Origin: Arachidicoccus terrestris
GTDB taxonomy: Bacteria > Bacteroidota > Bacteroidia > Chitinophagales > Chitinophagaceae
Assembly (NCBI RefSeq): GCF_020042345.1
Contig: NZ_CP083387.1
Span: 992,001-1,056,000 of the forward strand
Length of the DNA: 64,000 bases
Direction of reading: 5' to 3'
A program made the translations under genes and the position numbers. How positions within the stretch are numbered: the stretch's first letter is position 1; each line of letters opens with the position of its first letter. The notes beneath the pieces are model-generated. The model was given only the letters and a program-made list of their open reading frames with translations, was not told the origin of the DNA and made no database searches. Positions 1 to 64,000 of this stretch are shown piece by piece.

Positions 1-474
1 GGGGAAGGTACGCTCGGCTCTATCTTCTCCGAACCATTTAATCCCGGAGATGAAAGATACCTTATGTTTGGCCCCACCGTTGAAGAGTATGCCCATTACT
101 TTAGGTTCAAGGAGGTGCACTATGAGCGCTACTACGCGCCCACCGATTCGGCACACAGGGACAGTCCCAACCACGGCCTGCCTACCGGAAAGAAGTTCGA
201 AGTCGACTGGGAAGCGGTCTGTAAGATGAAACCGAATCCCAAAATGTCGGATTATCCCAAAGGCAGCCCACTGTATGAAAAAACATACGATTTTAATAAA
301 ACCTATTCTGCCCTGCTGGATAATATTAACGAGGCCTGCAACGGCAGACCGGCCGCGCTGAGAGACGGCATCATGTTAATGTATGATCTGAAATATAAAG
401 CGATCGAATTAATGAATATCCCCCGCGAAGACGGTTTAATGGCAGGGCCGAGTTTTGAATATGTAAAAAGCTAG
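1..474 (+). CDS. VioB-like ferritin-fold protein, 3' end only
   Basis: The frame is open from the first base of the window, so this is the C-terminal ~157 residues of a gene that starts upstream. It begins GEGTLGSIFSEPF and continues with HYFRFKEV followed by ERYY. These blocks match the ferritin-like domain of the iminophenyl-pyruvate dimer synthase (VioB-type) family, whose best known member couples oxidised tryptophan imines in violacein synthesis; in that fold Glu and His residues bind metal. The family match is by recalled motif. That this copy dimerises imines is not shown, because many homologues have no known product. It is followed by four more plus-strand genes with short gaps, including an FAD oxidase and a cupin, which suggests an oxidative small-molecule pathway. 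An internal ATG at 64 is not the real start, since conserved residues precede it. Confidence 0.6.
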   Translation, partial: GEGTLGSIFSEPFNPGDERYLMFGPTVEEYAHYFRFKEVHYERYYAPTDSAHRDSPNHGLPTGKKFEVDWEAVCKMKPNPKMSDYPKGSPLYEKTYDFNKTYSALLDNINEACNGRPAALRDGIMLMYDLKYKAIELMNIPREDGLMAGPSFEYVKS

Positions 475-568
475 TTGAGTGTCCGTCCAAAACATTACCA
501 ATAGTATCCTACGCTTTGCTTAACAGATGACAAGCATAAATGATCACATCACCATTAAAAATTAGAAA

Positions 569-1567
569 ATGCCTGATAAAAATCCATTAGATTTACTAAA
601 CCTTGGCGGTTTAGATAAAATAGAAGAAAAAATAGATAAAGCCGCCTTGAGCAAGGCCACCACCGAACCTACCTTGGGCAATATCGCCACATTGCCGGGC
701 ACTTGGGTGGGAACAGGTTTTAACATCATTGAAGTGCCCAACATGAATCAGGCTAAACCCGGCCCTCCGCCACCTGACAAATTCAAGGTCATACTTAATG
801 CAACTTCCGAAACATTAATATTCAGCCCGATTTCGGGAGACATTATAAACCGGGGCAACGCGCAACAAGATATCAGTTTTCTGGGGCTGCACTACCTGCA
901 GAATGTATCTGACGTAAATCTTCCCGCAGGCAATAACGGGATTCATCTGGAGACCGGACTATTTCTCAACCTTGTAGCCTCCAAGGACCCCTTACAGGGG
1001 CCAACGATTACGCGGCTTGGCTCCATTCCACACGGGGATTCCATATTGGCGCAGGGCAAATCCTTTGTCGTGGATGGGGGGGGGCCGCAGTTTGATATAG
1101 CGGATCCGACTCCGTTTACCATCGTGGACGGAAAGCGGGTCAATGATACGAGCGAAAACTACCTTAGTATTCTCAAGAACACCCCGCCGCCGCCTGGCAT
1201 TTCTCCTGAAATAGTCATGAACCCTAACCTACTTTTATCAGAGGCCATCAAAGGACAGAACATTATCAAGACGGTGGTGATTTTGCTGGATGCCAATCCG
1301 ATAGATGGTGTCAGTAATGTCCCTGCGTCTGATCCGGTGGGCGGCATCACGAATATCCCCTTTGTCAACGTAAATGCAAATGCCAGCACGGTCTCCGCGA
1401 TATTTTGGATAGAAACAGTACAAAATGCCGATGGCAGCACTTTTCTTCAATTGCAATACACGCAAACGGTGATCCTCGACTTCCCGGTATTCGGGGCAGA
1501 TCCCAGCCAGGTGGTCAATATTAAATGGCCTCATATTTCCGTGGCGACGCTTCTGTTACAACCCTAA
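569..1567 (+). CDS. Beta-barrel family protein (LPGTWxGTGFN family), function unknown
   Basis: 332 residues, no signal peptide, probably cytoplasmic. The block TLPGTWVGTGFN near residue 45 resembles the first strand of lipocalin/nitrobindin-type small-ligand barrels. It is followed by ISFLGLHYLQNVSD and by GSIPHGDSILAQG. I recall database proteins with the same order of blocks labelled heme-binding protein, but no heme ligand can be assigned from the sequence. A proline-rich stretch (KPGPPPPDKF) lies near residue 65. It sits 94 bp after the ferritin-like gene and 25 bp before the Dabb gene, so it is probably in the same operon. A carrier or catalytic barrel for a hydrophobic intermediate is possible, but this is inference. 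The start is the ATG at 569; no strong Shine-Dalgarno sequence is seen, as is common in this phylum. Confidence 0.55.
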   Translation: MPDKNPLDLLNLGGLDKIEEKIDKAALSKATTEPTLGNIATLPGTWVGTGFNIIEVPNMNQAKPGPPPPDKFKVILNATSETLIFSPISGDIINRGNAQQDISFLGLHYLQNVSDVNLPAGNNGIHLETGLFLNLVASKDPLQGPTITRLGSIPHGDSILAQGKSFVVDGGGPQFDIADPTPFTIVDGKRVNDTSENYLSILKNTPPPPGISPEIVMNPNLLLSEAIKGQNIIKTVVILLDANPIDGVSNVPASDPVGGITNIPFVNVNANASTVSAIFWIETVQNADGSTFLQLQYTQTVILDFPVFGADPSQVVNIKWPHISVATLLLQP

Positions 1568-1592
1568 CCTTTTACTTTTAAAATTGGGGACC

Positions 1593-2324
1593 ATGGAAAC
1601 TGCAATGCCTATGCTGATGCATAGCACTTATTTTAACCTGGGCGTCAATAATACGCCCGATATTACTTCCGCGTATATGGCGGAAGCCCTTGAATATTTG
1701 TCCATCTCACCCGGGCTGGTCAGCTTTTGGATCGGTACCCGGGCTGTGGATATGGACCGCCCGGAAAATGACCTGGCCTTTGATATTGCCATGCATCAGA
1801 TATTCAGGGACGAGACTTCTTTTAACCTCTATAATTCAAACGATACCAGTCATCAACAGTTTGTAACGGATGTGGACCGCTGGGTACCTAGTACGACCAG
1901 ACGGGTGATGGACACGTACCTGACTCATCTGACATTCGGCGGCAACACGTCAGCTATACAGGATGTTGCCCGGGACAGGAATTTTCCGCAGAGCCTGTTT
2001 CACAGTATTTACTTTTCTCTGACAGACAAATCTGCCGGAAGCATTGCCGCATTTACGCAACTTTGTATAAAATATCTCTCAGCACATCCCGGTATTCAGC
2101 AATGTTCAACAGGCGGGCTTACTGACATCAAAAGAGACGTCTCTGTGCGGAATTTTGACGTGGGCATGGATCTTATTTTCGAAAGCCGAAAGGCCTATGA
2201 TGAATACCTGTTAAGCCCGGGGCACGCGGCTTTCCTTTCAGCCACCAGGCCAATGATCAAACAAACCTATATTTTTGATTCCTACTTGAAGTACCAGTCC
2301 AAGACATATAGCCTTACAAAGTAA
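1593..2324 (+). CDS. Tandem Dabb (A/B barrel) domain protein
   Basis: About 243 residues made of two diverged copies of the stress-responsive A/B barrel (Dabb) fold. The first copy has MLMHSTYFNL, then YLSISPGLVSFWIGTRA and FDIAMHQIF. The second has LFHSIYFSL, then YLSAHPGIQQCSTGG and FDVGMDLIF, ending HAAFLSATRPMIKQTY. Dabb domains form small dimeric alpha/beta barrels; known members include olivetolic acid cyclase, and many have no known activity. Here the duplication could form an intramolecular dimer. The frame also opens at a TTG at 1584, but the ATG at 1593 fits better. The gene lies between the barrel protein and the FAD oxidase, which supports a role in a shared biosynthetic or detoxifying route. 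The exact reaction is unknown. Confidence 0.75.
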   Translation: METAMPMLMHSTYFNLGVNNTPDITSAYMAEALEYLSISPGLVSFWIGTRAVDMDRPENDLAFDIAMHQIFRDETSFNLYNSNDTSHQQFVTDVDRWVPSTTRRVMDTYLTHLTFGGNTSAIQDVARDRNFPQSLFHSIYFSLTDKSAGSIAAFTQLCIKYLSAHPGIQQCSTGGLTDIKRDVSVRNFDVGMDLIFESRKAYDEYLLSPGHAAFLSATRPMIKQTYIFDSYLKYQSKTYSLTK

Positions 2325-2373
2325 TGATGCCAGCCATAGGCATATCTCATTAAAATTATAAAATAATTAAATT

Positions 2374-3846
2374 ATGCTCTCATCAGCCATCAGTCAGCTA
2401 AGCCGTGAACTAAGCGGTTATATTTTACAGCCGGGCGAAGCGGAATACGAAGCCGCCATACGCATCGACAACGGTAGAATCCAATTCAGGCCACGCCTGA
2501 TTATTTTCCCCGCGGTCATAGAAGATGTCAGGCTGGGATTCAAATTTGCAGTCACACACAATCTGCCGTTCTCCGTTAAAGGAGGTGGTCATAGCGCTGC
2601 CGGCTATTGTATGAATGAAGGAGGCGTTGTCATGGCTATGAAGAATCTTAATAAAATCACTTTCAATCCGAAAAATGAAAGCGTTACCGCAGAAATGGGC
2701 GTCATCTGGTATGATGTATATAAGTTCATGCAGGAGACCGGCACCGGCCTTGTTCCTGTTGGCGGCGGCTGCCCCACGGTTGCCCCGCCCGGTTTTATGC
2801 TGGGGGGCGGTTATAGCTTTGTCTCCAGATCTTATGGCATGAGCATCGACAATCTGCTAAGTTTGAAAATTATAACACCGGACGGGGAGTTAAGACATAT
2901 CGGCGTCCACAGTAGCGCGCAAGATGATATTGATCTGTTCTGGGCCTGCCGCGGGGGCGGTGGCGGCAATTTTGGCATCGTTACGGAAATGGAAATGCGG
3001 GTCAGGAAACCCAATAGCGAGAAAATGCTCGTGGGCCAGATCAGATATCCCCTGGAGCAGGCTGAGGAGGTGCTGGGCTATTATAATGACTGGGTGGAAG
3101 GCCTGCCGGACGCTATGGCTGTCTACGGTTATATGGGCAACCAAAAAGATCTTATAGACAAGACCACCAATATCAAGGTCATAGGTCTGACACCGGTTTT
3201 CAACGGCGACTGTAAAGAAGGCGTAGATCTACTGCAAGGCTTACTCAAACTAAAACCCATCAATGCGGATCTATATAATATGACGCTGCCAGAGTGGGAG
3301 TTTTACAATGGATACACCACCATTGTCGACGGCAGAAGCTCCTATATACGTTCCTCCGTCCTGCCACCGAAGGGTATGAACAACAAAGTCGCCAAAGTCA
3401 TACAGGACGCCATGAAACACGCACCCTCTCCCGACAGCTTTGCGGTCTGGACGCATGCGGGTGGCGCTATTGAGAAGGTACCGGCTGACGGCACCGCCTA
3501 TGTCCATCGGCAGAGCCGCTTCATTCCGGAAATAAAATCTATCTGGGACTTAAACAAACCCGGAGATACGCTGGAAAATGTTGAGTGGGCCTATTCTTTC
3601 TTTGAGGCGCTAAGCAAGGCCGGCAATGCTACCGGGGCCTATGTCAATTACATCGACCCGCTATTGCATGACTGGCAGCAACAGTATTATGGCAGTAATT
3701 ACAAGCGGCTCATGAATATCAAAAAAACAATAGACCCCAATAATTATTTCCATTTTCAGCAAAGCGTCGGATCTCCTTTCAATCCATCAAAGAAGCTGAC
3801 AGACCTGAGTCCCCTAAACCGGACGCAGCTTATCCCAGATGCATAA
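2374..3846 (+). CDS. Berberine-bridge-type FAD-dependent oxidoreductase, probably bicovalent flavin
   Basis: 490 residues, typical of the BBE-like/FAD_binding_4 family. The N-terminal PCMH-type domain contains VKGGGHSAAGY, whose His (about residue 73) attaches FAD. A second block, GGGCPTVAPPGFMLGGG, places Cys about residue 133 where bicovalent members such as GilR carry the cysteinyl link; the 60-residue spacing fits. The C-terminal BBE motif YGSNYKRLMNIKKTIDPNNY is intact. Such enzymes use oxygen to oxidise sugars, alkaloids or polyketides and release hydrogen peroxide. No signal peptide is seen, so it probably acts in the cytoplasm. The substrate cannot be read from the sequence. It is 20 bp upstream of the cupin gene and surely co-transcribed with it. 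A hexose or oligosaccharide oxidase is an alternative to a role in specialised metabolism. Confidence 0.88.
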   Translation: MLSSAISQLSRELSGYILQPGEAEYEAAIRIDNGRIQFRPRLIIFPAVIEDVRLGFKFAVTHNLPFSVKGGGHSAAGYCMNEGGVVMAMKNLNKITFNPKNESVTAEMGVIWYDVYKFMQETGTGLVPVGGGCPTVAPPGFMLGGGYSFVSRSYGMSIDNLLSLKIITPDGELRHIGVHSSAQDDIDLFWACRGGGGGNFGIVTEMEMRVRKPNSEKMLVGQIRYPLEQAEEVLGYYNDWVEGLPDAMAVYGYMGNQKDLIDKTTNIKVIGLTPVFNGDCKEGVDLLQGLLKLKPINADLYNMTLPEWEFYNGYTTIVDGRSSYIRSSVLPPKGMNNKVAKVIQDAMKHAPSPDSFAVWTHAGGAIEKVPADGTAYVHRQSRFIPEIKSIWDLNKPGDTLENVEWAYSFFEALSKAGNATGAYVNYIDPLLHDWQQQYYGSNYKRLMNIKKTIDPNNYFHFQQSVGSPFNPSKKLTDLSPLNRTQLIPDA

Positions 3847-3866
3847 ACAATATAAAACACCGTCCT

Positions 3867-4385
3867 ATGACTCCACAAGAAATTATCGACCTGTTACACC
3901 TCAAACCTAATCCGGAAGAAGGCGGCTATTATGCTGACACCTATACGGCGGCCATAAAGATCCCCAACAGAGATCTGCCCGGATTTGCGCCCACCAGGGA
4001 AGAGCGTGCTATATGCAGTGCTATATACTATTTTCTGGAGCAAAACGACTTCTCGGCCATGCACAAAGTTACCGGAGATATGCTCTACCATTTTTACAAC
4101 GGAGATCCCGTTGAAATGCTCCTGCTATATCCCGAGGGCTTTGCCAAAAAATCGGAAACCTGTATATTCAGCGGTGACCTGCGTATCTGCAATAACCCGA
4201 TGAAACTGATCCCCGGCGGTACCTGGTTAGGGTCGCGTTTGTTACCAAAAGGTTCATATGCCTTAATGGGTGTTACCATGTCTCCGGGATTTAATCCCGC
4301 CGACTACACGATTGGGAACCGGCAGGAACTCATCCGGCAGTACCCGGAACAAGCGCAACTGATCACAGCGCTGACACGGGACTAA
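3867..4385 (+). CDS. DUF985 (cupin_5) family protein
   Basis: 172 residues, a full-length single-domain DUF985 cupin. Diagnostic blocks are LKPNPEEGGYYADTY at the start, SAIYYFL, SAMHKVTGDMLYHFYNGDP in the centre and LMGVTMSPGFNPADY near the end, then the usual tail YPEQAQLITALTRD. Family members are beta-barrels of the RmlC/cupin superfamily; enzymatic function is not established for most, and some are proposed sugar-phosphate or small-ligand binders. It is the last gene of the five-gene plus-strand cluster and converges with the GH127 gene 64 bp further on. An isomerase or tailoring role beside the FAD oxidase is plausible but unproven. Confidence 0.85.
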   Translation: MTPQEIIDLLHLKPNPEEGGYYADTYTAAIKIPNRDLPGFAPTREERAICSAIYYFLEQNDFSAMHKVTGDMLYHFYNGDPVEMLLLYPEGFAKKSETCIFSGDLRICNNPMKLIPGGTWLGSRLLPKGSYALMGVTMSPGFNPADYTIGNRQELIRQYPEQAQLITALTRD

Positions 4386-4449
4386 TCAGGGGAATAACAA
4401 TCTTTTGCACCTGATAAATATAACAGCTAAATACCGCTGCCACACGGCC

Positions 4450-6543
4450 CTATTTGGCCGCAAGTGGCAACCATACTTCCATATCCGCACGGCCTCTGTT
4501 TTCCCAGCTGTAGTACGGAATCAGGCGAACCTTAACCGGCCTGCTGGCTTTATTTGTCAGGGGATAATAAAGCGCATTTTTATTTTTTGCTTCGGGCTTC
4601 AGATAAGCTGTTGTTTCCAGCGTGGTAATCTGCTGTGGCCCGATCTGTATCTGTCTGGTTACCCACTCGCTGTTTTTATCGATGGTAACATCCGTAATAT
4701 CCGTACCAGCCGGTAAGTCTTTAGATTCCAGGCAATATACAATGGGGCCACGTTGAATGGCCACCTGCCCCCTATTGGCTTCTACCAGCGGGTTAGCCGC
4801 CATTAGTTTTACTTCCATCGGTAATTCAAGCTCAATTGTATCTCCGGATTTCCATTTTCTTGTAAGAGGAAAATAACTGCCGGCAACGATATCACCTGTC
4901 ACTTCTTTACCGTTTACGCGAATACTGGCCTCATGGGCCCAGCCCGGGATTCTGAGATGCACAGTAAACAGTCCCTCAGGCATCTTTTTAAGCGCCAGCA
5001 TAATATTTCCATTCCAGGGATAGTTCGTCACTTCATGAATGGAGATCGTTTCACCGTCCGCAGTTTTTGTGGACAACTGATTAGCGCCATAGAGATGTAA
5101 ATACAAGCCATCTTTTCCTATGCCGTACAAATAATCGCTGGCTTCCGCAATCGTCCTTACGACGTTGGGCGGGCAGCAAAAGGAATAGCCGATATAGGGA
5201 TCACGGGGCAGTTCAGACCAGCGGAGCGTGAAAGGCTGACTGCGGTTATAGGCCAATGGATTGGCATATAAAAATGTTTTACCGTCCAGGCTAATGCCGG
5301 ATAATACACTGTTATACAAAGTCCGCTCTAACACATCCGCATATTTTTCATCTGCCGTTATCTGTAACATACGCCAATTCCAGAGCATATTGCCGATATT
5401 CGCGCAAGTCTCATCGTGGGCCGTATAATTGGGCAATTGATAGGGTCTGCCATAGGCCTGTGCCACCTGCTGAATTTCTGAGGGGTGATAGGAGGTGCCG
5501 TCCGGTGATACGCCGTCATAAAGTGCCCCGCAACCACCGGTTATATACATTTTTCGATTCACCACATCCTGCCAAATGGCCCCCAATGGCTTTATCAGAC
5601 TACTGTCCCCTGTTTCCAGAAAAACATCGGCAGCACCCGCATAAAGATAGTTCGCCCTGACGGCATGACCTACAGCCGTCTTTTGTTGTCTGAATGGGAT
5701 ACGGTCCTGATTCTGGTCAGTTCCGTTGGTCACGCCGTCACGAAGGTCCATCAGCTTTTGAGCTAATTCCAGGTATTTTTTCTTGCCTGTGGTCCGATAC
5801 AGCTCAATCACACCCATATAATGCGCCGGACAAATAGCACTCCTGGCAAGTGTCGGCGAAGAGTGAGTATAATACTGCTGTAGAAAACCTGCCGCTTTCT
5901 CCGCCACATTCAACAGTGTTGTTTTGCCGGTCGCCCGGTAATACACACAGGCCGTTGTCATGAGGTGACCCAGATTATAGGCCTCGAAACTGAGGGTATC
6001 GCCAAAGACTTTTAAAGAGTCAGGATGTTCCCGGGCCGTAATCTGTACCTGTGTTCCCAGATAACCGTCCGGGCGCTGCGCTTTTGCGATCACACGGATA
6101 ATACCATCCATAAGCTTACCCAGCTCGGGAGATTTTGTGTGTGCATATACCGCCGCGGCCCCTTCCAGCCATTTCAGGAAGTCTCCATCCATAAACGGAG
6201 GACCGATATGAATACCCGTATCCAGTCCTGCAGCGATCTTAAAATTTTTATACCCGTGGCTAAGCGTATCATTATTAAACAAATGCCACATATTGGGAAT
6301 CATAGAAGTATCACAGACCTTAAACCAATCCGCCCAAAAACCGCTGGTCCATTGCACATCCTGCATGGGTACACCTTCCAATTTAGCAAAAGGGCTATTT
6401 TTCGTATCTGTGATCCCTGCTTTCTGATCTAATCCCTGACTCCTGGCTGTGGAGGTAAACAGTAGGAGAAGCATCAGGCATGCATAGATTACAAATGTAC
6501 TTCTTACATTTATTCTGACCGACCCAAATTTTGACTTCTTCAT
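4450..6543 (-). CDS. GH127 family beta-L-arabinofuranosidase-type glycosidase
   Basis: 697 residues with an N-terminal signal peptide (hydrophobic FVIYACLMLLLLF, cleavage near ARSQG), so exported to the periplasm or surface. The (alpha/alpha)6 barrel carries the GH127 zinc/thiolate site: HDETCANIGNML gives Glu378 and Cys380, and FCCPPN gives Cys456 and Cys457. In the characterised enzyme HypBA1 the equivalent cysteines bind zinc and one acts as the nucleophile. Family members release beta-L-arabinofuranose; one in the Bacteroides rhamnogalacturonan-II locus removes aceric acid. It is 68 bp downstream of GH106 and probably co-transcribed with it. Arabinose and aceric acid are both possible targets here. 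No catalytic residue appears lost. Confidence 0.9.
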   Translation of the reverse strand: MKKSKFGSVRINVRSTFVIYACLMLLLLFTSTARSQGLDQKAGITDTKNSPFAKLEGVPMQDVQWTSGFWADWFKVCDTSMIPNMWHLFNNDTLSHGYKNFKIAAGLDTGIHIGPPFMDGDFLKWLEGAAAVYAHTKSPELGKLMDGIIRVIAKAQRPDGYLGTQVQITAREHPDSLKVFGDTLSFEAYNLGHLMTTACVYYRATGKTTLLNVAEKAAGFLQQYYTHSSPTLARSAICPAHYMGVIELYRTTGKKKYLELAQKLMDLRDGVTNGTDQNQDRIPFRQQKTAVGHAVRANYLYAGAADVFLETGDSSLIKPLGAIWQDVVNRKMYITGGCGALYDGVSPDGTSYHPSEIQQVAQAYGRPYQLPNYTAHDETCANIGNMLWNWRMLQITADEKYADVLERTLYNSVLSGISLDGKTFLYANPLAYNRSQPFTLRWSELPRDPYIGYSFCCPPNVVRTIAEASDYLYGIGKDGLYLHLYGANQLSTKTADGETISIHEVTNYPWNGNIMLALKKMPEGLFTVHLRIPGWAHEASIRVNGKEVTGDIVAGSYFPLTRKWKSGDTIELELPMEVKLMAANPLVEANRGQVAIQRGPIVYCLESKDLPAGTDITDVTIDKNSEWVTRQIQIGPQQITTLETTAYLKPEAKNKNALYYPLTNKASRPVKVRLIPYYSWENRGRADMEVWLPLAAK

Positions 6544-6611
6544 TAGAGAACATTAAATTATATAAATATTAAAATGGTTTAATTATCAGTGATCAATCCT
6601 ACAGATCCCTT

Positions 6612-9600
6612 CTATTGATCTTTAGGATAAACATCTTCCACGATCAAACGGACCGGTCCCAATAAACCTGCCGGCAGCGGGCCACGTTTTTCCAGATTGA
6701 ATGGTGCGGTAGTCCAGGTCTGCCTTTCGGATGCAGGCAATTTCTGATCGGCGATAATACGGTTGGACCATGTATTGGCCACTTTTATTTCCAGATGATT
6801 GTTGCCTACTTTCAGCGCTTTTGTAATATCTACCTGATAGGGCGCCGTCCAGGCTACGCCACAGTCTATGCCATTTAGACGAATACCGGCGATATTATTG
6901 ACCTTTCCGAGTGTCAGAAAGGCTATTTTATGACTCAGTGAGCCGCCACCGGCTGCACCTTTCCAGTTAAAGTTCAACAAATAAGTAGCTACACCTGAAT
7001 AGTGGCGGATACTCTCCAAAGCGTTCTGTGTCCAATCCGTTAAACGGTCAAACAGGACCGGCTCTGCCGGCCCGCCACGCCTCGGATCAAACTGCACCTT
7101 CCAGGCACCGGACAATTCCAGTGTTTGCCTTGATTCATTAACTTCTTCAACGCTTTTACCCGTGGCGCCGGCTGGCACGGTCTTGCTTTTTTTCAATAAA
7201 ACAAATACCGACCCGTTTGCTGGCAGTTGCAGGCCTACCGTTGTTTTTTCCTTATCGGTTTTCCAACGGCTGACAGGTAAATAACGGGCCTGTACCGGAT
7301 CATACAGCAACGGCACCTTCGCCCCTTCTCTTAAGGTTATTTGAAATCGTCTGGCAGTGTCTGTCTGATTGGCGACAAAATAAAGGTCTGTTGCGCCCAC
7401 AGAATCCAGATTGGGCACATCGCTATTACTTTTCAAAGTCGTTTTATCTACATGATCCAGCTGCCGGTGATTCCAGGCAATGCCTTTTAGCGGCAGGCCT
7501 TTCTCCCCTGTCGCCTGAAAATCTCTTTCAATACCTATCCCATTAAAATCCTTTCTGGTATAAGGACCATATAATACCTCACCCTTTCCTACTTTTCTGA
7601 CATAACCGGAAGAGGAATGATCATCAAAAAAACGTCTGGTTCCGATCAGTTCCTTTATCAACGCTCTGAGCGTATCGCCTGAATATATACCTTCCGCCTG
7701 TCCTTGCGGAAACCTCGGATACCGGTCCACCAAAATACGGGCGCCTGCCTTGACAAGTTGCAATAGTTTTCTGGCCACCACTACGCTCATATACTGGTGA
7801 TTGGGATCCATCTTATCCAGTCTTGGCAAAACAAGTATTCCATAACTGGCACCTCCGGGAAGTACAATGCGCCCCGACCGAACGGTCGCCAGACGCAAAA
7901 GCGCATCACGGTTGATCGCATCGTATTTATAGCCATGTAGTGGATCCACCCAATCCTTGGCTGTTGTAATCCCGGCAGAAGAAGTCACTTTTTCCGGAAT
8001 ATGCTGCATGGGGTTCCCTTCGTTAGTCAATCTTTTTCTTTCTTGCGACAATCGCTCGTCGCTGAAAATTCCGGGCAACGTGGATACCAGCCTATCGGGC
8101 AAGACAGCTCTTGAAGGAAGCTCTTCCCCGTTGAAAACAACGACATCTGTTACCGGAACACCCTGTTGTAACAAGGCCTGACACCTTCTCGTATAGTCCA
8201 TCCAACCATGGGCCATGGGCCACCAGGTCTGGTTGCGCTGAAAATACAGGCCGACGCCGCCGAGTGTCATTCCCGGTTCCCTGTTCAGCCATGGATTTTC
8301 TCCGAAAACATGAAACACCAGACGGTTGACTCCCAAAGCATAATGGTGGTCCTGCAAAGTCTTTAACATAGCCGGATACTCATCCCATTTATTCCTGAGT
8401 TCAGTAAAAGCCTCCGCCTGAATAATTCTCCTTCCATAGATATGGCCTCCCGAAATCGCATCCCGTATATCATTAGGCTTATCATGTGTCGGGCTTCGCA
8501 ACCAGAATTCCCCCATCGGAAAATCAACCTGATCAAAATGCCGGATCCCATCGGCAACCATAATAGGTGCGGTGCATTCAGCAGCCACTTTATATCCTTT
8601 GGAATGTGCCAGATCCGCCAGCGTCGTAAAATAATTTTCGTTCAGTAAATCAGCAATGGTCAGCCGTATATCATGTAAAAAATCTTCTGATTTCCGGGCC
8701 GACCCCACGGGATAACCCGCCATAACCGGCAGATAATCGAGCGGGTCATAGCCGCGCTTTTCCTTAAACGCCTTTCGAAATACCGGCGACCAGTTCTGGG
8801 AGCCGCATTCCCAGCTATCCATATAGAAGACTTTCAATACCCGGGACGATAAGTCCGGTCCCAGTCGCCGAATGACTTTACCAAACCAATTGTCAAACTG
8901 TAATTGTACCGCTACCGGATTGAGCTTATCACATTCCAGCCCCTGGCCACCGCCGGCGGTGGCATTCTTCATACCGGTAGAACTGTGACCCATCCTTAAA
9001 ATGGTCCATTGCCCTGCAGGGACTTTCCAGCGAAGTCGGCCATCCGGCTGCAGCGCATCTGTAATATTCAGCAACCGGGGCCGCGCAATACAGTCATTAT
9101 CGGGAATCAGTACTGAATCCGCCCTATCGGAAATCCGCCACACCGCACCTGATTTACCCTCGAAGTGGGGTATTTGAGAACGGGAACCTAATCTAAGGCC
9201 CGTCAGCTTTAAACTGGGACTCCATTTTGCATCATCCAGATCCTCGCTGCCGGGTTCTGTTCCGGCAGGATCATATACGAACCGAAAATATCTTGACCTT
9301 ACAGCCGGGATCGTATAATGCACCGGATAGGTATAGTCTTGCCATCCGCTGCGGGCTGGTTTCAGCCTTGTAAAAAACCGGTAGTTTTGACCGTCGTCGC
9401 TAATCCATATGCTCAGCCTTTTTGCCTGAAAAGTAACGCCCTTGGTTGTTATATCCACCGTCCTGCAGGTAAAAGGTTCCTTAAAGCGGTATTCAATCCA
9501 ACAAGGTTTCTTATAGGAAAAGTTCTCAGTATTGCCCGGAACGACCAGCTTACCGGCATCCTGCCCTTCAGCGTTAGTTCTTACTTCAGGTCTGATGTTA

Positions 9601-10199
9601 TCGGTTGAGCTGTCTCCCCCCCTCAAAGCGGGAAAGGCATATACCGCGATATCCTCATAGTAATTTTCACGAATATTTTTAGGCCGGGGCAATACTAACG
9701 GTTGGGTACTGCCACCTTCGATTGTTGTGTCTGCCCAAACCACTCTTTGCATGGATAATTCCGGGGTGATCCAGGGGCCCCCGGCAGTAGCAAACCCGTC
9801 TCCCACATGCATTCCTAATTTAAGACCCAGGCTATCGGCGATCTGGAAGGTCTTTTTGATCTTTGTCCACCAGACCGGTGTTAATTGCACAACAGGCGGA
9901 TCTATCAATAAAGAATCCGCCTTACCCCTTATACATACCAGATAGGCACCTGCAATGCCTTGCTCTTTCATCGCGATCAGGTCTGCCCTGATCCCCGCTT
10001 CAGAAACGCTGGCATCCATCCAATACCACAACACCCAGGGCTTTGCCGGATTATAATTCTCGCCTGCCGGGATGACGGCAAAATGTTGCTTACGTAAAGC
10101 AGGTTGCCCGCTTAATTCACGTACCGAACAAAGGCTGGCAGGCAAAAGCAATATAAAAAGCCATTGAAAGTATTTTCTCCTTACATAATTACTGTGCAT
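6612..10199 (-). CDS. GH106 family alpha-L-rhamnosidase
   Basis: About 1195 residues, the usual large size for GH106. A signal peptide covers the first ~30 residues (FQWLFILLLPASLC). Near the N-terminus PWVLWYWMDASVSEAGI and later AGGPWITPELSMQRVVW are family signatures; the barrel continues with KVFYMDSWECG, and a jelly-roll module with LNGIDCGVAWTAPY lies near the C-terminus. GH106 enzymes hydrolyse alpha-L-rhamnosides by inversion using calcium; the Bacteroides member BT0986 acts on rhamnogalacturonan-II. I chose the ATG at 10199; the frame can be extended to a TTG at 10214, but that start is weaker. The gene is transcribed away from the AraC regulator across a 420-bp intergenic region, so it probably has its own promoter there. 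Confidence 0.88.
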   Translation of the reverse strand: MHSNYVRRKYFQWLFILLLPASLCSVRELSGQPALRKQHFAVIPAGENYNPAKPWVLWYWMDASVSEAGIRADLIAMKEQGIAGAYLVCIRGKADSLLIDPPVVQLTPVWWTKIKKTFQIADSLGLKLGMHVGDGFATAGGPWITPELSMQRVVWADTTIEGGSTQPLVLPRPKNIRENYYEDIAVYAFPALRGGDSSTDNIRPEVRTNAEGQDAGKLVVPGNTENFSYKKPCWIEYRFKEPFTCRTVDITTKGVTFQAKRLSIWISDDGQNYRFFTRLKPARSGWQDYTYPVHYTIPAVRSRYFRFVYDPAGTEPGSEDLDDAKWSPSLKLTGLRLGSRSQIPHFEGKSGAVWRISDRADSVLIPDNDCIARPRLLNITDALQPDGRLRWKVPAGQWTILRMGHSSTGMKNATAGGGQGLECDKLNPVAVQLQFDNWFGKVIRRLGPDLSSRVLKVFYMDSWECGSQNWSPVFRKAFKEKRGYDPLDYLPVMAGYPVGSARKSEDFLHDIRLTIADLLNENYFTTLADLAHSKGYKVAAECTAPIMVADGIRHFDQVDFPMGEFWLRSPTHDKPNDIRDAISGGHIYGRRIIQAEAFTELRNKWDEYPAMLKTLQDHHYALGVNRLVFHVFGENPWLNREPGMTLGGVGLYFQRNQTWWPMAHGWMDYTRRCQALLQQGVPVTDVVVFNGEELPSRAVLPDRLVSTLPGIFSDERLSQERKRLTNEGNPMQHIPEKVTSSAGITTAKDWVDPLHGYKYDAINRDALLRLATVRSGRIVLPGGASYGILVLPRLDKMDPNHQYMSVVVARKLLQLVKAGARILVDRYPRFPQGQAEGIYSGDTLRALIKELIGTRRFFDDHSSSGYVRKVGKGEVLYGPYTRKDFNGIGIERDFQATGEKGLPLKGIAWNHRQLDHVDKTTLKSNSDVPNLDSVGATDLYFVANQTDTARRFQITLREGAKVPLLYDPVQARYLPVSRWKTDKEKTTVGLQLPANGSVFVLLKKSKTVPAGATGKSVEEVNESRQTLELSGAWKVQFDPRRGGPAEPVLFDRLTDWTQNALESIRHYSGVATYLLNFNWKGAAGGGSLSHKIAFLTLGKVNNIAGIRLNGIDCGVAWTAPYQVDITKALKVGNNHLEIKVANTWSNRIIADQKLPASERQTWTTAPFNLEKRGPLPAGLLGPVRLIVEDVYPKDQ

Positions 10200-10619
10200 A
10201 CTAAATTTGATCAAAATGATCCCGGGTTTTATTTTAAGTGATATTACCTGTCCGTATTTAAGAAAAATAAGGGTTGTTTCGTATGTCCTTAAAACGCTGA
10301 ACGATTCGTGTAAATTTACAGATTCGACACCGAAAAAACCTTTAATTTATTAGCATTTTTTATAGGATAATTTATCCATTTATTGGCGAATTTACTCATA
10401 TTCAGCTCTTTAATATCCCGGCATCGATTGCATAGATTCCAGGCGGGATTAGGCATATCTTTCATAAATTTGTTAATGACATTTAGGGTGGTTATTTCAC
10501 GCACCTGAATCAAGATTTAAAAGCAAAAAAGTAATTACAAAAAAGAAAAAAGGTTCTTCTATAAGAACGATTTTTCATCACTTATCAGGTAATCCGTCTT
10601 TCCTAAATATTTATAGATC
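10200..10619. promoter_or_regulatory. Divergent intergenic region between GH106 and the araC-type gene
   Basis: About 420 AT-rich bases without a convincing gene. It must hold the promoters of both divergent genes. It contains two small inverted repeats: GGATAATTTATCC at 10365-10377 and GTTCTT-CTAT-AAGAAC at 10553-10568. Either could be an operator. A small minus-strand open frame at 10316-10513 shows no recognisable protein features and is taken as chance. No match to the 40-bp element found at 43287 and 53048 is seen here. Confidence 0.5.
10465..10472 (+). promoter_or_regulatory. Candidate Bacteroidota -7 box for the araC-type gene
   Basis: TAAATTTG fits the phylum's -7 consensus TAnnTTTG in the correct orientation, about 150 bp upstream of the regulator's ATG. 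No good -33 TTTG is found at the usual spacing, so this is only a candidate. Confidence 0.3.
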
Positions 10620-11495
10620 ATGAAACCCCAATTCCATAAAGTACCCCTGCTGGCCAATAGTTCTTATGTTGCACGACATGAATACAAGCGTCAACAAACA
10701 GAGACCAGCTGGCATTACCATCCGGAGATGGAGTTGGTATATATCAAACGTGGCAGCGGGTCGCGCTATATTGGTAATAATATTTCTCCGTTTGCTGCCG
10801 GAGAAGTTATATTGCTGGGTGAAAACATACCGCATATCTGGCGGTTCAACAAAGACAATTCCGCAAAAAGTTTCCAAATGGATGCGGAAGCCCTGTCTAT
10901 TCATTTTCATCAGGAATGCCTGGGTAAAGATATTTTTCAATTGCAGGAAGCCTATCTATTGCCCCGCCTGTTCGAAAAGGCAAAGAGCGGGCTATTGATT
11001 GAAGGCGATGCCAGAGCAAAAGTAGCCACACTGATGCAGGAAGCATTAGAGGCAACAAATCTGGACCGGATCATCATCTTACTAAAGATACTGAAAACCC
11101 TGGCCGAGTCATCTGATTTAAGCCCGATTTGCATTTCTCACAATGTACCGCCGAAATCAAGTGAATATGATCAGGCCAGACTCAATGAGATCTGTGCCTA
11201 TACGCTCTCTAACTACAAAAATGATATTACCCTGGAAGAAATATCTGCGATCAGTCACCTTAGTACCACTTCTTTCTGTAGGTATTTTAAATCCATGACC
11301 AAGAAGACCTATTATAATTTCCTCAATGAAATCCGGGTCAGCCAGGCATGCAAACTACTGATTGAAGACAAGATCCCTACCAATATCATCTGTTTCGAAA
11401 GCGGATTCAATAATATTTCCAACTTTTACAGACATTTTAAAAAAGTAACGGGTGTAACGCCCTTTGAATATAAGAAAAAATACCTGAGTTGCTAG
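10620..11495 (+). CDS. AraC-family transcriptional regulator
   Basis: 291 residues. The N-terminal ~150 residues form a cupin-like sensor domain (ETSWHYHPEMELVYIKRGSG, then PFAAGEVILLGENIPH). The C-terminal ~100 residues are a double helix-turn-helix AraC domain: ITLEEISAISHLSTTSFCRYF for the first, and NIICFESGFNNISNFYRHFKK followed by GVTPFEYKKKY for the second, the most conserved AraC signature. Regulators of this build often bind a sugar in the cupin and activate nearby catabolic operons. It is the only recognisable regulator in the window, lying between GH106 and the sixteen-gene operon, so it is the best candidate for sensing a pectin-derived sugar such as rhamnose or arabinose. The ligand is not known. 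It ends 110 bp from the convergent GH2 gene. Confidence 0.93.
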   Translation: MKPQFHKVPLLANSSYVARHEYKRQQTETSWHYHPEMELVYIKRGSGSRYIGNNISPFAAGEVILLGENIPHIWRFNKDNSAKSFQMDAEALSIHFHQECLGKDIFQLQEAYLLPRLFEKAKSGLLIEGDARAKVATLMQEALEATNLDRIIILLKILKTLAESSDLSPICISHNVPPKSSEYDQARLNEICAYTLSNYKNDITLEEISAISHLSTTSFCRYFKSMTKKTYYNFLNEIRVSQACKLLIEDKIPTNIICFESGFNNISNFYRHFKKVTGVTPFEYKKKYLSC

Positions 11496-11523
11496 ACGGC
11501 AGCTTTCTGTAAATTCAGGCATA

Positions 11524-11564
11524 AAAAAATCCTTTAGTCGATGCATTTCACTAAAGGATTTTTT
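11524..11564. terminator. Bidirectional intrinsic terminator
   Basis: A perfect 15-bp inverted repeat (arm AAAAAATCCTTTAGT at 11524-11538, partner at 11550-11564, 11-nt loop). A-run and T-run on opposite sides give a U-tract in both directions. It lies between the convergent regulator gene and the last gene of the sixteen-gene operon, as expected for a shared terminator. Confidence 0.9.
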
Positions 11565-11604
11565 ACTTCTGTCCAGACGGCAGTGGCGCCTGTCTCGTCG
11601 TGCC

Positions 11605-17636
<6,032 letters not shown>

Positions 17637-17666
17637 GCTTCTAATAAATAATTTTTCTTAATTATT

Positions 17667-18872
17667 TTACTTCGCTTTCTTTTTTTTAACGGGAGGTGCT
17701 ACGAAATGCAGTTCACTTGTTCCCAGGTCTTTAGACGTAGCAACCGCAATACCCCGCTGCCCCGCCTTATTAACGGCACAATAATAATGATACACCACGC
17801 CTTTATGTTTTAAAACAAAGGATTTATGAGCGAACATATTATCATAGTCCTTCGAAGGTTCAATTAAGTTTTCGCCTTTCCAGTCAGTCCAGTGAATCAG
17901 GTCATAGGAGCAGGCAAATCTGTTGAACGCACCACCCCTGTCTTTCCAGAAAGCGCCAAAATAAAACATCACATAAAGATTGCCGATCTTCTGGATCACC
18001 GGGTCACCGGTGATTCCCTGAAAATGATCCAGTACGGGATCTTTCAGGTACCTCTGCCAATGAATCATATCATCTGATACTGCCATACCGATTCTTTCCG
18101 CGCCTCTTGTTTTGGAAAGACTGTCACCATTCGCATTATAATACATGATAAAGGGATGACCGGTATGTTTTTCCTTATCCCAGATTACCGTGCTTTTGTA
18201 TTGGGTGTGATTCTCCCACCAACGTACATCTTTGTCGGTAGACATCAAGACCGGATGGCCCAGTCTCCTCCACGGATGTACCCTGGAAGGGTCTTGCTCC
18301 GTCCAGGCGATGCTGAGTGAAAGCAGCCCTTTTTCATAGCCGGTACTATTGCCGCCAAAATACGACATCCAGTGTTTCCCCTGATAAGACTGCCACTGAT
18401 ATTTACCGCCCCATTTCATGGACCCCAGTGCAATATAACCGGCTTTCTGGTTCGCATCCCAGTCCGTACTGTCTGAGAAAGCCATCAACTTCCCCTTCGT
18501 ATCCCAATGAAGCAGGTCTTCGGATTCGGCCAGCCAGGTTTCATAACCACGTCCGTCAAAGACAATGTACACCATATACCATTTGCCGTCTTTTTGGAAA
18601 ATGCTCGGACAGTCCATCTTTTTATCATTGGACCGGGGAACCATCACCAACCCATATTTATAAGGTGTTTTGACTTGCTGATACACAGACTGCATCACCT
18701 TCTCGGATACAGGCTTCACTGTTTTTTTCTTTTGCGCCTGAACGGCAGAAACCATGCATATGGATGCTATACAAAGTGCCCCTGTCAGCAGACGGCTAAT
18801 GCATCGCAATTGAACCTGTCCGCATATGTTCGAACTTCTCATTTTACTTTCTGTTGTGTAAGGATTATACAT
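17667..18872 (-). CDS. Secreted five-bladed beta-propeller, GH43/GH32-superfamily-like
   Basis: 401 residues with a signal peptide (LLTGALCIASICMVSAVQAQ). The rest shows repeated propeller blades: LAESEDLLHWD, AVSDDMIHWQRY and ACSYDLIHWTDW. A conserved acidic residue in KKMDCPSI (Asp87) and another in GITGDPVI (Asp290) sit where five-bladed propeller glycosidases of the GH43/GH32/GH117/GH130 group keep catalytic residues. I cannot assign a CAZy family. Position inside the operon points to side-chain trimming of pectin. An alternative start is the ATG at 18842, which leaves a more usual signal peptide. The C-terminus ends in a lysine-rich tail KKKKAK. Confidence 0.6.
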   Translation of the reverse strand: MYNPYTTESKMRSSNICGQVQLRCISRLLTGALCIASICMVSAVQAQKKKTVKPVSEKVMQSVYQQVKTPYKYGLVMVPRSNDKKMDCPSIFQKDGKWYMVYIVFDGRGYETWLAESEDLLHWDTKGKLMAFSDSTDWDANQKAGYIALGSMKWGGKYQWQSYQGKHWMSYFGGNSTGYEKGLLSLSIAWTEQDPSRVHPWRRLGHPVLMSTDKDVRWWENHTQYKSTVIWDKEKHTGHPFIMYYNANGDSLSKTRGAERIGMAVSDDMIHWQRYLKDPVLDHFQGITGDPVIQKIGNLYVMFYFGAFWKDRGGAFNRFACSYDLIHWTDWKGENLIEPSKDYDNMFAHKSFVLKHKGVVYHYYCAVNKAGQRGIAVATSKDLGTSELHFVAPPVKKKKAK

Positions 18873-18907
18873 TAAACTATAGTGTGAATACTGATGCAGC
18901 CTGCTGT

Positions 18908-21900
18908 TTATCTTCGCATATTTACTGTGTAAATATGCGTTCCACTACCTGCATTCAGCATGAATACTTTTTTATCTCTTTTGGTTGTGACTATTTTAAC
19001 CGTCAAAGTTCTTTCGGCCTCTTTCAGTGTTGATCCTGCCATATATGGCAGCCTCACCTCAGCGTGAAGACCGGCCGGGATGTGTAATTTTACCTGAAAG
19101 CCGTTTTCCTGCCGCTGCCAGTCAACCTGTATCTGTCCGTAAGGCGTCTGATAACCACCTTTTGCCCAGTTAAGGCCGGCCACCATCTGCGGGGCGATTA
19201 TCAGTTGAGGGGCGTCGTCTCCCTGCCCGGTCACTGCCATATCCAGGCGGATGCCGAGAATACCTGAATAAAACCATTCCATAAGATGCCCCAGCATAAA
19301 ATGATTGTTGGAAACAGAAGGCAGTGCCTGCCAGGACTCTGTAAGCGCAGTAGCCCCCCTGGCGATCTGATAACCATACCCCGGCACATCACTGCGGTTA
19401 TTCATCTTAAAGATCAAGTCATTATATCCCTCCTGCTCCAGCACTCTGATAAGATACCGGTACCCGATATCGCCCGCCGTGAGTGCATAATTATTTTTGA
19501 CGATACCGGTTACCAGGTGGTCCACCACCTGATCGTGCAACGTGTCCGGCACGAGCCCCATAAAGAGCGCCATGGCGTCCGATGTCTGGCTGCCGCTGCC
19601 ATAATAAGCCTGTTTCTGGCCCAGGCTATCTGTACCGCTATGCAGGAACTTCCGGTTAAAAGCCTGACGCACGGCCGCTGCCTGGCTGGTGAATTTTCCC
19701 AGGTCATTTTCTTTAGCAAGTAACCTGGCTGTTTTCTCCAGTATCTTTAAATCATAATAATAGATCGCCGTTGCGGTCAGTCCCTTCGGTGTTAACTGAG
19801 AGGTACCCGGCCGCTCCGGTCCCAGGTCATACCAGTCACCGAGACCTTGATATAAGATATTTTCCTTCGCCTTGCGGTCGAGATAATCGATATAGCGGGT
19901 CATCATCGGATAGCTTTTTTTCAGTTCACTGCTGTCTCCATACCACTGATACAAATACCAGGGAATGATAATGGCGCTACTGCCCCATTCGGGGGAGTCC
20001 CGGAACATATCGCCCCCCCAGGTAAAAACCGTAAACTCTGGTGCTATCTCGGGAATCAGTCCTTCGGGGGTTTGTGCGCTGCGCATGTCTTCGAGTGATT
20101 TTTTCAGCAGATGCTGTATCTGCCAGTTATACCGGACAGAGCTTCCCATCAGGTGTACCTGCTCCAGCCAACCTAGTTTTTCCCGGTGCGGGCAATCGGT
20201 AAAAACACTCATCATATTACTTTTCATGGCCCAGCGGATAAGCTCACTGGTCTTATTCAACAGGTCATTGGAACAACTAAAACTTCCGGCAGGCGGAGCA
20301 CTGTTTCTGAGGTGCCAGGTTTCTAACTTTTGTACAACGGGCAGTCCGTCCGGATTGGGCTTTCCTGCCGGAACGGCGCCATCTACCTGTATATACCTGA
20401 ATCCGTAATACGTAAATGTAGGATGCCACTGTTGCGGCCCATCCTTTGCTAAAACATACACCAGCCGGTATTTTCCGGTGGCCTTTTGATTGGCGCTGTT
20501 ATTGTCATTGATGAGTTCAGCGGGTGTAAGCGTTACAGTATCTCCCCTTTTGCCATTAAGCCAGACAGCGGGAATGCCTGAGCAGTTCTGTCCCATGTCA
20601 AAAGTCCATCCGGGCGTCTTTGTACCCTCTGATACCGGATACAGCTCTTTTGGCGAAAAAATCTCCATCACCTTAATCGGATCGATACGCTGTAAACGAA
20701 GCGCACGCGGCGTATCCGTGACGAGTTTTGCAGGCATCCATCCATGGGCAAGCGCGTCAAAGCCCACTTTATCCCAGCCAGCCTCACGTAGCCTTCCATC
20801 TTCCAGTTCGCCGCCATAAATGCTGGAAAACTGAATAGATGAAACCCCGGTTTTCCAGGTCTCATCTGATACTATATGCTGTACCCTCCCCGATTTGTAT
20901 CTGATGGTCAACCGGCAAATCATTTTAGGATAACCATATTGGACGAGCAATTTCTTATACCACCTTTTAGAGCCGGGTATATAATAAAACCCGTTCCCCA
21001 GCTCCACGCCCAAAGCATTAACGCCTGCCTGTAGTTTGTCTGTAACATCAAGACCAACATACAGGGCTTCCTTTTGATAATTGGTCCATCCGGGATCTAA
21101 AAAATAATCTCCGATTTTCATACCGTTTAATCTGGCTTCAAATTGTCCGAGCCCTGAAATAAATAACGTAGCTTTCTCAATCTGGCCGGGCTTATCTGTC
21201 AATGCAAATTCTTTTCTCAAGAGTGGCAGTGTGTCGTTATCGGTTCCAAATGGCAGCTTCCGCACTTTACCATCCGGACCTTTTACTTTGACTGCCGTAT
21301 CGCCGGGAAGGACCCGCTCTTTTCCCGTCATCTGCGTGCGTCCGATCCACCTGGCCCGGCCCCAGTCCCCCCGGCTGAATAAAGCTGTATGGAAAGAATC
21401 TGTTCCGCTCCAGGCACTGGCATTACCTGTCCCGTTCCAGACCCTGACACACCAGTAATAGGTCTGGTCGGGTTCTAAAGATGCACCTTTGTATGAAACA
21501 GGTAACAAATTACTTTTGTGCTGCTTGCCGGTATTCCACAAAAGCCCGTCAGCTGCGGATGCAGCCGTCTGCTCCAGCAGTAACCTTTTTGCTTTTTCAA
21601 TGCCTGTTTTGGTGCCCACCAGCACCTGATAAGCCTGCAAACCTTGGCCGGCCGCATCTGCTGTCCGCTTCACCAGCCAACTCAGCTGCGGGTACTGACC
21701 CACAAAAATCTTATCCCTGCTCAGTCGCTGATTCACCTTTAATTCCCCAACCGGACTGCTTTTACCCTCCGTCGTTTTTTTGTATGAAACGACCGGTTGC
21801 GCGCTCAATGATCTCTGGCAGCAAATGAGTATGGCGATACAAGAAAAAATAGACAGGAGGCGCCAGCTCATGGCCGCCCACGCAGACGGCGCTCCCGGTT

Positions 21901-22000
21901 GCCGGCTGCAGCCACTGATCGTCATTGTATGTCTACCCGTTTGCACCATCGTTTTAATTTTACTGAACAATACGCAGCCATGCCGTTTTTGGAGCATCAT
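18908..22000 (-). CDS. GH78 family alpha-L-rhamnosidase (canonical, 1)
   Basis: 1030 residues with the usual GH78 order: a fibronectin-like N-terminal domain (LSWLVKRTADAAGQGLQAYQVLV), a beta-sandwich (ARWIGRTQM, AFTYYGFRYIQVDG-type block before it), the (alpha/alpha)6 barrel and a C-terminal beta-sandwich. The catalytic loop FTDCPHREKLGWLEQ gives Asp602 and Glu607, matching the family's acid/base region. The predicted N-terminus is long before the hydrophobic LLSIFSCIAILICC; starts at 21925 or 21871 would give a more normal signal peptide. It begins 7 bp after the stop of the next GH78 gene, so the two are translated from one message. Alpha-1,2 or alpha-1,4 rhamnose on pectin is the probable target. 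Confidence 0.9.
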   Translation of the reverse strand: MMLQKRHGCVLFSKIKTMVQTGRHTMTISGCSRQPGAPSAWAAMSWRLLSIFSCIAILICCQRSLSAQPVVSYKKTTEGKSSPVGELKVNQRLSRDKIFVGQYPQLSWLVKRTADAAGQGLQAYQVLVGTKTGIEKAKRLLLEQTAASAADGLLWNTGKQHKSNLLPVSYKGASLEPDQTYYWCVRVWNGTGNASAWSGTDSFHTALFSRGDWGRARWIGRTQMTGKERVLPGDTAVKVKGPDGKVRKLPFGTDNDTLPLLRKEFALTDKPGQIEKATLFISGLGQFEARLNGMKIGDYFLDPGWTNYQKEALYVGLDVTDKLQAGVNALGVELGNGFYYIPGSKRWYKKLLVQYGYPKMICRLTIRYKSGRVQHIVSDETWKTGVSSIQFSSIYGGELEDGRLREAGWDKVGFDALAHGWMPAKLVTDTPRALRLQRIDPIKVMEIFSPKELYPVSEGTKTPGWTFDMGQNCSGIPAVWLNGKRGDTVTLTPAELINDNNSANQKATGKYRLVYVLAKDGPQQWHPTFTYYGFRYIQVDGAVPAGKPNPDGLPVVQKLETWHLRNSAPPAGSFSCSNDLLNKTSELIRWAMKSNMMSVFTDCPHREKLGWLEQVHLMGSSVRYNWQIQHLLKKSLEDMRSAQTPEGLIPEIAPEFTVFTWGGDMFRDSPEWGSSAIIIPWYLYQWYGDSSELKKSYPMMTRYIDYLDRKAKENILYQGLGDWYDLGPERPGTSQLTPKGLTATAIYYYDLKILEKTARLLAKENDLGKFTSQAAAVRQAFNRKFLHSGTDSLGQKQAYYGSGSQTSDAMALFMGLVPDTLHDQVVDHLVTGIVKNNYALTAGDIGYRYLIRVLEQEGYNDLIFKMNNRSDVPGYGYQIARGATALTESWQALPSVSNNHFMLGHLMEWFYSGILGIRLDMAVTGQGDDAPQLIIAPQMVAGLNWAKGGYQTPYGQIQVDWQRQENGFQVKLHIPAGLHAEVRLPYMAGSTLKEAERTLTVKIVTTKRDKKVFMLNAGSGTHIYTVNMRR

Positions 22001-22007
22001 GCACTGC

Positions 22008-24266
22008 TTAAATAGCTTCGTAATTTACGACATATTGCTGACCAGGCCGCAATTGCAGCTGGTAGGCGTTTTTGCCGACCTGCTGAATTTTCCCCTGGCT
22101 GCAGGATGGTTTACGGCGGCTTTCAATCAGCAGTGTGCCTACGCCTGCACCGGCCGAAGACTGCAGCTGCATTTTTGTCCGGTCACAGTACACCTCTATG
22201 TCACCGCCCGCAAACGGCACGGTGCCTTTCATCCACTTCAGGCCGCCCAGTTCAGGTTTCACCTGATAGGTTCCGTACCCCGGACTGGTAGGCGTTACAC
22301 CTAAATAATACTTTCCCAATAAATAAATAGGGCTGGCACCCCAGGCATGACAAAGGCTTTTCCCGAACGGACGGCCGTACATCGCGTACTGCGCATCACC
22401 CTTCGCTGCGGGATCGTACTGCTCCCAGAAACTTGTCGCACCACGTGACAACATACCGCCCCAATAATCTCTCATTTCCCGGGTAACGACATCTTGTTTT
22501 CCGGCTGCACATAAAGCCTCCAACTCATAGAAACGCATATAAGGGGTATGGATCGCCTGTACTTTGGGATTGAGCAGCACATGTGTCACCACTTCCTCCT
22601 TTTGCTGCGCATTGAGGTAATTCAGCAATAAAGCAAACATGTTGGTATACCTGAACACCGTTTCATCCTTCTGACCCTTAAACAGGCTATGGATAAAAGC
22701 ATGCTTGTCCTTATCCCAGAACACGTCAAATAGTTTTGCTTTAAGGTCTGCGGCCAATTGGCTGTACTGAACAGCTCCCCGGGTGTCACCGGTCACTCTG
22801 GCACAGGTAGCCATAGTCTCCAGGCTCTTGCAAAATAAAAGCTGCTCAAAGCTAAGCGCACCTTGCTTTGTCAGATGATCGGCCCAGTCTATAAACACCC
22901 AATCACCGGGGAGCCCTTCCATAAAACCGTCTTTATCTCTTCTGGAAAGACAATACGCCATAAGGCTCTGCATCTTCGGATAAATGGTTTTAACCAGCGC
23001 ACTGTCTCCGGTATACGTAAAATAATCCTGTACCCCCATAAACCAATAAAAACTATAATCCATTATCGTATTGATATGGCTGGTCACCGGGTCTTTTCCT
23101 CTCAGCGCAAACAACGTTCTTTTGACAGTGGGCTGATCAAAATACAGATAATAATTCATCAGGTAGCTCTGATAGGCGTCTCCGGACCAGATCCAGCGAT
23201 CTCTTTTGATCCCGTCTATAAAAAACTCACGCGTATTCAGATGTAAGGTATAAGCCGCAACATCCCAGATCCTGTTGATCAGCATATCTGAACAACTGAA
23301 TGTACCACGCTCGGTAACCGGAGCGTATTCATAGAGCATATCCACCTGACCAATCTGCATGCCTTCTGCCGGTGCAATCTGCACATAACGGAATGCTTTT
23401 GTAGAAGCTGTCATGGTATCAAAGTTTTGTACATTTTTTGTCAGCTGTATGGTATCCAGGGTCTCACAACTATCAACAGACAATGCCTCTGCAGCAGATT
23501 CGCCGTAATAGATCCTGACAACGCCACTGCCTTGTATCCCTTTTAAGCGAATATAACCAAAGGTCTCACGGCCAAAATCCAGGAGCCAGTTTCCATTAGA
23601 CAGGCTGGTCTTTTTCACGGGCACCTCTGGGCGCGTCGGCAAATGAAACTGGGACGGCTTTGCTGCCGCCGAATTAAAATTCCAGCAGGCAGCTTGCTGG
23701 TAAGTTGTACCGGATTTATCCGAAGCCTTACCGGAAGCGTCGATCCACTCTTTATCTTCAAAGGTCACCTGCCAGCTGCTGTCGGTACGCACCTGATCAC
23801 CTTTTACAAAAATAGCGGGGACAGCTGCCTGATTGTATACTTTCAGGCTCAGCCGGTGTTTGCCCGCCGGAAACCGGATCTCATTTAGATTACCAGTCAC
23901 CGCCTTGCCGTCTATCTTTACATTATAGCGGCCTTCCGCCGCAATATGAATCGTTTCAGGAGCTGCCAGATCAAAATCCTTGTGAAATTCTACCAGGACA
24001 TAATGGCTGTCCATTTTCCAGAACACGGGCAAGAAAGCGCCTCTTTCCGTACGCCTGTTCTGCATTTTATTCGCCAGCCAGATGGCATAATCACCCGGAT
24101 ACCAGATCCAGGTCGCCTGACCGGCGACATCCCGGTCCACTTTTACCGTTGGCACCTCTTTAGACAAAGAAGCTTTCTGCGCCGGCAGGACCGAGGGAAA
24201 TAACACCCACAGCATTAACCCCACAACAACTTTGTAACCTGGTCTTCCGAATCTAAATATGTTCAT
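22008..24266 (-). CDS. GH78-type alpha-L-rhamnosidase, divergent short form
   Basis: 752 residues with a signal peptide ending near VLPAQK. It starts at the sandwich module (ATWIWYPGDYAIWLANKM) rather than a fibronectin domain. The barrel has FIDGIKRDRWIWSGDAYQSY (Asp351, Asp356, Asp363) in place of the DCPxRxE loop of canonical GH78, and the C-terminal part has WGASPIYLLGKYYLGV, shared by this branch. The fold is clearly the six-hairpin rhamnosidase type, but the altered loop suggests a different linkage or sugar from the two canonical paralogues in this operon. It is 9 bp downstream of the symporter gene. Confidence in fold is high, in specificity moderate. Confidence 0.85.
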   Translation of the reverse strand: MNIFRFGRPGYKVVVGLMLWVLFPSVLPAQKASLSKEVPTVKVDRDVAGQATWIWYPGDYAIWLANKMQNRRTERGAFLPVFWKMDSHYVLVEFHKDFDLAAPETIHIAAEGRYNVKIDGKAVTGNLNEIRFPAGKHRLSLKVYNQAAVPAIFVKGDQVRTDSSWQVTFEDKEWIDASGKASDKSGTTYQQAACWNFNSAAAKPSQFHLPTRPEVPVKKTSLSNGNWLLDFGRETFGYIRLKGIQGSGVVRIYYGESAAEALSVDSCETLDTIQLTKNVQNFDTMTASTKAFRYVQIAPAEGMQIGQVDMLYEYAPVTERGTFSCSDMLINRIWDVAAYTLHLNTREFFIDGIKRDRWIWSGDAYQSYLMNYYLYFDQPTVKRTLFALRGKDPVTSHINTIMDYSFYWFMGVQDYFTYTGDSALVKTIYPKMQSLMAYCLSRRDKDGFMEGLPGDWVFIDWADHLTKQGALSFEQLLFCKSLETMATCARVTGDTRGAVQYSQLAADLKAKLFDVFWDKDKHAFIHSLFKGQKDETVFRYTNMFALLLNYLNAQQKEEVVTHVLLNPKVQAIHTPYMRFYELEALCAAGKQDVVTREMRDYWGGMLSRGATSFWEQYDPAAKGDAQYAMYGRPFGKSLCHAWGASPIYLLGKYYLGVTPTSPGYGTYQVKPELGGLKWMKGTVPFAGGDIEVYCDRTKMQLQSSAGAGVGTLLIESRRKPSCSQGKIQQVGKNAYQLQLRPGQQYVVNYEAI

Positions 24267-24275
24267 TACAATAAA

Positions 24276-25874
24276 TTAATGTCCGTTAAAATAAATATAT
24301 AAAGCGATCATTACAATGCTCAGTATTATCCAGCTATACACTACCATTTTCGCAGGTTTTTTATGTTCAAAGGCTATCTGCATTTTCTGGCCGCCGGCCA
24401 TTGATACAGTGCCGCCCCTTCCCCATTTGGAAACCGCAAATAAAAGCCCGGAAAGGATCAAAAAGATATAAAAGGACAGCAGCAAAAAATGCGGCCATAC
24501 GGGATAGCTCTTCGCCGGAAATACCCATAAATAGAGAATGCCTATCAATACGCTAAAAGCGGTGCCATAGGTTAATACATAATTTACCGCCCTGGCGCTC
24601 GTTCTTTTCCAGAGAATCCCGAATAAAAAGACCACGGACATGGGGGGCGCCAAAAAGCCAAGGATCGACTGGAAAACATCAAAGAGGTTCAGCCCTTTTA
24701 TAGAATTGATCGCCAGTGCCACGAGGACAGACAATACAGCGCTGCCGACCGTTACCCATCTCCCGATACGGATCACTTCTTTATTGGTGGCCTGCGGCTG
24801 ATATTTTTTTACGAAAATATCCATCGTAAAAACGGTGCTGACGGAGTTGAGCGAAGACCCGATATTAGAGACCAGTGCGGCGATCAGTACAACGATGATG
24901 AGCCCTTTCATGCCCGCGGGAAAAAGTTGCGTCACCATGACAAGATAGGCTTCATCCGGATTGTTCAGATGCGGATAAAGGATAAAGCAAAGAATGCCCG
25001 GCAGGATAAAAAGCGGCACATCCAGAATTTTCAGCCAACCGATAAAATTCGCTCCGAGCTGTCCCTGCTTAAGATTTTTAGCGCCCAACACCGACTGGAC
25101 CATGGATTGCTCCGTGCACCAGAACCAGATCCCCATAACGGGATATCCCAGTATAATAGCCGTCCAGGGATAGTTCGCGTCGTCTGCAGGCAAGAAAAGA
25201 TTCCAGTAATGCCCGGGCGTTCGGGCCGCCAGCTGACTGAGTCCACCGACCTTTTCAATACCGAGTATCACCAGGATCAGGGAAACTGCGATGAGTAAAA
25301 TCATCTGGAACATATTGGTGAGGGCAATGGCCTTAAGGCCCCCGGAAGCGGCAAAAAAAGTAGCCAGCACGATCATGGCCAGTATGGACTGCCACATGGG
25401 GATATCCAGCAGCTGCTGTACAAGAATGCCACCCGCAAAAAGTCCCAGAGATAACCAGGAGATCAAAATCGTAATCAGTGTGTACCAGGCCAGAAGATTT
25501 CTGGTTTTGTCCCCAAAATGCAGTCCCATATACTCGGGCAGGGTCGACACTTTTGCGCCCAGATAACGGGGGGCAAAAAAGAGCGCCAGAAGGCCTATAA
25601 ATACAAAGGCATACCAGGCGAAATTACCCGCCACAATTCCTGTGGAATAACCGATGCTGGCCGAAGCGATCAACATGGAAGGCCCTACATTCGTGCCCCA
25701 CATGTTCAGACCGATACTAGACCAGCCCAGCGTATGCTGGGCCAGAAACAGGTTCTCATCCTGCTTTCTTTTTTTAATAAAGCTTACGTAATACCCCAGG
25801 CCAAAAAGAATCACCAGGTATAAGGCGACGATAATAAAATCAATGGGCTGAAGTGCGTTATAAATACTTTTCAT
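24276..25874 (-). CDS. Sodium:solute symporter (SSS/SGLT-like), sugar uptake
   Basis: 532 residues with about 13-14 hydrophobic helices. It begins PIDFIIVALYLVILFGLGYYV and includes the SSS hallmarks LGWSSIGLNMWGTNVGP in the first repeat and AALVSNIGSSLNSVSTVFTMD in the eighth helix region, where a serine pair binds sodium in family structures. It sits in the inner membrane and would import a monosaccharide or uronate with sodium. Its place among secreted rhamnosidases and next to an oxidoreductase suggests it takes up a sugar freed in the periplasm, perhaps rhamnose, galacturonate or a rare RG-II sugar; this is inference. It is 31 bp after the oxidoreductase gene. Confidence 0.93.
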   Translation of the reverse strand: MKSIYNALQPIDFIIVALYLVILFGLGYYVSFIKKRKQDENLFLAQHTLGWSSIGLNMWGTNVGPSMLIASASIGYSTGIVAGNFAWYAFVFIGLLALFFAPRYLGAKVSTLPEYMGLHFGDKTRNLLAWYTLITILISWLSLGLFAGGILVQQLLDIPMWQSILAMIVLATFFAASGGLKAIALTNMFQMILLIAVSLILVILGIEKVGGLSQLAARTPGHYWNLFLPADDANYPWTAIILGYPVMGIWFWCTEQSMVQSVLGAKNLKQGQLGANFIGWLKILDVPLFILPGILCFILYPHLNNPDEAYLVMVTQLFPAGMKGLIIVVLIAALVSNIGSSLNSVSTVFTMDIFVKKYQPQATNKEVIRIGRWVTVGSAVLSVLVALAINSIKGLNLFDVFQSILGFLAPPMSVVFLFGILWKRTSARAVNYVLTYGTAFSVLIGILYLWVFPAKSYPVWPHFLLLSFYIFLILSGLLFAVSKWGRGGTVSMAGGQKMQIAFEHKKPAKMVVYSWIILSIVMIALYIYFNGH

Positions 25875-25905
25875 ATTTCGGTTATCCGTGCATATGTTTT
25901 ACCCG

Positions 25906-26988
25906 CTACAGCGCCGGCAGACCATATTTTTCTAGTAATGAATCAATACGAACTGGCAGACCTGTCTTCAGCGACTGATCCATCGCCTGCAATACAGCCA
26001 CCGTACCTATACCTTCCCTGATATCCGGATAAGCCGGCTGGCCTTCCAATATGGCCCGGGCCACGTATTCCATATAGTTCTGATATTCGCCGGCGTGATG
26101 GCTTTTTCCTTCAAATCTAAAATAATGTTTCAGCCGGTGCTCCCAGGTCTGGATCAGCTCCTGTCCATCCTTATCCGTAATCGCATAACGCAGATCCATA
26201 TAATCCCCCTGGCTGCAGCCATGGGATCCCCTCAGGATGCAGCTCATCTCACTATCTCTTGTTACGGGCTGTACCGGTCCGGTATAACAACCGCTGACCC
26301 GGGCCACGCGGCCATCTTTGGCCCTGAAAATAAAGTGCATGGTATCTTCATGGTGTAACCCGCCGGCTTTCCCGTTCTCACTTAACATACCGTAACCCAT
26401 CACCGTCTCCAGATGCGGCAGGTACCAGCGGATAAAATCGACCGGATGGCTCAGCCCGCCATAGAGCCATTTAAAGGCGTCTTCACGCGCCCAGGGTTTT
26501 TCCAGGAACCACCGGTGATCAGCATGATAATAGGCTTCGATCGTCATCAGTGCGCCGATCTTGCCCGCTTCATAATCCGCGCGTTGCTGGCGCATGGGTT
26601 CGAAAAATCTGGAGCTTTGCCCCACAAAACATCTAAGTCCCGTTTTTTCTCCCAGCGCCAAAAGATCTGCGGCGTCTTCCAGCCGGTCGATAAACGGCTT
26701 GGTGCAGATGACATGTTTGCCGGCTTCAAGCGCCTGCCGGACATGCGTCGCATGCAGATGATCAGGCGTGTAGATGGCAACGATATCCAGATCGGGTTGA
26801 TCCAATAACTCCTGATAGCGGGTGGTATATGCATGGAATCCGAACTCCCCGGCCCTCAGGCGGCACATGTCTTCACTTAAATCGCAAACCATCCGCAAAT
26901 CAAGTAAAGAACTGTTCAATGCCGCAGACATGGCACTTCTGCCCTCTCCCAGTCCCAGTATACCAATACCTAGTTTTTTATTATCCAT
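25906..26988 (-). CDS. Gfo/Idh/MocA-family NAD(P)-dependent oxidoreductase
   Basis: 360 residues and no signal peptide, so cytoplasmic. The Rossmann start reads IGILGLGEGRSAMSAAL, followed by YTPDHLHATHVRQALEAGKHV and the CTKPF loop (usual EKP). The second domain has WLYGGLSHPVDFIRWYL, the GG-x3-H-x2-D block that holds the catalytic His. Members oxidise or isomerise sugars, inositols and amino sugars, or work with hydrolases through 3-keto intermediates. It is the only cytoplasmic catabolic enzyme in the operon and lies between a beta-helix enzyme and the symporter, so it may act on the imported sugar. The substrate is unknown. Confidence 0.9.
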   Translation of the reverse strand: MDNKKLGIGILGLGEGRSAMSAALNSSLLDLRMVCDLSEDMCRLRAGEFGFHAYTTRYQELLDQPDLDIVAIYTPDHLHATHVRQALEAGKHVICTKPFIDRLEDAADLLALGEKTGLRCFVGQSSRFFEPMRQQRADYEAGKIGALMTIEAYYHADHRWFLEKPWAREDAFKWLYGGLSHPVDFIRWYLPHLETVMGYGMLSENGKAGGLHHEDTMHFIFRAKDGRVARVSGCYTGPVQPVTRDSEMSCILRGSHGCSQGDYMDLRYAITDKDGQELIQTWEHRLKHYFRFEGKSHHAGEYQNYMEYVARAILEGQPAYPDIREGIGTVAVLQAMDQSLKTGLPVRIDSLLEKYGLPAL

Positions 26989-26992
26989 TTGT

Positions 26993-29110
26993 TTATTTTT
27001 TTTCTGTCACCGGCACTGGCTGAACAGGCCACGCCCGGTCTGTCACCCTTTCGGCCAGTAAATATTGATAGCCCGGCTGAAGGCCGGCCTGATGTTTAAT
27101 AGAATCTGCTACCCGGGGACCGTTGTTTTCCCAGGTATTGCCCGGCCCGTTGGCGTTTTTCATCACTTTTAATGCGGGACTCCAATTATCTTTGATCGTC
27201 ATATAGGAAGAACCCTCATCCAGATAATAATAAAACCAGTGTGCTGGGTCATGCGGATAAGGCGCCTTATAAATTGAATCGATATAGTTGCCCTGAATAA
27301 GTGTGCCTGGCTGGGCGGAAAGTGTATATAAACCTCCTACGTCATACATGCGTTTCGCATAATGTGTCACTTTATTATCCAGTATTTTATTTTCAGCAAG
27401 GGCACTGATCTTTTTGGTCCATCCCCATCCTACGCAAATGCCAGAATAAGAAACGTCTGACACTTCGTTATGCGCTATCAGGATACCCCGCACAATCCCG
27501 GCACTGATGCCCACACAGCCCCAGTCCTCATTGGTGACATCGGTCACCAGGTTATTGACGATCCTGTCATAGCGACATATCAGGTCCGGGTTTTTCGGAT
27601 GATAGGGAAGATGGGTTTCATAATTTTCAGGAGAATAGGTACCTACCTGTATCCCGGTCCCGCCGATATCTTTCAATAAATTCCCTTCTATGAGCGTGCC
27701 TTCTGTACCGATAACAAGATCCAGGCCGGTAGAAGCCAGATGCCGGAACTGGCAGTCTTTCACCATTGCATGATGGGCATAGGCCAGCTCTACCGCCGCA
27801 GGTGGCCGGCCAATCCAGGCCTGATTTTCGAGGCTGGCTTTTTCAGGCGTTCCCGGTTGTTTTAACTTATAGGCTTCCAGTAAATACATACCTGCCTGCA
27901 AGGGGATATGGCCTTTTTCGGAAGGCCTGAGCCAGGTACTGTATTCAAAATTAATACCCTGTAGCTGGAAATTATTGACGGGCTGTTCAGCAGTCCCTGC
28001 TACTTTCAGTAAAGTGGTGAGATAAGGGACCACAACAGTCGCATGGGCCAGATCCTCACCCTTCCTTGGCATATAATAGAGCTTTTGTGCTTTCCTGTCC
28101 AGATACCATTCTCCGGGGCTGTCCAGAAATCCCGGGGCATTTGTCAGATAAAAAGCAGAATTACCCGTTTTCTCGGAGAGCCAGGGAGCAGGCCAGGGAT
28201 GTTCTGATTCAAGCCTGGATTCCGGTTCGTAGAAGTGCAGCTCAACACTGTCGCCCGCGACCTTTGCTGATTTGATTCTAAGATTTGCAATGGCCCACCA
28301 CTGGTGGATCACCATTTCCATACCGGCAGCCTGACTGGCGTCAAAGCCCTCCGGTCGGGGGATCCAGCAGCTCTGGTCCTTATGGTCCCAGCTCAGGATC
28401 CGCCCCATGTTGTTTCCATAGCTGCCACCGTTAAAGCATTCGGCACGAACCGCTTTATGGCCTTCCACCCAGAGCTGCCTGAAATTAAGATCAGCACCAT
28501 GGTCCTTTGGCAGTGTGGCGACATAAATGGTCCGCGCAGCTTTTTGTGGCAGGGCCTGAAACAGCGGGTCGGAAGCTTTTATTTTTTCCCAGCCGCTTAT
28601 TTTAATACCACCCGTGAGCGTTGCCTTTCCTCTGTGTACCGCCGCGATCCTGGTAGGGGCACTTTCGGTGCCGCCGTCCTCTGGCCGGATCATCAGTGTC
28701 TCATTCGGGTAATACCTGCCATCCTCCAGTAAGATCTGCACACCCCGGACCCGGCGGCCGTCCGACGACCTGTTTTTTCCCAGCCTGCGTACTTCCCTGG
28801 CTTTACGGATGGCCATCACGAGGCTCTTAAACGGGCGGTCTTTCACGCCGCCGGTGAAAATGTCCGCATTTGCATCACTGCCCTCAGGCGAGACGTAAAT
28901 GGTGTACCAGTTTTCACCGTTGCTACCGGATACCGCTTTTTTTTCAGAAGAGGCCTGTTGGGCATGAACCGGTACAATGCTTGCTGTCATGATACACAGC
29001 AAAACCGCCGGTGTAAGGATGGCTGCCACAGATCTCGCCTTCATGACAAATGCCTTGGCGGCAAGATCCCTGTAACGTACTATTGCCATAAATTGATTTA
29101 TAAGACTCAT
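26993..29110 (-). CDS. Secreted right-handed beta-helix glycosidase, GH141-like
   Basis: 705 residues. It opens with YTIYVSPEGSDANADIFTGG then PFKSLVMAIRKAREVRR and ILLEDGRYYPNETLMI, followed by FRQLWVEGHKAVRAEC. This order matches the GH141 family, whose members include an RG-II 2-O-methyl-fucosidase and a xylanase. Parallel-helix coils follow (KDCQFRHLASTGLDLV, LIEGNLLKDIGGTGIQVG, IAHNEVSDVSYSGICVGWGW). The first ATG gives a long leader; the ATG at 29044 gives a standard signal peptide (VAAILTPAVLLCIMTASIVPVHAQ). The ATG at 29110 directly abuts the stop of the esterase gene. GH141 is my best call from recalled features; another beta-helix family remains possible. Confidence 0.7.
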   Translation of the reverse strand: MSLINQFMAIVRYRDLAAKAFVMKARSVAAILTPAVLLCIMTASIVPVHAQQASSEKKAVSGSNGENWYTIYVSPEGSDANADIFTGGVKDRPFKSLVMAIRKAREVRRLGKNRSSDGRRVRGVQILLEDGRYYPNETLMIRPEDGGTESAPTRIAAVHRGKATLTGGIKISGWEKIKASDPLFQALPQKAARTIYVATLPKDHGADLNFRQLWVEGHKAVRAECFNGGSYGNNMGRILSWDHKDQSCWIPRPEGFDASQAAGMEMVIHQWWAIANLRIKSAKVAGDSVELHFYEPESRLESEHPWPAPWLSEKTGNSAFYLTNAPGFLDSPGEWYLDRKAQKLYYMPRKGEDLAHATVVVPYLTTLLKVAGTAEQPVNNFQLQGINFEYSTWLRPSEKGHIPLQAGMYLLEAYKLKQPGTPEKASLENQAWIGRPPAAVELAYAHHAMVKDCQFRHLASTGLDLVIGTEGTLIEGNLLKDIGGTGIQVGTYSPENYETHLPYHPKNPDLICRYDRIVNNLVTDVTNEDWGCVGISAGIVRGILIAHNEVSDVSYSGICVGWGWTKKISALAENKILDNKVTHYAKRMYDVGGLYTLSAQPGTLIQGNYIDSIYKAPYPHDPAHWFYYYLDEGSSYMTIKDNWSPALKVMKNANGPGNTWENNGPRVADSIKHQAGLQPGYQYLLAERVTDRAWPVQPVPVTEKK

Positions 29111-30640
29111 TTATTTGTTACTTACTTTGTTTGTGACGGGCGAGTGATGAACGGCTTTTTCACCCGCCGAGCGGATGGCCGCATGATATACTTTTACGAG
29201 CTCATCATACCCCTTGATCGCATCTTTTGGCAGATCCTGCCCATGGTCCCCAAAGGCGTATAAAGCCTCCTTGGGCTCAATATGCACAAATGACTCATCA
29301 ATGCTTCCACCGGTTTCAATACGCTGAATGGGCAGGTGAAAATACCGGGCTACAAAATGATAAAGAGGTATTCTCTTGGAAGGCCCGAAATCATGCCCCT
29401 CGTCGGGTAAGTGCACGTTGGACACTTTATCCTGCTGGTCATAATATCCGTATATTTTCTGCAGATAAGGAAAGTCATGCTCCGGCATATGCTGGGTCCA
29501 GTCGCTGCCGTCGGAGATCAGCAGCTGCGGATGGGGCGCTGCCATCGCAGCCAGTTCCACGTTGTCAGTCCCTCCGGCGCATTCATGAATCCCTCTGCCG
29601 CTTTCACAGGGGCAACCGCCATAGAAATAGGAGGAGACCGCCACCACCGGCGCGCTGAGCTTTATGCGGGGATCCATCGCCGCCATCAGCACCGTATGGC
29701 TTCCGCCCCCCGAGCCGCCGCTGATGCCTATCCGGGACGTATCCACGCTTTTCAGCCCCCTGACATAATCCAGCAACCTGATGGCGCCCAGGGTCTGAAC
29801 GGTAATTGACAGGCTTTTACGGTGGTCTTCCGGCTGAAATTGTAACAACGATTCCCCCCAGGCAAATAAATCATAACTGATGGCCATCGCTCCTAATTTG
29901 GCCAGGGTCGCACATCTGATCTGACAATCCTTCCGGTAGCGTTGATCTGGCCAGTGCCCGTCCGGGCTGAGCATGACAGGCAATTTTCCTGTATACACAC
30001 TTGGCCGGTAGATGGACCCGTTCAGATACAGCCCAGGCAGTATTTCCAGGGCAAAATTCTGCACCGTATAGCCCTTAAATTGGCGCAGTGGCGTCAAGTG
30101 TATAGGCGTGCCTGGTGCCGGTGGCATGGGAGAAAGGCCTACAGCCGCGTATAGTTCCCGGCGGAGGGAATCCTTTCTTTTTTCCCAGCTGGCCCTGTCG
30201 TGGTACCTGCCGGCAATCGCATCCAGCTGCGCCCAGCCCTCTTTGACAGGCCACCTGTAATATTCATAGGCCTTTAATTCATACTTATTCTGACCGTCCG
30301 GATTCACTTTTAAATCCAGCGGCCCCAGCACTTTGTCAAAAGTCTCTTCCAGTGTGGGCCTGAAACGCCAGAACGCATAGGTCACCCATTTATCTTTCAC
30401 CAGCGCGTCCGGATAACGGATTTTCACATGAAACCTGTTTTCTATCAGCTGGATCACCCGGGCAAGCGGCAGCCTGTACAGACTATCGGTATTCTGGTGC
30501 ACTTCCCTATAAAGCGGTTGCTCAGACTGTGCATAAAGACACCCCCCGCCGGCGGCCCGTATGGCCAGAAAGCCGACCGTCATCAACAGCATCCTGAATA
30601 GCTGCCTGTAGCCTGACGGCCTTTTAAAATATACTACCAT
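29111..30640 (-). CDS. STN-domain-fused alpha/beta-hydrolase, probable pectin/acetyl esterase
   Basis: 509 residues, exported (LLMTVGFLAIRAAGGG). Residues about 55-125 (LPLARVIQLIENRFHVKIRY, then TLEETFDKVLGPLDLKV) have the pattern of an STN (secretin/TonB short N-terminal) domain. Residues about 140-470 are an alpha/beta-hydrolase related to acetyl xylan esterases: nucleophile Ser310 in GISGGSGGGSHT and His in PDEGHDFGPSKR. The enzyme likely removes acetyl or methyl groups before or alongside the GH141-like protein, whose ATG follows its stop with no gap. The STN fusion is unusual for an esterase; such domains normally occur on TonB receptors, anti-sigma factors and secretins. Alternative reading: the N-terminal part is an unrelated small alpha/beta domain. 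Confidence 0.7.
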   Translation of the reverse strand: MVVYFKRPSGYRQLFRMLLMTVGFLAIRAAGGGCLYAQSEQPLYREVHQNTDSLYRLPLARVIQLIENRFHVKIRYPDALVKDKWVTYAFWRFRPTLEETFDKVLGPLDLKVNPDGQNKYELKAYEYYRWPVKEGWAQLDAIAGRYHDRASWEKRKDSLRRELYAAVGLSPMPPAPGTPIHLTPLRQFKGYTVQNFALEILPGLYLNGSIYRPSVYTGKLPVMLSPDGHWPDQRYRKDCQIRCATLAKLGAMAISYDLFAWGESLLQFQPEDHRKSLSITVQTLGAIRLLDYVRGLKSVDTSRIGISGGSGGGSHTVLMAAMDPRIKLSAPVVAVSSYFYGGCPCESGRGIHECAGGTDNVELAAMAAPHPQLLISDGSDWTQHMPEHDFPYLQKIYGYYDQQDKVSNVHLPDEGHDFGPSKRIPLYHFVARYFHLPIQRIETGGSIDESFVHIEPKEALYAFGDHGQDLPKDAIKGYDELVKVYHAAIRSAGEKAVHHSPVTNKVSNK

Positions 30641-30696
30641 TGCTTCTGATGTTTAATGCTGGCTTTGCCGGCCAGGCTTCATGGATAAAGATGTAT

Positions 30697-31887
30697 TTAA
30701 TCCTCCGGTACCGGTGGAACATATCCGGGGATCGCAGGCCAGATACTGTCTTTGATGGGTAAGGTCTTTAATTTTGACGGATCGATTACGGTATGCCCGA
30801 TCTTTTTACGGCGCCAGGTATAGACGACATGCAGCTTACCGTCGCTGGCCTGGATAATATAGGGATAAGAATACTGGCTGATAGGTGAATCCTCTATAAT
30901 CGCAGCAGCCGACCAGTTTTCTCCATCCTTGGACACGGCCAGATTCAAAGGCGTTCTTGCACCTTTATATTTGCCGGGAGGGGGCAGTACATGGTTATAT
31001 ACCAACGCAAAACTGCCATCCTTTAAAGTCACGGCGTCGATCCCTGAATTATTATTGGGCAGGTTGGTCTTGGTCAGGGGGCTCCAGGTCTGCCCGTTAT
31101 CCTTAGACCAGGACTGTAGTATCGCGCGGTCCTTGCTTCTGCAGAGCAGCTGAAGGCTGTGATCCGGGTGTACCAGAATCGCAGGCTGTATGGCCCCGGT
31201 GAGCTTACCGTTATCGATGGGCCCGGTCATCTCCCAGGTTTTACCAAAGTCGGTGGTTTTCTCGATGTGGACGTGCCAGCCATCATTTTCTGTGCTGGAA
31301 GGGCATAACAGTGTCTTTCCATCGGCCAACAAGACAGGTTGATTCTTTATGGGGCCCAGGAAACCTTCGGGTAACGGATGGGGTTTTTCCCAGGTCACGC
31401 CATTATCACGGGAGCTAGTCATCCAGCCCTTCCACTGGGAAGGCTTGGGGCCGACTTTATAAAAGAGCAAAAGATCTCCGCCAGGCACCTGATATAAAAC
31501 AGGGTTCCAGGTAGGATATCTCAAAGTGTCATTTTGAATGCCATTCGCTACTGAAACAGGAGCGGTCCATTTACCCGCCACCTGCCTGCAGACATAAATC
31601 TCTACGTCAGGGTTACGTTCCTTGGTACCGCCAAAAAAAGCAGCGACCATACCGGCCGGCGTCTGGGCGATCGTTGCCGAATGACAAGAAGGAAAGGGGG
31701 CCGTGTCATATAAAAATTCCTGGCTGATCACACCATCTTTCCAATAGACCCCGGCCGTGCTGTCGGCACCGGTTTTCTCAGCCGTTCCCGTCTGGCCGCA
31801 GGAACCAAAACACAACAGCAGGCTGGTACCAAGGGCACCCAGTATCAATGAACCCAGCTGTCTTTTACTTAAAAATCTAACAGACAT
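30697..31887 (-). CDS. Sialidase-fold (BNR/Asp-box) lipoprotein
   Basis: 396 residues. A likely lipid-attachment Cys30 follows LLLCFGS. The body is a six-bladed propeller with Asp-box repeats: SSRDNGVTWEKP, KTTDFGKTWEMT, SKDNGQTWSPL and SKDGENWSA. The block SCHSATIAQTPAGMVAAFFGGTKERNPD belongs to the widespread bacterial sialidase-like (BNR_2) group. True sialidases need an arginine triad and Tyr/Glu pair that I cannot map with confidence. In a pectin operon the substrate is more likely an acidic plant sugar (for example Kdo or Dha of RG-II, or a uronate) than sialic acid. It lies between DUF3826 and the esterase. Confidence 0.65.
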   Translation of the reverse strand: MSVRFLSKRQLGSLILGALGTSLLLCFGSCGQTGTAEKTGADSTAGVYWKDGVISQEFLYDTAPFPSCHSATIAQTPAGMVAAFFGGTKERNPDVEIYVCRQVAGKWTAPVSVANGIQNDTLRYPTWNPVLYQVPGGDLLLFYKVGPKPSQWKGWMTSSRDNGVTWEKPHPLPEGFLGPIKNQPVLLADGKTLLCPSSTENDGWHVHIEKTTDFGKTWEMTGPIDNGKLTGAIQPAILVHPDHSLQLLCRSKDRAILQSWSKDNGQTWSPLTKTNLPNNNSGIDAVTLKDGSFALVYNHVLPPPGKYKGARTPLNLAVSKDGENWSAAAIIEDSPISQYSYPYIIQASDGKLHVVYTWRRKKIGHTVIDPSKLKTLPIKDSIWPAIPGYVPPVPED

Positions 31888-31942
31888 TTCTTATTATTTT
31901 ATTCGTGAAATAATGGACTTATGAACGTTATGTAAAACAAAT

Positions 31943-32674
31943 CTATTGCTGCCCGCTTTTCTTTGCCGCTTCCCTGGCTTTTTTTTCTGCCTTGACTTTT
32001 CTTACATAGTCTCCAAAAAGCTGATGCCAGTTACGCCCGTGCTCATTCAGATATTTTTCATTCTTGGTTTTATAAATCTCGAAAATAGCCGATATGGACT
32101 TCATGCTTTTGTAATCAATCGCCTGTTCCCTGGCTTGTTCTAAATTGCTCAGTATAACGGCCGTTTCTTTCTCGGTCAGATCCGGCACGATTGCCTGGTA
32201 TCCTTTTAGTGTAAAAGCCACTTTCCCAATCGTATAACCGTCCAGTATTCTCGCCACCTGTTCATTTGTCAGGTAATGATGCAAGCTATCCATCAAAGTC
32301 TTGTGGACGGAGGATGGCATGGCTGACTGGGCGATCATTTTACGGTCCAGTTCGGATAGCTGATCACCTGTTCTGGGGTTAACACCTGCCGGCACGTCGG
32401 TGTAAAAATGTGTCTTATTCCAGCTGTAGACGGCCGTTAAATGCTGCTCCACAAAACCCGTCACTTTAGCCGCTTTGGCAGCGTCCTGTAAAGCCAGCGC
32501 GTCCACCCATTTGCCGGCCTTCTCGTGGAGCTGTGCCTTCTGTTCGTTACTCAGTACCGGCTGGGCGACTGATTGTGCCCATAACGACTGGTTGGCGCCG
32601 AAGAGGAAGACGACCGCTGCCAGCACACGGGCCACCACAGCGTTTATGATGCTACTACTCGTTTGTTTTTCCAT
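31943..32674 (-). CDS. DUF3826 family secreted protein (1)
   Basis: 243 residues with a signal peptide ending near SLWAQS. Strong matches to DUF3826 blocks: PRTGDQLSELDRKMIAQSAM, LDGYTIGKVAFTLKGYQAIV, REQAIDYKSMKSISAIFEIY and KNEKYLNEHGRNW. The protein is helical, rich in Lys/Glu, and has no recognised catalytic motif. DUF3826 proteins recur in pectin loci of Bacteroidota, but I know of no assigned function. This locus carries two: this one beside GH78 and the sialidase-fold protein, and a shorter one (52144-52821) upstream of PL1. A binding, chaperone-like or assembly role at the cell surface is a guess. It ends in a Lys/Ala-rich tail. Confidence 0.85.
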   Translation of the reverse strand: MEKQTSSSIINAVVARVLAAVVFLFGANQSLWAQSVAQPVLSNEQKAQLHEKAGKWVDALALQDAAKAAKVTGFVEQHLTAVYSWNKTHFYTDVPAGVNPRTGDQLSELDRKMIAQSAMPSSVHKTLMDSLHHYLTNEQVARILDGYTIGKVAFTLKGYQAIVPDLTEKETAVILSNLEQAREQAIDYKSMKSISAIFEIYKTKNEKYLNEHGRNWHQLFGDYVRKVKAEKKAREAAKKSGQQ

Positions 32675-32698
32675 CTCTTTTTAACTTTTTTCGATTGT

Positions 32699-35578
32699 CT
32701 AATTATTTTGAACAGGTAATTTTCCTTCAAACATATAATGCCCCGATCCCCTTTCTAACAAGGCGGCTCCACTGCTGTCTGATAATCCCCGGGGTGTCCT
32801 CCCCGCCTCTTTGATCTCCCTGAGTCCCTCCGGAAAATGTAACCGGGCCGTCGTCCCGGCTGGAATCCTGACCTCCCACTGCCATTTGCCGCCGGCTTTC
32901 TGCCACCAGCTACCGATCGGGCCATAAGGGCACTGATACACCGCCTTCACATAATTCAAGTGACCCTCAATATCGGGAGCGAGGCGAATCTTCTTAAAAC
33001 CGGTCGCCCTGTCGTCGCTTCGGATGCCGGCCTGGTTCTCGTACAACCAGATTAGTAGATCTCCCAGCAGCATTACATGATTTTGAGAGTTCATCGCCGG
33101 GTTGGCTGTGTTGCCATTCCAGAGTTCCCAGATCGTCGTCGCGCCACGGTCCACCATATATCCCCAACCCGGGTAGGTCCTGTTGGCGGCTATCTTCAAT
33201 GCCAGATCATTACGGCCATAGCGGCTAAGCGTTCTAAGCAGCCATTGGATACCGATAACCCCTGAACTGATATGATTATCGTAGGTGACAGCGGTTTTAT
33301 GAACGATCTGTCTGAATATTTTTTGTACATCTCCGGGCGCTGCCAGACCAAAAGCCAAGGCCAGCAGGTTTCCGGTAACGGTATTATTACCATAATAACC
33401 TTCATTTGCATGAAAGTAGCTATGATTAAAGGCTGTTTTCATCTCCCGGGCCATGGGAGCGAATATAGCCGTATCCTGCACAGTCCCGTTCAGCGGGGCA
33501 AACAGGCTCATCAGCTGCAGGTCGTGATAGAATGTAGCGGTAGCGATCAGTCCGCCCGGTGTAATTTTAGCTGGGTTACTGCTATGGATCACCTTCAGAG
33601 AATCAGGCGGCACACACCAGTCACCATAACTGTCCCGGTCCATCAGGCCATTTTTTGCATATTTATGATGCATATACCGGATCCAGGTTTTCATAGAGCT
33701 ATAGTGGCGGCGGATCACGGCCGAATCACCATACTGATGGTATAACATATCCGCTACGGTCAGATAAGTGGAAGGCCAGGTCACATCATCCTTATAATAC
33801 ATCCAGAAACTGGGGGCTACATCCGGTATGCTGCCCGTTATCAATTGGGCATCCTGGATATCCTGCAGCCATTTATCATATAAAAGCTGATTATGAAAGG
33901 CAAAACTCTCACCGTAGGCACCCGTGGTCCGGTCGCCGAGCCAGGGCTGCCGCTCATTGCGCTGGGGACAATCTACCGGCATGCCTTTATAGTTGGATTT
34001 GATGCCCCATACGGCATTTTTATAGATCTGATTGATGGTCGTATCAGAACATTTAAAATAACCACTCTCGGACAAATCATCATAGATGACTTCACCGGTA
34101 AATTTCTCCAGCAGATTATTTTTAAATGCAGCGGGACTGCCGGGATAACCTTTCACCTCGACATATCTAAACCCGTGATAGGTAAATGTCGGGGACCAGC
34201 TTTCCTTTTTTGTTCCCTTGATAATATAATGATCTGTTGACCTGGCATCTCTCAGATTAGCGGTATACAGACGGTATCCCTCACTTTCTTTTACAACACT
34301 TTCCGCGAACCGGAGCCGGATCGTATCTCCCTTATGACCGCTTCCGTCCAGTTGCATTTTTAACCATCCGGCCATATTCTGGCCCATGTCCAGAATAAAG
34401 CTGCTGTCAGGTGCATCCGCAGACCGCAACACCTTTACGGGGCGGATGCGCTGCATGATTTTCATCAGCGGGTTAAACTGCGCGGTCCACTTTCCGGCTG
34501 GCGCCTCAACCAGCTCCGCTGCGCGCCAGAGACCGGCCTCAGGGTCATAACCCGGCTGGTCCCAGCCGGTGAGTTCCATTCCGGCATCATAGAGCGCTCC
34601 GTCGTATTCATTATTGTTTCTGATGGGACCTTTTCCTGTAAGCTGCCAGCTGGCATCACTGACAATATTTTCGACACTGCCGTCTGCATAACTGATCCGC
34701 AGCTGAAAATAGAGTTTGGGAAAGCCAAAACTGCGCCATTTCCAGGGTTTATAATCCTGGCGCATGGCAAAAAAGCGCCCACTGCCCAGTACGACACCCA
34801 CCGCATTATCACCGGTACGCAAGAGCTCTGTTACATCCAGTGCGTTGTATAAAACCGTCTTGGTATAATCTGTCGGCGCAGGTGCCAGCACGGCGTCTCC
34901 CGCTTTTTTGCCGTTAATATGAAGTTCATACAGGCCGAGTCCGCTGATGTAAGCTATAGCGCTTTTTATCTGTTTATCCGTCTTAAACGTTTTTCTCAGA
35001 TAACGGGCAGATAATACCGGAAACTTGGTAACACGGTCCCAGCCGAAGGGATGATCATATCCAATCCAGCTGCCCAGCTGATCGGAAAATTTCAAAAAGC
35101 CCATACGCCAGTGTTCCGGCCGGCTCCACCCCGAGTTGCCCTTAGTTGTCCAGATACGTACCCGCCAGAAAAGCTCCTGAAAACTGCCGGGGGCTTTGCC
35201 GCCGTAGGGAATCTGGAATTGTTCGTCAGAGATTACTTTTTTGCTGTCCCAATAGTCAGGATGTCCGTTTTCCAGTGCCTCAAGGCTCGTGGCCACCTGG
35301 ATCTGGTAGGCCGTCTGTAAAACCTGTTTCACCTGTTCACCGGCCGTGATCTGCCACCCAAAACGAGGCGCCTGATCCAGGTTTAGTGGACGGACCTGAT
35401 AATTACAACGAAGATGCCTGACCTGGATAAGACCGTCGCTGCCAGCCCTGCCTGCTTCCGCCCTGCCGGTAACAGGCAGGGCCAGCCATACAATAATCAT
35501 ACAGAACAGGCTCGTCAAAAGTGAAAGAACATTTTTGATACGATGCAGCGGTTCATATGTAAATGCATTACGGTTCAA
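32699..35578 (-). CDS. GH78 family alpha-L-rhamnosidase (canonical, 2)
   Basis: 959 residues with the full GH78 order. The N-terminal fibronectin-like domain starts VRHLRCNYQVRPLNLDQAPRF; the sandwich holds WIGYDHPFGWDR; FTYHGFRYVEVKG precedes the barrel. The catalytic loop VDCPQRNERQPWLGD provides Asp536, Glu542 and Asp549, matching active GH78 enzymes such as BsRhaB. A C-terminal sandwich ends near WEVRIPAGTTARLHFPEG. The start is TTG at 35578; no in-frame ATG lies upstream of the signal sequence, and the first internal ATG (35500) would cut into it. Exported. It follows the GH2 gene by 19 bp. It differs clearly from the other two rhamnosidases, suggesting a separate linkage. Confidence 0.92.
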   Translation of the reverse strand: MNRNAFTYEPLHRIKNVLSLLTSLFCMIIVWLALPVTGRAEAGRAGSDGLIQVRHLRCNYQVRPLNLDQAPRFGWQITAGEQVKQVLQTAYQIQVATSLEALENGHPDYWDSKKVISDEQFQIPYGGKAPGSFQELFWRVRIWTTKGNSGWSRPEHWRMGFLKFSDQLGSWIGYDHPFGWDRVTKFPVLSARYLRKTFKTDKQIKSAIAYISGLGLYELHINGKKAGDAVLAPAPTDYTKTVLYNALDVTELLRTGDNAVGVVLGSGRFFAMRQDYKPWKWRSFGFPKLYFQLRISYADGSVENIVSDASWQLTGKGPIRNNNEYDGALYDAGMELTGWDQPGYDPEAGLWRAAELVEAPAGKWTAQFNPLMKIMQRIRPVKVLRSADAPDSSFILDMGQNMAGWLKMQLDGSGHKGDTIRLRFAESVVKESEGYRLYTANLRDARSTDHYIIKGTKKESWSPTFTYHGFRYVEVKGYPGSPAAFKNNLLEKFTGEVIYDDLSESGYFKCSDTTINQIYKNAVWGIKSNYKGMPVDCPQRNERQPWLGDRTTGAYGESFAFHNQLLYDKWLQDIQDAQLITGSIPDVAPSFWMYYKDDVTWPSTYLTVADMLYHQYGDSAVIRRHYSSMKTWIRYMHHKYAKNGLMDRDSYGDWCVPPDSLKVIHSSNPAKITPGGLIATATFYHDLQLMSLFAPLNGTVQDTAIFAPMAREMKTAFNHSYFHANEGYYGNNTVTGNLLALAFGLAAPGDVQKIFRQIVHKTAVTYDNHISSGVIGIQWLLRTLSRYGRNDLALKIAANRTYPGWGYMVDRGATTIWELWNGNTANPAMNSQNHVMLLGDLLIWLYENQAGIRSDDRATGFKKIRLAPDIEGHLNYVKAVYQCPYGPIGSWWQKAGGKWQWEVRIPAGTTARLHFPEGLREIKEAGRTPRGLSDSSGAALLERGSGHYMFEGKLPVQNN

Positions 35579-35597
35579 AACATCGGATAATTAGGGT

Positions 35598-38500
35598 TTA
35601 AGAATTTGTGGGTGCACCAAAAATAAAATATAGTGTCAGGGGCTTAGCATAGTCCTTGGCTTTCCCGTAATCATAATACATATTTTTTCTGCCGGAGGGG
35701 CCCATGTTTTCCGGAACCTGCGATTTGGTGCCAATCGGATCGATCCCGTGCATAAATGAAATATTTCCGGCCGGAAATTTAGGGGCCGTATTATAGGGCT
35801 TCTTGGGCGACTCCGGCGTATACAGTCTCAGGAACACATCTTCACTACCGCAGAGGACCGTTATGGGAAGCGTCCGGGTTTGAAGCTGCATCCAGTAAAG
35901 ATTTGAGAAATACCCTTTAAACTCCGGATACACCATTTTGGGATTATTCTCTCCGGTAATGGTATTATTGTAGGCGTTTTCCCACCGACCTAAATAAACA
36001 CCTTCCATACGGTTTTTCCAGACCCTGTAGGGGCCGGCGCCCATACGGGTGACACCGGTGACCAGGTTTTCGGGAAAATCAAAACTTACACCTAAATAGT
36101 CATAATCGTATTGATGGGGAAAATAACCGATATCCATTTTTAGCACGCCATCCGGATAGATCACCCAGGTCAGCCGCTGCAGATCGCTTTGCTTTTCAAA
36201 ACCAGCCTGAAGCACTATGGAATCCTTCTTGTTTTCAAGAGTAAAATTTTTAAGTTTCGATTCCCCTTCGCAAAGAACGGGACCGTTATTAAAAGGAATT
36301 TCCCGGCCTGCGATCAGCACTTTTTCCAGCAGGCCGGTCTGTCGGTTAAACTGATAGCTAAAAGCTTTACGGGATGCTTTCCCGGCGGGCCCCTGAATGA
36401 CGAAACGATCAGCCGCCTGGTCAATTTTCCAGTCACCGGCCGGTTCGGTCGGTGACACTTCGGCTAACTTCAATTCTTTTAAAACAGCAGTCGATTTCCA
36501 GCCGGGCGTATGGATCGGATAAGTTTTAATCAGTACGATATTACTGTGCGAATCACGGATCGTTAATCTGAGATAATCCGCCTGCTCAAAATCTGCGGGA
36601 AGATCCAGCTGCAGATGCCCCCACTTATGCGGTGCCACATCAGGCAACGCCTGAGCGTTTACCAGACCGCTGTCCAGCACCTTCGCCCTGGAAACGGTCG
36701 CACTGTAATCGGCAGACAGCTGGTTAAAGCCGGCAGCTTTGTCCCTGATTGAAGGAGCACCGCCACTCATCAAGGCCCACTGGTAGGTCAGTTGCTTTAA
36801 ATTGGTATAGTCGTAGCGGTTTTCTATCCGGAACCGGCCGTCAAAAGCCGGCGTGATCTCCCGGTGTTCAATAAAGACCGGTGACCAGACCTCTTTGATC
36901 GCATAGTAACTGCCTTCTTTCTCATGATAGGGTCCGACAATACCATCAGGCCCGTGGTCGCCATCTGCGTCCAGCAGCCCGCCTTTATCGGTTCTGACGA
37001 CCGCTTCGTCAGCGAAAACCCAAAGGAACCCACCGGCTGATAAAGGGTTAGTCCACATTGCACGCCAGTAATCTCCCAGTCCTGCCCCCAGCCCGCCATC
37101 GTATAGACCATGCAGGAACTCCGTGGGAAAAGTAATCTCATGACCATGCAAATGTGTCCCGTTACCATAGTCATAGTTAATATAATGCTGCGTGTCCATA
37201 TGTCCGAAAATGGCCCAGGGATGGATGAGCGGACGTTTCTGCAGATCATAGTCTGCAAACAGATGATCCAGATCAAAATTAAAGCCGCCCTCATTTCCAT
37301 TATCCCACATAATGATACTGGGATGGTTCTCGTCTTTGACGATCATCTCCCCTACCAGTTTGGAGCCCACTTCTGTATCATAGTTATGATGCCAACCCGT
37401 CAGTTCATCCAGCACGAATAGCCCCAGCGAATCACAGGCATCCAAAAAGTGATCATCGGGCGGGTAATGAGACATGCGGACCGAATTCATGTTCATGTCT
37501 TTTAGCATAAGCACATCCCCGATACTTAACGCCTTGCTGGTCGTCCTGCCGGTACTGGGCCAGAAACTGTGGTGATTCACCCCTTTAAATTTTATTTTAA
37601 TGCCGTTAACATAGATACCGTCTCTGGGCCTCACTTCCACAGTCCTGAAGCCGATTTTCTTTTCCACTTCATGCACCACCTGACCATTGATCAGCGCCTG
37701 CACCCTTAGGGTATACAGATGAGGCGTTTCAGGGGTCCATGGCTGTATTTCATTCCCGTAATGGCCCTTGATTTCAAATACTTTCAGGTTCTGCCCGGCC
37801 GGCTGTGCAATAACATCCTGCGGCCGGTTATCCCGGCGACTGATCGCTCCACTTAACTGAGAGCCGATCTGATGGCCCTTGCTATCCAGTAACTGGCCGC
37901 GTAACTGTAACCCACTGGCCTGATCCGCTATATTCTTGCCCGGAAGATCAATATGCACCAGTGCATTAAAATCACCATTTCCTTTCGCATCGACTGAGAC
38001 ACGGTTAATAAAAGTAGGCGGTAAGGCTTCCAGATAAACCGGCCGGAAAATTCCGCCGAAGATCCAGAAATCCCCTTTTCTTTCGGCCTTATTCACCGAT
38101 GGGTTCGCGGAGTTCTTGGCAACGGTCACTTCCAGCTTATTGGCCTTCCCGTAACGTAGCAGTCGGGAAATATCATAGCGGAATGTATAAAATGCCCCCT
38201 GATGAACAGGACCGGCTGACTGACCATTGATTTTAACATCGGCGTCTGTCATAACGCCGTCAAATACGATCCTGACCACTTTCCCTTTCCAGGAAGAAGG
38301 CACCTTAAATTCATGGCGGTAAATACCTTTCTCATTGATCCGCAAACTGTCTTTATCCAACCCATAATTATAACTGCCAAACCCCTGTAATTCCCAGTTA
38401 GACGGTACGGCAATTTTCGTCCACTTCCCACTATTTTGACCCGCTGTACAATAGAAATCCCAGGGCACCGTATGATCGCTACCTGTACCTGACAGCATCA

Positions 38501-38624
38501 AAACGGACGTCTGACTTGCGCTGTTAGGGGTATGCTGGCGGGATTGCGCCTTTAGCCCGGCAGTCGTCACCAGAACAAAGGCAGTAAGTACACTTAACGG
38601 CCGATATAGCTTCTTTATATTCAT
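35598..38624 (-). CDS. GH2 family glycosidase (beta-galactosidase-like, long form)
   Basis: 1008 residues with a signal peptide (LSVLTAFVLVTTAGLKAQ). The sugar-binding domain has AVPSNWELQGFGSYNYG; the barrel has NSVRMSHYPPDDHFLDACDS, acid/base Glu445 in MWDNGNEGGFN and nucleophile Glu502 in FPTEFLHGLYDGG. After the barrel comes an Ig domain and a Bgal_small-like region (TRMGAGPYRVWKNRMEGVYL). GH2 members of this shape in pectin loci include beta-galactosidases and enzymes for other beta-linked sugars. Its neighbours are an SGNH acetylesterase upstream and GH78 downstream, so it probably works on deacetylated side chains. The substrate is uncertain. Confidence 0.88.
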   Translation of the reverse strand: MNIKKLYRPLSVLTAFVLVTTAGLKAQSRQHTPNSASQTSVLMLSGTGSDHTVPWDFYCTAGQNSGKWTKIAVPSNWELQGFGSYNYGLDKDSLRINEKGIYRHEFKVPSSWKGKVVRIVFDGVMTDADVKINGQSAGPVHQGAFYTFRYDISRLLRYGKANKLEVTVAKNSANPSVNKAERKGDFWIFGGIFRPVYLEALPPTFINRVSVDAKGNGDFNALVHIDLPGKNIADQASGLQLRGQLLDSKGHQIGSQLSGAISRRDNRPQDVIAQPAGQNLKVFEIKGHYGNEIQPWTPETPHLYTLRVQALINGQVVHEVEKKIGFRTVEVRPRDGIYVNGIKIKFKGVNHHSFWPSTGRTTSKALSIGDVLMLKDMNMNSVRMSHYPPDDHFLDACDSLGLFVLDELTGWHHNYDTEVGSKLVGEMIVKDENHPSIIMWDNGNEGGFNFDLDHLFADYDLQKRPLIHPWAIFGHMDTQHYINYDYGNGTHLHGHEITFPTEFLHGLYDGGLGAGLGDYWRAMWTNPLSAGGFLWVFADEAVVRTDKGGLLDADGDHGPDGIVGPYHEKEGSYYAIKEVWSPVFIEHREITPAFDGRFRIENRYDYTNLKQLTYQWALMSGGAPSIRDKAAGFNQLSADYSATVSRAKVLDSGLVNAQALPDVAPHKWGHLQLDLPADFEQADYLRLTIRDSHSNIVLIKTYPIHTPGWKSTAVLKELKLAEVSPTEPAGDWKIDQAADRFVIQGPAGKASRKAFSYQFNRQTGLLEKVLIAGREIPFNNGPVLCEGESKLKNFTLENKKDSIVLQAGFEKQSDLQRLTWVIYPDGVLKMDIGYFPHQYDYDYLGVSFDFPENLVTGVTRMGAGPYRVWKNRMEGVYLGRWENAYNNTITGENNPKMVYPEFKGYFSNLYWMQLQTRTLPITVLCGSEDVFLRLYTPESPKKPYNTAPKFPAGNISFMHGIDPIGTKSQVPENMGPSGRKNMYYDYGKAKDYAKPLTLYFIFGAPTNS

Positions 38625-38666
38625 GTAATTTCTATTTTCTATGTTCTTTTTCGCATGGTCCTGTGC

Positions 38667-40166
38667 TTACTTCAGCACTACGCCGGCATAAGGGCTGTCG
38701 GTCCTGAACGGCACAGCCGGCAGCCCGGCCTTATTAAAAAAATCAGGTTGCGCTGTTTCTGTCCAGGCAAATCTTGCCGCTGCGGGATGTAGTACTTCCT
38801 TACTGGTCAATTCAATATGGTCACCTGTAATGACCGCCCTGGCAGGAAAAAATTGTCCATCCCGTCCCGCCAGCTCAAAATAATTCAGCGGGCCGCCGTC
38901 TTTAGCGACCAGGCCTCCACCCGTATGCGTAAAATAAAGCGTCATTTTATTGCCATCGACCGCATGACGCCGATAGACAGGACCGCTGTATTCCACAGGT
39001 TTTTTATAGGTCTTAGCCAGCGCAATGGCAGCCAGGCGCTCACCCACCGCCCATTTGCCCGGTGGATGTATGTTCTTAAGGTTGTCCGGCAAATCTGTCG
39101 TGACTGCCATACCGGTTTGTGGGATCTGTAAACATAATGCCTGCGCCTCCCAGAATTTAGGCAAGGTATACTGCGTTAAAGGATAATCACCTTTATTACT
39201 GCCATAATAAAAAGGCGCAATCTGCACATAATAAAACGGCAATTGCTGATCCCCCCACTCTGTGCGCCACTGACGGATCAGGGCCTGCATTTTAAAAGCG
39301 TACTGCAGGCTATCGTTCATAAAACAATTGGTCTCTCCCTGATACCATAAAAATCCCCGGATCGTAAAAGGCGCCAATGTTTGCACCAAGGTAGGATAAA
39401 ATTTGCCTGGCCGGCTGTAATCAAAGTAAAGCTGATCGCTGGCAGGATCAATAGCTGTAATCTGCCCTGCTAACCAGGGCTCTATGGCACTGCCGGGAAT
39501 CGCGTTAGCGATCATGCCAATGGGTACATGCAGTTCCTTATAGAGTTTGCGGGCAAAGAAATAAGCGGCGGCTGAAAATGAGCGAAGCGCAGAATCTTCT
39601 GCCACCGACCACCCTTCATGCGCCGGGTGCCGTTTTGCCATCGCCTTTCTGAGTCCCAGGAAGATCCGGATCTGATCATTATGCGCATACTGAAGCTCGT
39701 CTACCGGTGAATGCGAAAAGCCTTCAGGGGGCGCTACTTTAGTCACCTTACTGTTTTTGCGCATGGTATATTCCATATTGGATTGCCCGGAACAGAGCCA
39801 GACTTCACCGGTCAGAATGCCATGCAATACAATCCTGTTGCTCCCTTCAATGATCATGTCAGCCGGGCGGGCGGAGGCAGCCATCGGCTTCAGCGTCACC
39901 ATCCAGTTGCCTGATCCGTCTGCCATGGCACGCACCTGTTGGCCCCGGAAACGCACGGTTATTTTTTCCAATGGTGCTGCCTGCCCCCAGATAGCGACAG
40001 GCTTATTTCTTTGCAGTACCATATTATGACCAATCACCTGGGGTAAGCTAACAGCTGCATGAGCGGCACCGGCCAGGCTCATACACAACAAGGCCAGCGC
40101 ACCGCAAACGCCATTGCGCACGTAACTTATATGCTGTAGGATCGCTTTATTTTTTATCTGTATCAT
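38667..40166 (-). CDS. SGNH-type sialate/pectin O-acetylesterase (SASA family)
   Basis: 499 residues with a signal peptide (LALLCMSLAGAAHAAV). An N-terminal beta-domain (VIGHNMVLQRNKPVAIWGQA) precedes the SASA catalytic domain: nucleophile Ser129 in CSGQSNMEYTM, the block FLWYQGETNCF, and the C-terminal Asp/His pair in DLPDNLKNIHPPGK. The family is named for sialate acetylesterases, but in plant-glycan loci such enzymes remove acetyl groups from pectin or hemicellulose. Its ATG shares the final A of the upstream gene's TAA stop, so translation is probably coupled. Deacetylation would expose side chains to the neighbouring GH2. Confidence 0.88.
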   Translation of the reverse strand: MIQIKNKAILQHISYVRNGVCGALALLCMSLAGAAHAAVSLPQVIGHNMVLQRNKPVAIWGQAAPLEKITVRFRGQQVRAMADGSGNWMVTLKPMAASARPADMIIEGSNRIVLHGILTGEVWLCSGQSNMEYTMRKNSKVTKVAPPEGFSHSPVDELQYAHNDQIRIFLGLRKAMAKRHPAHEGWSVAEDSALRSFSAAAYFFARKLYKELHVPIGMIANAIPGSAIEPWLAGQITAIDPASDQLYFDYSRPGKFYPTLVQTLAPFTIRGFLWYQGETNCFMNDSLQYAFKMQALIRQWRTEWGDQQLPFYYVQIAPFYYGSNKGDYPLTQYTLPKFWEAQALCLQIPQTGMAVTTDLPDNLKNIHPPGKWAVGERLAAIALAKTYKKPVEYSGPVYRRHAVDGNKMTLYFTHTGGGLVAKDGGPLNYFELAGRDGQFFPARAVITGDHIELTSKEVLHPAAARFAWTETAQPDFFNKAGLPAVPFRTDSPYAGVVLK

Positions 40167-42013
40167 TATTGAGCCTCCGAGGTCTTGAGCGATGTGATAT
40201 AATAAGCAGCTTCCTTGTCTATCTTGCCCGCATCCGGCAAGTCATCCTCAGGATCAGTCGGTGTATCCGCATTAGGAAATCTTCTGACATCTCCTGTCCT
40301 GAAGCAGATCCGGCTGATTTCATGTACGGGGGCAAAGAACAGGTTCCGCATTTTATCCTCTCCATTGATGTTCACTGTATAGAAACGGCTAGCGGTATTG
40401 AGTGAAACCCTGATATGATATACTTTACCGGCATCATAATGCATGATCTCTTTATTGCGGTAGCCTGCTTTTGTATAAAAAGAGCCCAGGCTATCCAGAC
40501 TCAGCCGAACGGCGGCAGCACCTACGTTGTTCTGAAACTCAATATCCAGATGGCCATGATCATTTTGACCGGCAATAAGTGTGAACTCCGCTACAAGCTG
40601 CCTGGAAGCGGGAATCACCCTGGTCGCTTTGGCATAGTCAAAATGGTCCGCATCTTTCAACGCCAGCGCTTTGTTGCCATCTTTCATCTTCACGATCCTG
40701 ACAGGTGCCATGAGCGGACTAAAATAATTCCATTGTTTAAGCTCCTTGCCATCGGGCATGTCGTTAAACACTTCATTGGCCTGGCCCGCAGGCTGATCTG
40801 TAACGGGCACGGGAATATCAGCGACCCACATATCTTCTTTATTCATGCTGTAGGTCACCCAGAGATCTCCCCCGGGCACACGGCCATTCCCTTCTACAAT
40901 TCCTCTGGTATATTGCGGCCCATAGGACTTATAGGCTCCGCCATAGCGCATGGACGTAATCTCCCCGTTCACCAGCATTAAATTGGTATAATTGAGCCCG
41001 TCCTCACTGGTAGAGATCGCCAGCGGCCACCGGAATTCCGAAGGATTATATACCGTCGCGTATTTACCGTCACTGGTGCGCTGGCCCCAGATCTTCGCGT
41101 TCGCATTCACAAAGCCGGGCGCACGTACCGCATTTTCAGGCCAGCTGTGGCCACCATCCTTACTGATAGCCGTCAGGGCATATTTCCAGAGCCCCACTAC
41201 TCTTCCGTCGGGAAGATGGTAAAAACTGAAGGCTTTATAATTCTTTTTTAAAGGGATTAGAGGATCTTTCCGATCTGTTTCTTCCTCCCATTGCATCATC
41301 ATCAGCGGATCTTTCATGAGTTCTTCACAACCCGCTACAAACCCTTTGTCTTTACTTTCCTTATAAAAAGGATAAGACGTATTTTCAGCGGTCCATCCCG
41401 GGTTATAATGAATAAAATAAATGGGGCCCCAGCTGCCATCTTTGTATACCTCCCGGACCACGCGGCCAATACCTTTTCCGTCATTCGGATCATCATGGGC
41501 ATGCAGCACGATGCCGTAGAAACCGAGCACAAAAAGACGCCCTGATTTCGTCACGTAAAAACCCATGCGCTGATGCATCACTGCATCCAGATTTTTAGCC
41601 TCCCCTTCAACACCCGGTTTGGTGGTTCCATCCGGGATCCGGTAAATCGGAAATACAACTTTGGGTTGTGTCCAGTCCTTGCCATCCTTTGATGTCAACA
41701 ACAGTGTCTGGCCGGGAGGGACGCTTTCTCCCACTTCATCGCTCAGGTACTCAACATAAAACTGGTTATTCCAATAGGCCATCATCGGCTGATGATTGTA
41801 AGTCCAGCCATATCCCTCGGCCATTTCGGGATGTTGCCTGTTGGCCCGGAAGATCTGTTGATTATGTACGCCGATCGCCATAGGCAGGCGGCCATCATGA
41901 TAATCTACATTTACCTGCCTTTTACCTGTGTAATGGACGGTATCCTGCGCCTTTAATTGTAGCGTAAGGACACCGGCGAAAATAGAACCTGCAATTATTA
42001 TACTTCTTATCAT
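40166..42013 (-). CDS. Secreted beta-propeller with C-terminal sandwich, GH145/PL27-like
   Basis: 615 residues with a signal peptide ending LQLKAQD. The first ~410 residues form a propeller with Asp-box-like repeats (TSKDGKDWTQP, ISKDGGHSWPEN, TSEDGLNYTNL). Strong blocks are GVHNQQIFRANRQHPEMAEG, GWTYNHQPMMAYWNNQFYV and ATVYNPSEFRWPLAISTS. These resemble the superfamily that includes GH145 and PL27, which act on alpha-L-rhamnosyl-glucuronate in arabinogalactans and use an active-site His; His residues in GVHNQQ and YNHQP are candidates. The last ~170 residues look like a lectin-type sandwich (HGHLDIEFQNNVGAAAVRLSL). Family placement is from memory. A role in opening a rhamnose-uronate bond is plausible. 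Confidence 0.55.
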   Translation of the reverse strand: MIRSIIIAGSIFAGVLTLQLKAQDTVHYTGKRQVNVDYHDGRLPMAIGVHNQQIFRANRQHPEMAEGYGWTYNHQPMMAYWNNQFYVEYLSDEVGESVPPGQTLLLTSKDGKDWTQPKVVFPIYRIPDGTTKPGVEGEAKNLDAVMHQRMGFYVTKSGRLFVLGFYGIVLHAHDDPNDGKGIGRVVREVYKDGSWGPIYFIHYNPGWTAENTSYPFYKESKDKGFVAGCEELMKDPLMMMQWEEETDRKDPLIPLKKNYKAFSFYHLPDGRVVGLWKYALTAISKDGGHSWPENAVRAPGFVNANAKIWGQRTSDGKYATVYNPSEFRWPLAISTSEDGLNYTNLMLVNGEITSMRYGGAYKSYGPQYTRGIVEGNGRVPGGDLWVTYSMNKEDMWVADIPVPVTDQPAGQANEVFNDMPDGKELKQWNYFSPLMAPVRIVKMKDGNKALALKDADHFDYAKATRVIPASRQLVAEFTLIAGQNDHGHLDIEFQNNVGAAAVRLSLDSLGSFYTKAGYRNKEIMHYDAGKVYHIRVSLNTASRFYTVNINGEDKMRNLFFAPVHEISRICFRTGDVRRFPNADTPTDPEDDLPDAGKIDKEAAYYITSLKTSEAQ

Positions 42014-42054
42014 TGTATGAACCCGTATTTATGGATAGCCGTAGCGGCCTGTCT

Positions 42055-43083
42055 TTAGTGATTTGTTTTGGCCTGAGTACTTTGCTTTAACGATTGTAAA
42101 AACTTTCTGGTAACCGGTACAATCGTACCGTGTTTATGCCCCCCGGGAATACTTATCCGGGACGAAACGTCTTCAAAGTGGATGAAATCCTTTGTCCGGG
42201 CTGCCCCGAATTTTCCTTTCCGGTACCAGTCATAATAAATCAGATACTTCCCATGTGTTTTTAAGACAGAAGGGCCCTCGCTAAACAATGGTGTAAAAGC
42301 GGGAGACGGATTTTTAAAGGGGCCTAGCGCCGAAGGTCCGAACGCGACTTTGATATCCCGCTCAGGCCGGGTATTATCTTTAAACACCAATACATAATCA
42401 TCACTGGCTCTTTCAACCAATGTTGCATCGATACTGCTATAACCCGGATCATAATATAGTTTAGGCGTACTGAACTGTTTAAAATCTTTTGTAACAGTAT
42501 AGTATAACCTGTGATTGTTGTCTTCGTCTTCCTGCCCTTTGGCGAATTTATAAGGAATCGTAGAGGCCCATACGATCAGAAAATCTCCTTTGTCTTTTCT
42601 GTAAAAGAGCTCCGGCGCCCACACGTTTACGGTAGCCGGTTCGGCGGCCATGATGGGTACGACTTTTTCCGGGGACCAGTGTATTAAGTCTTTGGAACTG
42701 GCATAGCCAAACCCTTCATTGCCCTTCCAGGCCAGTGTCCACACCAGGTGAAATACGCCATCCGGCCCCTCAACCATGGAAGGGTCACGCATAATTTTAT
42801 CCTCACCCGCTGTGGGCGGCAGGAAAATACCCGGGAGACTGTCCCAGTGGTAGCCGTCCATGCTATAAAGGAGCCTCAGTCCTTCATTAGCGGGTTCATG
42901 AAAGGAGGTATACAAAAAGGCTTTTCGCTGACAACCGGTCCCGATGGCCATTAATAATGTTGCCCCGAGTATGGCAGACAGCCACCGGCCTTTGCCGGCC
43001 TTACGGCGCTCCATGAATGGTAACAGCCCCGACAGGCGATTGGAAGTATAACCGGAAACGGATGTTTTGTTTAGTCGCTGCAT
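42055..43083 (-). CDS. GH43-type glycosidase, likely lipoprotein
   Basis: 342 residues. A hydrophobic stretch AILGATLLMAIGTGC points to a lipid-anchored or exported protein (Cys51). The five-bladed propeller keeps the complete GH43 acidic triad: Asp100 in KIMRDPSMVEGPDG, Asp219 in YSSIDATLVE and Glu269 in LFSEGPSVLK. NVWAPELFY between them is another family block. Likely products are alpha-L-arabinofuranose or beta-D-galactose; the subfamily cannot be fixed by eye. It is the first gene of the sixteen-gene operon, about 200 bp downstream of a TAnnTTTG element. An ATG at 43014 would give a shorter signal region. Confidence 0.85.
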   Translation of the reverse strand: MQRLNKTSVSGYTSNRLSGLLPFMERRKAGKGRWLSAILGATLLMAIGTGCQRKAFLYTSFHEPANEGLRLLYSMDGYHWDSLPGIFLPPTAGEDKIMRDPSMVEGPDGVFHLVWTLAWKGNEGFGYASSKDLIHWSPEKVVPIMAAEPATVNVWAPELFYRKDKGDFLIVWASTIPYKFAKGQEDEDNNHRLYYTVTKDFKQFSTPKLYYDPGYSSIDATLVERASDDYVLVFKDNTRPERDIKVAFGPSALGPFKNPSPAFTPLFSEGPSVLKTHGKYLIYYDWYRKGKFGAARTKDFIHFEDVSSRISIPGGHKHGTIVPVTRKFLQSLKQSTQAKTNH

Positions 43084-43193
43084 TACTTAATTTAATATAT
43101 AAAATTCTCCTGATTGCCCACCGATGCCTTGCACGCTTATCGTCCTATTTTTATGCTCGCATTTATTCCACAAGTCAGACCTTCCTTTCCAAC

Positions 43194-43226
43194 ACATTAA
43201 AACGTACCGGGCGTACGTTTTAATGT
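43194..43226 (-). promoter_or_regulatory. Perfect 14-bp hairpin in operon leader
   Basis: ACATTAAAACGTAC (43194-43207), five-base spacer CGGGC, and its exact complement at 43213-43226. On the transcribed strand it would form a strong stem-loop within the untranslated leader of the GH43 operon. Operator DNA or RNA stabiliser are both possible. Confidence 0.7.
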
Positions 43227-43232
43227 CGCATA

Positions 43233-43265
43233 GATTTGTTTTTTGCAGCAGGTATAAAACAAATC
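43233..43265 (-). promoter_or_regulatory. Second leader hairpin, 10-bp perfect stem
   Basis: GATTTGTTTT at 43233-43242 pairs exactly with AAAACAAATC at 43256-43265 across a 13-nt loop. It lies just downstream of the predicted transcription start and six bases before the 14-bp hairpin. Confidence 0.6.
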
Positions 43266-43286
43266 AACGTTTGTCACTTTATATAT

Positions 43287-43326
43287 CAAAAGTACATTTA
43301 TATATAAATAATATCTTCTAAAATAT
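43287..43326 (-). promoter_or_regulatory. Promoter element A of the sixteen-gene operon
   Basis: On the minus strand TACTTTTG (43287-43294) matches the Bacteroidota -7 box TAnnTTTG. Just upstream lies the 14-base palindrome ATTTATATATAAAT (43296-43309). The 40-bp block is 34/40 identical to the one at 53048-53087, and both sit a little over 200 bp before a first gene. The -33 region reads GAAG instead of TTTG, so an activator may be needed. The rest of the 43084-43419 gap holds the two leader hairpins and the terminator below; no gene is seen. Confidence 0.7.
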
Positions 43327-43354
43327 TATCATTAAATAATCATTTATTATCACA

Positions 43355-43397
43355 AAATGGGCTATCCGGCCACATTGTGCTGGTGGATAGCCCATTT
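43355..43397 (-). terminator. Intrinsic terminator after the GH140-type gene
   Basis: A 13-bp perfect inverted repeat (AAATGGGCTATCC at 43355-43367 and its complement at 43385-43397) with a 17-nt loop. On the minus strand it is followed by TTTTGTG. It separates the PL1/GH140 operon from the promoter of the next one. Confidence 0.75.
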
Positions 43398-43419
43398 ACT
43401 TAATTTGAGAATAGTGAAG

Positions 43420-44892
43420 TTACCCGGCGGACTGATCGATGATCAGCACCCAGTCATTTCCATGCGCTTTTTCACCCGGAGGGTGGGCACTGTATTTTTT
43501 GGCGGCACCGATTTCCTGCTGCCTGACAGTCTCCCCGTTTCTCGGATTAAACCAGCTCACCTGAATTTTCCCCTTCCCGGCATCAAACCCGCTTAGATCC
43601 ACCTGAAAGTCTCTGCCATTCGGTGTATAAAACAGGGCATATCCTTCTGCTTTGGTAGCGGCCACATAATCATAGCGTGTGCCCTGGTCCAGGACCATCG
43701 TCGTGTCGGGCACCCGGGTAAGATAGGATGACCTGTCAAGCATTAATTTTTTCAAATATATCAATTGACCTGCGGCCGTGTCCTGCAGTGCCGCTTCCCA
43801 GCCCTTGGTTACACCATAGGCGCCTGCGACACCTGTTGACGGGTCATAAAACTGCATAACGGCATTGGCACCATATGTAAACCCACAAGCCCCTGAAAAG
43901 ACGGACCAATAGGCATATCTTCTGATCGCCGCAGCATCCCATCTGGGTTGCAAAGAATCATGAAGGCCCTGCGGAATGCCTTCATAGGAAGGTTCCGCAT
44001 CCAGCGTAGGCTTTGCGGGTTTCTGCCGGTAATCGGCCTGAACATATTTGTAATTGTCTTCCCCATATTGTAAAGTGCCCGGCTCATTATCCTGGTCATA
44101 TCTGCGATGACCGGATTGGAAGCAATTAAAATCCAGCCAGGATGCATTATGAAACCAGGTGGATGACTGTGTCCTGCCTCTTGGATGAAAGCTCATCAAC
44201 TGCGCCGGATTCGCACCTTTAATCGTGGTGCCGATCGCCTGCCATATATCCATCGAATCGGTTCCGAGTACATCCCCTCCATTGAACCATACCACATTTT
44301 TTGCTCCGTGATATCTGCCTGCCAGAAAACGGGCATAGGCAGTCGCTTGCGGGATGCTGACCTTGCCGGATTTGACCACAGACCCCCACACCGGAACCAG
44401 GGCCACCAGCATATGAAGACGGTCAGCCCGAGCAACCAGAGAATCCAGCCCCTGCCAATAGTTCAGCGTATCAGTTCCGGGGCTGGTTATCGTATCCGGC
44501 CGGCTGAGATCCTTATCCAGTAAAGCTGATCTGCCATAAATATTTCTCTCACCCAGGTCATGGATCACCATCACCTGAATGACATTAAACCCTTTTTGCG
44601 CCCTGTCTTTCAGATAAGTTATCACCTGGTCCTGCCCCAATTTACTGAGCAGCAACCATCCCGTATCACCCAGCCAAAAAAACGGATGACCTTGCTGATC
44701 CACAAAATAGCGATGATTATCTGATACCCGGATAGGGAAGACGGGCCGTACAGACAGGTTACTTTGCGCCTGCTGTTTATTGCCCGCCGGCGAGTGGCAG
44801 GCACTCAATGAAACAGACAGCCCCAATACAAAAAGCCACGCTTTCTGTAGGCTCCGCCCCCCGAACATACATGCATTCTTTAATACATTCAT
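43420..44892 (-). CDS. GH140-type apiosidase (DUF4038 family) lipoprotein
   Basis: About 490 residues. A lipobox VSLSAC follows the signal sequence. The DUF4038 barrel begins HRYFVDQQGHPFFWLGDTGW and includes KGFNVIQVMVI, then VVWFNGGDVLG (Asp about 207) and TLDAEPSYEGIP (Glu about 300-304), the expected acid pair. A C-terminal small beta domain (PNGRDFQVDLSGFDAGKGKI) matches the collagen-bind-2-like module. The characterised GH140 enzyme BT1012 cuts beta-apiosyl bonds to release RG-II side chains, and apiose in pectin is confined to RG-II and apiogalacturonan, so this gene is a strong substrate clue. The frame opens at TTG 44913; ATG 44892 is preferred. Confidence 0.85.
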   Translation of the reverse strand: MNVLKNACMFGGRSLQKAWLFVLGLSVSLSACHSPAGNKQQAQSNLSVRPVFPIRVSDNHRYFVDQQGHPFFWLGDTGWLLLSKLGQDQVITYLKDRAQKGFNVIQVMVIHDLGERNIYGRSALLDKDLSRPDTITSPGTDTLNYWQGLDSLVARADRLHMLVALVPVWGSVVKSGKVSIPQATAYARFLAGRYHGAKNVVWFNGGDVLGTDSMDIWQAIGTTIKGANPAQLMSFHPRGRTQSSTWFHNASWLDFNCFQSGHRRYDQDNEPGTLQYGEDNYKYVQADYRQKPAKPTLDAEPSYEGIPQGLHDSLQPRWDAAAIRRYAYWSVFSGACGFTYGANAVMQFYDPSTGVAGAYGVTKGWEAALQDTAAGQLIYLKKLMLDRSSYLTRVPDTTMVLDQGTRYDYVAATKAEGYALFYTPNGRDFQVDLSGFDAGKGKIQVSWFNPRNGETVRQQEIGAAKKYSAHPPGEKAHGNDWVLIIDQSAG

Positions 44893-44957
44893 AATTGAAA
44901 GTTGTCTAGTCAATAAATTGAAATATTTTTAAATTACACGTTCCCATGCACCTCTGG

Positions 44958-47900
44958 TTATTGAGCTTTGAGCCAAAAAACGGTATCGTTGCCACTGGCC
45001 GTCAACTGTAGTGCGCCGGCTTCAGTGGCTTGTTTGTTATGACCGCTTTTTATCTTTCCCGTTGCCGGATCAATAGCTGTCAGCTGATAGCGTTTTTTCA
45101 GATCTTTGTCTAATAGAGCTGCCTGATGTCCCTTTTGAACATAGATTATATAATCGCCCTTATCGCTGCGTAAGCCGCAGGCGCCATCCGCCGCCTTGCC
45201 GGAAGCAGCGTTCAGACCTACCGGACGCATGTCCGCCGCGGCGGATAAAAACGAAGGTGATAACGCGGCAGGCAAATCCGGCAGCGAGCCGCCGGCCATA
45301 AAACTGGCCCAGCCCAGTCCGGCGGCATTATCAGCGGAATACATTACCGCCTTGTCCGGATACCTGTCCCGGTACTCCCTGACGGCGCGGTACACCTGTT
45401 CGAAACTTGTGTTTTTCGGTTTAAATAATCGGGCCTGTTGCCGGGGCGCCAGATTTTTTCCGCCTTTCGGTGCGTAAGCTGATCCGTCTTTCTGATAGTA
45501 CCAATACCGGATATCGATAACTTTAACAATAGGATTTAGTCTTGGATCGGCCAGTATGCTGTCCTGTACGTCTTTAGTGGTGCTCAGACCGATAAAGGGC
45601 GCATTTTTCCCTGTTCTGTTGTTTTTCTTTTCCCAGTCCCCGATCGTTTGCAACCAGAACCGGACAAAATGCGTCGGGCCGGTAAATTCTTCACAAATAA
45701 ACTGAATGACGTTATGGTTATCTTTGAAGTTGGCGAGGCACTGATCAATAAATGCCTGATGTAAACCTCTTCTTGCAGGATTGGTTTCATCATAAAACTG
45801 CTCTGCCATAAAAAGACGCTTATCCGCTGCATAGTGCACCGGTTCAGGAAAGCCGGTATGATTAATATTATTGACAGGGCGCCAGGGAAAATCCGCGTAA
45901 TGCGCGCCCGCTTCAATGATATTATGCTGAAAATAATTATGATGGATCAGTACCAGTCCTTTCTGGTCCGCCAGATCAGCAAACCGTTTTAGCCTTGACC
46001 AGTAAAAGGGATTATATTTGGTGAGGTCATACTTACTTAGACCATCCCAGGCCGTTCCCTTTCCGCTTCTGGCAAAAGGTAACTCATAAAAAGGCGGCCA
46101 GACATTTCCGTTTTGACGGCGGACTCTTTCATGGTCGTCTCTTCTGCGGTCATACCAGAGCCCGTAATTTTGTTCCATCACTCGTATATGTCTTCGCTGC
46201 ATCTGATCGGTAACCGTGTCCAGATTATCCGTCAGGCCGGTACCCGTTCTTCCCGGCACGAAACGCGTGATCGCCGGTTTGGCTTTCGCGACAAAATCCC
46301 GGGCGACGGTACCAAACCACCAGGGCGTCTGTTGCCGGCCGCCCGTCAACACCTGTCCGCCGCGTTCCAGCCAGCCGTTTTTAAGCACCATCGGCGTCAC
46401 GGCAGCGGCCTTTTTCACAGGTTCCAGCCCGATCTTATAAATGCTTGGCGCCCCCCCAGCCGCTACAGGCAAGGGATCGCGGCTGATCAGCGTATCGATC
46501 CAGTCTTTCATGGTCATGGCAGGCGTATAAGCCTCCGCTGTCAGGGCGGCCGCCGCCTCTTCGGTCGGGCTGCTGCTGGCTTCTCCTTCAAAAGGCATTA
46601 GGTCTGCCTGCTGCTGTACATCCCTGCCCAGTCTCTGGGCAAGCTGCGTATAATAAAAACTTCTGGGGGACATCCAGTTATTGGATTCTGCCCAATAGCC
46701 ATCGCCGCCAAATTGTGCCCAGGTGCCAAAAGCATAGTTCTGGGCGGTCGGCGGCCTGGCCACATTAACCCTGGAAGCATAACAATTCCAGAGCAACGAA
46801 TTGGCCGCATTCCAACCAGCACCTTGTTCATTCTGGCCCAGATTACGGAACTCCAGGGTCTGTCCATCCAGCCGTACCAGGTCAAACAGAACACCTGAAG
46901 CCCAGCTGTTCACCGAACCGCTGTAACTCAACGCCTCTTCTCCCTGGCACTGTACAAAAGCATTCGGGCCTGCGGCACAAAAGCCGACAGAGAAATCGTG
47001 ATATCCCTGTTCACTGTACAGTCGCTGAAAAAGATTCTGCTGGCCGGTCGTACTAAAGACATAGCGCCGTTGTCCGCCGATTTCAGAAACAGGATCTGTC
47101 GACTGGCAATCTTCCACCGTAAAACGCTGTGCCCCTTCCAGTAGGCTGACCGCTGAACCGGCAAAATATTGGAAATGAATACGCCGGATCCAGCCGTCAA
47201 TTGCATTATTCACGACGATGGCCATCCACCTGTGATCTTCATCTTTTTGACGACTATGATCATAATCGGACACCAGGTGCAGATTTTCAACCCCTACATG
47301 ACTGATCCTGCCCGGCCATGTGAACCTGGCGACCGTGGCAGTACCATAGCGTTTATCCAGTGCTGTGGTCAGTGGTGCATCCAGGGCGATACCGGAATCT
47401 GTAACCGCTGTCACCCGGCGGCTCCAGAAAATATCCTCCGCTCCCGGCTTCCAGCCGAGCGCAGAGACGTCGCCGCCAAATGTACGGGTGCCTAACTGAT
47501 CAATCCAGGCCTCAGTGCATGGCCGGTGAATAACGACCTGATCTCCCTGCTTAAAAGCAGCAGGATCGGTCAGTCTTAAAAACCGCGCGTTCACGGCAAC
47601 ATAATCCTGATCAATCGTCACGGGCGCCTGGTTGACGCTGTCTTTCTTACCTTCAATAAGAATCAGGGGCGACCGTCCAGTCCCATCTCCTGACAATACA
47701 GTTCCTTCTTTGCCAGGTCCGGCGCCCCGCAAAACAACACCTGAATGGCGGATATGCAGTGTACCGCTTATGTGATAGGTACCCGGGGCCAGTAAGACAA
47801 CACCTCTGAATCCCGAAGCCTGGACCGGCAATTTACCGACATAGTCAATAGCCGATTGCAGCGCTGTGGTGGCATCTCCGGTACGTAATGGCACTGTGAC

Positions 47901-48215
47901 TTTGACCGGAATATCATCCGGAATAGAAGAATCGGACGCCTGGTACCCGCAGTAGGAAAAATCAACAATGCGGTTACCGAGTGAATCCGGATGGTAAACG
48001 AATTTTCCTCCCTTTTGCCACTCCAGTGGCGCTATGGGTTTGTTTTCTTTTTTATTTTTCTGGCCATAGCTTACTGCTATTGTCATAAGGCAGGTTAATG
48101 AAAAAGCCAGGCTATATTTTGCAACCAGGCAGCAGTATACAGTTAAAGCAGGGAAGATATTTCCCTGCTTTAACGTATATACATTACGCATCTGATTGCG
48201 GCTAGTATGATTCAT
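44958..48215 (-). CDS. Beta-helix plus DUF6298-like barrel fusion, putative pectin-active enzyme
   Basis: 1085 residues, exported (LAFSLTCLMTIAVSYGQ). Residues about 100-560 form a pectate-lyase-3-like right-handed helix: ATTALQSAIDYVGKLPVQAS, GVVLLAPGTYHISGTLHI and EGAQRFTVEDCQSTDPVSE. From about residue 590 a second half has GWLERGGQVLTGGRQQTPWW, RHIRVMEQNYGLWYDRRRDD, VIQFICEEFTGPTHFV and MYSADNAAGLGWASFMAGG, consistent with a barrel hydrolase of the DUF6298 type. No function is established as far as I know. It lies between PL1 and GH140 genes, which points to RG-II or homogalacturonan. Glu in ICEEFTG may be catalytic. Confidence 0.65.
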   Translation of the reverse strand: MNHTSRNQMRNVYTLKQGNIFPALTVYCCLVAKYSLAFSLTCLMTIAVSYGQKNKKENKPIAPLEWQKGGKFVYHPDSLGNRIVDFSYCGYQASDSSIPDDIPVKVTVPLRTGDATTALQSAIDYVGKLPVQASGFRGVVLLAPGTYHISGTLHIRHSGVVLRGAGPGKEGTVLSGDGTGRSPLILIEGKKDSVNQAPVTIDQDYVAVNARFLRLTDPAAFKQGDQVVIHRPCTEAWIDQLGTRTFGGDVSALGWKPGAEDIFWSRRVTAVTDSGIALDAPLTTALDKRYGTATVARFTWPGRISHVGVENLHLVSDYDHSRQKDEDHRWMAIVVNNAIDGWIRRIHFQYFAGSAVSLLEGAQRFTVEDCQSTDPVSEIGGQRRYVFSTTGQQNLFQRLYSEQGYHDFSVGFCAAGPNAFVQCQGEEALSYSGSVNSWASGVLFDLVRLDGQTLEFRNLGQNEQGAGWNAANSLLWNCYASRVNVARPPTAQNYAFGTWAQFGGDGYWAESNNWMSPRSFYYTQLAQRLGRDVQQQADLMPFEGEASSSPTEEAAAALTAEAYTPAMTMKDWIDTLISRDPLPVAAGGAPSIYKIGLEPVKKAAAVTPMVLKNGWLERGGQVLTGGRQQTPWWFGTVARDFVAKAKPAITRFVPGRTGTGLTDNLDTVTDQMQRRHIRVMEQNYGLWYDRRRDDHERVRRQNGNVWPPFYELPFARSGKGTAWDGLSKYDLTKYNPFYWSRLKRFADLADQKGLVLIHHNYFQHNIIEAGAHYADFPWRPVNNINHTGFPEPVHYAADKRLFMAEQFYDETNPARRGLHQAFIDQCLANFKDNHNVIQFICEEFTGPTHFVRFWLQTIGDWEKKNNRTGKNAPFIGLSTTKDVQDSILADPRLNPIVKVIDIRYWYYQKDGSAYAPKGGKNLAPRQQARLFKPKNTSFEQVYRAVREYRDRYPDKAVMYSADNAAGLGWASFMAGGSLPDLPAALSPSFLSAAADMRPVGLNAASGKAADGACGLRSDKGDYIIYVQKGHQAALLDKDLKKRYQLTAIDPATGKIKSGHNKQATEAGALQLTASGNDTVFWLKAQ

Positions 48216-48270
48216 ACTCTAAAATTACAAATTGATGAATAAATCAGCGAATCAGGGTAATCATTGCTTT

Positions 48271-49950
48271 TTAAGGCCGGACACGTTTAATCGGCACCAG
48301 ACTGTTCAGATACACTTCAATGTTCGTGTAGCCACCGCCGTTTTTAGCGAGTTTACTGGCGTCTGAATGATCATTCGCATTCAGGCCATGTTTGGTCTCA
48401 TAAGCATCCGGGATACCATCCTGATCGGCGTCAGCATAAGGCGTACCGTTATACTCAGGATAACCGCCGACCTGACTGATGTCACTGATAATTCCTTTCT
48501 TATAGGAATCCTGGGGCATCCTGCGTTTGATGTACGGTGTCACTCCTGACTTTTCATCTTGTTCAACATAGACAATTTTGCCCGTTTTTACTTCTTTTAT
48601 CACACGGGTGTCTACCGGATCCCTTTTAGGTAAAAATGCGCCCACATTGTCCAATACGTAATTGTAAGCCTTTTTAGCACTGAGAATACTGACATTCCCC
48701 TTCAAGGCAAATGGCTGATCCACTTTAATCGCCTTGGTGAATTCACCGGCATCGGGCATATCCTCGATCTGTACACCGCCGTTCCAGTTATTTTTTGTTA
48801 CAGCCTTATCACCGTCCACATAATTGCCGTGCACATATGCCTTACCATACATTTTCCTTTTCTGTGCATCTCTTCCCGCTTCCGGTTTCAGGATACGATG
48901 ACTGATCGGCTCATCTTTAGGTGTAATGGGCCCTGGCTTATAATAGTTATTAATAAAATTATACTCGGATCTGTGATCTCCCCCATCTACACTACGGTTC
49001 CACCAGTTAAAGATCACATTATTGACAAAACCAAAGCTGCCATACATACCTACGGATGGATTACGGGCGACATTATTGGCCCATAAGTTTCTCATAAAAG
49101 TACTGTTTAGACCGCCCAGTGTACTACCGAAAGCATGATTATACGTATCCAGCCCTTCTGAGAAAATAGAGTTCTGTATCGTGACATTAACGGTCGGCAG
49201 TTTCAGGGCCTTGCCCTGGCGGTCATAAACATGGCGGTAAATGGACATATTCTCATCCAGGCCCCAGCTCGCTGAAACATGGTCGATCATAATATTACCT
49301 ACCGGATTACCACCCAGTCCGTCATCTCTGCGGCCCACATCCGTTGCCCCTCTTCTGAAACGCATAAAGCGGACGATTACATCATGGGTATCGATCCATA
49401 CGGACTCTCCGGCAATGCAGATGCCATCACCCGGAGCAGACTGACCTTCGATGGTCACATATGGCGCCCTGATGATCACCGGGCTCTTTAGATGGATGAT
49501 GCCAGCCACATTGAATACAATCGTTCTGGCACCGCCTTGCTCACAGGCCTCCCTAAAAGTACCGGGGCCGCTGTCGGCCAGGCTGGTTACGACAAAGACC
49601 TTACCTCCTCTTCCGCCAGGCGTGTAGGCCCCGCCACCCTGCGCTCCGGGAAAAGCAACAATACTGGCTTGCTTCAGATCCTCCGGTTTGGCTGCCCAGG
49701 GCACATAAGGTTTGCCTTCCCTGGCTTCTTTTTCAACAATTGGCAGCGCTTTGGCCCAGGCAGCGTCAGATAATTTCTTGGCCACAGCCAGCGCACTGTC
49801 CGATTTCGCCTGTACAGCCGGCGGGATTTTTGGATACTGCGCCTTAGCGACAGCTCCTAATAATAAAAATGAAGCCAACAACCCCATGCTTCTACAGGCA
49901 CGTCCTTTGTGCATATCTAAACGCGTTAATGTAACAGATAACTGATTCAT
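48271..49950 (-). CDS. PL1 family pectate lyase (1)
   Basis: 559 residues with a signal peptide (LLASFLLLGAVAKAQ). PL1 blocks: VAFPGAQGGGAYTPGGRGGKV, TSLADSGPGTFREAC, RTIVFNVAGIIHL, VTIEGQSAPGDGICIAG and NIMIDHVSASWGLDENM, typical of the beta-helix lyase with calcium-assisted beta-elimination on polygalacturonate. A C-terminal DADQDGIPDAYETKHGLN loop looks like a calcium-binding thrombospondin-3-type repeat. It is closely similar along its whole length to the lyase 211 bp upstream, so the pair arose by tandem duplication. It is 55 bp before the beta-helix/DUF6298 gene. Confidence 0.92.
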   Translation of the reverse strand: MNQLSVTLTRLDMHKGRACRSMGLLASFLLLGAVAKAQYPKIPPAVQAKSDSALAVAKKLSDAAWAKALPIVEKEAREGKPYVPWAAKPEDLKQASIVAFPGAQGGGAYTPGGRGGKVFVVTSLADSGPGTFREACEQGGARTIVFNVAGIIHLKSPVIIRAPYVTIEGQSAPGDGICIAGESVWIDTHDVIVRFMRFRRGATDVGRRDDGLGGNPVGNIMIDHVSASWGLDENMSIYRHVYDRQGKALKLPTVNVTIQNSIFSEGLDTYNHAFGSTLGGLNSTFMRNLWANNVARNPSVGMYGSFGFVNNVIFNWWNRSVDGGDHRSEYNFINNYYKPGPITPKDEPISHRILKPEAGRDAQKRKMYGKAYVHGNYVDGDKAVTKNNWNGGVQIEDMPDAGEFTKAIKVDQPFALKGNVSILSAKKAYNYVLDNVGAFLPKRDPVDTRVIKEVKTGKIVYVEQDEKSGVTPYIKRRMPQDSYKKGIISDISQVGGYPEYNGTPYADADQDGIPDAYETKHGLNANDHSDASKLAKNGGGYTNIEVYLNSLVPIKRVRP

Positions 49951-50056
49951 AATAGTAGTTCATGCAACCTGCCGGTGAACGGACAGGCATACTGATTTTT
50001 AATTGAGTAATAAAGTACCGGTGATCCCTCCATGATATAAACAATAACATGGAATG

Positions 50057-50094
50057 GATGTGTTCCTTTTGAGCGGACTCAAAAGAAACACATC
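50057..50094. repeat. 17-bp inverted repeat between the two PL1 genes
   Basis: Arms at 50057-50073 and 50078-50094 pair at 16 of 17 positions around the four-base loop CGGA. No U-tract follows on the minus strand, so it may be an RNA processing or stability stem that allows different expression of the two lyases rather than a terminator. Confidence 0.6.
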
Positions 50095-50161
50095 ATTTCT
50101 GGATTCCATAAAACCAATCTGACCTTGCGGTCCAACAACTAATCAAACAAAACAAAAAAAA

Positions 50162-51835
50162 CTATGATTTCTGATAGTCCGGACGCACCGTATTAATAGG
50201 CACCACACTATTCAGGAATACTTCAATATTGGTGTATCCGTGACCATTTTTTGCCTCTTTGGGCGCATCCGAAGCGTCATTCGGATTCAGGCCATTTTTA
50301 GTTTCATAGCTATCAGGCATACCGTCATGGTCGCTGTCTTTATACGGCGTTCCGTTATAGTCGGGATAGCCGCCTACTTGTTTAATTTCTGTAATGATAC
50401 CCAATTTATAAGAATCTTTGGGCAGCTTACGCACCTTGAACTGATAGTCATTATCGGTATTGATTTCTTTATAGGTAATCTTACCGGTGCGCACCTGTTC
50501 TACCACTCTTTTATCCACCGCATCTCTGACAGGCAGTGTGGCGCCGACATTATTCAATACATACTGCAAGGCCTGTTTTGCCGGCAAGATCGTTACAGGC
50601 GCATGCGGGAAAGGCTTATCCCACTTCATATAAGGGAAATATTTTTTAGCGCTGTCCAGACTCATCAGATCACCGTCAGTTCCTTCCATCTGAACACCCC
50701 CATCCCAGTTATCTTTTGTTACACGGTCATTGCCATACATGATATTGCCATGGACATAGGCTCTGCCAAATACCTTATAAGGTAATTTACTACGGCCTGA
50801 TTCTGGCTTAAGAATCCGGTGGCCGACAGGATCTTCTTTTTCTGTAACAGGACCGGGTTTATAATAGTTATTGATAATATTATAAAGGGAGGTATAGTCT
50901 CCACCATCTGTAGAACGATGATGCCAGTTAAATACGACGTTATTGACAAAATTGAATACCCCATTCCATCCGATGGATGGATTACGACCCGTATTATCCG
51001 CCCAAAGGTTCCGTGCCAGCATGCAGTTTTCCCCGCCCATGGTGGATCCAAATGCATGATTCCAATAATCCAGTGATTCTGCAGAAATACTGTTTTGAAC
51101 CGTCATATTCGCGGTACCGTGTTTTTCCTCTTTTGAACCGTCCCCCGGGTCAAACATATGTCTGTATATGGACATATTTTCATCCAGGCCCCAGCTGGCG
51201 GAAACATGATCAATCATAATATTACCAACCGGGTTTCCGCCCAGCGCGTCATCTCTGCGGCCTACCCATGTCTTTCCTCTCCTGAAACGCATATAGCGTA
51301 AAATCACATCGTGGGTATTGATCCAGAATGATTCACCGGCAATACATACACCGTCACCGGGTGCCGTCTGCCCTTCAATCGTTACATAAGGTGCACGGAG
51401 TATAATAGGGGTTTCCAGATGGATAATACCTGCTACATTAAACACAATTGTTCTGGCACCGCCTTTTTCACAGGCTTCCCGGAAAGTGCCCGGGCCATGA
51501 TCCGCCAGGCTGGTCACGACATATACTTTTCCGCCTCTGCCGCCTGCCGTATGGGCTCCTCCGCCCTCTGCACCGGGAAAGGCCAACAAATCTGACTGTG
51601 GCAGATCGGTCGGCCTTGCCGCCCAGGGAATATAGGGTCTACCTTCCCGGGCTTCTTTTTGTACGATTGGATAGGCAATTTGCCACATGGAATCTGAATG
51701 GGCCTTAAAACCATCAGTAAAAACTTTGATGGAGTCACGCATTTCAGAAGTGATTGTCGGATACTGTGCCTTTAGCATCTTGGAGCCGCCGACCATCAGC
51801 GTGCAAAAGAGCAAAGGCAAAGAATACTTTTTCAT
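50162..51835 (-). CDS. PL1 family pectate lyase (2)
   Basis: 557 residues with a signal peptide (LPLLFCTLMVGGSKMLKAQ). It shares nearly every motif with its neighbour: LLAFPGAEGGGAHTAGGRGGK, TFREACEKGGARTIVFNV, VTIEGQTAPGDGVCIAG, NIMIDHVSASWGLDENM, and the C-terminal DSDHDGMPDSYETKNGLN calcium-type loop. Differences cluster in the middle (CMLARNLWADNTGRNPS) and in the inserted FDPGDGSKEEKHG, which may alter substrate length or methylation preference. It should cut the unesterified galacturonan backbone outside the cell. It is the second gene after the DUF3826 gene, separated by 308 bp that hold a terminator and what look like gene remnants. Confidence 0.92.
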   Translation of the reverse strand: MKKYSLPLLFCTLMVGGSKMLKAQYPTITSEMRDSIKVFTDGFKAHSDSMWQIAYPIVQKEAREGRPYIPWAARPTDLPQSDLLAFPGAEGGGAHTAGGRGGKVYVVTSLADHGPGTFREACEKGGARTIVFNVAGIIHLETPIILRAPYVTIEGQTAPGDGVCIAGESFWINTHDVILRYMRFRRGKTWVGRRDDALGGNPVGNIMIDHVSASWGLDENMSIYRHMFDPGDGSKEEKHGTANMTVQNSISAESLDYWNHAFGSTMGGENCMLARNLWADNTGRNPSIGWNGVFNFVNNVVFNWHHRSTDGGDYTSLYNIINNYYKPGPVTEKEDPVGHRILKPESGRSKLPYKVFGRAYVHGNIMYGNDRVTKDNWDGGVQMEGTDGDLMSLDSAKKYFPYMKWDKPFPHAPVTILPAKQALQYVLNNVGATLPVRDAVDKRVVEQVRTGKITYKEINTDNDYQFKVRKLPKDSYKLGIITEIKQVGGYPDYNGTPYKDSDHDGMPDSYETKNGLNPNDASDAPKEAKNGHGYTNIEVFLNSVVPINTVRPDYQKS

Positions 51836-51844
51836 TAATTAATT

Positions 51845-52050
51845 TTAACTAATTTTGTTTTTAAATTTGTTACGCTTTTCAACTGGCACTACAGCGAATA
51901 CCAGGGACGATCTATCCCCGAACTTATCCAATTGCAGCAGGACAAAAGTTCTTTCATTCGATCCAGTTGGTAAAAATACAATAGGTCCTTAATCACTCCT
52001 CGACTATTGTATTTTTTGGCGGCACCTATTTACTAAGTACCTGGCTAAGA
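51845..52050 (-). pseudogene. Probable gene remnants, including the 3' end of a GH140-like gene
   Basis: The 308-bp gap 51836-52143 is not plain spacer. TGTATTTTTTGGCGGCACC at 52008-52026 is an exact 19-base copy of 43491-43509 inside the 3' end of the GH140-type gene. The match extends with about 80% identity over some 50 bp, giving IGAAKKY preceded by two stop codons and a one-base shift. Next to it, 51845-51988 is an open 47-codon frame without a start codon (GPIVFLPTGSNERTFVLLQL and onwards) that looks like a C-terminal piece of another protein. I read the stretch as the scar of a deletion or recombination event. Confidence 0.45.
51972..52016 (-). terminator. Intrinsic terminator downstream of DUF3826 (2)
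   Basis: AAAAATACAATAG at 51972-51984 pairs exactly with CTATTGTATTTTT at 52004-52016 (13 bp, 19-nt loop), with a U-run on the minus strand. Because the PL1 genes lie further downstream, it may terminate only part of the transcripts. Confidence 0.65.
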
Positions 52051-52143
52051 CGCTCAGTTGATCCTTCGCACTTTTAGTTTTCACCTGCAGATCAACAAGG
52101 AATCATATGGCTCGCAATCTATGTTTGAATTGATTAACCTAGT

Positions 52144-52821
52144 TTATTTTTTGGCGGACTCCCTTCGTTTCTTCCAGGCGATCTCCGCCTCTTTCATATC
52201 AATACCAGCTGATGACAGGTAGTTATTGATACGGCCTTTGTATTTACCAAACCACCAATGTTTTTCTTTGGAGCTCCCCCCGTCAATGGCATGCTCACGT
52301 GCTTCCACCAGCCAGGCCATGATCTGATCTTTTTGCTTTTGGGAAAGATCGGGTAGCATCTGCGTGTAAGCCCGATAGGTCACCTCCAAGGTATGATAGG
52401 TGAGTCCGTCTTTCACTTCATCTACCTGATCTTTATTCAATAATTCGTTCAGTCGGCCTACAAACGCCGGATGCAGACGGGCAACACTTTGTTCCGCTTC
52501 TGCCTTTACGGCCTTAACAGCGTCTTTTTTGGCTGTTTCGGAAAGCTGGCTGTCTTTTATTTTGCCTGTCTCACTGACCTGTATACTGTCAATCCTGTTA
52601 AGATCGAAGTATTGTTGTTCGATCACCCGGCTCACCTTTTGCACCTTTGCAGCGTCCTTTAAGTGAAGTGGCTCAACAATCTTTGCCACTCTCCCCTGAA
52701 TCACTTTCACATACGCAGGATCCTCCTGGGCTGTCGTATTGGTGAATTGAGCAGAAACGACCTGCAATGAACCGCCAGCCACCACGCTACATAAAAATAA
52801 TTTTGAAATAATGCTTCTCAT
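52144..52821 (-). CDS. DUF3826 family secreted protein (2)
   Basis: 225 residues with a signal peptide (FLCSVVAGGSLQVVSAQ). It is shorter and more diverged than the copy at 31943-32674 but keeps the family pattern: GRVAKIVEPLHLKDAAKVQK at the start, LLNKDQVDEVKDGLTYHTLE in the middle, LPDLSQKQKDQIMAWLVEAREHA near the end. Charged helices dominate; the tail is KKRRESAKK. It is the first gene of the PL1/GH140 unit, 220 bp downstream of promoter element B. The matching positions of two DUF3826 genes in two co-regulated units suggest that the family has a real role in pectin use, but none is known. Confidence 0.8.
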   Translation of the reverse strand: MRSIISKLFLCSVVAGGSLQVVSAQFTNTTAQEDPAYVKVIQGRVAKIVEPLHLKDAAKVQKVSRVIEQQYFDLNRIDSIQVSETGKIKDSQLSETAKKDAVKAVKAEAEQSVARLHPAFVGRLNELLNKDQVDEVKDGLTYHTLEVTYRAYTQMLPDLSQKQKDQIMAWLVEAREHAIDGGSSKEKHWWFGKYKGRINNYLSSAGIDMKEAEIAWKKRRESAKK

Positions 52822-52856
52822 CCTGATAATATTTTCTTTGCTTATTTAAACCCCGT

Positions 52857-52937
52857 TGTGGGATAACAAATGCTGATAAGTCGTTTGGAGCCCCCTTCCA
52901 CCCACTTAACATACATTTGTTATTTTTCAATCCCACA
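52857..52937 (-). promoter_or_regulatory. Bulged stem-loop in the DUF3826 leader
   Basis: TGTGGGATAACAAATG at 52857-52872 pairs with CATTTGTTA (52914-52922) plus TCCCACA (52931-52937); an 8-nt bulge interrupts the stem. The stem lies in the untranslated leader, ending 36 bp before the DUF3826 start codon. It could affect translation or transcript stability. Confidence 0.55.
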
Positions 52938-53047
52938 CACTCAAGGTAAAATGAATGGTTAATGATTAAGTGAATTTTTCCTGATGAATCTCCTGGATCC
53001 GGTCATGTAATGATAAACATTTAAATTGACGTTCAATGTTTATATGT

Positions 53048-53087
53048 CAAAATTACTTTTATATATAAATAAAACCTTCCAATATAT
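53048..53087 (-). promoter_or_regulatory. Promoter element B of the DUF3826-PL1-GH140 unit
   Basis: Minus-strand TAATTTTG (53048-53055) matches TAnnTTTG, with the palindrome TTTATATATAAA (53058-53069) just upstream. It is 34/40 identical to element A at 43287-43326. It lies in the 522-bp gap 52822-53343, which otherwise holds the leader stem, two hairpins downstream of susD and about 110 bp (53101-53216) in which I see nothing. Confidence 0.7.
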
Positions 53088-53216
53088 TTTCAAGAATTTA
53101 TACAAAATTGTCAAAACAAGGCCAAATCCTCCGTCTTACCAGTGGACAACACCGGCCGGTAAACGGAAAACTTAGACACCGGCAGCTCCAATTGGTTTAT
53201 TATCAGAACAATAGAA

Positions 53217-53237
53217 ACAGCCTAAAAAACAGGCTGT
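53217..53237 (-). repeat. Small hairpin downstream of the SusD gene
   Basis: ACAGCCT and AGGCTGT form a 7-bp stem around a 7-base A-rich loop. It follows the main SusD terminator and may back it up. Confidence 0.4.
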
Positions 53238-53276
53238 CTGCTATACAAAAACAATTGCTGAGCCCGGCCATAAAAC

Positions 53277-53316
53277 AAAGTATCCATTGTTCTGTATAGG
53301 AATCAATGGATACTTT
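53277..53316 (-). terminator. Intrinsic terminator of the SusCD operon
   Basis: A perfect 13-bp stem (AAAGTATCCATTG at 53277-53289, partner 53304-53316) with a 14-nt loop, followed on the minus strand by GTTTTAT. It lies 28 bp after the SusD stop. Confidence 0.8.
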
Positions 53317-53343
53317 TACGCAGGAAAATGCGCAATGCCAGTC

Positions 53344-54813
53344 TTAGTTATTATAGCCGGGGTTTTGCGTGATGGCGCTGTTTTGTGTAATGACATATTC
53401 CGGAATGGGAAATAATAGTTTTTCCGCCGTCAGTTTTTTCCCTTTTTTAGTGAGTACTTCAAGCGCCCTCCCTGTCCTTTTAAGGTCAAACCAACGGTGA
53501 AATTCCAGCCCCAGCTCCACCCGCCGTTCATGCTCTACGGCCAGCGCCAGCGTAGGGTACTTGTCACTGGGATAGCCGGAAGTCCCATACAGCGGCATGC
53601 CGGCCCGGGCCCGGACTTCATTGAGGTAGTCCGGCTTCCCGGTCGCCTCCGATAACAGTAACAACAAATCTGCGTATCGCAGTACGACAAAATTATTGTT
53701 GCTCATTTCATTGCCTCCGTCAACCGCTGCAGTGGGATCCATCCATTTTCCGGGAAATTTAATCGATATAAAGTTCCCCTTAGCATCCCTGTAGCCATCT
53801 TCAATAGAAACGGAGCGCCTCGGATCACCCGGTTCAAAAGCCTGGTAAAAGTCATCCGTCACTTGATTGATACCACCGCCATACTTCGTAATAACACCAT
53901 TATTGACCGGCGCATAGGCTGTCCAATAAGGACTATAGGGCGCGCTGGCGGATCCTCCAAGGTACTGGATCTCAAAAATAGATTCAGCGGTATTTTTTTT
54001 ATCCGGCCCGAAAAGATCGCTATAATGATCGAGTAAACGGTAAGTATGACTGTCATAGACGGCCATTAGCTGAACAGTGGCCAGATCTTTCTTTCCCAGG
54101 GAAAGGTATACCTCACCCAGGAGCATTTGAGCGGCTCCCTTGGAAGCCCGGCCAACCATTGCCACCTCCTTTGCAGCAGGCAGGTTCGCCACAGCAAAAC
54201 TTAGGTCTTCTACAATCAACTGATAGGTTTCAGCAACTGTCGAGCGTAAGACCTGATAGCTTTCCGCTACCGAAAGCGGTGTAGTCACCAGCGGTACGCC
54301 GCCAAACAATTGAACCATCTGATAATAGTAAAGCCCCCGTAAAAAGCGCATTTCTGCCTGGACCCTTGCAGTAAACGGCTCGTCCAGTCCCGCATTCTGT
54401 ATTTTGGATAGTACAATATTGATATTATAAAAAGCTTTATAATAGTCTTGCCAGTACTGATAGATCATGGTATTATTGGGTTGTACCTGATAATCCCGGA
54501 TAGCCCATTTATCTGCCTGATTACCCGCAACACTATACATGGTGGCATTATCAGACATCATTTCGGTATAGGATGCTGCATCCTCGGGCGCAAATATCGT
54601 ATATAAGGTGGCATAGGCCGCATTCTCCGCTACCTCAAAATCCTCTTTCGTTTTATAGAAATTATCGGCATTGGCATTGGAGACAGGTGTCAGGTTCAAA
54701 AAATCTTTTTTACATCCGTGCAGGAGCAAAAGGAAAATTCCCATTCCCCAAAGGGTTACACGCATGCTCCTCAAACGAAGCGTTGCAATATTTGTATATA
54801 GATCGGTTAACAT
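53344..54813 (-). CDS. SusD/RagB-family glycan-binding lipoprotein
   Basis: 489 residues. Lipobox LLHGC (Cys34), then the standard SusD start KKDFLNLTPVSNANADNFYK. Helical TPR-like blocks follow: YWQDYYKAFYNINIVLSKI, AEMRFLRGLYYYQMVQLFGG VPLV-type sequence, and the C-terminal LLLLLSEATGKPDYLNEVRARAG with VEHERRVELGLEFHRWFDL. Surface SusD proteins cap the SusC porin and bind oligosaccharides. The gene follows SusC by 21 bp. Only one SusCD pair is visible for the whole locus. A start at the ATG 54765 would leave a shorter signal peptide with the same lipobox. Confidence 0.96.
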   Translation of the reverse strand: MLTDLYTNIATLRLRSMRVTLWGMGIFLLLLHGCKKDFLNLTPVSNANADNFYKTKEDFEVAENAAYATLYTIFAPEDAASYTEMMSDNATMYSVAGNQADKWAIRDYQVQPNNTMIYQYWQDYYKAFYNINIVLSKIQNAGLDEPFTARVQAEMRFLRGLYYYQMVQLFGGVPLVTTPLSVAESYQVLRSTVAETYQLIVEDLSFAVANLPAAKEVAMVGRASKGAAQMLLGEVYLSLGKKDLATVQLMAVYDSHTYRLLDHYSDLFGPDKKNTAESIFEIQYLGGSASAPYSPYWTAYAPVNNGVITKYGGGINQVTDDFYQAFEPGDPRRSVSIEDGYRDAKGNFISIKFPGKWMDPTAAVDGGNEMSNNNFVVLRYADLLLLLSEATGKPDYLNEVRARAGMPLYGTSGYPSDKYPTLALAVEHERRVELGLEFHRWFDLKRTGRALEVLTKKGKKLTAEKLLFPIPEYVITQNSAITQNPGYNN

Positions 54814-54834
54814 GATTTAAATTTTAGTGATGCA

Positions 54835-57800
54835 TTAAAATTCCAGATTAACACCAAAGGTGATGGTCCTGGGAAGTGGATAGGAGCCGTAGTCAACGCC
54901 TACAAAAGCGCCCGATGGAACAGCATTTCCAGCCGCCTCTTCGGGCACATTAGGTGTATAGGTGGTGTTCTCCGGGTCATAATTGCGATAGTCGCTAAAG
55001 AGGTAGACATTCTCCGCGTTGATATACAGCCTGACGGCATGAAAGGGACCGTTTTTAATCCACTGCTGAGGTAACCTATAAGCCAGCAGTATATTCTTAA
55101 GCCTGACGTAGGTACCAGAGGCGACCCAATAATCGGAGAAATTCTGCTCCATAGTGGTGGGATTAATGGAAGGCCTGAAGTGCACACCATCACCGGGTGA
55201 GGCGGCAGATTTCCAATAGTTCGCAACGTCTTTAAAAGCATTCCGGCCGCCATTCCAGATACCCATATAACGGGTCAGCTGATTGACAATCTGCCCGCCG
55301 AAGCGTCCCTGAAACATAAAGGAGAATTCCAGGCCTCTGTAGCGAAAGGAATTGATGATACCAGCCGTAAAGTCAGGCTGGGCATTCCCCAGGGTGGTCC
55401 TGTCCCCTTCATTGATCTTTCCATCCCCGTTGACATCCACTACAATCGGTTCTCCCGGTCTCGTGCCTTCTACATGTGGGCTGCCGTCAATTTCAGACTG
55501 GGTGTTATAGACGCCATTGAACTTATACCCATAGAAATTGGATATGGGCTGTCCCACTTCCGTTTTGACCGTTACCACATAATCAGTAAAGATGAGCGGC
55601 GTATTGCCCGGACCTAACTGCAGGACCTTATTGCGGTTGAAAGACAAATTAAAATGACTGTCCCAGCTCAGTTCCCCGGTGAGGTTCTTTGTCTGCAGCC
55701 CCAACTCCAGGCCGCTGTTGCGTACTTTACCCACATTGGTCAGCTGGGTATTAAATCCGGTAATGTCAGGAATAGGTACATTGAGTAGCAGGTTCTGTGT
55801 AATCGACCGGTAATACTCCACACTGGCAGAAACCCTGTTTTGCCAGAAGTTAAAATCGAGCCCCAGATTAAACTGCCTGGTTTTTTCCCATTTAAGATCC
55901 AGGTTGGACAAATTATCCACGGCCAGTCCGCTGGCTATTTGGTCACCACTGACATAATTGGATGTACTTAACAGTCCGATGGAGCCGTAATTGGGAATCT
56001 GATTATTACCCGCCACACCATAGCTGGCCCGGAGTTTAAGCAGATTGATCCAGTCGGCACCCCGAAGGAAGGGCTCATCTGAGATCACCCAACCGGCTGA
56101 AACAGACGGAAAATATCCCCATTTGGTGTCTTTGCCAAACCTTGAACTGCCATCCCGGCGAAGCGTGGCCGTCAACAGGTATTTTGTATCATAGTGATAG
56201 GTGGCTCTTGCCAGTAAGGACAACATCGACCATTCTGAAGCAGTAGAGGTACCGGAACTGGCGGTTCCCGCATTCAGCGTCGGCACCAGATCATTCGGGA
56301 AGTTACCGGCGGTAAGGGACATAAACTCATCTCTTTGATGTTGGGCGGTAAAACCGGCCAGGGCTTCCAGATGATGCGGCCCCCAGCCCTTCCCGTAGGT
56401 AAACGTATTTTCTGTCAGCCAGTTCAGAGAATAGGCAGACTCCGCATATCCCTGGGCCGGGAGATTGGAGGAATAGCCATACTTCTGGTTCTTATTTCGG
56501 TAAGAGTTGGCTCTAGAATTCATCAGGTTCGCGTTCAGGCTGGTTCTGAATTTCAGGTCATCTAGTATCTGATACTCCAAAAATCCGGTAGCCAGCGTAT
56601 TAAAAGTTTTTTGCTGATCCTTGATTTCCCGCGTCAGTGAATAAGGGTGCCACATAATAAGGTCGCTATAGGGGGTAAAACGGTACCACTCCGAGTTAGG
56701 ATCTCTGAAGCCCAGGTTTCCATTTTCGTTATATACCGGAAAAATAGGATCACTCTGTAATCCGAGGCTCACGACATCGCTTTTACCGGCTGTGCCCTGC
56801 GTGCGATCAAATATGCCCGTGAAAGAAAGATTCAAGCCGGTCAGCACTTTCTCTGAAATCCTGTGCCGGATATTTGAACGTAGGGACAAGCGTTTGTAAT
56901 AATTTCTGTCAAGCACCGCCTGCTGGTCCAGATAACCGGCAGAAAAAAGAAAATTGGTTTTCTCCGATCCACCGGATACCGACACTTCCCCATGCCGGGT
57001 GGGGGCGGTCCGGAACATGACGGACTGCCAGTTCGTTCCTTTGCCAAAGCTGCCAGGATCATTTATAAAATCCTCCGGGATCCTGTAGGCTGGTGATCGT
57101 TTATCATTAGGATCGGACGCGTTTCCTCCAGCGTCTACCCAGGCATTGTTATGTGCGTCTACATAATATTGAATAAACTGCTGCGCATCCATTACATCAA
57201 TTGTGCGATCGACATGCTGTAAACCATACTCAAAAGTAGCATTGACAACAGAGCGCCCTTTCTGCCCCAGCTTTGTCGTAACGATAATAACGCCATTGGC
57301 CCCTCTGGATCCATAGATCGCCGCTGACGAGGCATCCTTCAATACATCGACAGACGCGATATCCTGGGGATTGATCAGGTTAAGATCAAAGTTCTCCATC
57401 GGCATGCCATCCACGACAAATAAAGGATTCGTTCCTGCCGTGATCGAGGAGGTTCCGCGAATCTTGATCATGGGACCGGAACCGGGCGCTCCCTGGCTTT
57501 GTGTGATACTGACCCCTGGAAGTGCTCCGGCCATGGATTGCGCCACGTTACTGTTGGAGCGGTCTTTAAACTGATCGTATTTTACGGAAGCAATGGAACC
57601 GGTAACTGTTTTCTTGCTCTGTGTTCCATACCCCACGACCACCACATCTTTCAACACGGCGCTGTCCTGGCCATCCACCATCACGATGACCAACGGCCGC
57701 GTCGGCGTTTGCGCCGTCACCGTAAAAGTTTGAGCGACATAGCCAACATAAGAAACCTCTATTTGACTACCGGCAGGGGCCGCAAGACGAAAACGCCCCT

Positions 57801-58107
57801 GACTGTCCGTACGATCGCCGACAGAGGTCCCGATCACTTTAACACTGGCGCCCACTAAAGGTTGCCGATCCCGACTGAGCACCCGTCCTTCTACGGGAAG
57901 GGTGAGCTTACCCGTGTCCTGATACATCGAAGCCCCATAGCCCGCCAGATCGGGCCGAAAGGGCTCGCCATGGGCAGCTGCCCCATACAAGATACCGGCA
58001 ACCCCCATCGCGGCGATCCATAGCCGGCAATAGCTGCTCTTAAAAAAATGGGGGCCGCCTCTGCCGGACATAAGACGAGTACCCCGGATGTTTGGTAATT
58101 TTTTCAT
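54835..58107 (-). CDS. SusC/RagA-family TonB-dependent outer-membrane transporter
   Basis: About 1090 residues. The order is signal sequence, carboxypeptidase-like domain (VEGRVLSRDRQPLVGASVKV, then SYVGYVAQTFTV), plug domain (VVVGYGTQSKKTVTGSIASV, PLFVVDGMPMENF, DASSAAIYGSRGANGVIIV) and the 22-strand barrel ending in ITFGVNLEF with a terminal aromatic. It imports oligosaccharides using TonB energy, with SusD as lid. The ATG at 58107 has an AAAAGGA Shine-Dalgarno-like stretch just upstream; the frame also opens further up at 58161. No N-terminal STN domain is present, so it is not expected to signal through an anti-sigma factor. It lies 21 bp upstream of SusD. Confidence 0.95.
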   Translation of the reverse strand: MKKLPNIRGTRLMSGRGGPHFFKSSYCRLWIAAMGVAGILYGAAAHGEPFRPDLAGYGASMYQDTGKLTLPVEGRVLSRDRQPLVGASVKVIGTSVGDRTDSQGRFRLAAPAGSQIEVSYVGYVAQTFTVTAQTPTRPLVIVMVDGQDSAVLKDVVVVGYGTQSKKTVTGSIASVKYDQFKDRSNSNVAQSMAGALPGVSITQSQGAPGSGPMIKIRGTSSITAGTNPLFVVDGMPMENFDLNLINPQDIASVDVLKDASSAAIYGSRGANGVIIVTTKLGQKGRSVVNATFEYGLQHVDRTIDVMDAQQFIQYYVDAHNNAWVDAGGNASDPNDKRSPAYRIPEDFINDPGSFGKGTNWQSVMFRTAPTRHGEVSVSGGSEKTNFLFSAGYLDQQAVLDRNYYKRLSLRSNIRHRISEKVLTGLNLSFTGIFDRTQGTAGKSDVVSLGLQSDPIFPVYNENGNLGFRDPNSEWYRFTPYSDLIMWHPYSLTREIKDQQKTFNTLATGFLEYQILDDLKFRTSLNANLMNSRANSYRNKNQKYGYSSNLPAQGYAESAYSLNWLTENTFTYGKGWGPHHLEALAGFTAQHQRDEFMSLTAGNFPNDLVPTLNAGTASSGTSTASEWSMLSLLARATYHYDTKYLLTATLRRDGSSRFGKDTKWGYFPSVSAGWVISDEPFLRGADWINLLKLRASYGVAGNNQIPNYGSIGLLSTSNYVSGDQIASGLAVDNLSNLDLKWEKTRQFNLGLDFNFWQNRVSASVEYYRSITQNLLLNVPIPDITGFNTQLTNVGKVRNSGLELGLQTKNLTGELSWDSHFNLSFNRNKVLQLGPGNTPLIFTDYVVTVKTEVGQPISNFYGYKFNGVYNTQSEIDGSPHVEGTRPGEPIVVDVNGDGKINEGDRTTLGNAQPDFTAGIINSFRYRGLEFSFMFQGRFGGQIVNQLTRYMGIWNGGRNAFKDVANYWKSAASPGDGVHFRPSINPTTMEQNFSDYWVASGTYVRLKNILLAYRLPQQWIKNGPFHAVRLYINAENVYLFSDYRNYDPENTTYTPNVPEEAAGNAVPSGAFVGVDYGSYPLPRTITFGVNLEF

Positions 58108-58813
58108 ATTCATCCTTTTTGGTGAGTAAATGAGATTTGCTGTTGGGTGTTTTAAAATCACTTAAGGCCGGTGACAGTATCATAAAGGCAAAAGCGTCCC
58201 TGTCCGGTCTCAATGACCAGTTCTACCGGAACTTCGGTATTGCATACATAACCTGACGGAAGTAGACTGTCGGCGAATAGGGTATCTATGCAGACAACCC
58301 GGCCACCAGCTGAAAAAAGATGTCTGACACCGGCCCGGTTATCTGTAATATGTTTTCAACGCTAAAGCCGAATAGCATTCCAGTAGGAAAACAACGCTGT
58401 TTTCACCGGGCATCTAAGCCAAGGTGCGTTTCTACAGATAACAGCTTAGCCACCTGCTGTTGCGTTTTCCATAGTTTTTAAGCGTTAAAAAAAAGACTTG
58501 CATTGGGCCAAGTGCCCCGTTATTTCATCATTAAAATATCCTGATTCAACCATCGTAATTGCGGTAAAAAATTTAAAAAGATCCGTTATAGTGACTTCCC
58601 TGATTATACTGCCGCGGCACTTTTCAGGTTGTATGTTCATTTAAACGGCAACACCCGATCCTATGACACCAAACTACAAAATAAATCGAACATTCAAATA
58701 AGGCCGACTGATAATATCCAATTTATGCGAATATTCAATAAGAATAATGCGAATACTTGTCGGTATTTTTTTAATGCCTGCCAACGCTTACGCCATGATC
58801 ATTTCCTGCCTTT
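58108..58813. other. Long intergenic region upstream of SusC
   Basis: About 700 bp between SusC and the end of the GH2 gene. It must contain the SusC promoter. I find no TAnnTTTG match in the right orientation and no copy of the 40-bp element. The part next to SusC (58158-58355) carries a gene-like open frame, described separately. A plus-strand open frame at 58629-58841 has no recognisable features and overlaps the GH2 gene end, so it is taken as chance. Confidence 0.5.
58158..58355 (-). pseudogene. Possible C-terminal gene fragment upstream of SusC
   Basis: A 65-codon frame with no start codon runs from an in-frame stop at 58356 to a TGA at 58158. Its translation (KHITDNRAGVRHLFSAGG, RVVCIDTLFADSLLPSGYV, VPVELVIETGQGRFCLYDT) has the alternating hydrophobic pattern of a secreted beta-sandwich end domain, unlike random sequence. 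No homologue comes to mind. Most likely the tail of a deleted gene; an untranslated regulatory region that happens to be open is the alternative. Confidence 0.3.
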
Positions 58814-61800
58814 TTATCGAAGTTTTAATGAATACATATAGACAGGTGCATTCGTTTTTTTCCATGCTACCACCAGCTGATACCTGCCCGCATTGATCAT
58901 GGTGGGCGTCATCAAAAAGCAGTTATTCCATTTGCCTTCTTTGGTATGCGTCAGCCAGACAGCTGACTCAGCCATCACTTTGCCATCTGCCGCGACAAGC
59001 TTCAAAGTGGCCTGCAGGCTGTCCTGCCCGGGACAAGCATATTTTACATGAAAGGAATGAAAGTCGGCCACGCCCGTCACCAGTGGCCAGGCAATTGAGT
59101 CTGCCTGATTATCCGGAACACCGGCTGCCGCAGCCCTGAATAAAATACAATCCTTGCCGGCTCTCTTTACACGGGACGCGCCGCGGCTGAATAAGGCACT
59201 GGTCACGTCATAGGTAAATTCCTTTTTCTGATCATAAGGCGGCTGCATGTTGCTGACCGGCTTAAAGGCAATCAGGCTCGTTTTCCACCAGGGTTCTTCG
59301 CTGAGAACTATTCCCTTAGAGACCTTTTTTTTATAAACCTCAAGGCTATCTTCAATCCCGCTGCCGTTTTGAATCAAGACTTCCGCTTTCGTATGTGTAT
59401 TGATAAACTTATCCGCTTCAAGTTTTGCAGCCAGCTTCTTATCTGCGCCCGGAATACCTATGTACCAATCTAATGGTGCATTGACGATCCATTGAACACG
59501 CTGTTTTAAGGCAGATTGTGGAACGGTATTTTTGCCTTCCTTCACCCTGTCTTTTCCCACAGCGGCGGATTGCAGCCATTCAGCCCCATATAAACCGGCA
59601 GGAAGTCCGGAGAAGCTGACCGGCAATGGCGGGTTCTTATCCCCGCCCGTTTTTAACAGGTGATTATCTCCGGTACTTAGCCAGTCCTGTAGCCTAAACT
59701 GACTGGACTCCTGTCCTTTTCTATCCTCATTTAGCAACGACACAAGCCCTGCCGGCGCATTTACTTTTTGCGGCTCACCTGAGGCAGCACCTTTCTTTTT
59801 GCTGGCGATAGCGATGGCTGCAATAATGGCCTGCCCGCTATATGTTCTGGGAAAATCAATACGGATATGGCCATCCTTTACATGAACATCAAGGATCTTC
59901 TTAAGTGCTTTAAGGCGACCCGCTTCCCTGAAAATGTCAAAATGAGCCAGTCGCAGCTGAGCGTTGACAGCGACATCAAAATCCCGCCAGCCCGTGCAAT
60001 CCATATTGCTGCCTATCCCCCACCAGGGTTCTGCAAAATACAATTCCACGCGGTAGTCTCCACTGGGCACAGGGAAATCAAAATTCAGTTTGTCCCTGCC
60101 ATAGCGAAATGTCTGAAAGAGTGCATCGTCAAGCGTTCCCTTAATCGGATCCGTTATGCTCCGCTGACTGGCGAAAAAGGAAGGAAGACCTTTGTAGTTG
60201 GCTGTCCAGGATAAAGAGCCATAGCTTTTCGGCGTCCTGGACCTGTCGGGCGCCCACCGGTTACCGAAATGATCTGTATAGGACTGCCCTCCGCAATTAA
60301 AACGATACAAATAATTGTAACCGGCGGCAGGCGCTAAGATATCCGTTGACACGTCTTCGGATCGCACCCTGCTTTCGCGGCTACGCCACTTAGGGTCCTC
60401 CGGTAAATTTCTTAAGCGGACCAGATCGGTTACCCGGGCCTTCCCGTTATAATAACCGACTGCGAAGAGTATATTATAATTCAGACGGACATTTTTCCAG
60501 GTAAAATGAGTACCTATACCCCCGCGCGTTCTTGTACCTAAAACATGCATACCCCGGCCATTATAAAGCCTGACAGAGTCACAGTTGGAATAAACGATAA
60601 TATCTTTTCTTTCCCTGGTGCTATGCCACCTGCCGGGCCAGTCGTGGGAAGCAATATGCACCATGGGCGCGGTATCCGCTTTCGTAAAATTAGACTGATA
60701 AAGATAGACGGCCTCTGTGGGTTCCTCCCAGGAAGTCAGCAATCCTTTATAGTTGACAGGGCCAATCTTATCCAGATCCCGGTATCCTTCTCCGGCCTGC
60801 ACTCTTCCGGGATTATCATGAGAATTAAAAAGCCAGAGAAACTGCCCGCAAACACTATCACGTACTTTCCAGGCCAGCCTGATCTTCTTTTCCATCAGCG
60901 CGCACCAGCTTTCAATGCTATACGCTCCTTTTTCTTTAAACCCTCCTTCCGAATGAACATCCATTGTCCGCCATCCGCCATACTCACCGACCAGCACCTC
61001 TTTTTTCAGATCTTCGTTATAGGTATCGGGATCCCCCCCATAGGTGCCGCTCCAGTTCTGGGGAACGTCCCAATCAGTTCCTTCACCGCCATTACAAGTC
61101 GTGATCAGCCGTTGGCTCGAAGCAGTCGGATCCAGAGAACGTATCAGCTGAACACACTGCTTTGCAAAGTCTGCCGGCAGCCGGCTTTCGTTTTGCAAAC
61201 CCCACATAATATTGGAAGGGCTATTTCTTCTTTCCAATACCCAGTCTCTCAGCAGGCTGAGGAAATTCTTCCTGAATGCCGGCGTATCAAACCAGATATG
61301 CGCTGAAAATTGCGGCCACCATAAGACACCGTCTTTATCCCAATAGTATTGATAGCGCAAATTATGAGGCTGGTGTGCATCCCGGAAAGCATTGAAACCC
61401 ATTGACCGGATCATGGCGACACGGGTAGCGATCTCTTGTTTTGTAAAAGCATGGCTATTGCCCAAAGCATGTTCATAACCGGCAATACCATTAATAAAAA
61501 CAGGTTTTCCGTTTAGCAAAAACCGCTTAGGACCCTTTTGATCAAGTGCGGGCCATTTGATCCACCGTATCCCGTAGGGTGTCTCCAGTTCATCCAGTAC
61601 GGTGCCGGACGCCTTGTCGGTTACGGTGGTCTTTAAGGAATACAGATAAGGGGACGCCAGCGACCATAAATGAACCACTCCTGTGAGGCGTAGCCTACAA
61701 CGAGCGACCCGCTGCGCATCAGCACCGCTGTCAAGCGTCGTGTTATTTTCCGCAACTTTTTTTCCTGACCTGTCAAGTAAGACCTGCCGGACTACGACAG

Positions 61801-62590
61801 ACTGAGCTGAATCCGCATAGCTTTTGACAGTGGTAGCGACATACAAGGTGGCCGCTTTTTCATTGACCGTCGTATCATTATAAATATGGACGCCAAATGG
61901 AACAATACGCACCTTACCGGTACGGATCAGATGCACCGGCCGGAAAATCCCCAGCGGCTGACTTCCTTCGGAAAATCCGACTTCATCGGAACATCCACCG
62001 CAAACCCAGGGCAGGTCTCTTATACCCGCCGGATGTTCGACCTTTAAGGCCAACAGATTACCGGCGCCTTTTTTATTGAGCCACTGAGTCACTTCCAGAC
62101 TAAAGCTGGTCCTTCCTCCCGCGTGTTTCCCAATCAAATGCCCATTCAGATATACCGTTGCATAAGAGCTGACTCCTTCAAAAAACAAGAAATAAGACTG
62201 TCCCGGTTGATAGACGGCATCAAATGTCTTCCTATACCAACCGTCCCCATGGCGATTACCGTGCTTTTCCCGGATATAGCCGCCATAATCATCCCAGTTA
62301 TGCGGCAATTGAACTGTCTTCCAGTTTTGATCTTTATAACCTAGCCCCTCAAATCCTTTATAGCGAGACCCGCCGCTGCTATCTGTCACCGTCTTCCAAT
62401 CATCATCCAGTAAGCGGTCCTGCCTGAATGAAGAACTCCAGGGTAATTGACCTTGCAGCTTGCCAACGATCATCAGACAGCCGATCAGTATCAGTAAACA
62501 ACAATAGCGTTTTACGCTACCTCGCAGGAGGTAATACTTCGCATATCTTTCTTCACTGCTTCCCCTCACTGTCTGCCCAATTTGCATCAT
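58814..62590 (-). CDS. Multidomain GH2 glycosidase with malectin-like module
   Basis: 1258 residues, exported (YCCLLILIGCLMIVGKLQGQ). The GH2 sugar-binding domain (QLPHNWDDYGGYIREKHGNR, VYLNGHLIGKHAGG) is followed by the barrel: acid/base Glu about 464 in MWGLQNESRLP and nucleophile in VLVGEYGGWR. After an Ig-like domain, residues about 790-990 form a malectin-like module (YLYRFNCGGQSYTDHFGNRW, GDYRVELYFAEPWW, RDFDVAVNAQ, IIAAIAIAS). The last ~80 residues (FHSFHVKYACPGQDSLQATL) resemble a CBM6/35-type sandwich. Beta-galactosidase, glucuronidase and arabinopyranosidase are all possible. It lies 29 bp after GH95 and is the last gene of that unit. Confidence 0.85.
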   Translation of the reverse strand: MMQIGQTVRGSSEERYAKYYLLRGSVKRYCCLLILIGCLMIVGKLQGQLPWSSSFRQDRLLDDDWKTVTDSSGGSRYKGFEGLGYKDQNWKTVQLPHNWDDYGGYIREKHGNRHGDGWYRKTFDAVYQPGQSYFLFFEGVSSYATVYLNGHLIGKHAGGRTSFSLEVTQWLNKKGAGNLLALKVEHPAGIRDLPWVCGGCSDEVGFSEGSQPLGIFRPVHLIRTGKVRIVPFGVHIYNDTTVNEKAATLYVATTVKSYADSAQSVVVRQVLLDRSGKKVAENNTTLDSGADAQRVARCRLRLTGVVHLWSLASPYLYSLKTTVTDKASGTVLDELETPYGIRWIKWPALDQKGPKRFLLNGKPVFINGIAGYEHALGNSHAFTKQEIATRVAMIRSMGFNAFRDAHQPHNLRYQYYWDKDGVLWWPQFSAHIWFDTPAFRKNFLSLLRDWVLERRNSPSNIMWGLQNESRLPADFAKQCVQLIRSLDPTASSQRLITTCNGGEGTDWDVPQNWSGTYGGDPDTYNEDLKKEVLVGEYGGWRTMDVHSEGGFKEKGAYSIESWCALMEKKIRLAWKVRDSVCGQFLWLFNSHDNPGRVQAGEGYRDLDKIGPVNYKGLLTSWEEPTEAVYLYQSNFTKADTAPMVHIASHDWPGRWHSTRERKDIIVYSNCDSVRLYNGRGMHVLGTRTRGGIGTHFTWKNVRLNYNILFAVGYYNGKARVTDLVRLRNLPEDPKWRSRESRVRSEDVSTDILAPAAGYNYLYRFNCGGQSYTDHFGNRWAPDRSRTPKSYGSLSWTANYKGLPSFFASQRSITDPIKGTLDDALFQTFRYGRDKLNFDFPVPSGDYRVELYFAEPWWGIGSNMDCTGWRDFDVAVNAQLRLAHFDIFREAGRLKALKKILDVHVKDGHIRIDFPRTYSGQAIIAAIAIASKKKGAASGEPQKVNAPAGLVSLLNEDRKGQESSQFRLQDWLSTGDNHLLKTGGDKNPPLPVSFSGLPAGLYGAEWLQSAAVGKDRVKEGKNTVPQSALKQRVQWIVNAPLDWYIGIPGADKKLAAKLEADKFINTHTKAEVLIQNGSGIEDSLEVYKKKVSKGIVLSEEPWWKTSLIAFKPVSNMQPPYDQKKEFTYDVTSALFSRGASRVKRAGKDCILFRAAAAGVPDNQADSIAWPLVTGVADFHSFHVKYACPGQDSLQATLKLVAADGKVMAESAVWLTHTKEGKWNNCFLMTPTMINAGRYQLVVAWKKTNAPVYMYSLKLR

Positions 62591-62619
62591 CGATTTCTTT
62601 GCTGTTTTAACCTATTGTC

Positions 62620-64000
62620 TTATTGAATTCCGTTCATTTCTTCCAGATCCCCATTCAGTGTGTAAAGTGTCCCCGCTGCCACGTGCAGCTTTTTTGCCAA
62701 CTTTCCATAATGCAATACACAAGGTCCGCTTTTTATCCCGCGGATCTGTACTTTGTCCAGCCGGTGATCTTTCCACCAGATATTGAGTGTAAAGCCTCCT
62801 CTTGCCCGGATTCCTCTGACCCAGCCCACAGCCAGGCTATCGGGCAAGGCAGGTAATAGATCTATATAACCGTTTTGACTTTGTACCAGCATTTCCGCGA
62901 CTCCGGCCGCCCCACCAAAATTGCCGTCAATCTGAAAGGGCGGATGTGCATCCATCATATTATGATACACGCCACCACGCTCCCGGCCGGCCGCGCCTTC
63001 TGCCGGACGTAATAATTCTTCCAGTAGTTTCAAGGCATGATTGCCCTGTTTAAATCTTGCCCAAAGGTTGACCTTCCATGCCAGCGACCAGCCGGTGCCG
63101 CCGTCTCCACGGTAGATCAGTGACTGTCTAGCGGCACGCATCATGGCAGAATCCTTATCCCAACTGATATCATTACCGGGATAAACGCCCCATAAATGAG
63201 ATACATGGCGATGGGTGTCTGCCGTATCATCTTTATCCTCCATCCACTCCTGCAATTGCCCGTATTTACCCTTCTGATTGGGCGCGATCTGTTTGTATTT
63301 ATCTGCCAGATCTTTTCTGAAGGCTGTATCCACGCCTAATATTTCGGCCGCTTTGATGCAATTACTAAACAGGTCACGAATCAGCTGATGATCCATCGCA
63401 GGCCCCGCGACCAGCCCGCCATGCTCCGGTGAATTAGAAGGCACAGAAATCAAATAACCGGTTTTGGGGTCAGGTATAAGAAAATGCTGATAGAATTCGG
63501 CGGCCTTTTTCATCAGCTTATAGCCGGTATCTCTTAAGAAGGCTGTATCTTCTGTAAAGAGAAAATGTTCCCAGACATGATGACTGAGCCAGGCTGACCC
63601 GCCTACCCAGATTCCATGTTTAGCAGCATCGATCGGTGCTGTTGCCGCCCAAATATCTGTATTATGATGGAGCACCCAGCCGGGTGCGCCATATTGTTCA
63701 CGAGCGGTAACGGCGCCCGCTTCACTTAGATCCTGGATCAATTTGAAAAGTGGCCCGGTACAGGAAGACAGGTTCAGCACTTCCGCCGGCCAATAGTTCA
63801 TTTCCAGATTGATATTGGTCGTGTACTTACTGCCCCATGGCGGTGTAAGCAAATTATTCCAGATCCCTTGCAGGTTCGCAGCGCGGCCACCGGGCGGTGT
63901 GGCACTGATCATCAGGTACCGGGCATACTGTGTATAGAGCGTTATGAGCCCGAGATCGCTGCTGACCGTAAACTGCCGGATTCTTTCATCCGTCGGCAGA
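62620..64000 (-). CDS. GH95 family alpha-L-fucosidase/alpha-L-galactosidase, 5' end outside window
   Basis: The frame is open to the right edge, so the N-terminal part is missing; about 460 residues are present. LPTDERIRQF and YARYLMISATPPGGRAANLQG are GH95 signatures, and the active-site Asn pair lies in TTNINLEMNYWPAEVLNLS. The catalytic Glu is in PSNSPEHGGLV, and the conserved Asp in FQIDGNFGGAAGVAEML. All residues known from the bifidobacterial AfcA enzyme are kept. In pectin loci GH95 removes L-galactose or L-fucose from RG-II or side chains. The internal ATG at 63912 is not the true start. It is upstream of the malectin-GH2 gene in the same unit. Confidence 0.92.
   Translation of the reverse strand, partial: LPTDERIRQFTVSSDLGLITLYTQYARYLMISATPPGGRAANLQGIWNNLLTPPWGSKYTTNINLEMNYWPAEVLNLSSCTGPLFKLIQDLSEAGAVTAREQYGAPGWVLHHNTDIWAATAPIDAAKHGIWVGGSAWLSHHVWEHFLFTEDTAFLRDTGYKLMKKAAEFYQHFLIPDPKTGYLISVPSNSPEHGGLVAGPAMDHQLIRDLFSNCIKAAEILGVDTAFRKDLADKYKQIAPNQKGKYGQLQEWMEDKDDTADTHRHVSHLWGVYPGNDISWDKDSAMMRAARQSLIYRGDGGTGWSLAWKVNLWARFKQGNHALKLLEELLRPAEGAAGRERGGVYHNMMDAHPPFQIDGNFGGAAGVAEMLVQSQNGYIDLLPALPDSLAVGWVRGIRARGGFTLNIWWKDHRLDKVQIRGIKSGPCVLHYGKLAKKLHVAAGTLYTLNGDLEEMNGIQ

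Follow-up and report, generated by a model that had tools for sequence, protein, structure and literature searches.

The window, a 64,000-nucleotide stretch of Arachidicoccus terrestris DNA, holds two minus-strand gene units, each preceded by a copy of a 40-bp block (43287-43326 and 53048-53087; Table 1). The unit behind the first block is listed as GH43, BT_1020-like, SASA esterase, GH2, GH78, DUF3826, BNR, esterase-like, GH141, oxidoreductase, SSF symporter, rhamnosidase-like, GH78, GH130-like and two GH2 ORFs; the second comprises a DUF3826 ORF, two ORFs without a Pfam match, a DUF6298 protein and an apiosidase-like protein. A scan for terminators with loops of 3-8 only found no minus-strand terminator-like site in the gaps of the second unit. 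The original prediction of more than twenty genes fits the 21 collinear ORFs (16 + 5) of at least 150 aa counted in the window with one nested ORF left out. The hairpin between the apiosidase gene and the GH43 promoter, which is likely the terminator of the upstream operon, was not in the scan list because its loop is too long for the scan.

Table 1. Features of the pectin locus and of its two promoters (positions within the window; promoter positions are relative to the predicted start).
Feature	Position	Strand	Basis and remarks
AraC-type regulator, cupin + HTH_18, candidate activator	10620..11495	+	domain matches, conservation
Unit behind first promoter, 16 collinear ORFs, gaps of at most 56 bp	11605..43083	-	ORF list, domain matches
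GH43 promoter, ATATATAAA, directly 3' of -7 box, largely conserved	43278..43286	-	site alignment
GH43 promoter, -7 box TACTTTTG	43287..43294	-	predicted start near 43282
GH43 promoter, TTTATATATAAA, palindrome of the original prediction	43297..43308	-	read as AT-rich spacer, about -26..-15
GH43 promoter, DR2, proximal half-site ATGATAATATTTTAGAA	43316..43332	-	about -50..-34, 21 bp from DR1; alignment, half-site scan
GH43 promoter, DR1, distal half-site GTGATAATAAATGATTA	43337..43353	-	about -71..-55; 16-site alignment, half-site scan
Hairpin, 13-bp stem then TTTT, between apiosidase gene and GH43 promoter	43355..43397	-	sequence, fold
Unit behind second promoter, 5 ORFs, gaps of 308, 211, 55 and 44 bp	43420..52821	-	ORF list, domain matches
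Conserved leader element of DUF3826 transcript, possible structured RNA	52854..52937	-	sequence comparison
DUF3826 promoter, ACATATAAA, directly 3' of -7 box	53039..53047	-	alignment
DUF3826 promoter, -7 box TAATTTTG	53048..53055	-	predicted start near 53043
DUF3826 promoter, TTTATATATAAA, AT-rich spacer	53058..53069	-	pattern search, alignment
DUF3826 promoter, DR2, proximal half-site TTGAAAATATATTGGAA	53077..53093	-	alignment, half-site scan
DUF3826 promoter, DR1, distal half-site TTGACAATTTTGTATAA	53098..53114	-	alignment, half-site scan
Terminator-like hairpin between upstream SusD gene and second promoter	53215..53239	-	terminator scan, fold

As originally described, the two blocks match at 34 of 40 positions, both carry TTTATATATAAA-NN-TAnnTTTG on the minus strand (43287-43308 and 53048-53069), and they end 204 bp before the ATG of the GH43 gene (43083) and 227 bp before that of the DUF3826 gene (52821). 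Allowing up to three mismatches, this 22-bp pattern occurs three times in the window, the third time as the plus-strand reading of the same palindrome; 100 shuffles averaged 0.10 matches and never gave three. The -33 position is without TTTG in both blocks, as had also been noted, and in block 2 a TTG stands 24 bp ahead of the -7 box.

Alignment of both blocks with 14 more Arachidicoccus sites revealed a conserved unit of about 85 bp, which extends about 30 bp upstream of the 40-bp block and includes tandem direct repeats. In the 16 aligned sites, two 17-bp direct repeats (TGnnAAT...AA; DR1 and DR2), 21 bp apart, occupy about -71..-55 and -50..-34. Downstream of them come an AT-rich spacer, the -7 box TAnnTTTG and, in most sites, TATAAA; a -33 TTTG is absent. 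An offset of 21 was the best of 26 direct-repeat offsets in three subsets, with 10-11 bp second. No column shuffle of 5000 scored as high for the 16 sites or for the eight sites outside the training of search model R1, and p was 0.0012 (5000 shuffles) for the five sites of this genome; these are single-offset figures, with 26 offsets tried. The spacing from DR2 to TAnnTTTG is 21 bp in all five of the genome's own sites, and the box is present in 16 of 16, having served as the anchor and been sought over a range of 34 positions. The half-site sequences are variable, and the SusC site of relative G003 needs a 1-base gap. The start site is a predicted one, with the register of the -7 box (-12 to -5) taken from the excerpted text of PMC9723704. 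The proximal half-site abuts the -33/-35 region, where the consensus box is missing. Excerpts of PMC9723704 and PMC7366714 describe TAnnTTTG as the -7 box of Bacteroidota primary-sigma promoters, and the unit resembles these in its consensus box but differs in the lack of a -33 TTTG, the extra upstream repeats and the TATAAA after the box. In the excerpted account of Flavobacterium johnsoniae no -33 motif is identifiable at all (PMC7366714), and for this reason the missing TTTG is weak evidence for an activator. The 40-bp block is probably the core, or downstream half, of a shared and probably activator-driven promoter for pectin-digestion genes.

A search of the 4.9-Mb genome with model R3 found five strong copies, each in promoter orientation by a pectin gene (E<=1.2e-10, next match 1.08; R3 was trained on these five among others, and scoring covered 150 of the 3939 first-look candidates). 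Two precede the GH43 and DUF3826 operons. The third lies before a SusC/SusD/pectate-lyase-like unit outside the window, the fourth before an isomerase-like AP_endonuc_2 gene divergent from PL22, and the fifth (G000:C1:4058085, G000 being this genome) before a remote pectate-lyase-like gene near GH95, a paralogue 63% identical to the pectate-lyase relative of the outer SusC unit. In leave-class-out training the five sites scored 12.0-28.2, all above the best of 20,000 own-base shuffles, with a narrow margin for the isomerase site (12.0 vs 11.8). The original prediction that the block is absent before SusC and GH106 holds for the window SusC (54835-58161) and GH106 (6612-10214), where model R1 gave no match at E<=8 and the half-site matrix none above score 9, but not for the SusC outside the window, which is preceded by a diverged copy. 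Scans with R1 and the half-site matrix gave nothing at the AraC gene, at GH106/GH127 or at the window SusC, so the candidate regulator has no visible control of itself or of the whole locus.

Orthologous sites were present in four of five relatives (G001 to G005), weakly in one; the fifth (G004) has no BT_1020 marker, no sites and no AraC orthologue (best 36%). In ungapped comparisons by 20-bp steps (GH43 and DUF3826 in four species, SusC in three), identity between species was 58-100% in the steps between -80 and 0 and 67-84% in the next one, up to +20. Outside the unit it was 17-45% upstream of -80 and, for most steps of the leaders, 23-45%, with exceptions of 60% in the first GH43 step and 58 and 48% in two SusC steps. 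This identity, bounded to the promoter unit, supports the original proposal that the operons are linked by a common promoter, one that is probably activator-dependent. Outside its training set, R1 matched the SusC promoters of four species (E 4.4e-10, 5.9e-8, 2.1e-6 and 1.7e-5), the DUF3826 promoter of G003 (7.1e-8), one site of this genome (0.0042) and two in G005 (0.002 and 0.06). Weak matches within the genus were left uncounted, namely G003:C1:282254 (E 0.016) and G002:C27:477745 (0.07), both inside ORFs, G002:C17:55740 (0.08), before a sulfatase-like ORF, and G005:C19:62765 (0.039), plus weaker ones.

Beyond the genus, the best R1 match over 83 genomes had E 6.4e-4, with at most 50 first-look candidates scored per genome. 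Five such matches were inspected and are treated as chance: three lie inside ORFs (L033, L034 and L036), one between ORFs (L039) and one directly before an ORF that is AraC-like by eye (L037). Among the BT_1020 loci of the best 80 of 563 relatives, R1 matched at E<0.01 in two, both from Arachidicoccus (L064 and L079). A GH43 relative is carried by 75 of these 80 loci; TAnnTTTG occurs near its estimated start in 11 of the 75, and repeats of this kind were seen by eye only in L064 and L079.

The best candidate for the regulator appears to be the AraC-type protein encoded inside the locus. It matches HTH_18 (9e-18), HTH_AraC (9.8e-10), cupin and AraC_binding domains and is 95, 92 and 66% identical to its counterparts in G001, G002 and G003, respectively; its last 91 residues are identical in G000, G001 and G002. 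In class-II AraC activation at E. coli araI1-I2, 17-bp half-sites form a 21-bp repeat whose proximal half-site ends at about -34/-35. The unit described here has the same half-site length and repeat distance and a proximal end at about -34, and differs in its Bacteroidota sigma factor and -7 box TAnnTTTG and in showing no sign of a distant looping operator. Its arrangement resembles class-II AraC activation. We consider it reasonably probable, judging from the sequence comparisons, that the five sites are a regulon promoter read via the -7 box and switched on by the locus AraC-type protein bound to the direct repeats. The primary sigma factor would read the -7 box and start poorly alone; the AraC-type protein, sensing a sugar released from rhamnogalacturonan II (RG-II), would occupy both repeats as a dimer in tandem, its proximal subunit reaching to about -34, and make up for the missing -33 contact, and the operons would be switched on together.

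The same direct-repeat operator might instead serve another AraC-type activator encoded elsewhere, either a hybrid two-component system (HTCS) or an AraC paralogue, which we regard as rather unlikely. HTCS proteins measure about 1200 aa or more, and no ORF of that size other than SusC-type and GH ORFs was found in the window and 20 kb around it (outside the window by ORF size, with Pfam on part of the flanking ORFs); the largest ORFs of the 20-kb flanks encode, on one side, a SusC of 1111 aa and proteins of 993 and 848 aa and, on the other, a protein of 818 aa, all below HTCS size. The AraC-type protein is inside the locus and conserved along with it. In favor of another activator, the closest relative of its DNA-binding part in the PDB set is a hybrid two-component protein (HTCS), and G005 keeps two weak sites with no AraC orthologue found (best 33%), its contig stopping close to the place expected for the gene from gene order. 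Within this genome, three further AraC-type genes pass E 1e-40, and the outer SusC has an OmpR-type pair next to it in G000 and, judging by similar protein starts, in G001. The excerpted text of Ravcheev et al. 2013 (PMC3878776) gives an average distance of 21 bp for HTCS motifs; it describes Bacteroides HTCS direct repeats with 16-, 12- and 14-bp sites and 5-, 9- and 6-bp spacers, attributed to AraC-type DNA-binding domains and found before several operons of one polysaccharide locus and distant operons, including rhamnogalacturonan regulons. The regulon described here is alike in its repeats about 21 bp apart and in joining several operons of one locus with distant ones, and unlike in its one-component cupin-AraC candidate.

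The control site within the promoter is likely the pair of 17-bp repeats upstream of the block and not the palindrome inside it. The original prediction of TTTATATATAAA as a candidate operator, which would be that of a dimeric regulator, has become improbable. The palindrome is perfect in both blocks, the isomerase site of this genome and five sites of relatives, but these eight had been selected by containing it. In eight sites found otherwise, its arms were conserved at that place in none, which argues against an operator: TTTATATATGAA stands there in three, TTCATATATAAA in two and no recognisable palindrome in three, and the same sites keep the direct repeats (weak in G005) and the -7 box. 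In favor of the palindrome, one displaced copy occurs at the pectate-lyase-like site of this genome, which lacks it at the usual place, starting 10 bp after the -7 box. A promoter shifted downstream, with the TTTG of the block as the -33 element and the true -7 box about 19 bp further on, is very improbable: TTGATTTG stands 19 bp after TTTG in the GH43 leaders of G000, G001 and G002, but by eye no such match is seen at 19 bp in the DUF3826 and SusC promoters, and TAnnTTTG is present throughout. A dispersed or mobile repeat without regulatory role, as two near-identical copies within one locus might suggest, can hardly be credited because the few strong copies in the genome all stand by pectin genes rather than in unrelated places, their orthologous positions being kept while ungapped flanks are near background.

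BT_1020-like, GH43, apiosidase, GH141, GH106, GH127 and GH95 genes are present here, and the RG-II locus BT0977-1030 of B. thetaiotaomicron has similar gene types. The regulator associated with that locus is the HTCS BT0981, according to the excerpted text of PMC3243724, unlike the AraC-type protein here, and PMC3878776, in the part cited, describes its motif as not predictable. We found in the literature no published motif for a rhamnogalacturonan-II locus, and nothing on Chitinophaga AraC binding motifs for polysaccharide utilization or on TTTATATATAAA. By sequence, the regulon appears to be a new one of a known, AraC-type kind.

The leader of the DUF3826 transcript also contains a conserved element of 84 nt with a predicted long stem around GUUAAGU...GGGGGCUCC. 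Rfam gave no gathering-level match in the window, and across eight loci at E<=5 the only match lay beyond the element and was to an unrelated sRNA model. A leader peptide before DUF3826 was considered and rejected: by eye, the frame is open for 24 codons in G000, runs into the DUF3826 gene in G001 and in G002 meets a stop at codon 5, with an indel in the same stretch. It is a tentative suggestion that RG-II control in Arachidicoccus has two layers, in which one AraC-type protein acts on five pectin promoters via the 21-bp repeats and an undescribed structured leader RNA adds post-initiation control of DUF3826. If so, the RNA would act, for instance, by binding a metabolite or protein.

As a plant pectin, RG-II is exceptionally complex, and the Arachidicoccus studied here is a soil bacterium; to our knowledge, how the many genes for RG-II breakdown are co-ordinated is poorly known. 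The promoters also illustrate that a perfect palindrome common to two promoters need not be an operator. The comparison of relatives defines the motif explicitly, provides a candidate regulator and points to five promoters, of which two lie far from the locus.

The two 40-bp blocks, one before the GH43 operon (promoter 1) and one before the DUF3826 operon (promoter 2), are alike as originally predicted (34/40 positions identical), and on the minus strand both read TTTATATATAAA-NN-TAnnTTTG-A, which includes the -7 box (TAnnTTTG) of the primary-sigma promoter of Bacteroidota. The exact 22-bp pattern occurred at three places in the 4.90-Mb genome, namely both blocks and one site 0.56 Mb away, and the reversed control pattern at none. 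The pattern was carried by four of the six Arachidicoccus genomes, our own included, with a pair of copies about 10 kb apart in two congeneric species and a single copy in a third. These eight sites aligned without gaps over 85 bp, far past the 40-bp block.

A sequence-only model of the eight sites (R1) was searched in 89 genomes. Outside its training set it recovered promoters of SusC genes in our genome, G000 (E 2.1e-6), and in G001, G002 and G003 (5.9e-8, 1.7e-5 and 4.4e-10), the DUF3826 promoter of G003 (7.1e-8), one further own-genome site (0.0042) and two weak sites in G005 (0.002 and 0.06). The aligned set thus comprised 16 sites: GH43 (five species), DUF3826 (five), SusC (four) and two remote own-genome promoters. 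A second model (R3), built on all but the two G005 sites, was searched in the six genus genomes and returned five own-genome sites at E<=1.2e-10 (next match 1.08) and three in each of G001, G002 and G003; these 14 are its training set, and therefore the R1 values for untrained sites are the evidence that counts. In G005, R3 found two weak sites (1.7e-4 and 0.046), and in G004, which also lacks the BT_1020 marker protein, no convincing one (best E 0.2).

Positions of the features (window coordinates unless prefixed)
Feature	Position	Strand
Block, promoter 1 (GH43)	43287-43326	-
Block, promoter 2 (DUF3826)	53048-53087	-
TATAAA, promoter 1	43278-43286	-
TATAAA, promoter 2	53039-53047	-
Third promoter (SusC)	G000:C1:1070808-1070884	
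RNA element, DUF3826 leader	52854-52937	-
Inverted repeat, GH43 leader	43194-43228	
Gap after DUF3826 stop codon	51836-52143	-
Window SusC/SusD pair	53344-58161	-
AraC-type protein	10620-11495	
Response regulator and kinase	L018 15235-17249 (G000:C1:1071235-1073249)	

Upstream of the block lie two 17-bp repeats with the matrix consensus ATGAAAATATTTTACAA (28 half-sites), and the highest conservation outside the -7 box falls on both G of their TG (2.04 bits each). Self-similarity peaked at an offset of 21 among 26 offsets in all three site subsets, with 10 or 11 bp second. When each class was left out in turn, each of the five own sites scored above all 20,000 shuffles, the isomerase site by a narrow margin. 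Over 150 kb of own DNA the half-site matrix, which includes the true sites, gave these five 21.9-37.7, compared with 13.9 for the best non-overlapping match and at most 11.4 for reversed sequence. In Flavobacterium psychrophilum the -7 box spans -12 to -5, according to PMC9723704. If this register applies, the repeats would therefore occupy -71..-55 and -50..-34. These positions nearly coincide with those of araI1 and araI2.

Among orthologous promoters (G003 excluded from the SusC set), identity per 20-bp step was 0.58-1.00 in the region between -80 and 0, and 0.67-0.84 in the step ending at +20; it dropped to 0.17-0.45 upstream of -80 and to 0.23-0.48 in the leaders, apart from GH43 +20 to +40 (0.60) and SusC +40 to +60 (0.58), the comparison being ungapped, so that insertions depress the outer values. 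Conservation thus appears to be confined to the promoter unit.

The palindrome within the block, a candidate operator, is not supported in that role: it was intact in place in 8/8 sites chosen by it and in 0/8 others, where the direct repeats and the -7 box were kept (the G005 repeats being weak). Three SusC promoters carry TTTATATATGAA at the spacer position and two G003 promoters TTCATATATAAA, and no palindrome was recognisable there in the own pectate-lyase-like site or either G005 site. In favour of the palindrome, TTTATATATAAA starts 10 bp after the -7 box in that pectate-lyase-like site. From these alignments we read the element as probable promoter spacer. Of the 16 sites, 13 have TATAAA closely downstream of the -7 box; the G003 DUF3826 promoter has TATGAA instead, and the two G005 sites lack it.

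The AraC-type protein proposed earlier as the regulator has a counterpart in each of the other species with strong sites, with 95% identity in G001, 92% in G002 and 66% in G003, and its best relatives reach 36% in G004 and 33% in G005, where lack of the gene cannot be inferred because the contig stops near the position at which gene order places it. Against this candidate, the site searches found no shared site at its own gene, the GH106 genes or the window SusC, the latter two as originally predicted. The lack of a -33 TTTG in these promoters is by itself no proof of an activator, because PMC7366714 reports no identifiable -33 motif in F. johnsoniae either. The motifs of hybrid two-component systems (HTCS) in Bacteroides are direct repeats averaging 21 bp, similar to the 21-bp offset here, and the authors were unable to predict a motif for the HTCS that belongs to BT0977-1030, a locus induced by rhamnogalacturonan (PMC3878776). 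The 20 kb flanking the window on each side showed no ORF large enough for an HTCS, and no published motif for a rhamnogalacturonan-II (RG-II) locus was found among openly licensed literature. An OmpR-type response regulator and histidine kinase lie divergent beside the outer SusC; the pair is also beside SusC in G001, as judged by similar protein starts, and G002 has other genes there.

In three species (G000, G001 and G002) the DUF3826 leader contains a conserved element of 84 nt that reads GGGAUUnAAAAAUAACAAAUGU..GUUAAGU..GGGGGCUCC..CAUUUGUUAUCCC within poorly aligning surroundings. A model of it (R2) gave its three training sequences E 1.2e-20 to 5.7e-23; in 89 genomes the next matches were a second place in G001 (0.005) and others at 0.034 or weaker. 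Three excised stretches gave more stable folds than most of their shuffled versions (z -4.1, -3.5 and -2.1), the whole 231-nt leader was not outstanding (z -1.3), both-sided change occurred in 1 of 27 base pairs, and Rfam gave no match. It is possibly a new cis-regulatory RNA; its structure is a lead and not a result, because there are three sequences only. Separately, the GH43 leader holds an inverted repeat, ACATTAAAACGTAC.. (a possible hairpin or operator), not shared by the leaders of four aligned relatives.

A terminator-like hairpin precedes each of promoters 1 and 2. Promoter 1 leads into 16 collinear ORFs that reach 11605 and are spaced no more than 56 bp apart, and promoter 2 into five ORFs whose gaps include 308 and 211 bp, with no terminator-like site found in them on the minus strand. 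The 308-bp gap has near-identical ends in three species and holds no known feature. The window SusC/SusD pair, which lacks the shared promoter, separates promoter 2 from the GH2 gene. In G001 and G002 the counterpart of promoter 2 stands directly behind a large ORF, and the pair looks inserted or moved. The third promoter, outside the window, precedes SusC, SusD and a pectate-lyase relative that matches a solved pectate lyase (E 1.8e-43). The fourth, the isomerase site, precedes an AP_endonuc_2 gene divergent from a PL22 oligogalacturonate lyase gene, and the fifth precedes a paralogue that shares 63% identity with the pectate-lyase-like protein; the GH95 gene beyond is perhaps outside this unit because an opposite-strand asparaginase ORF intervenes. 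The families of the locus (BT_1020-like propeller, apiosidase, GH141, GH106, GH127, GH95, GH78 and GH2) point, by the substrates associated with them, to an RG-II locus.
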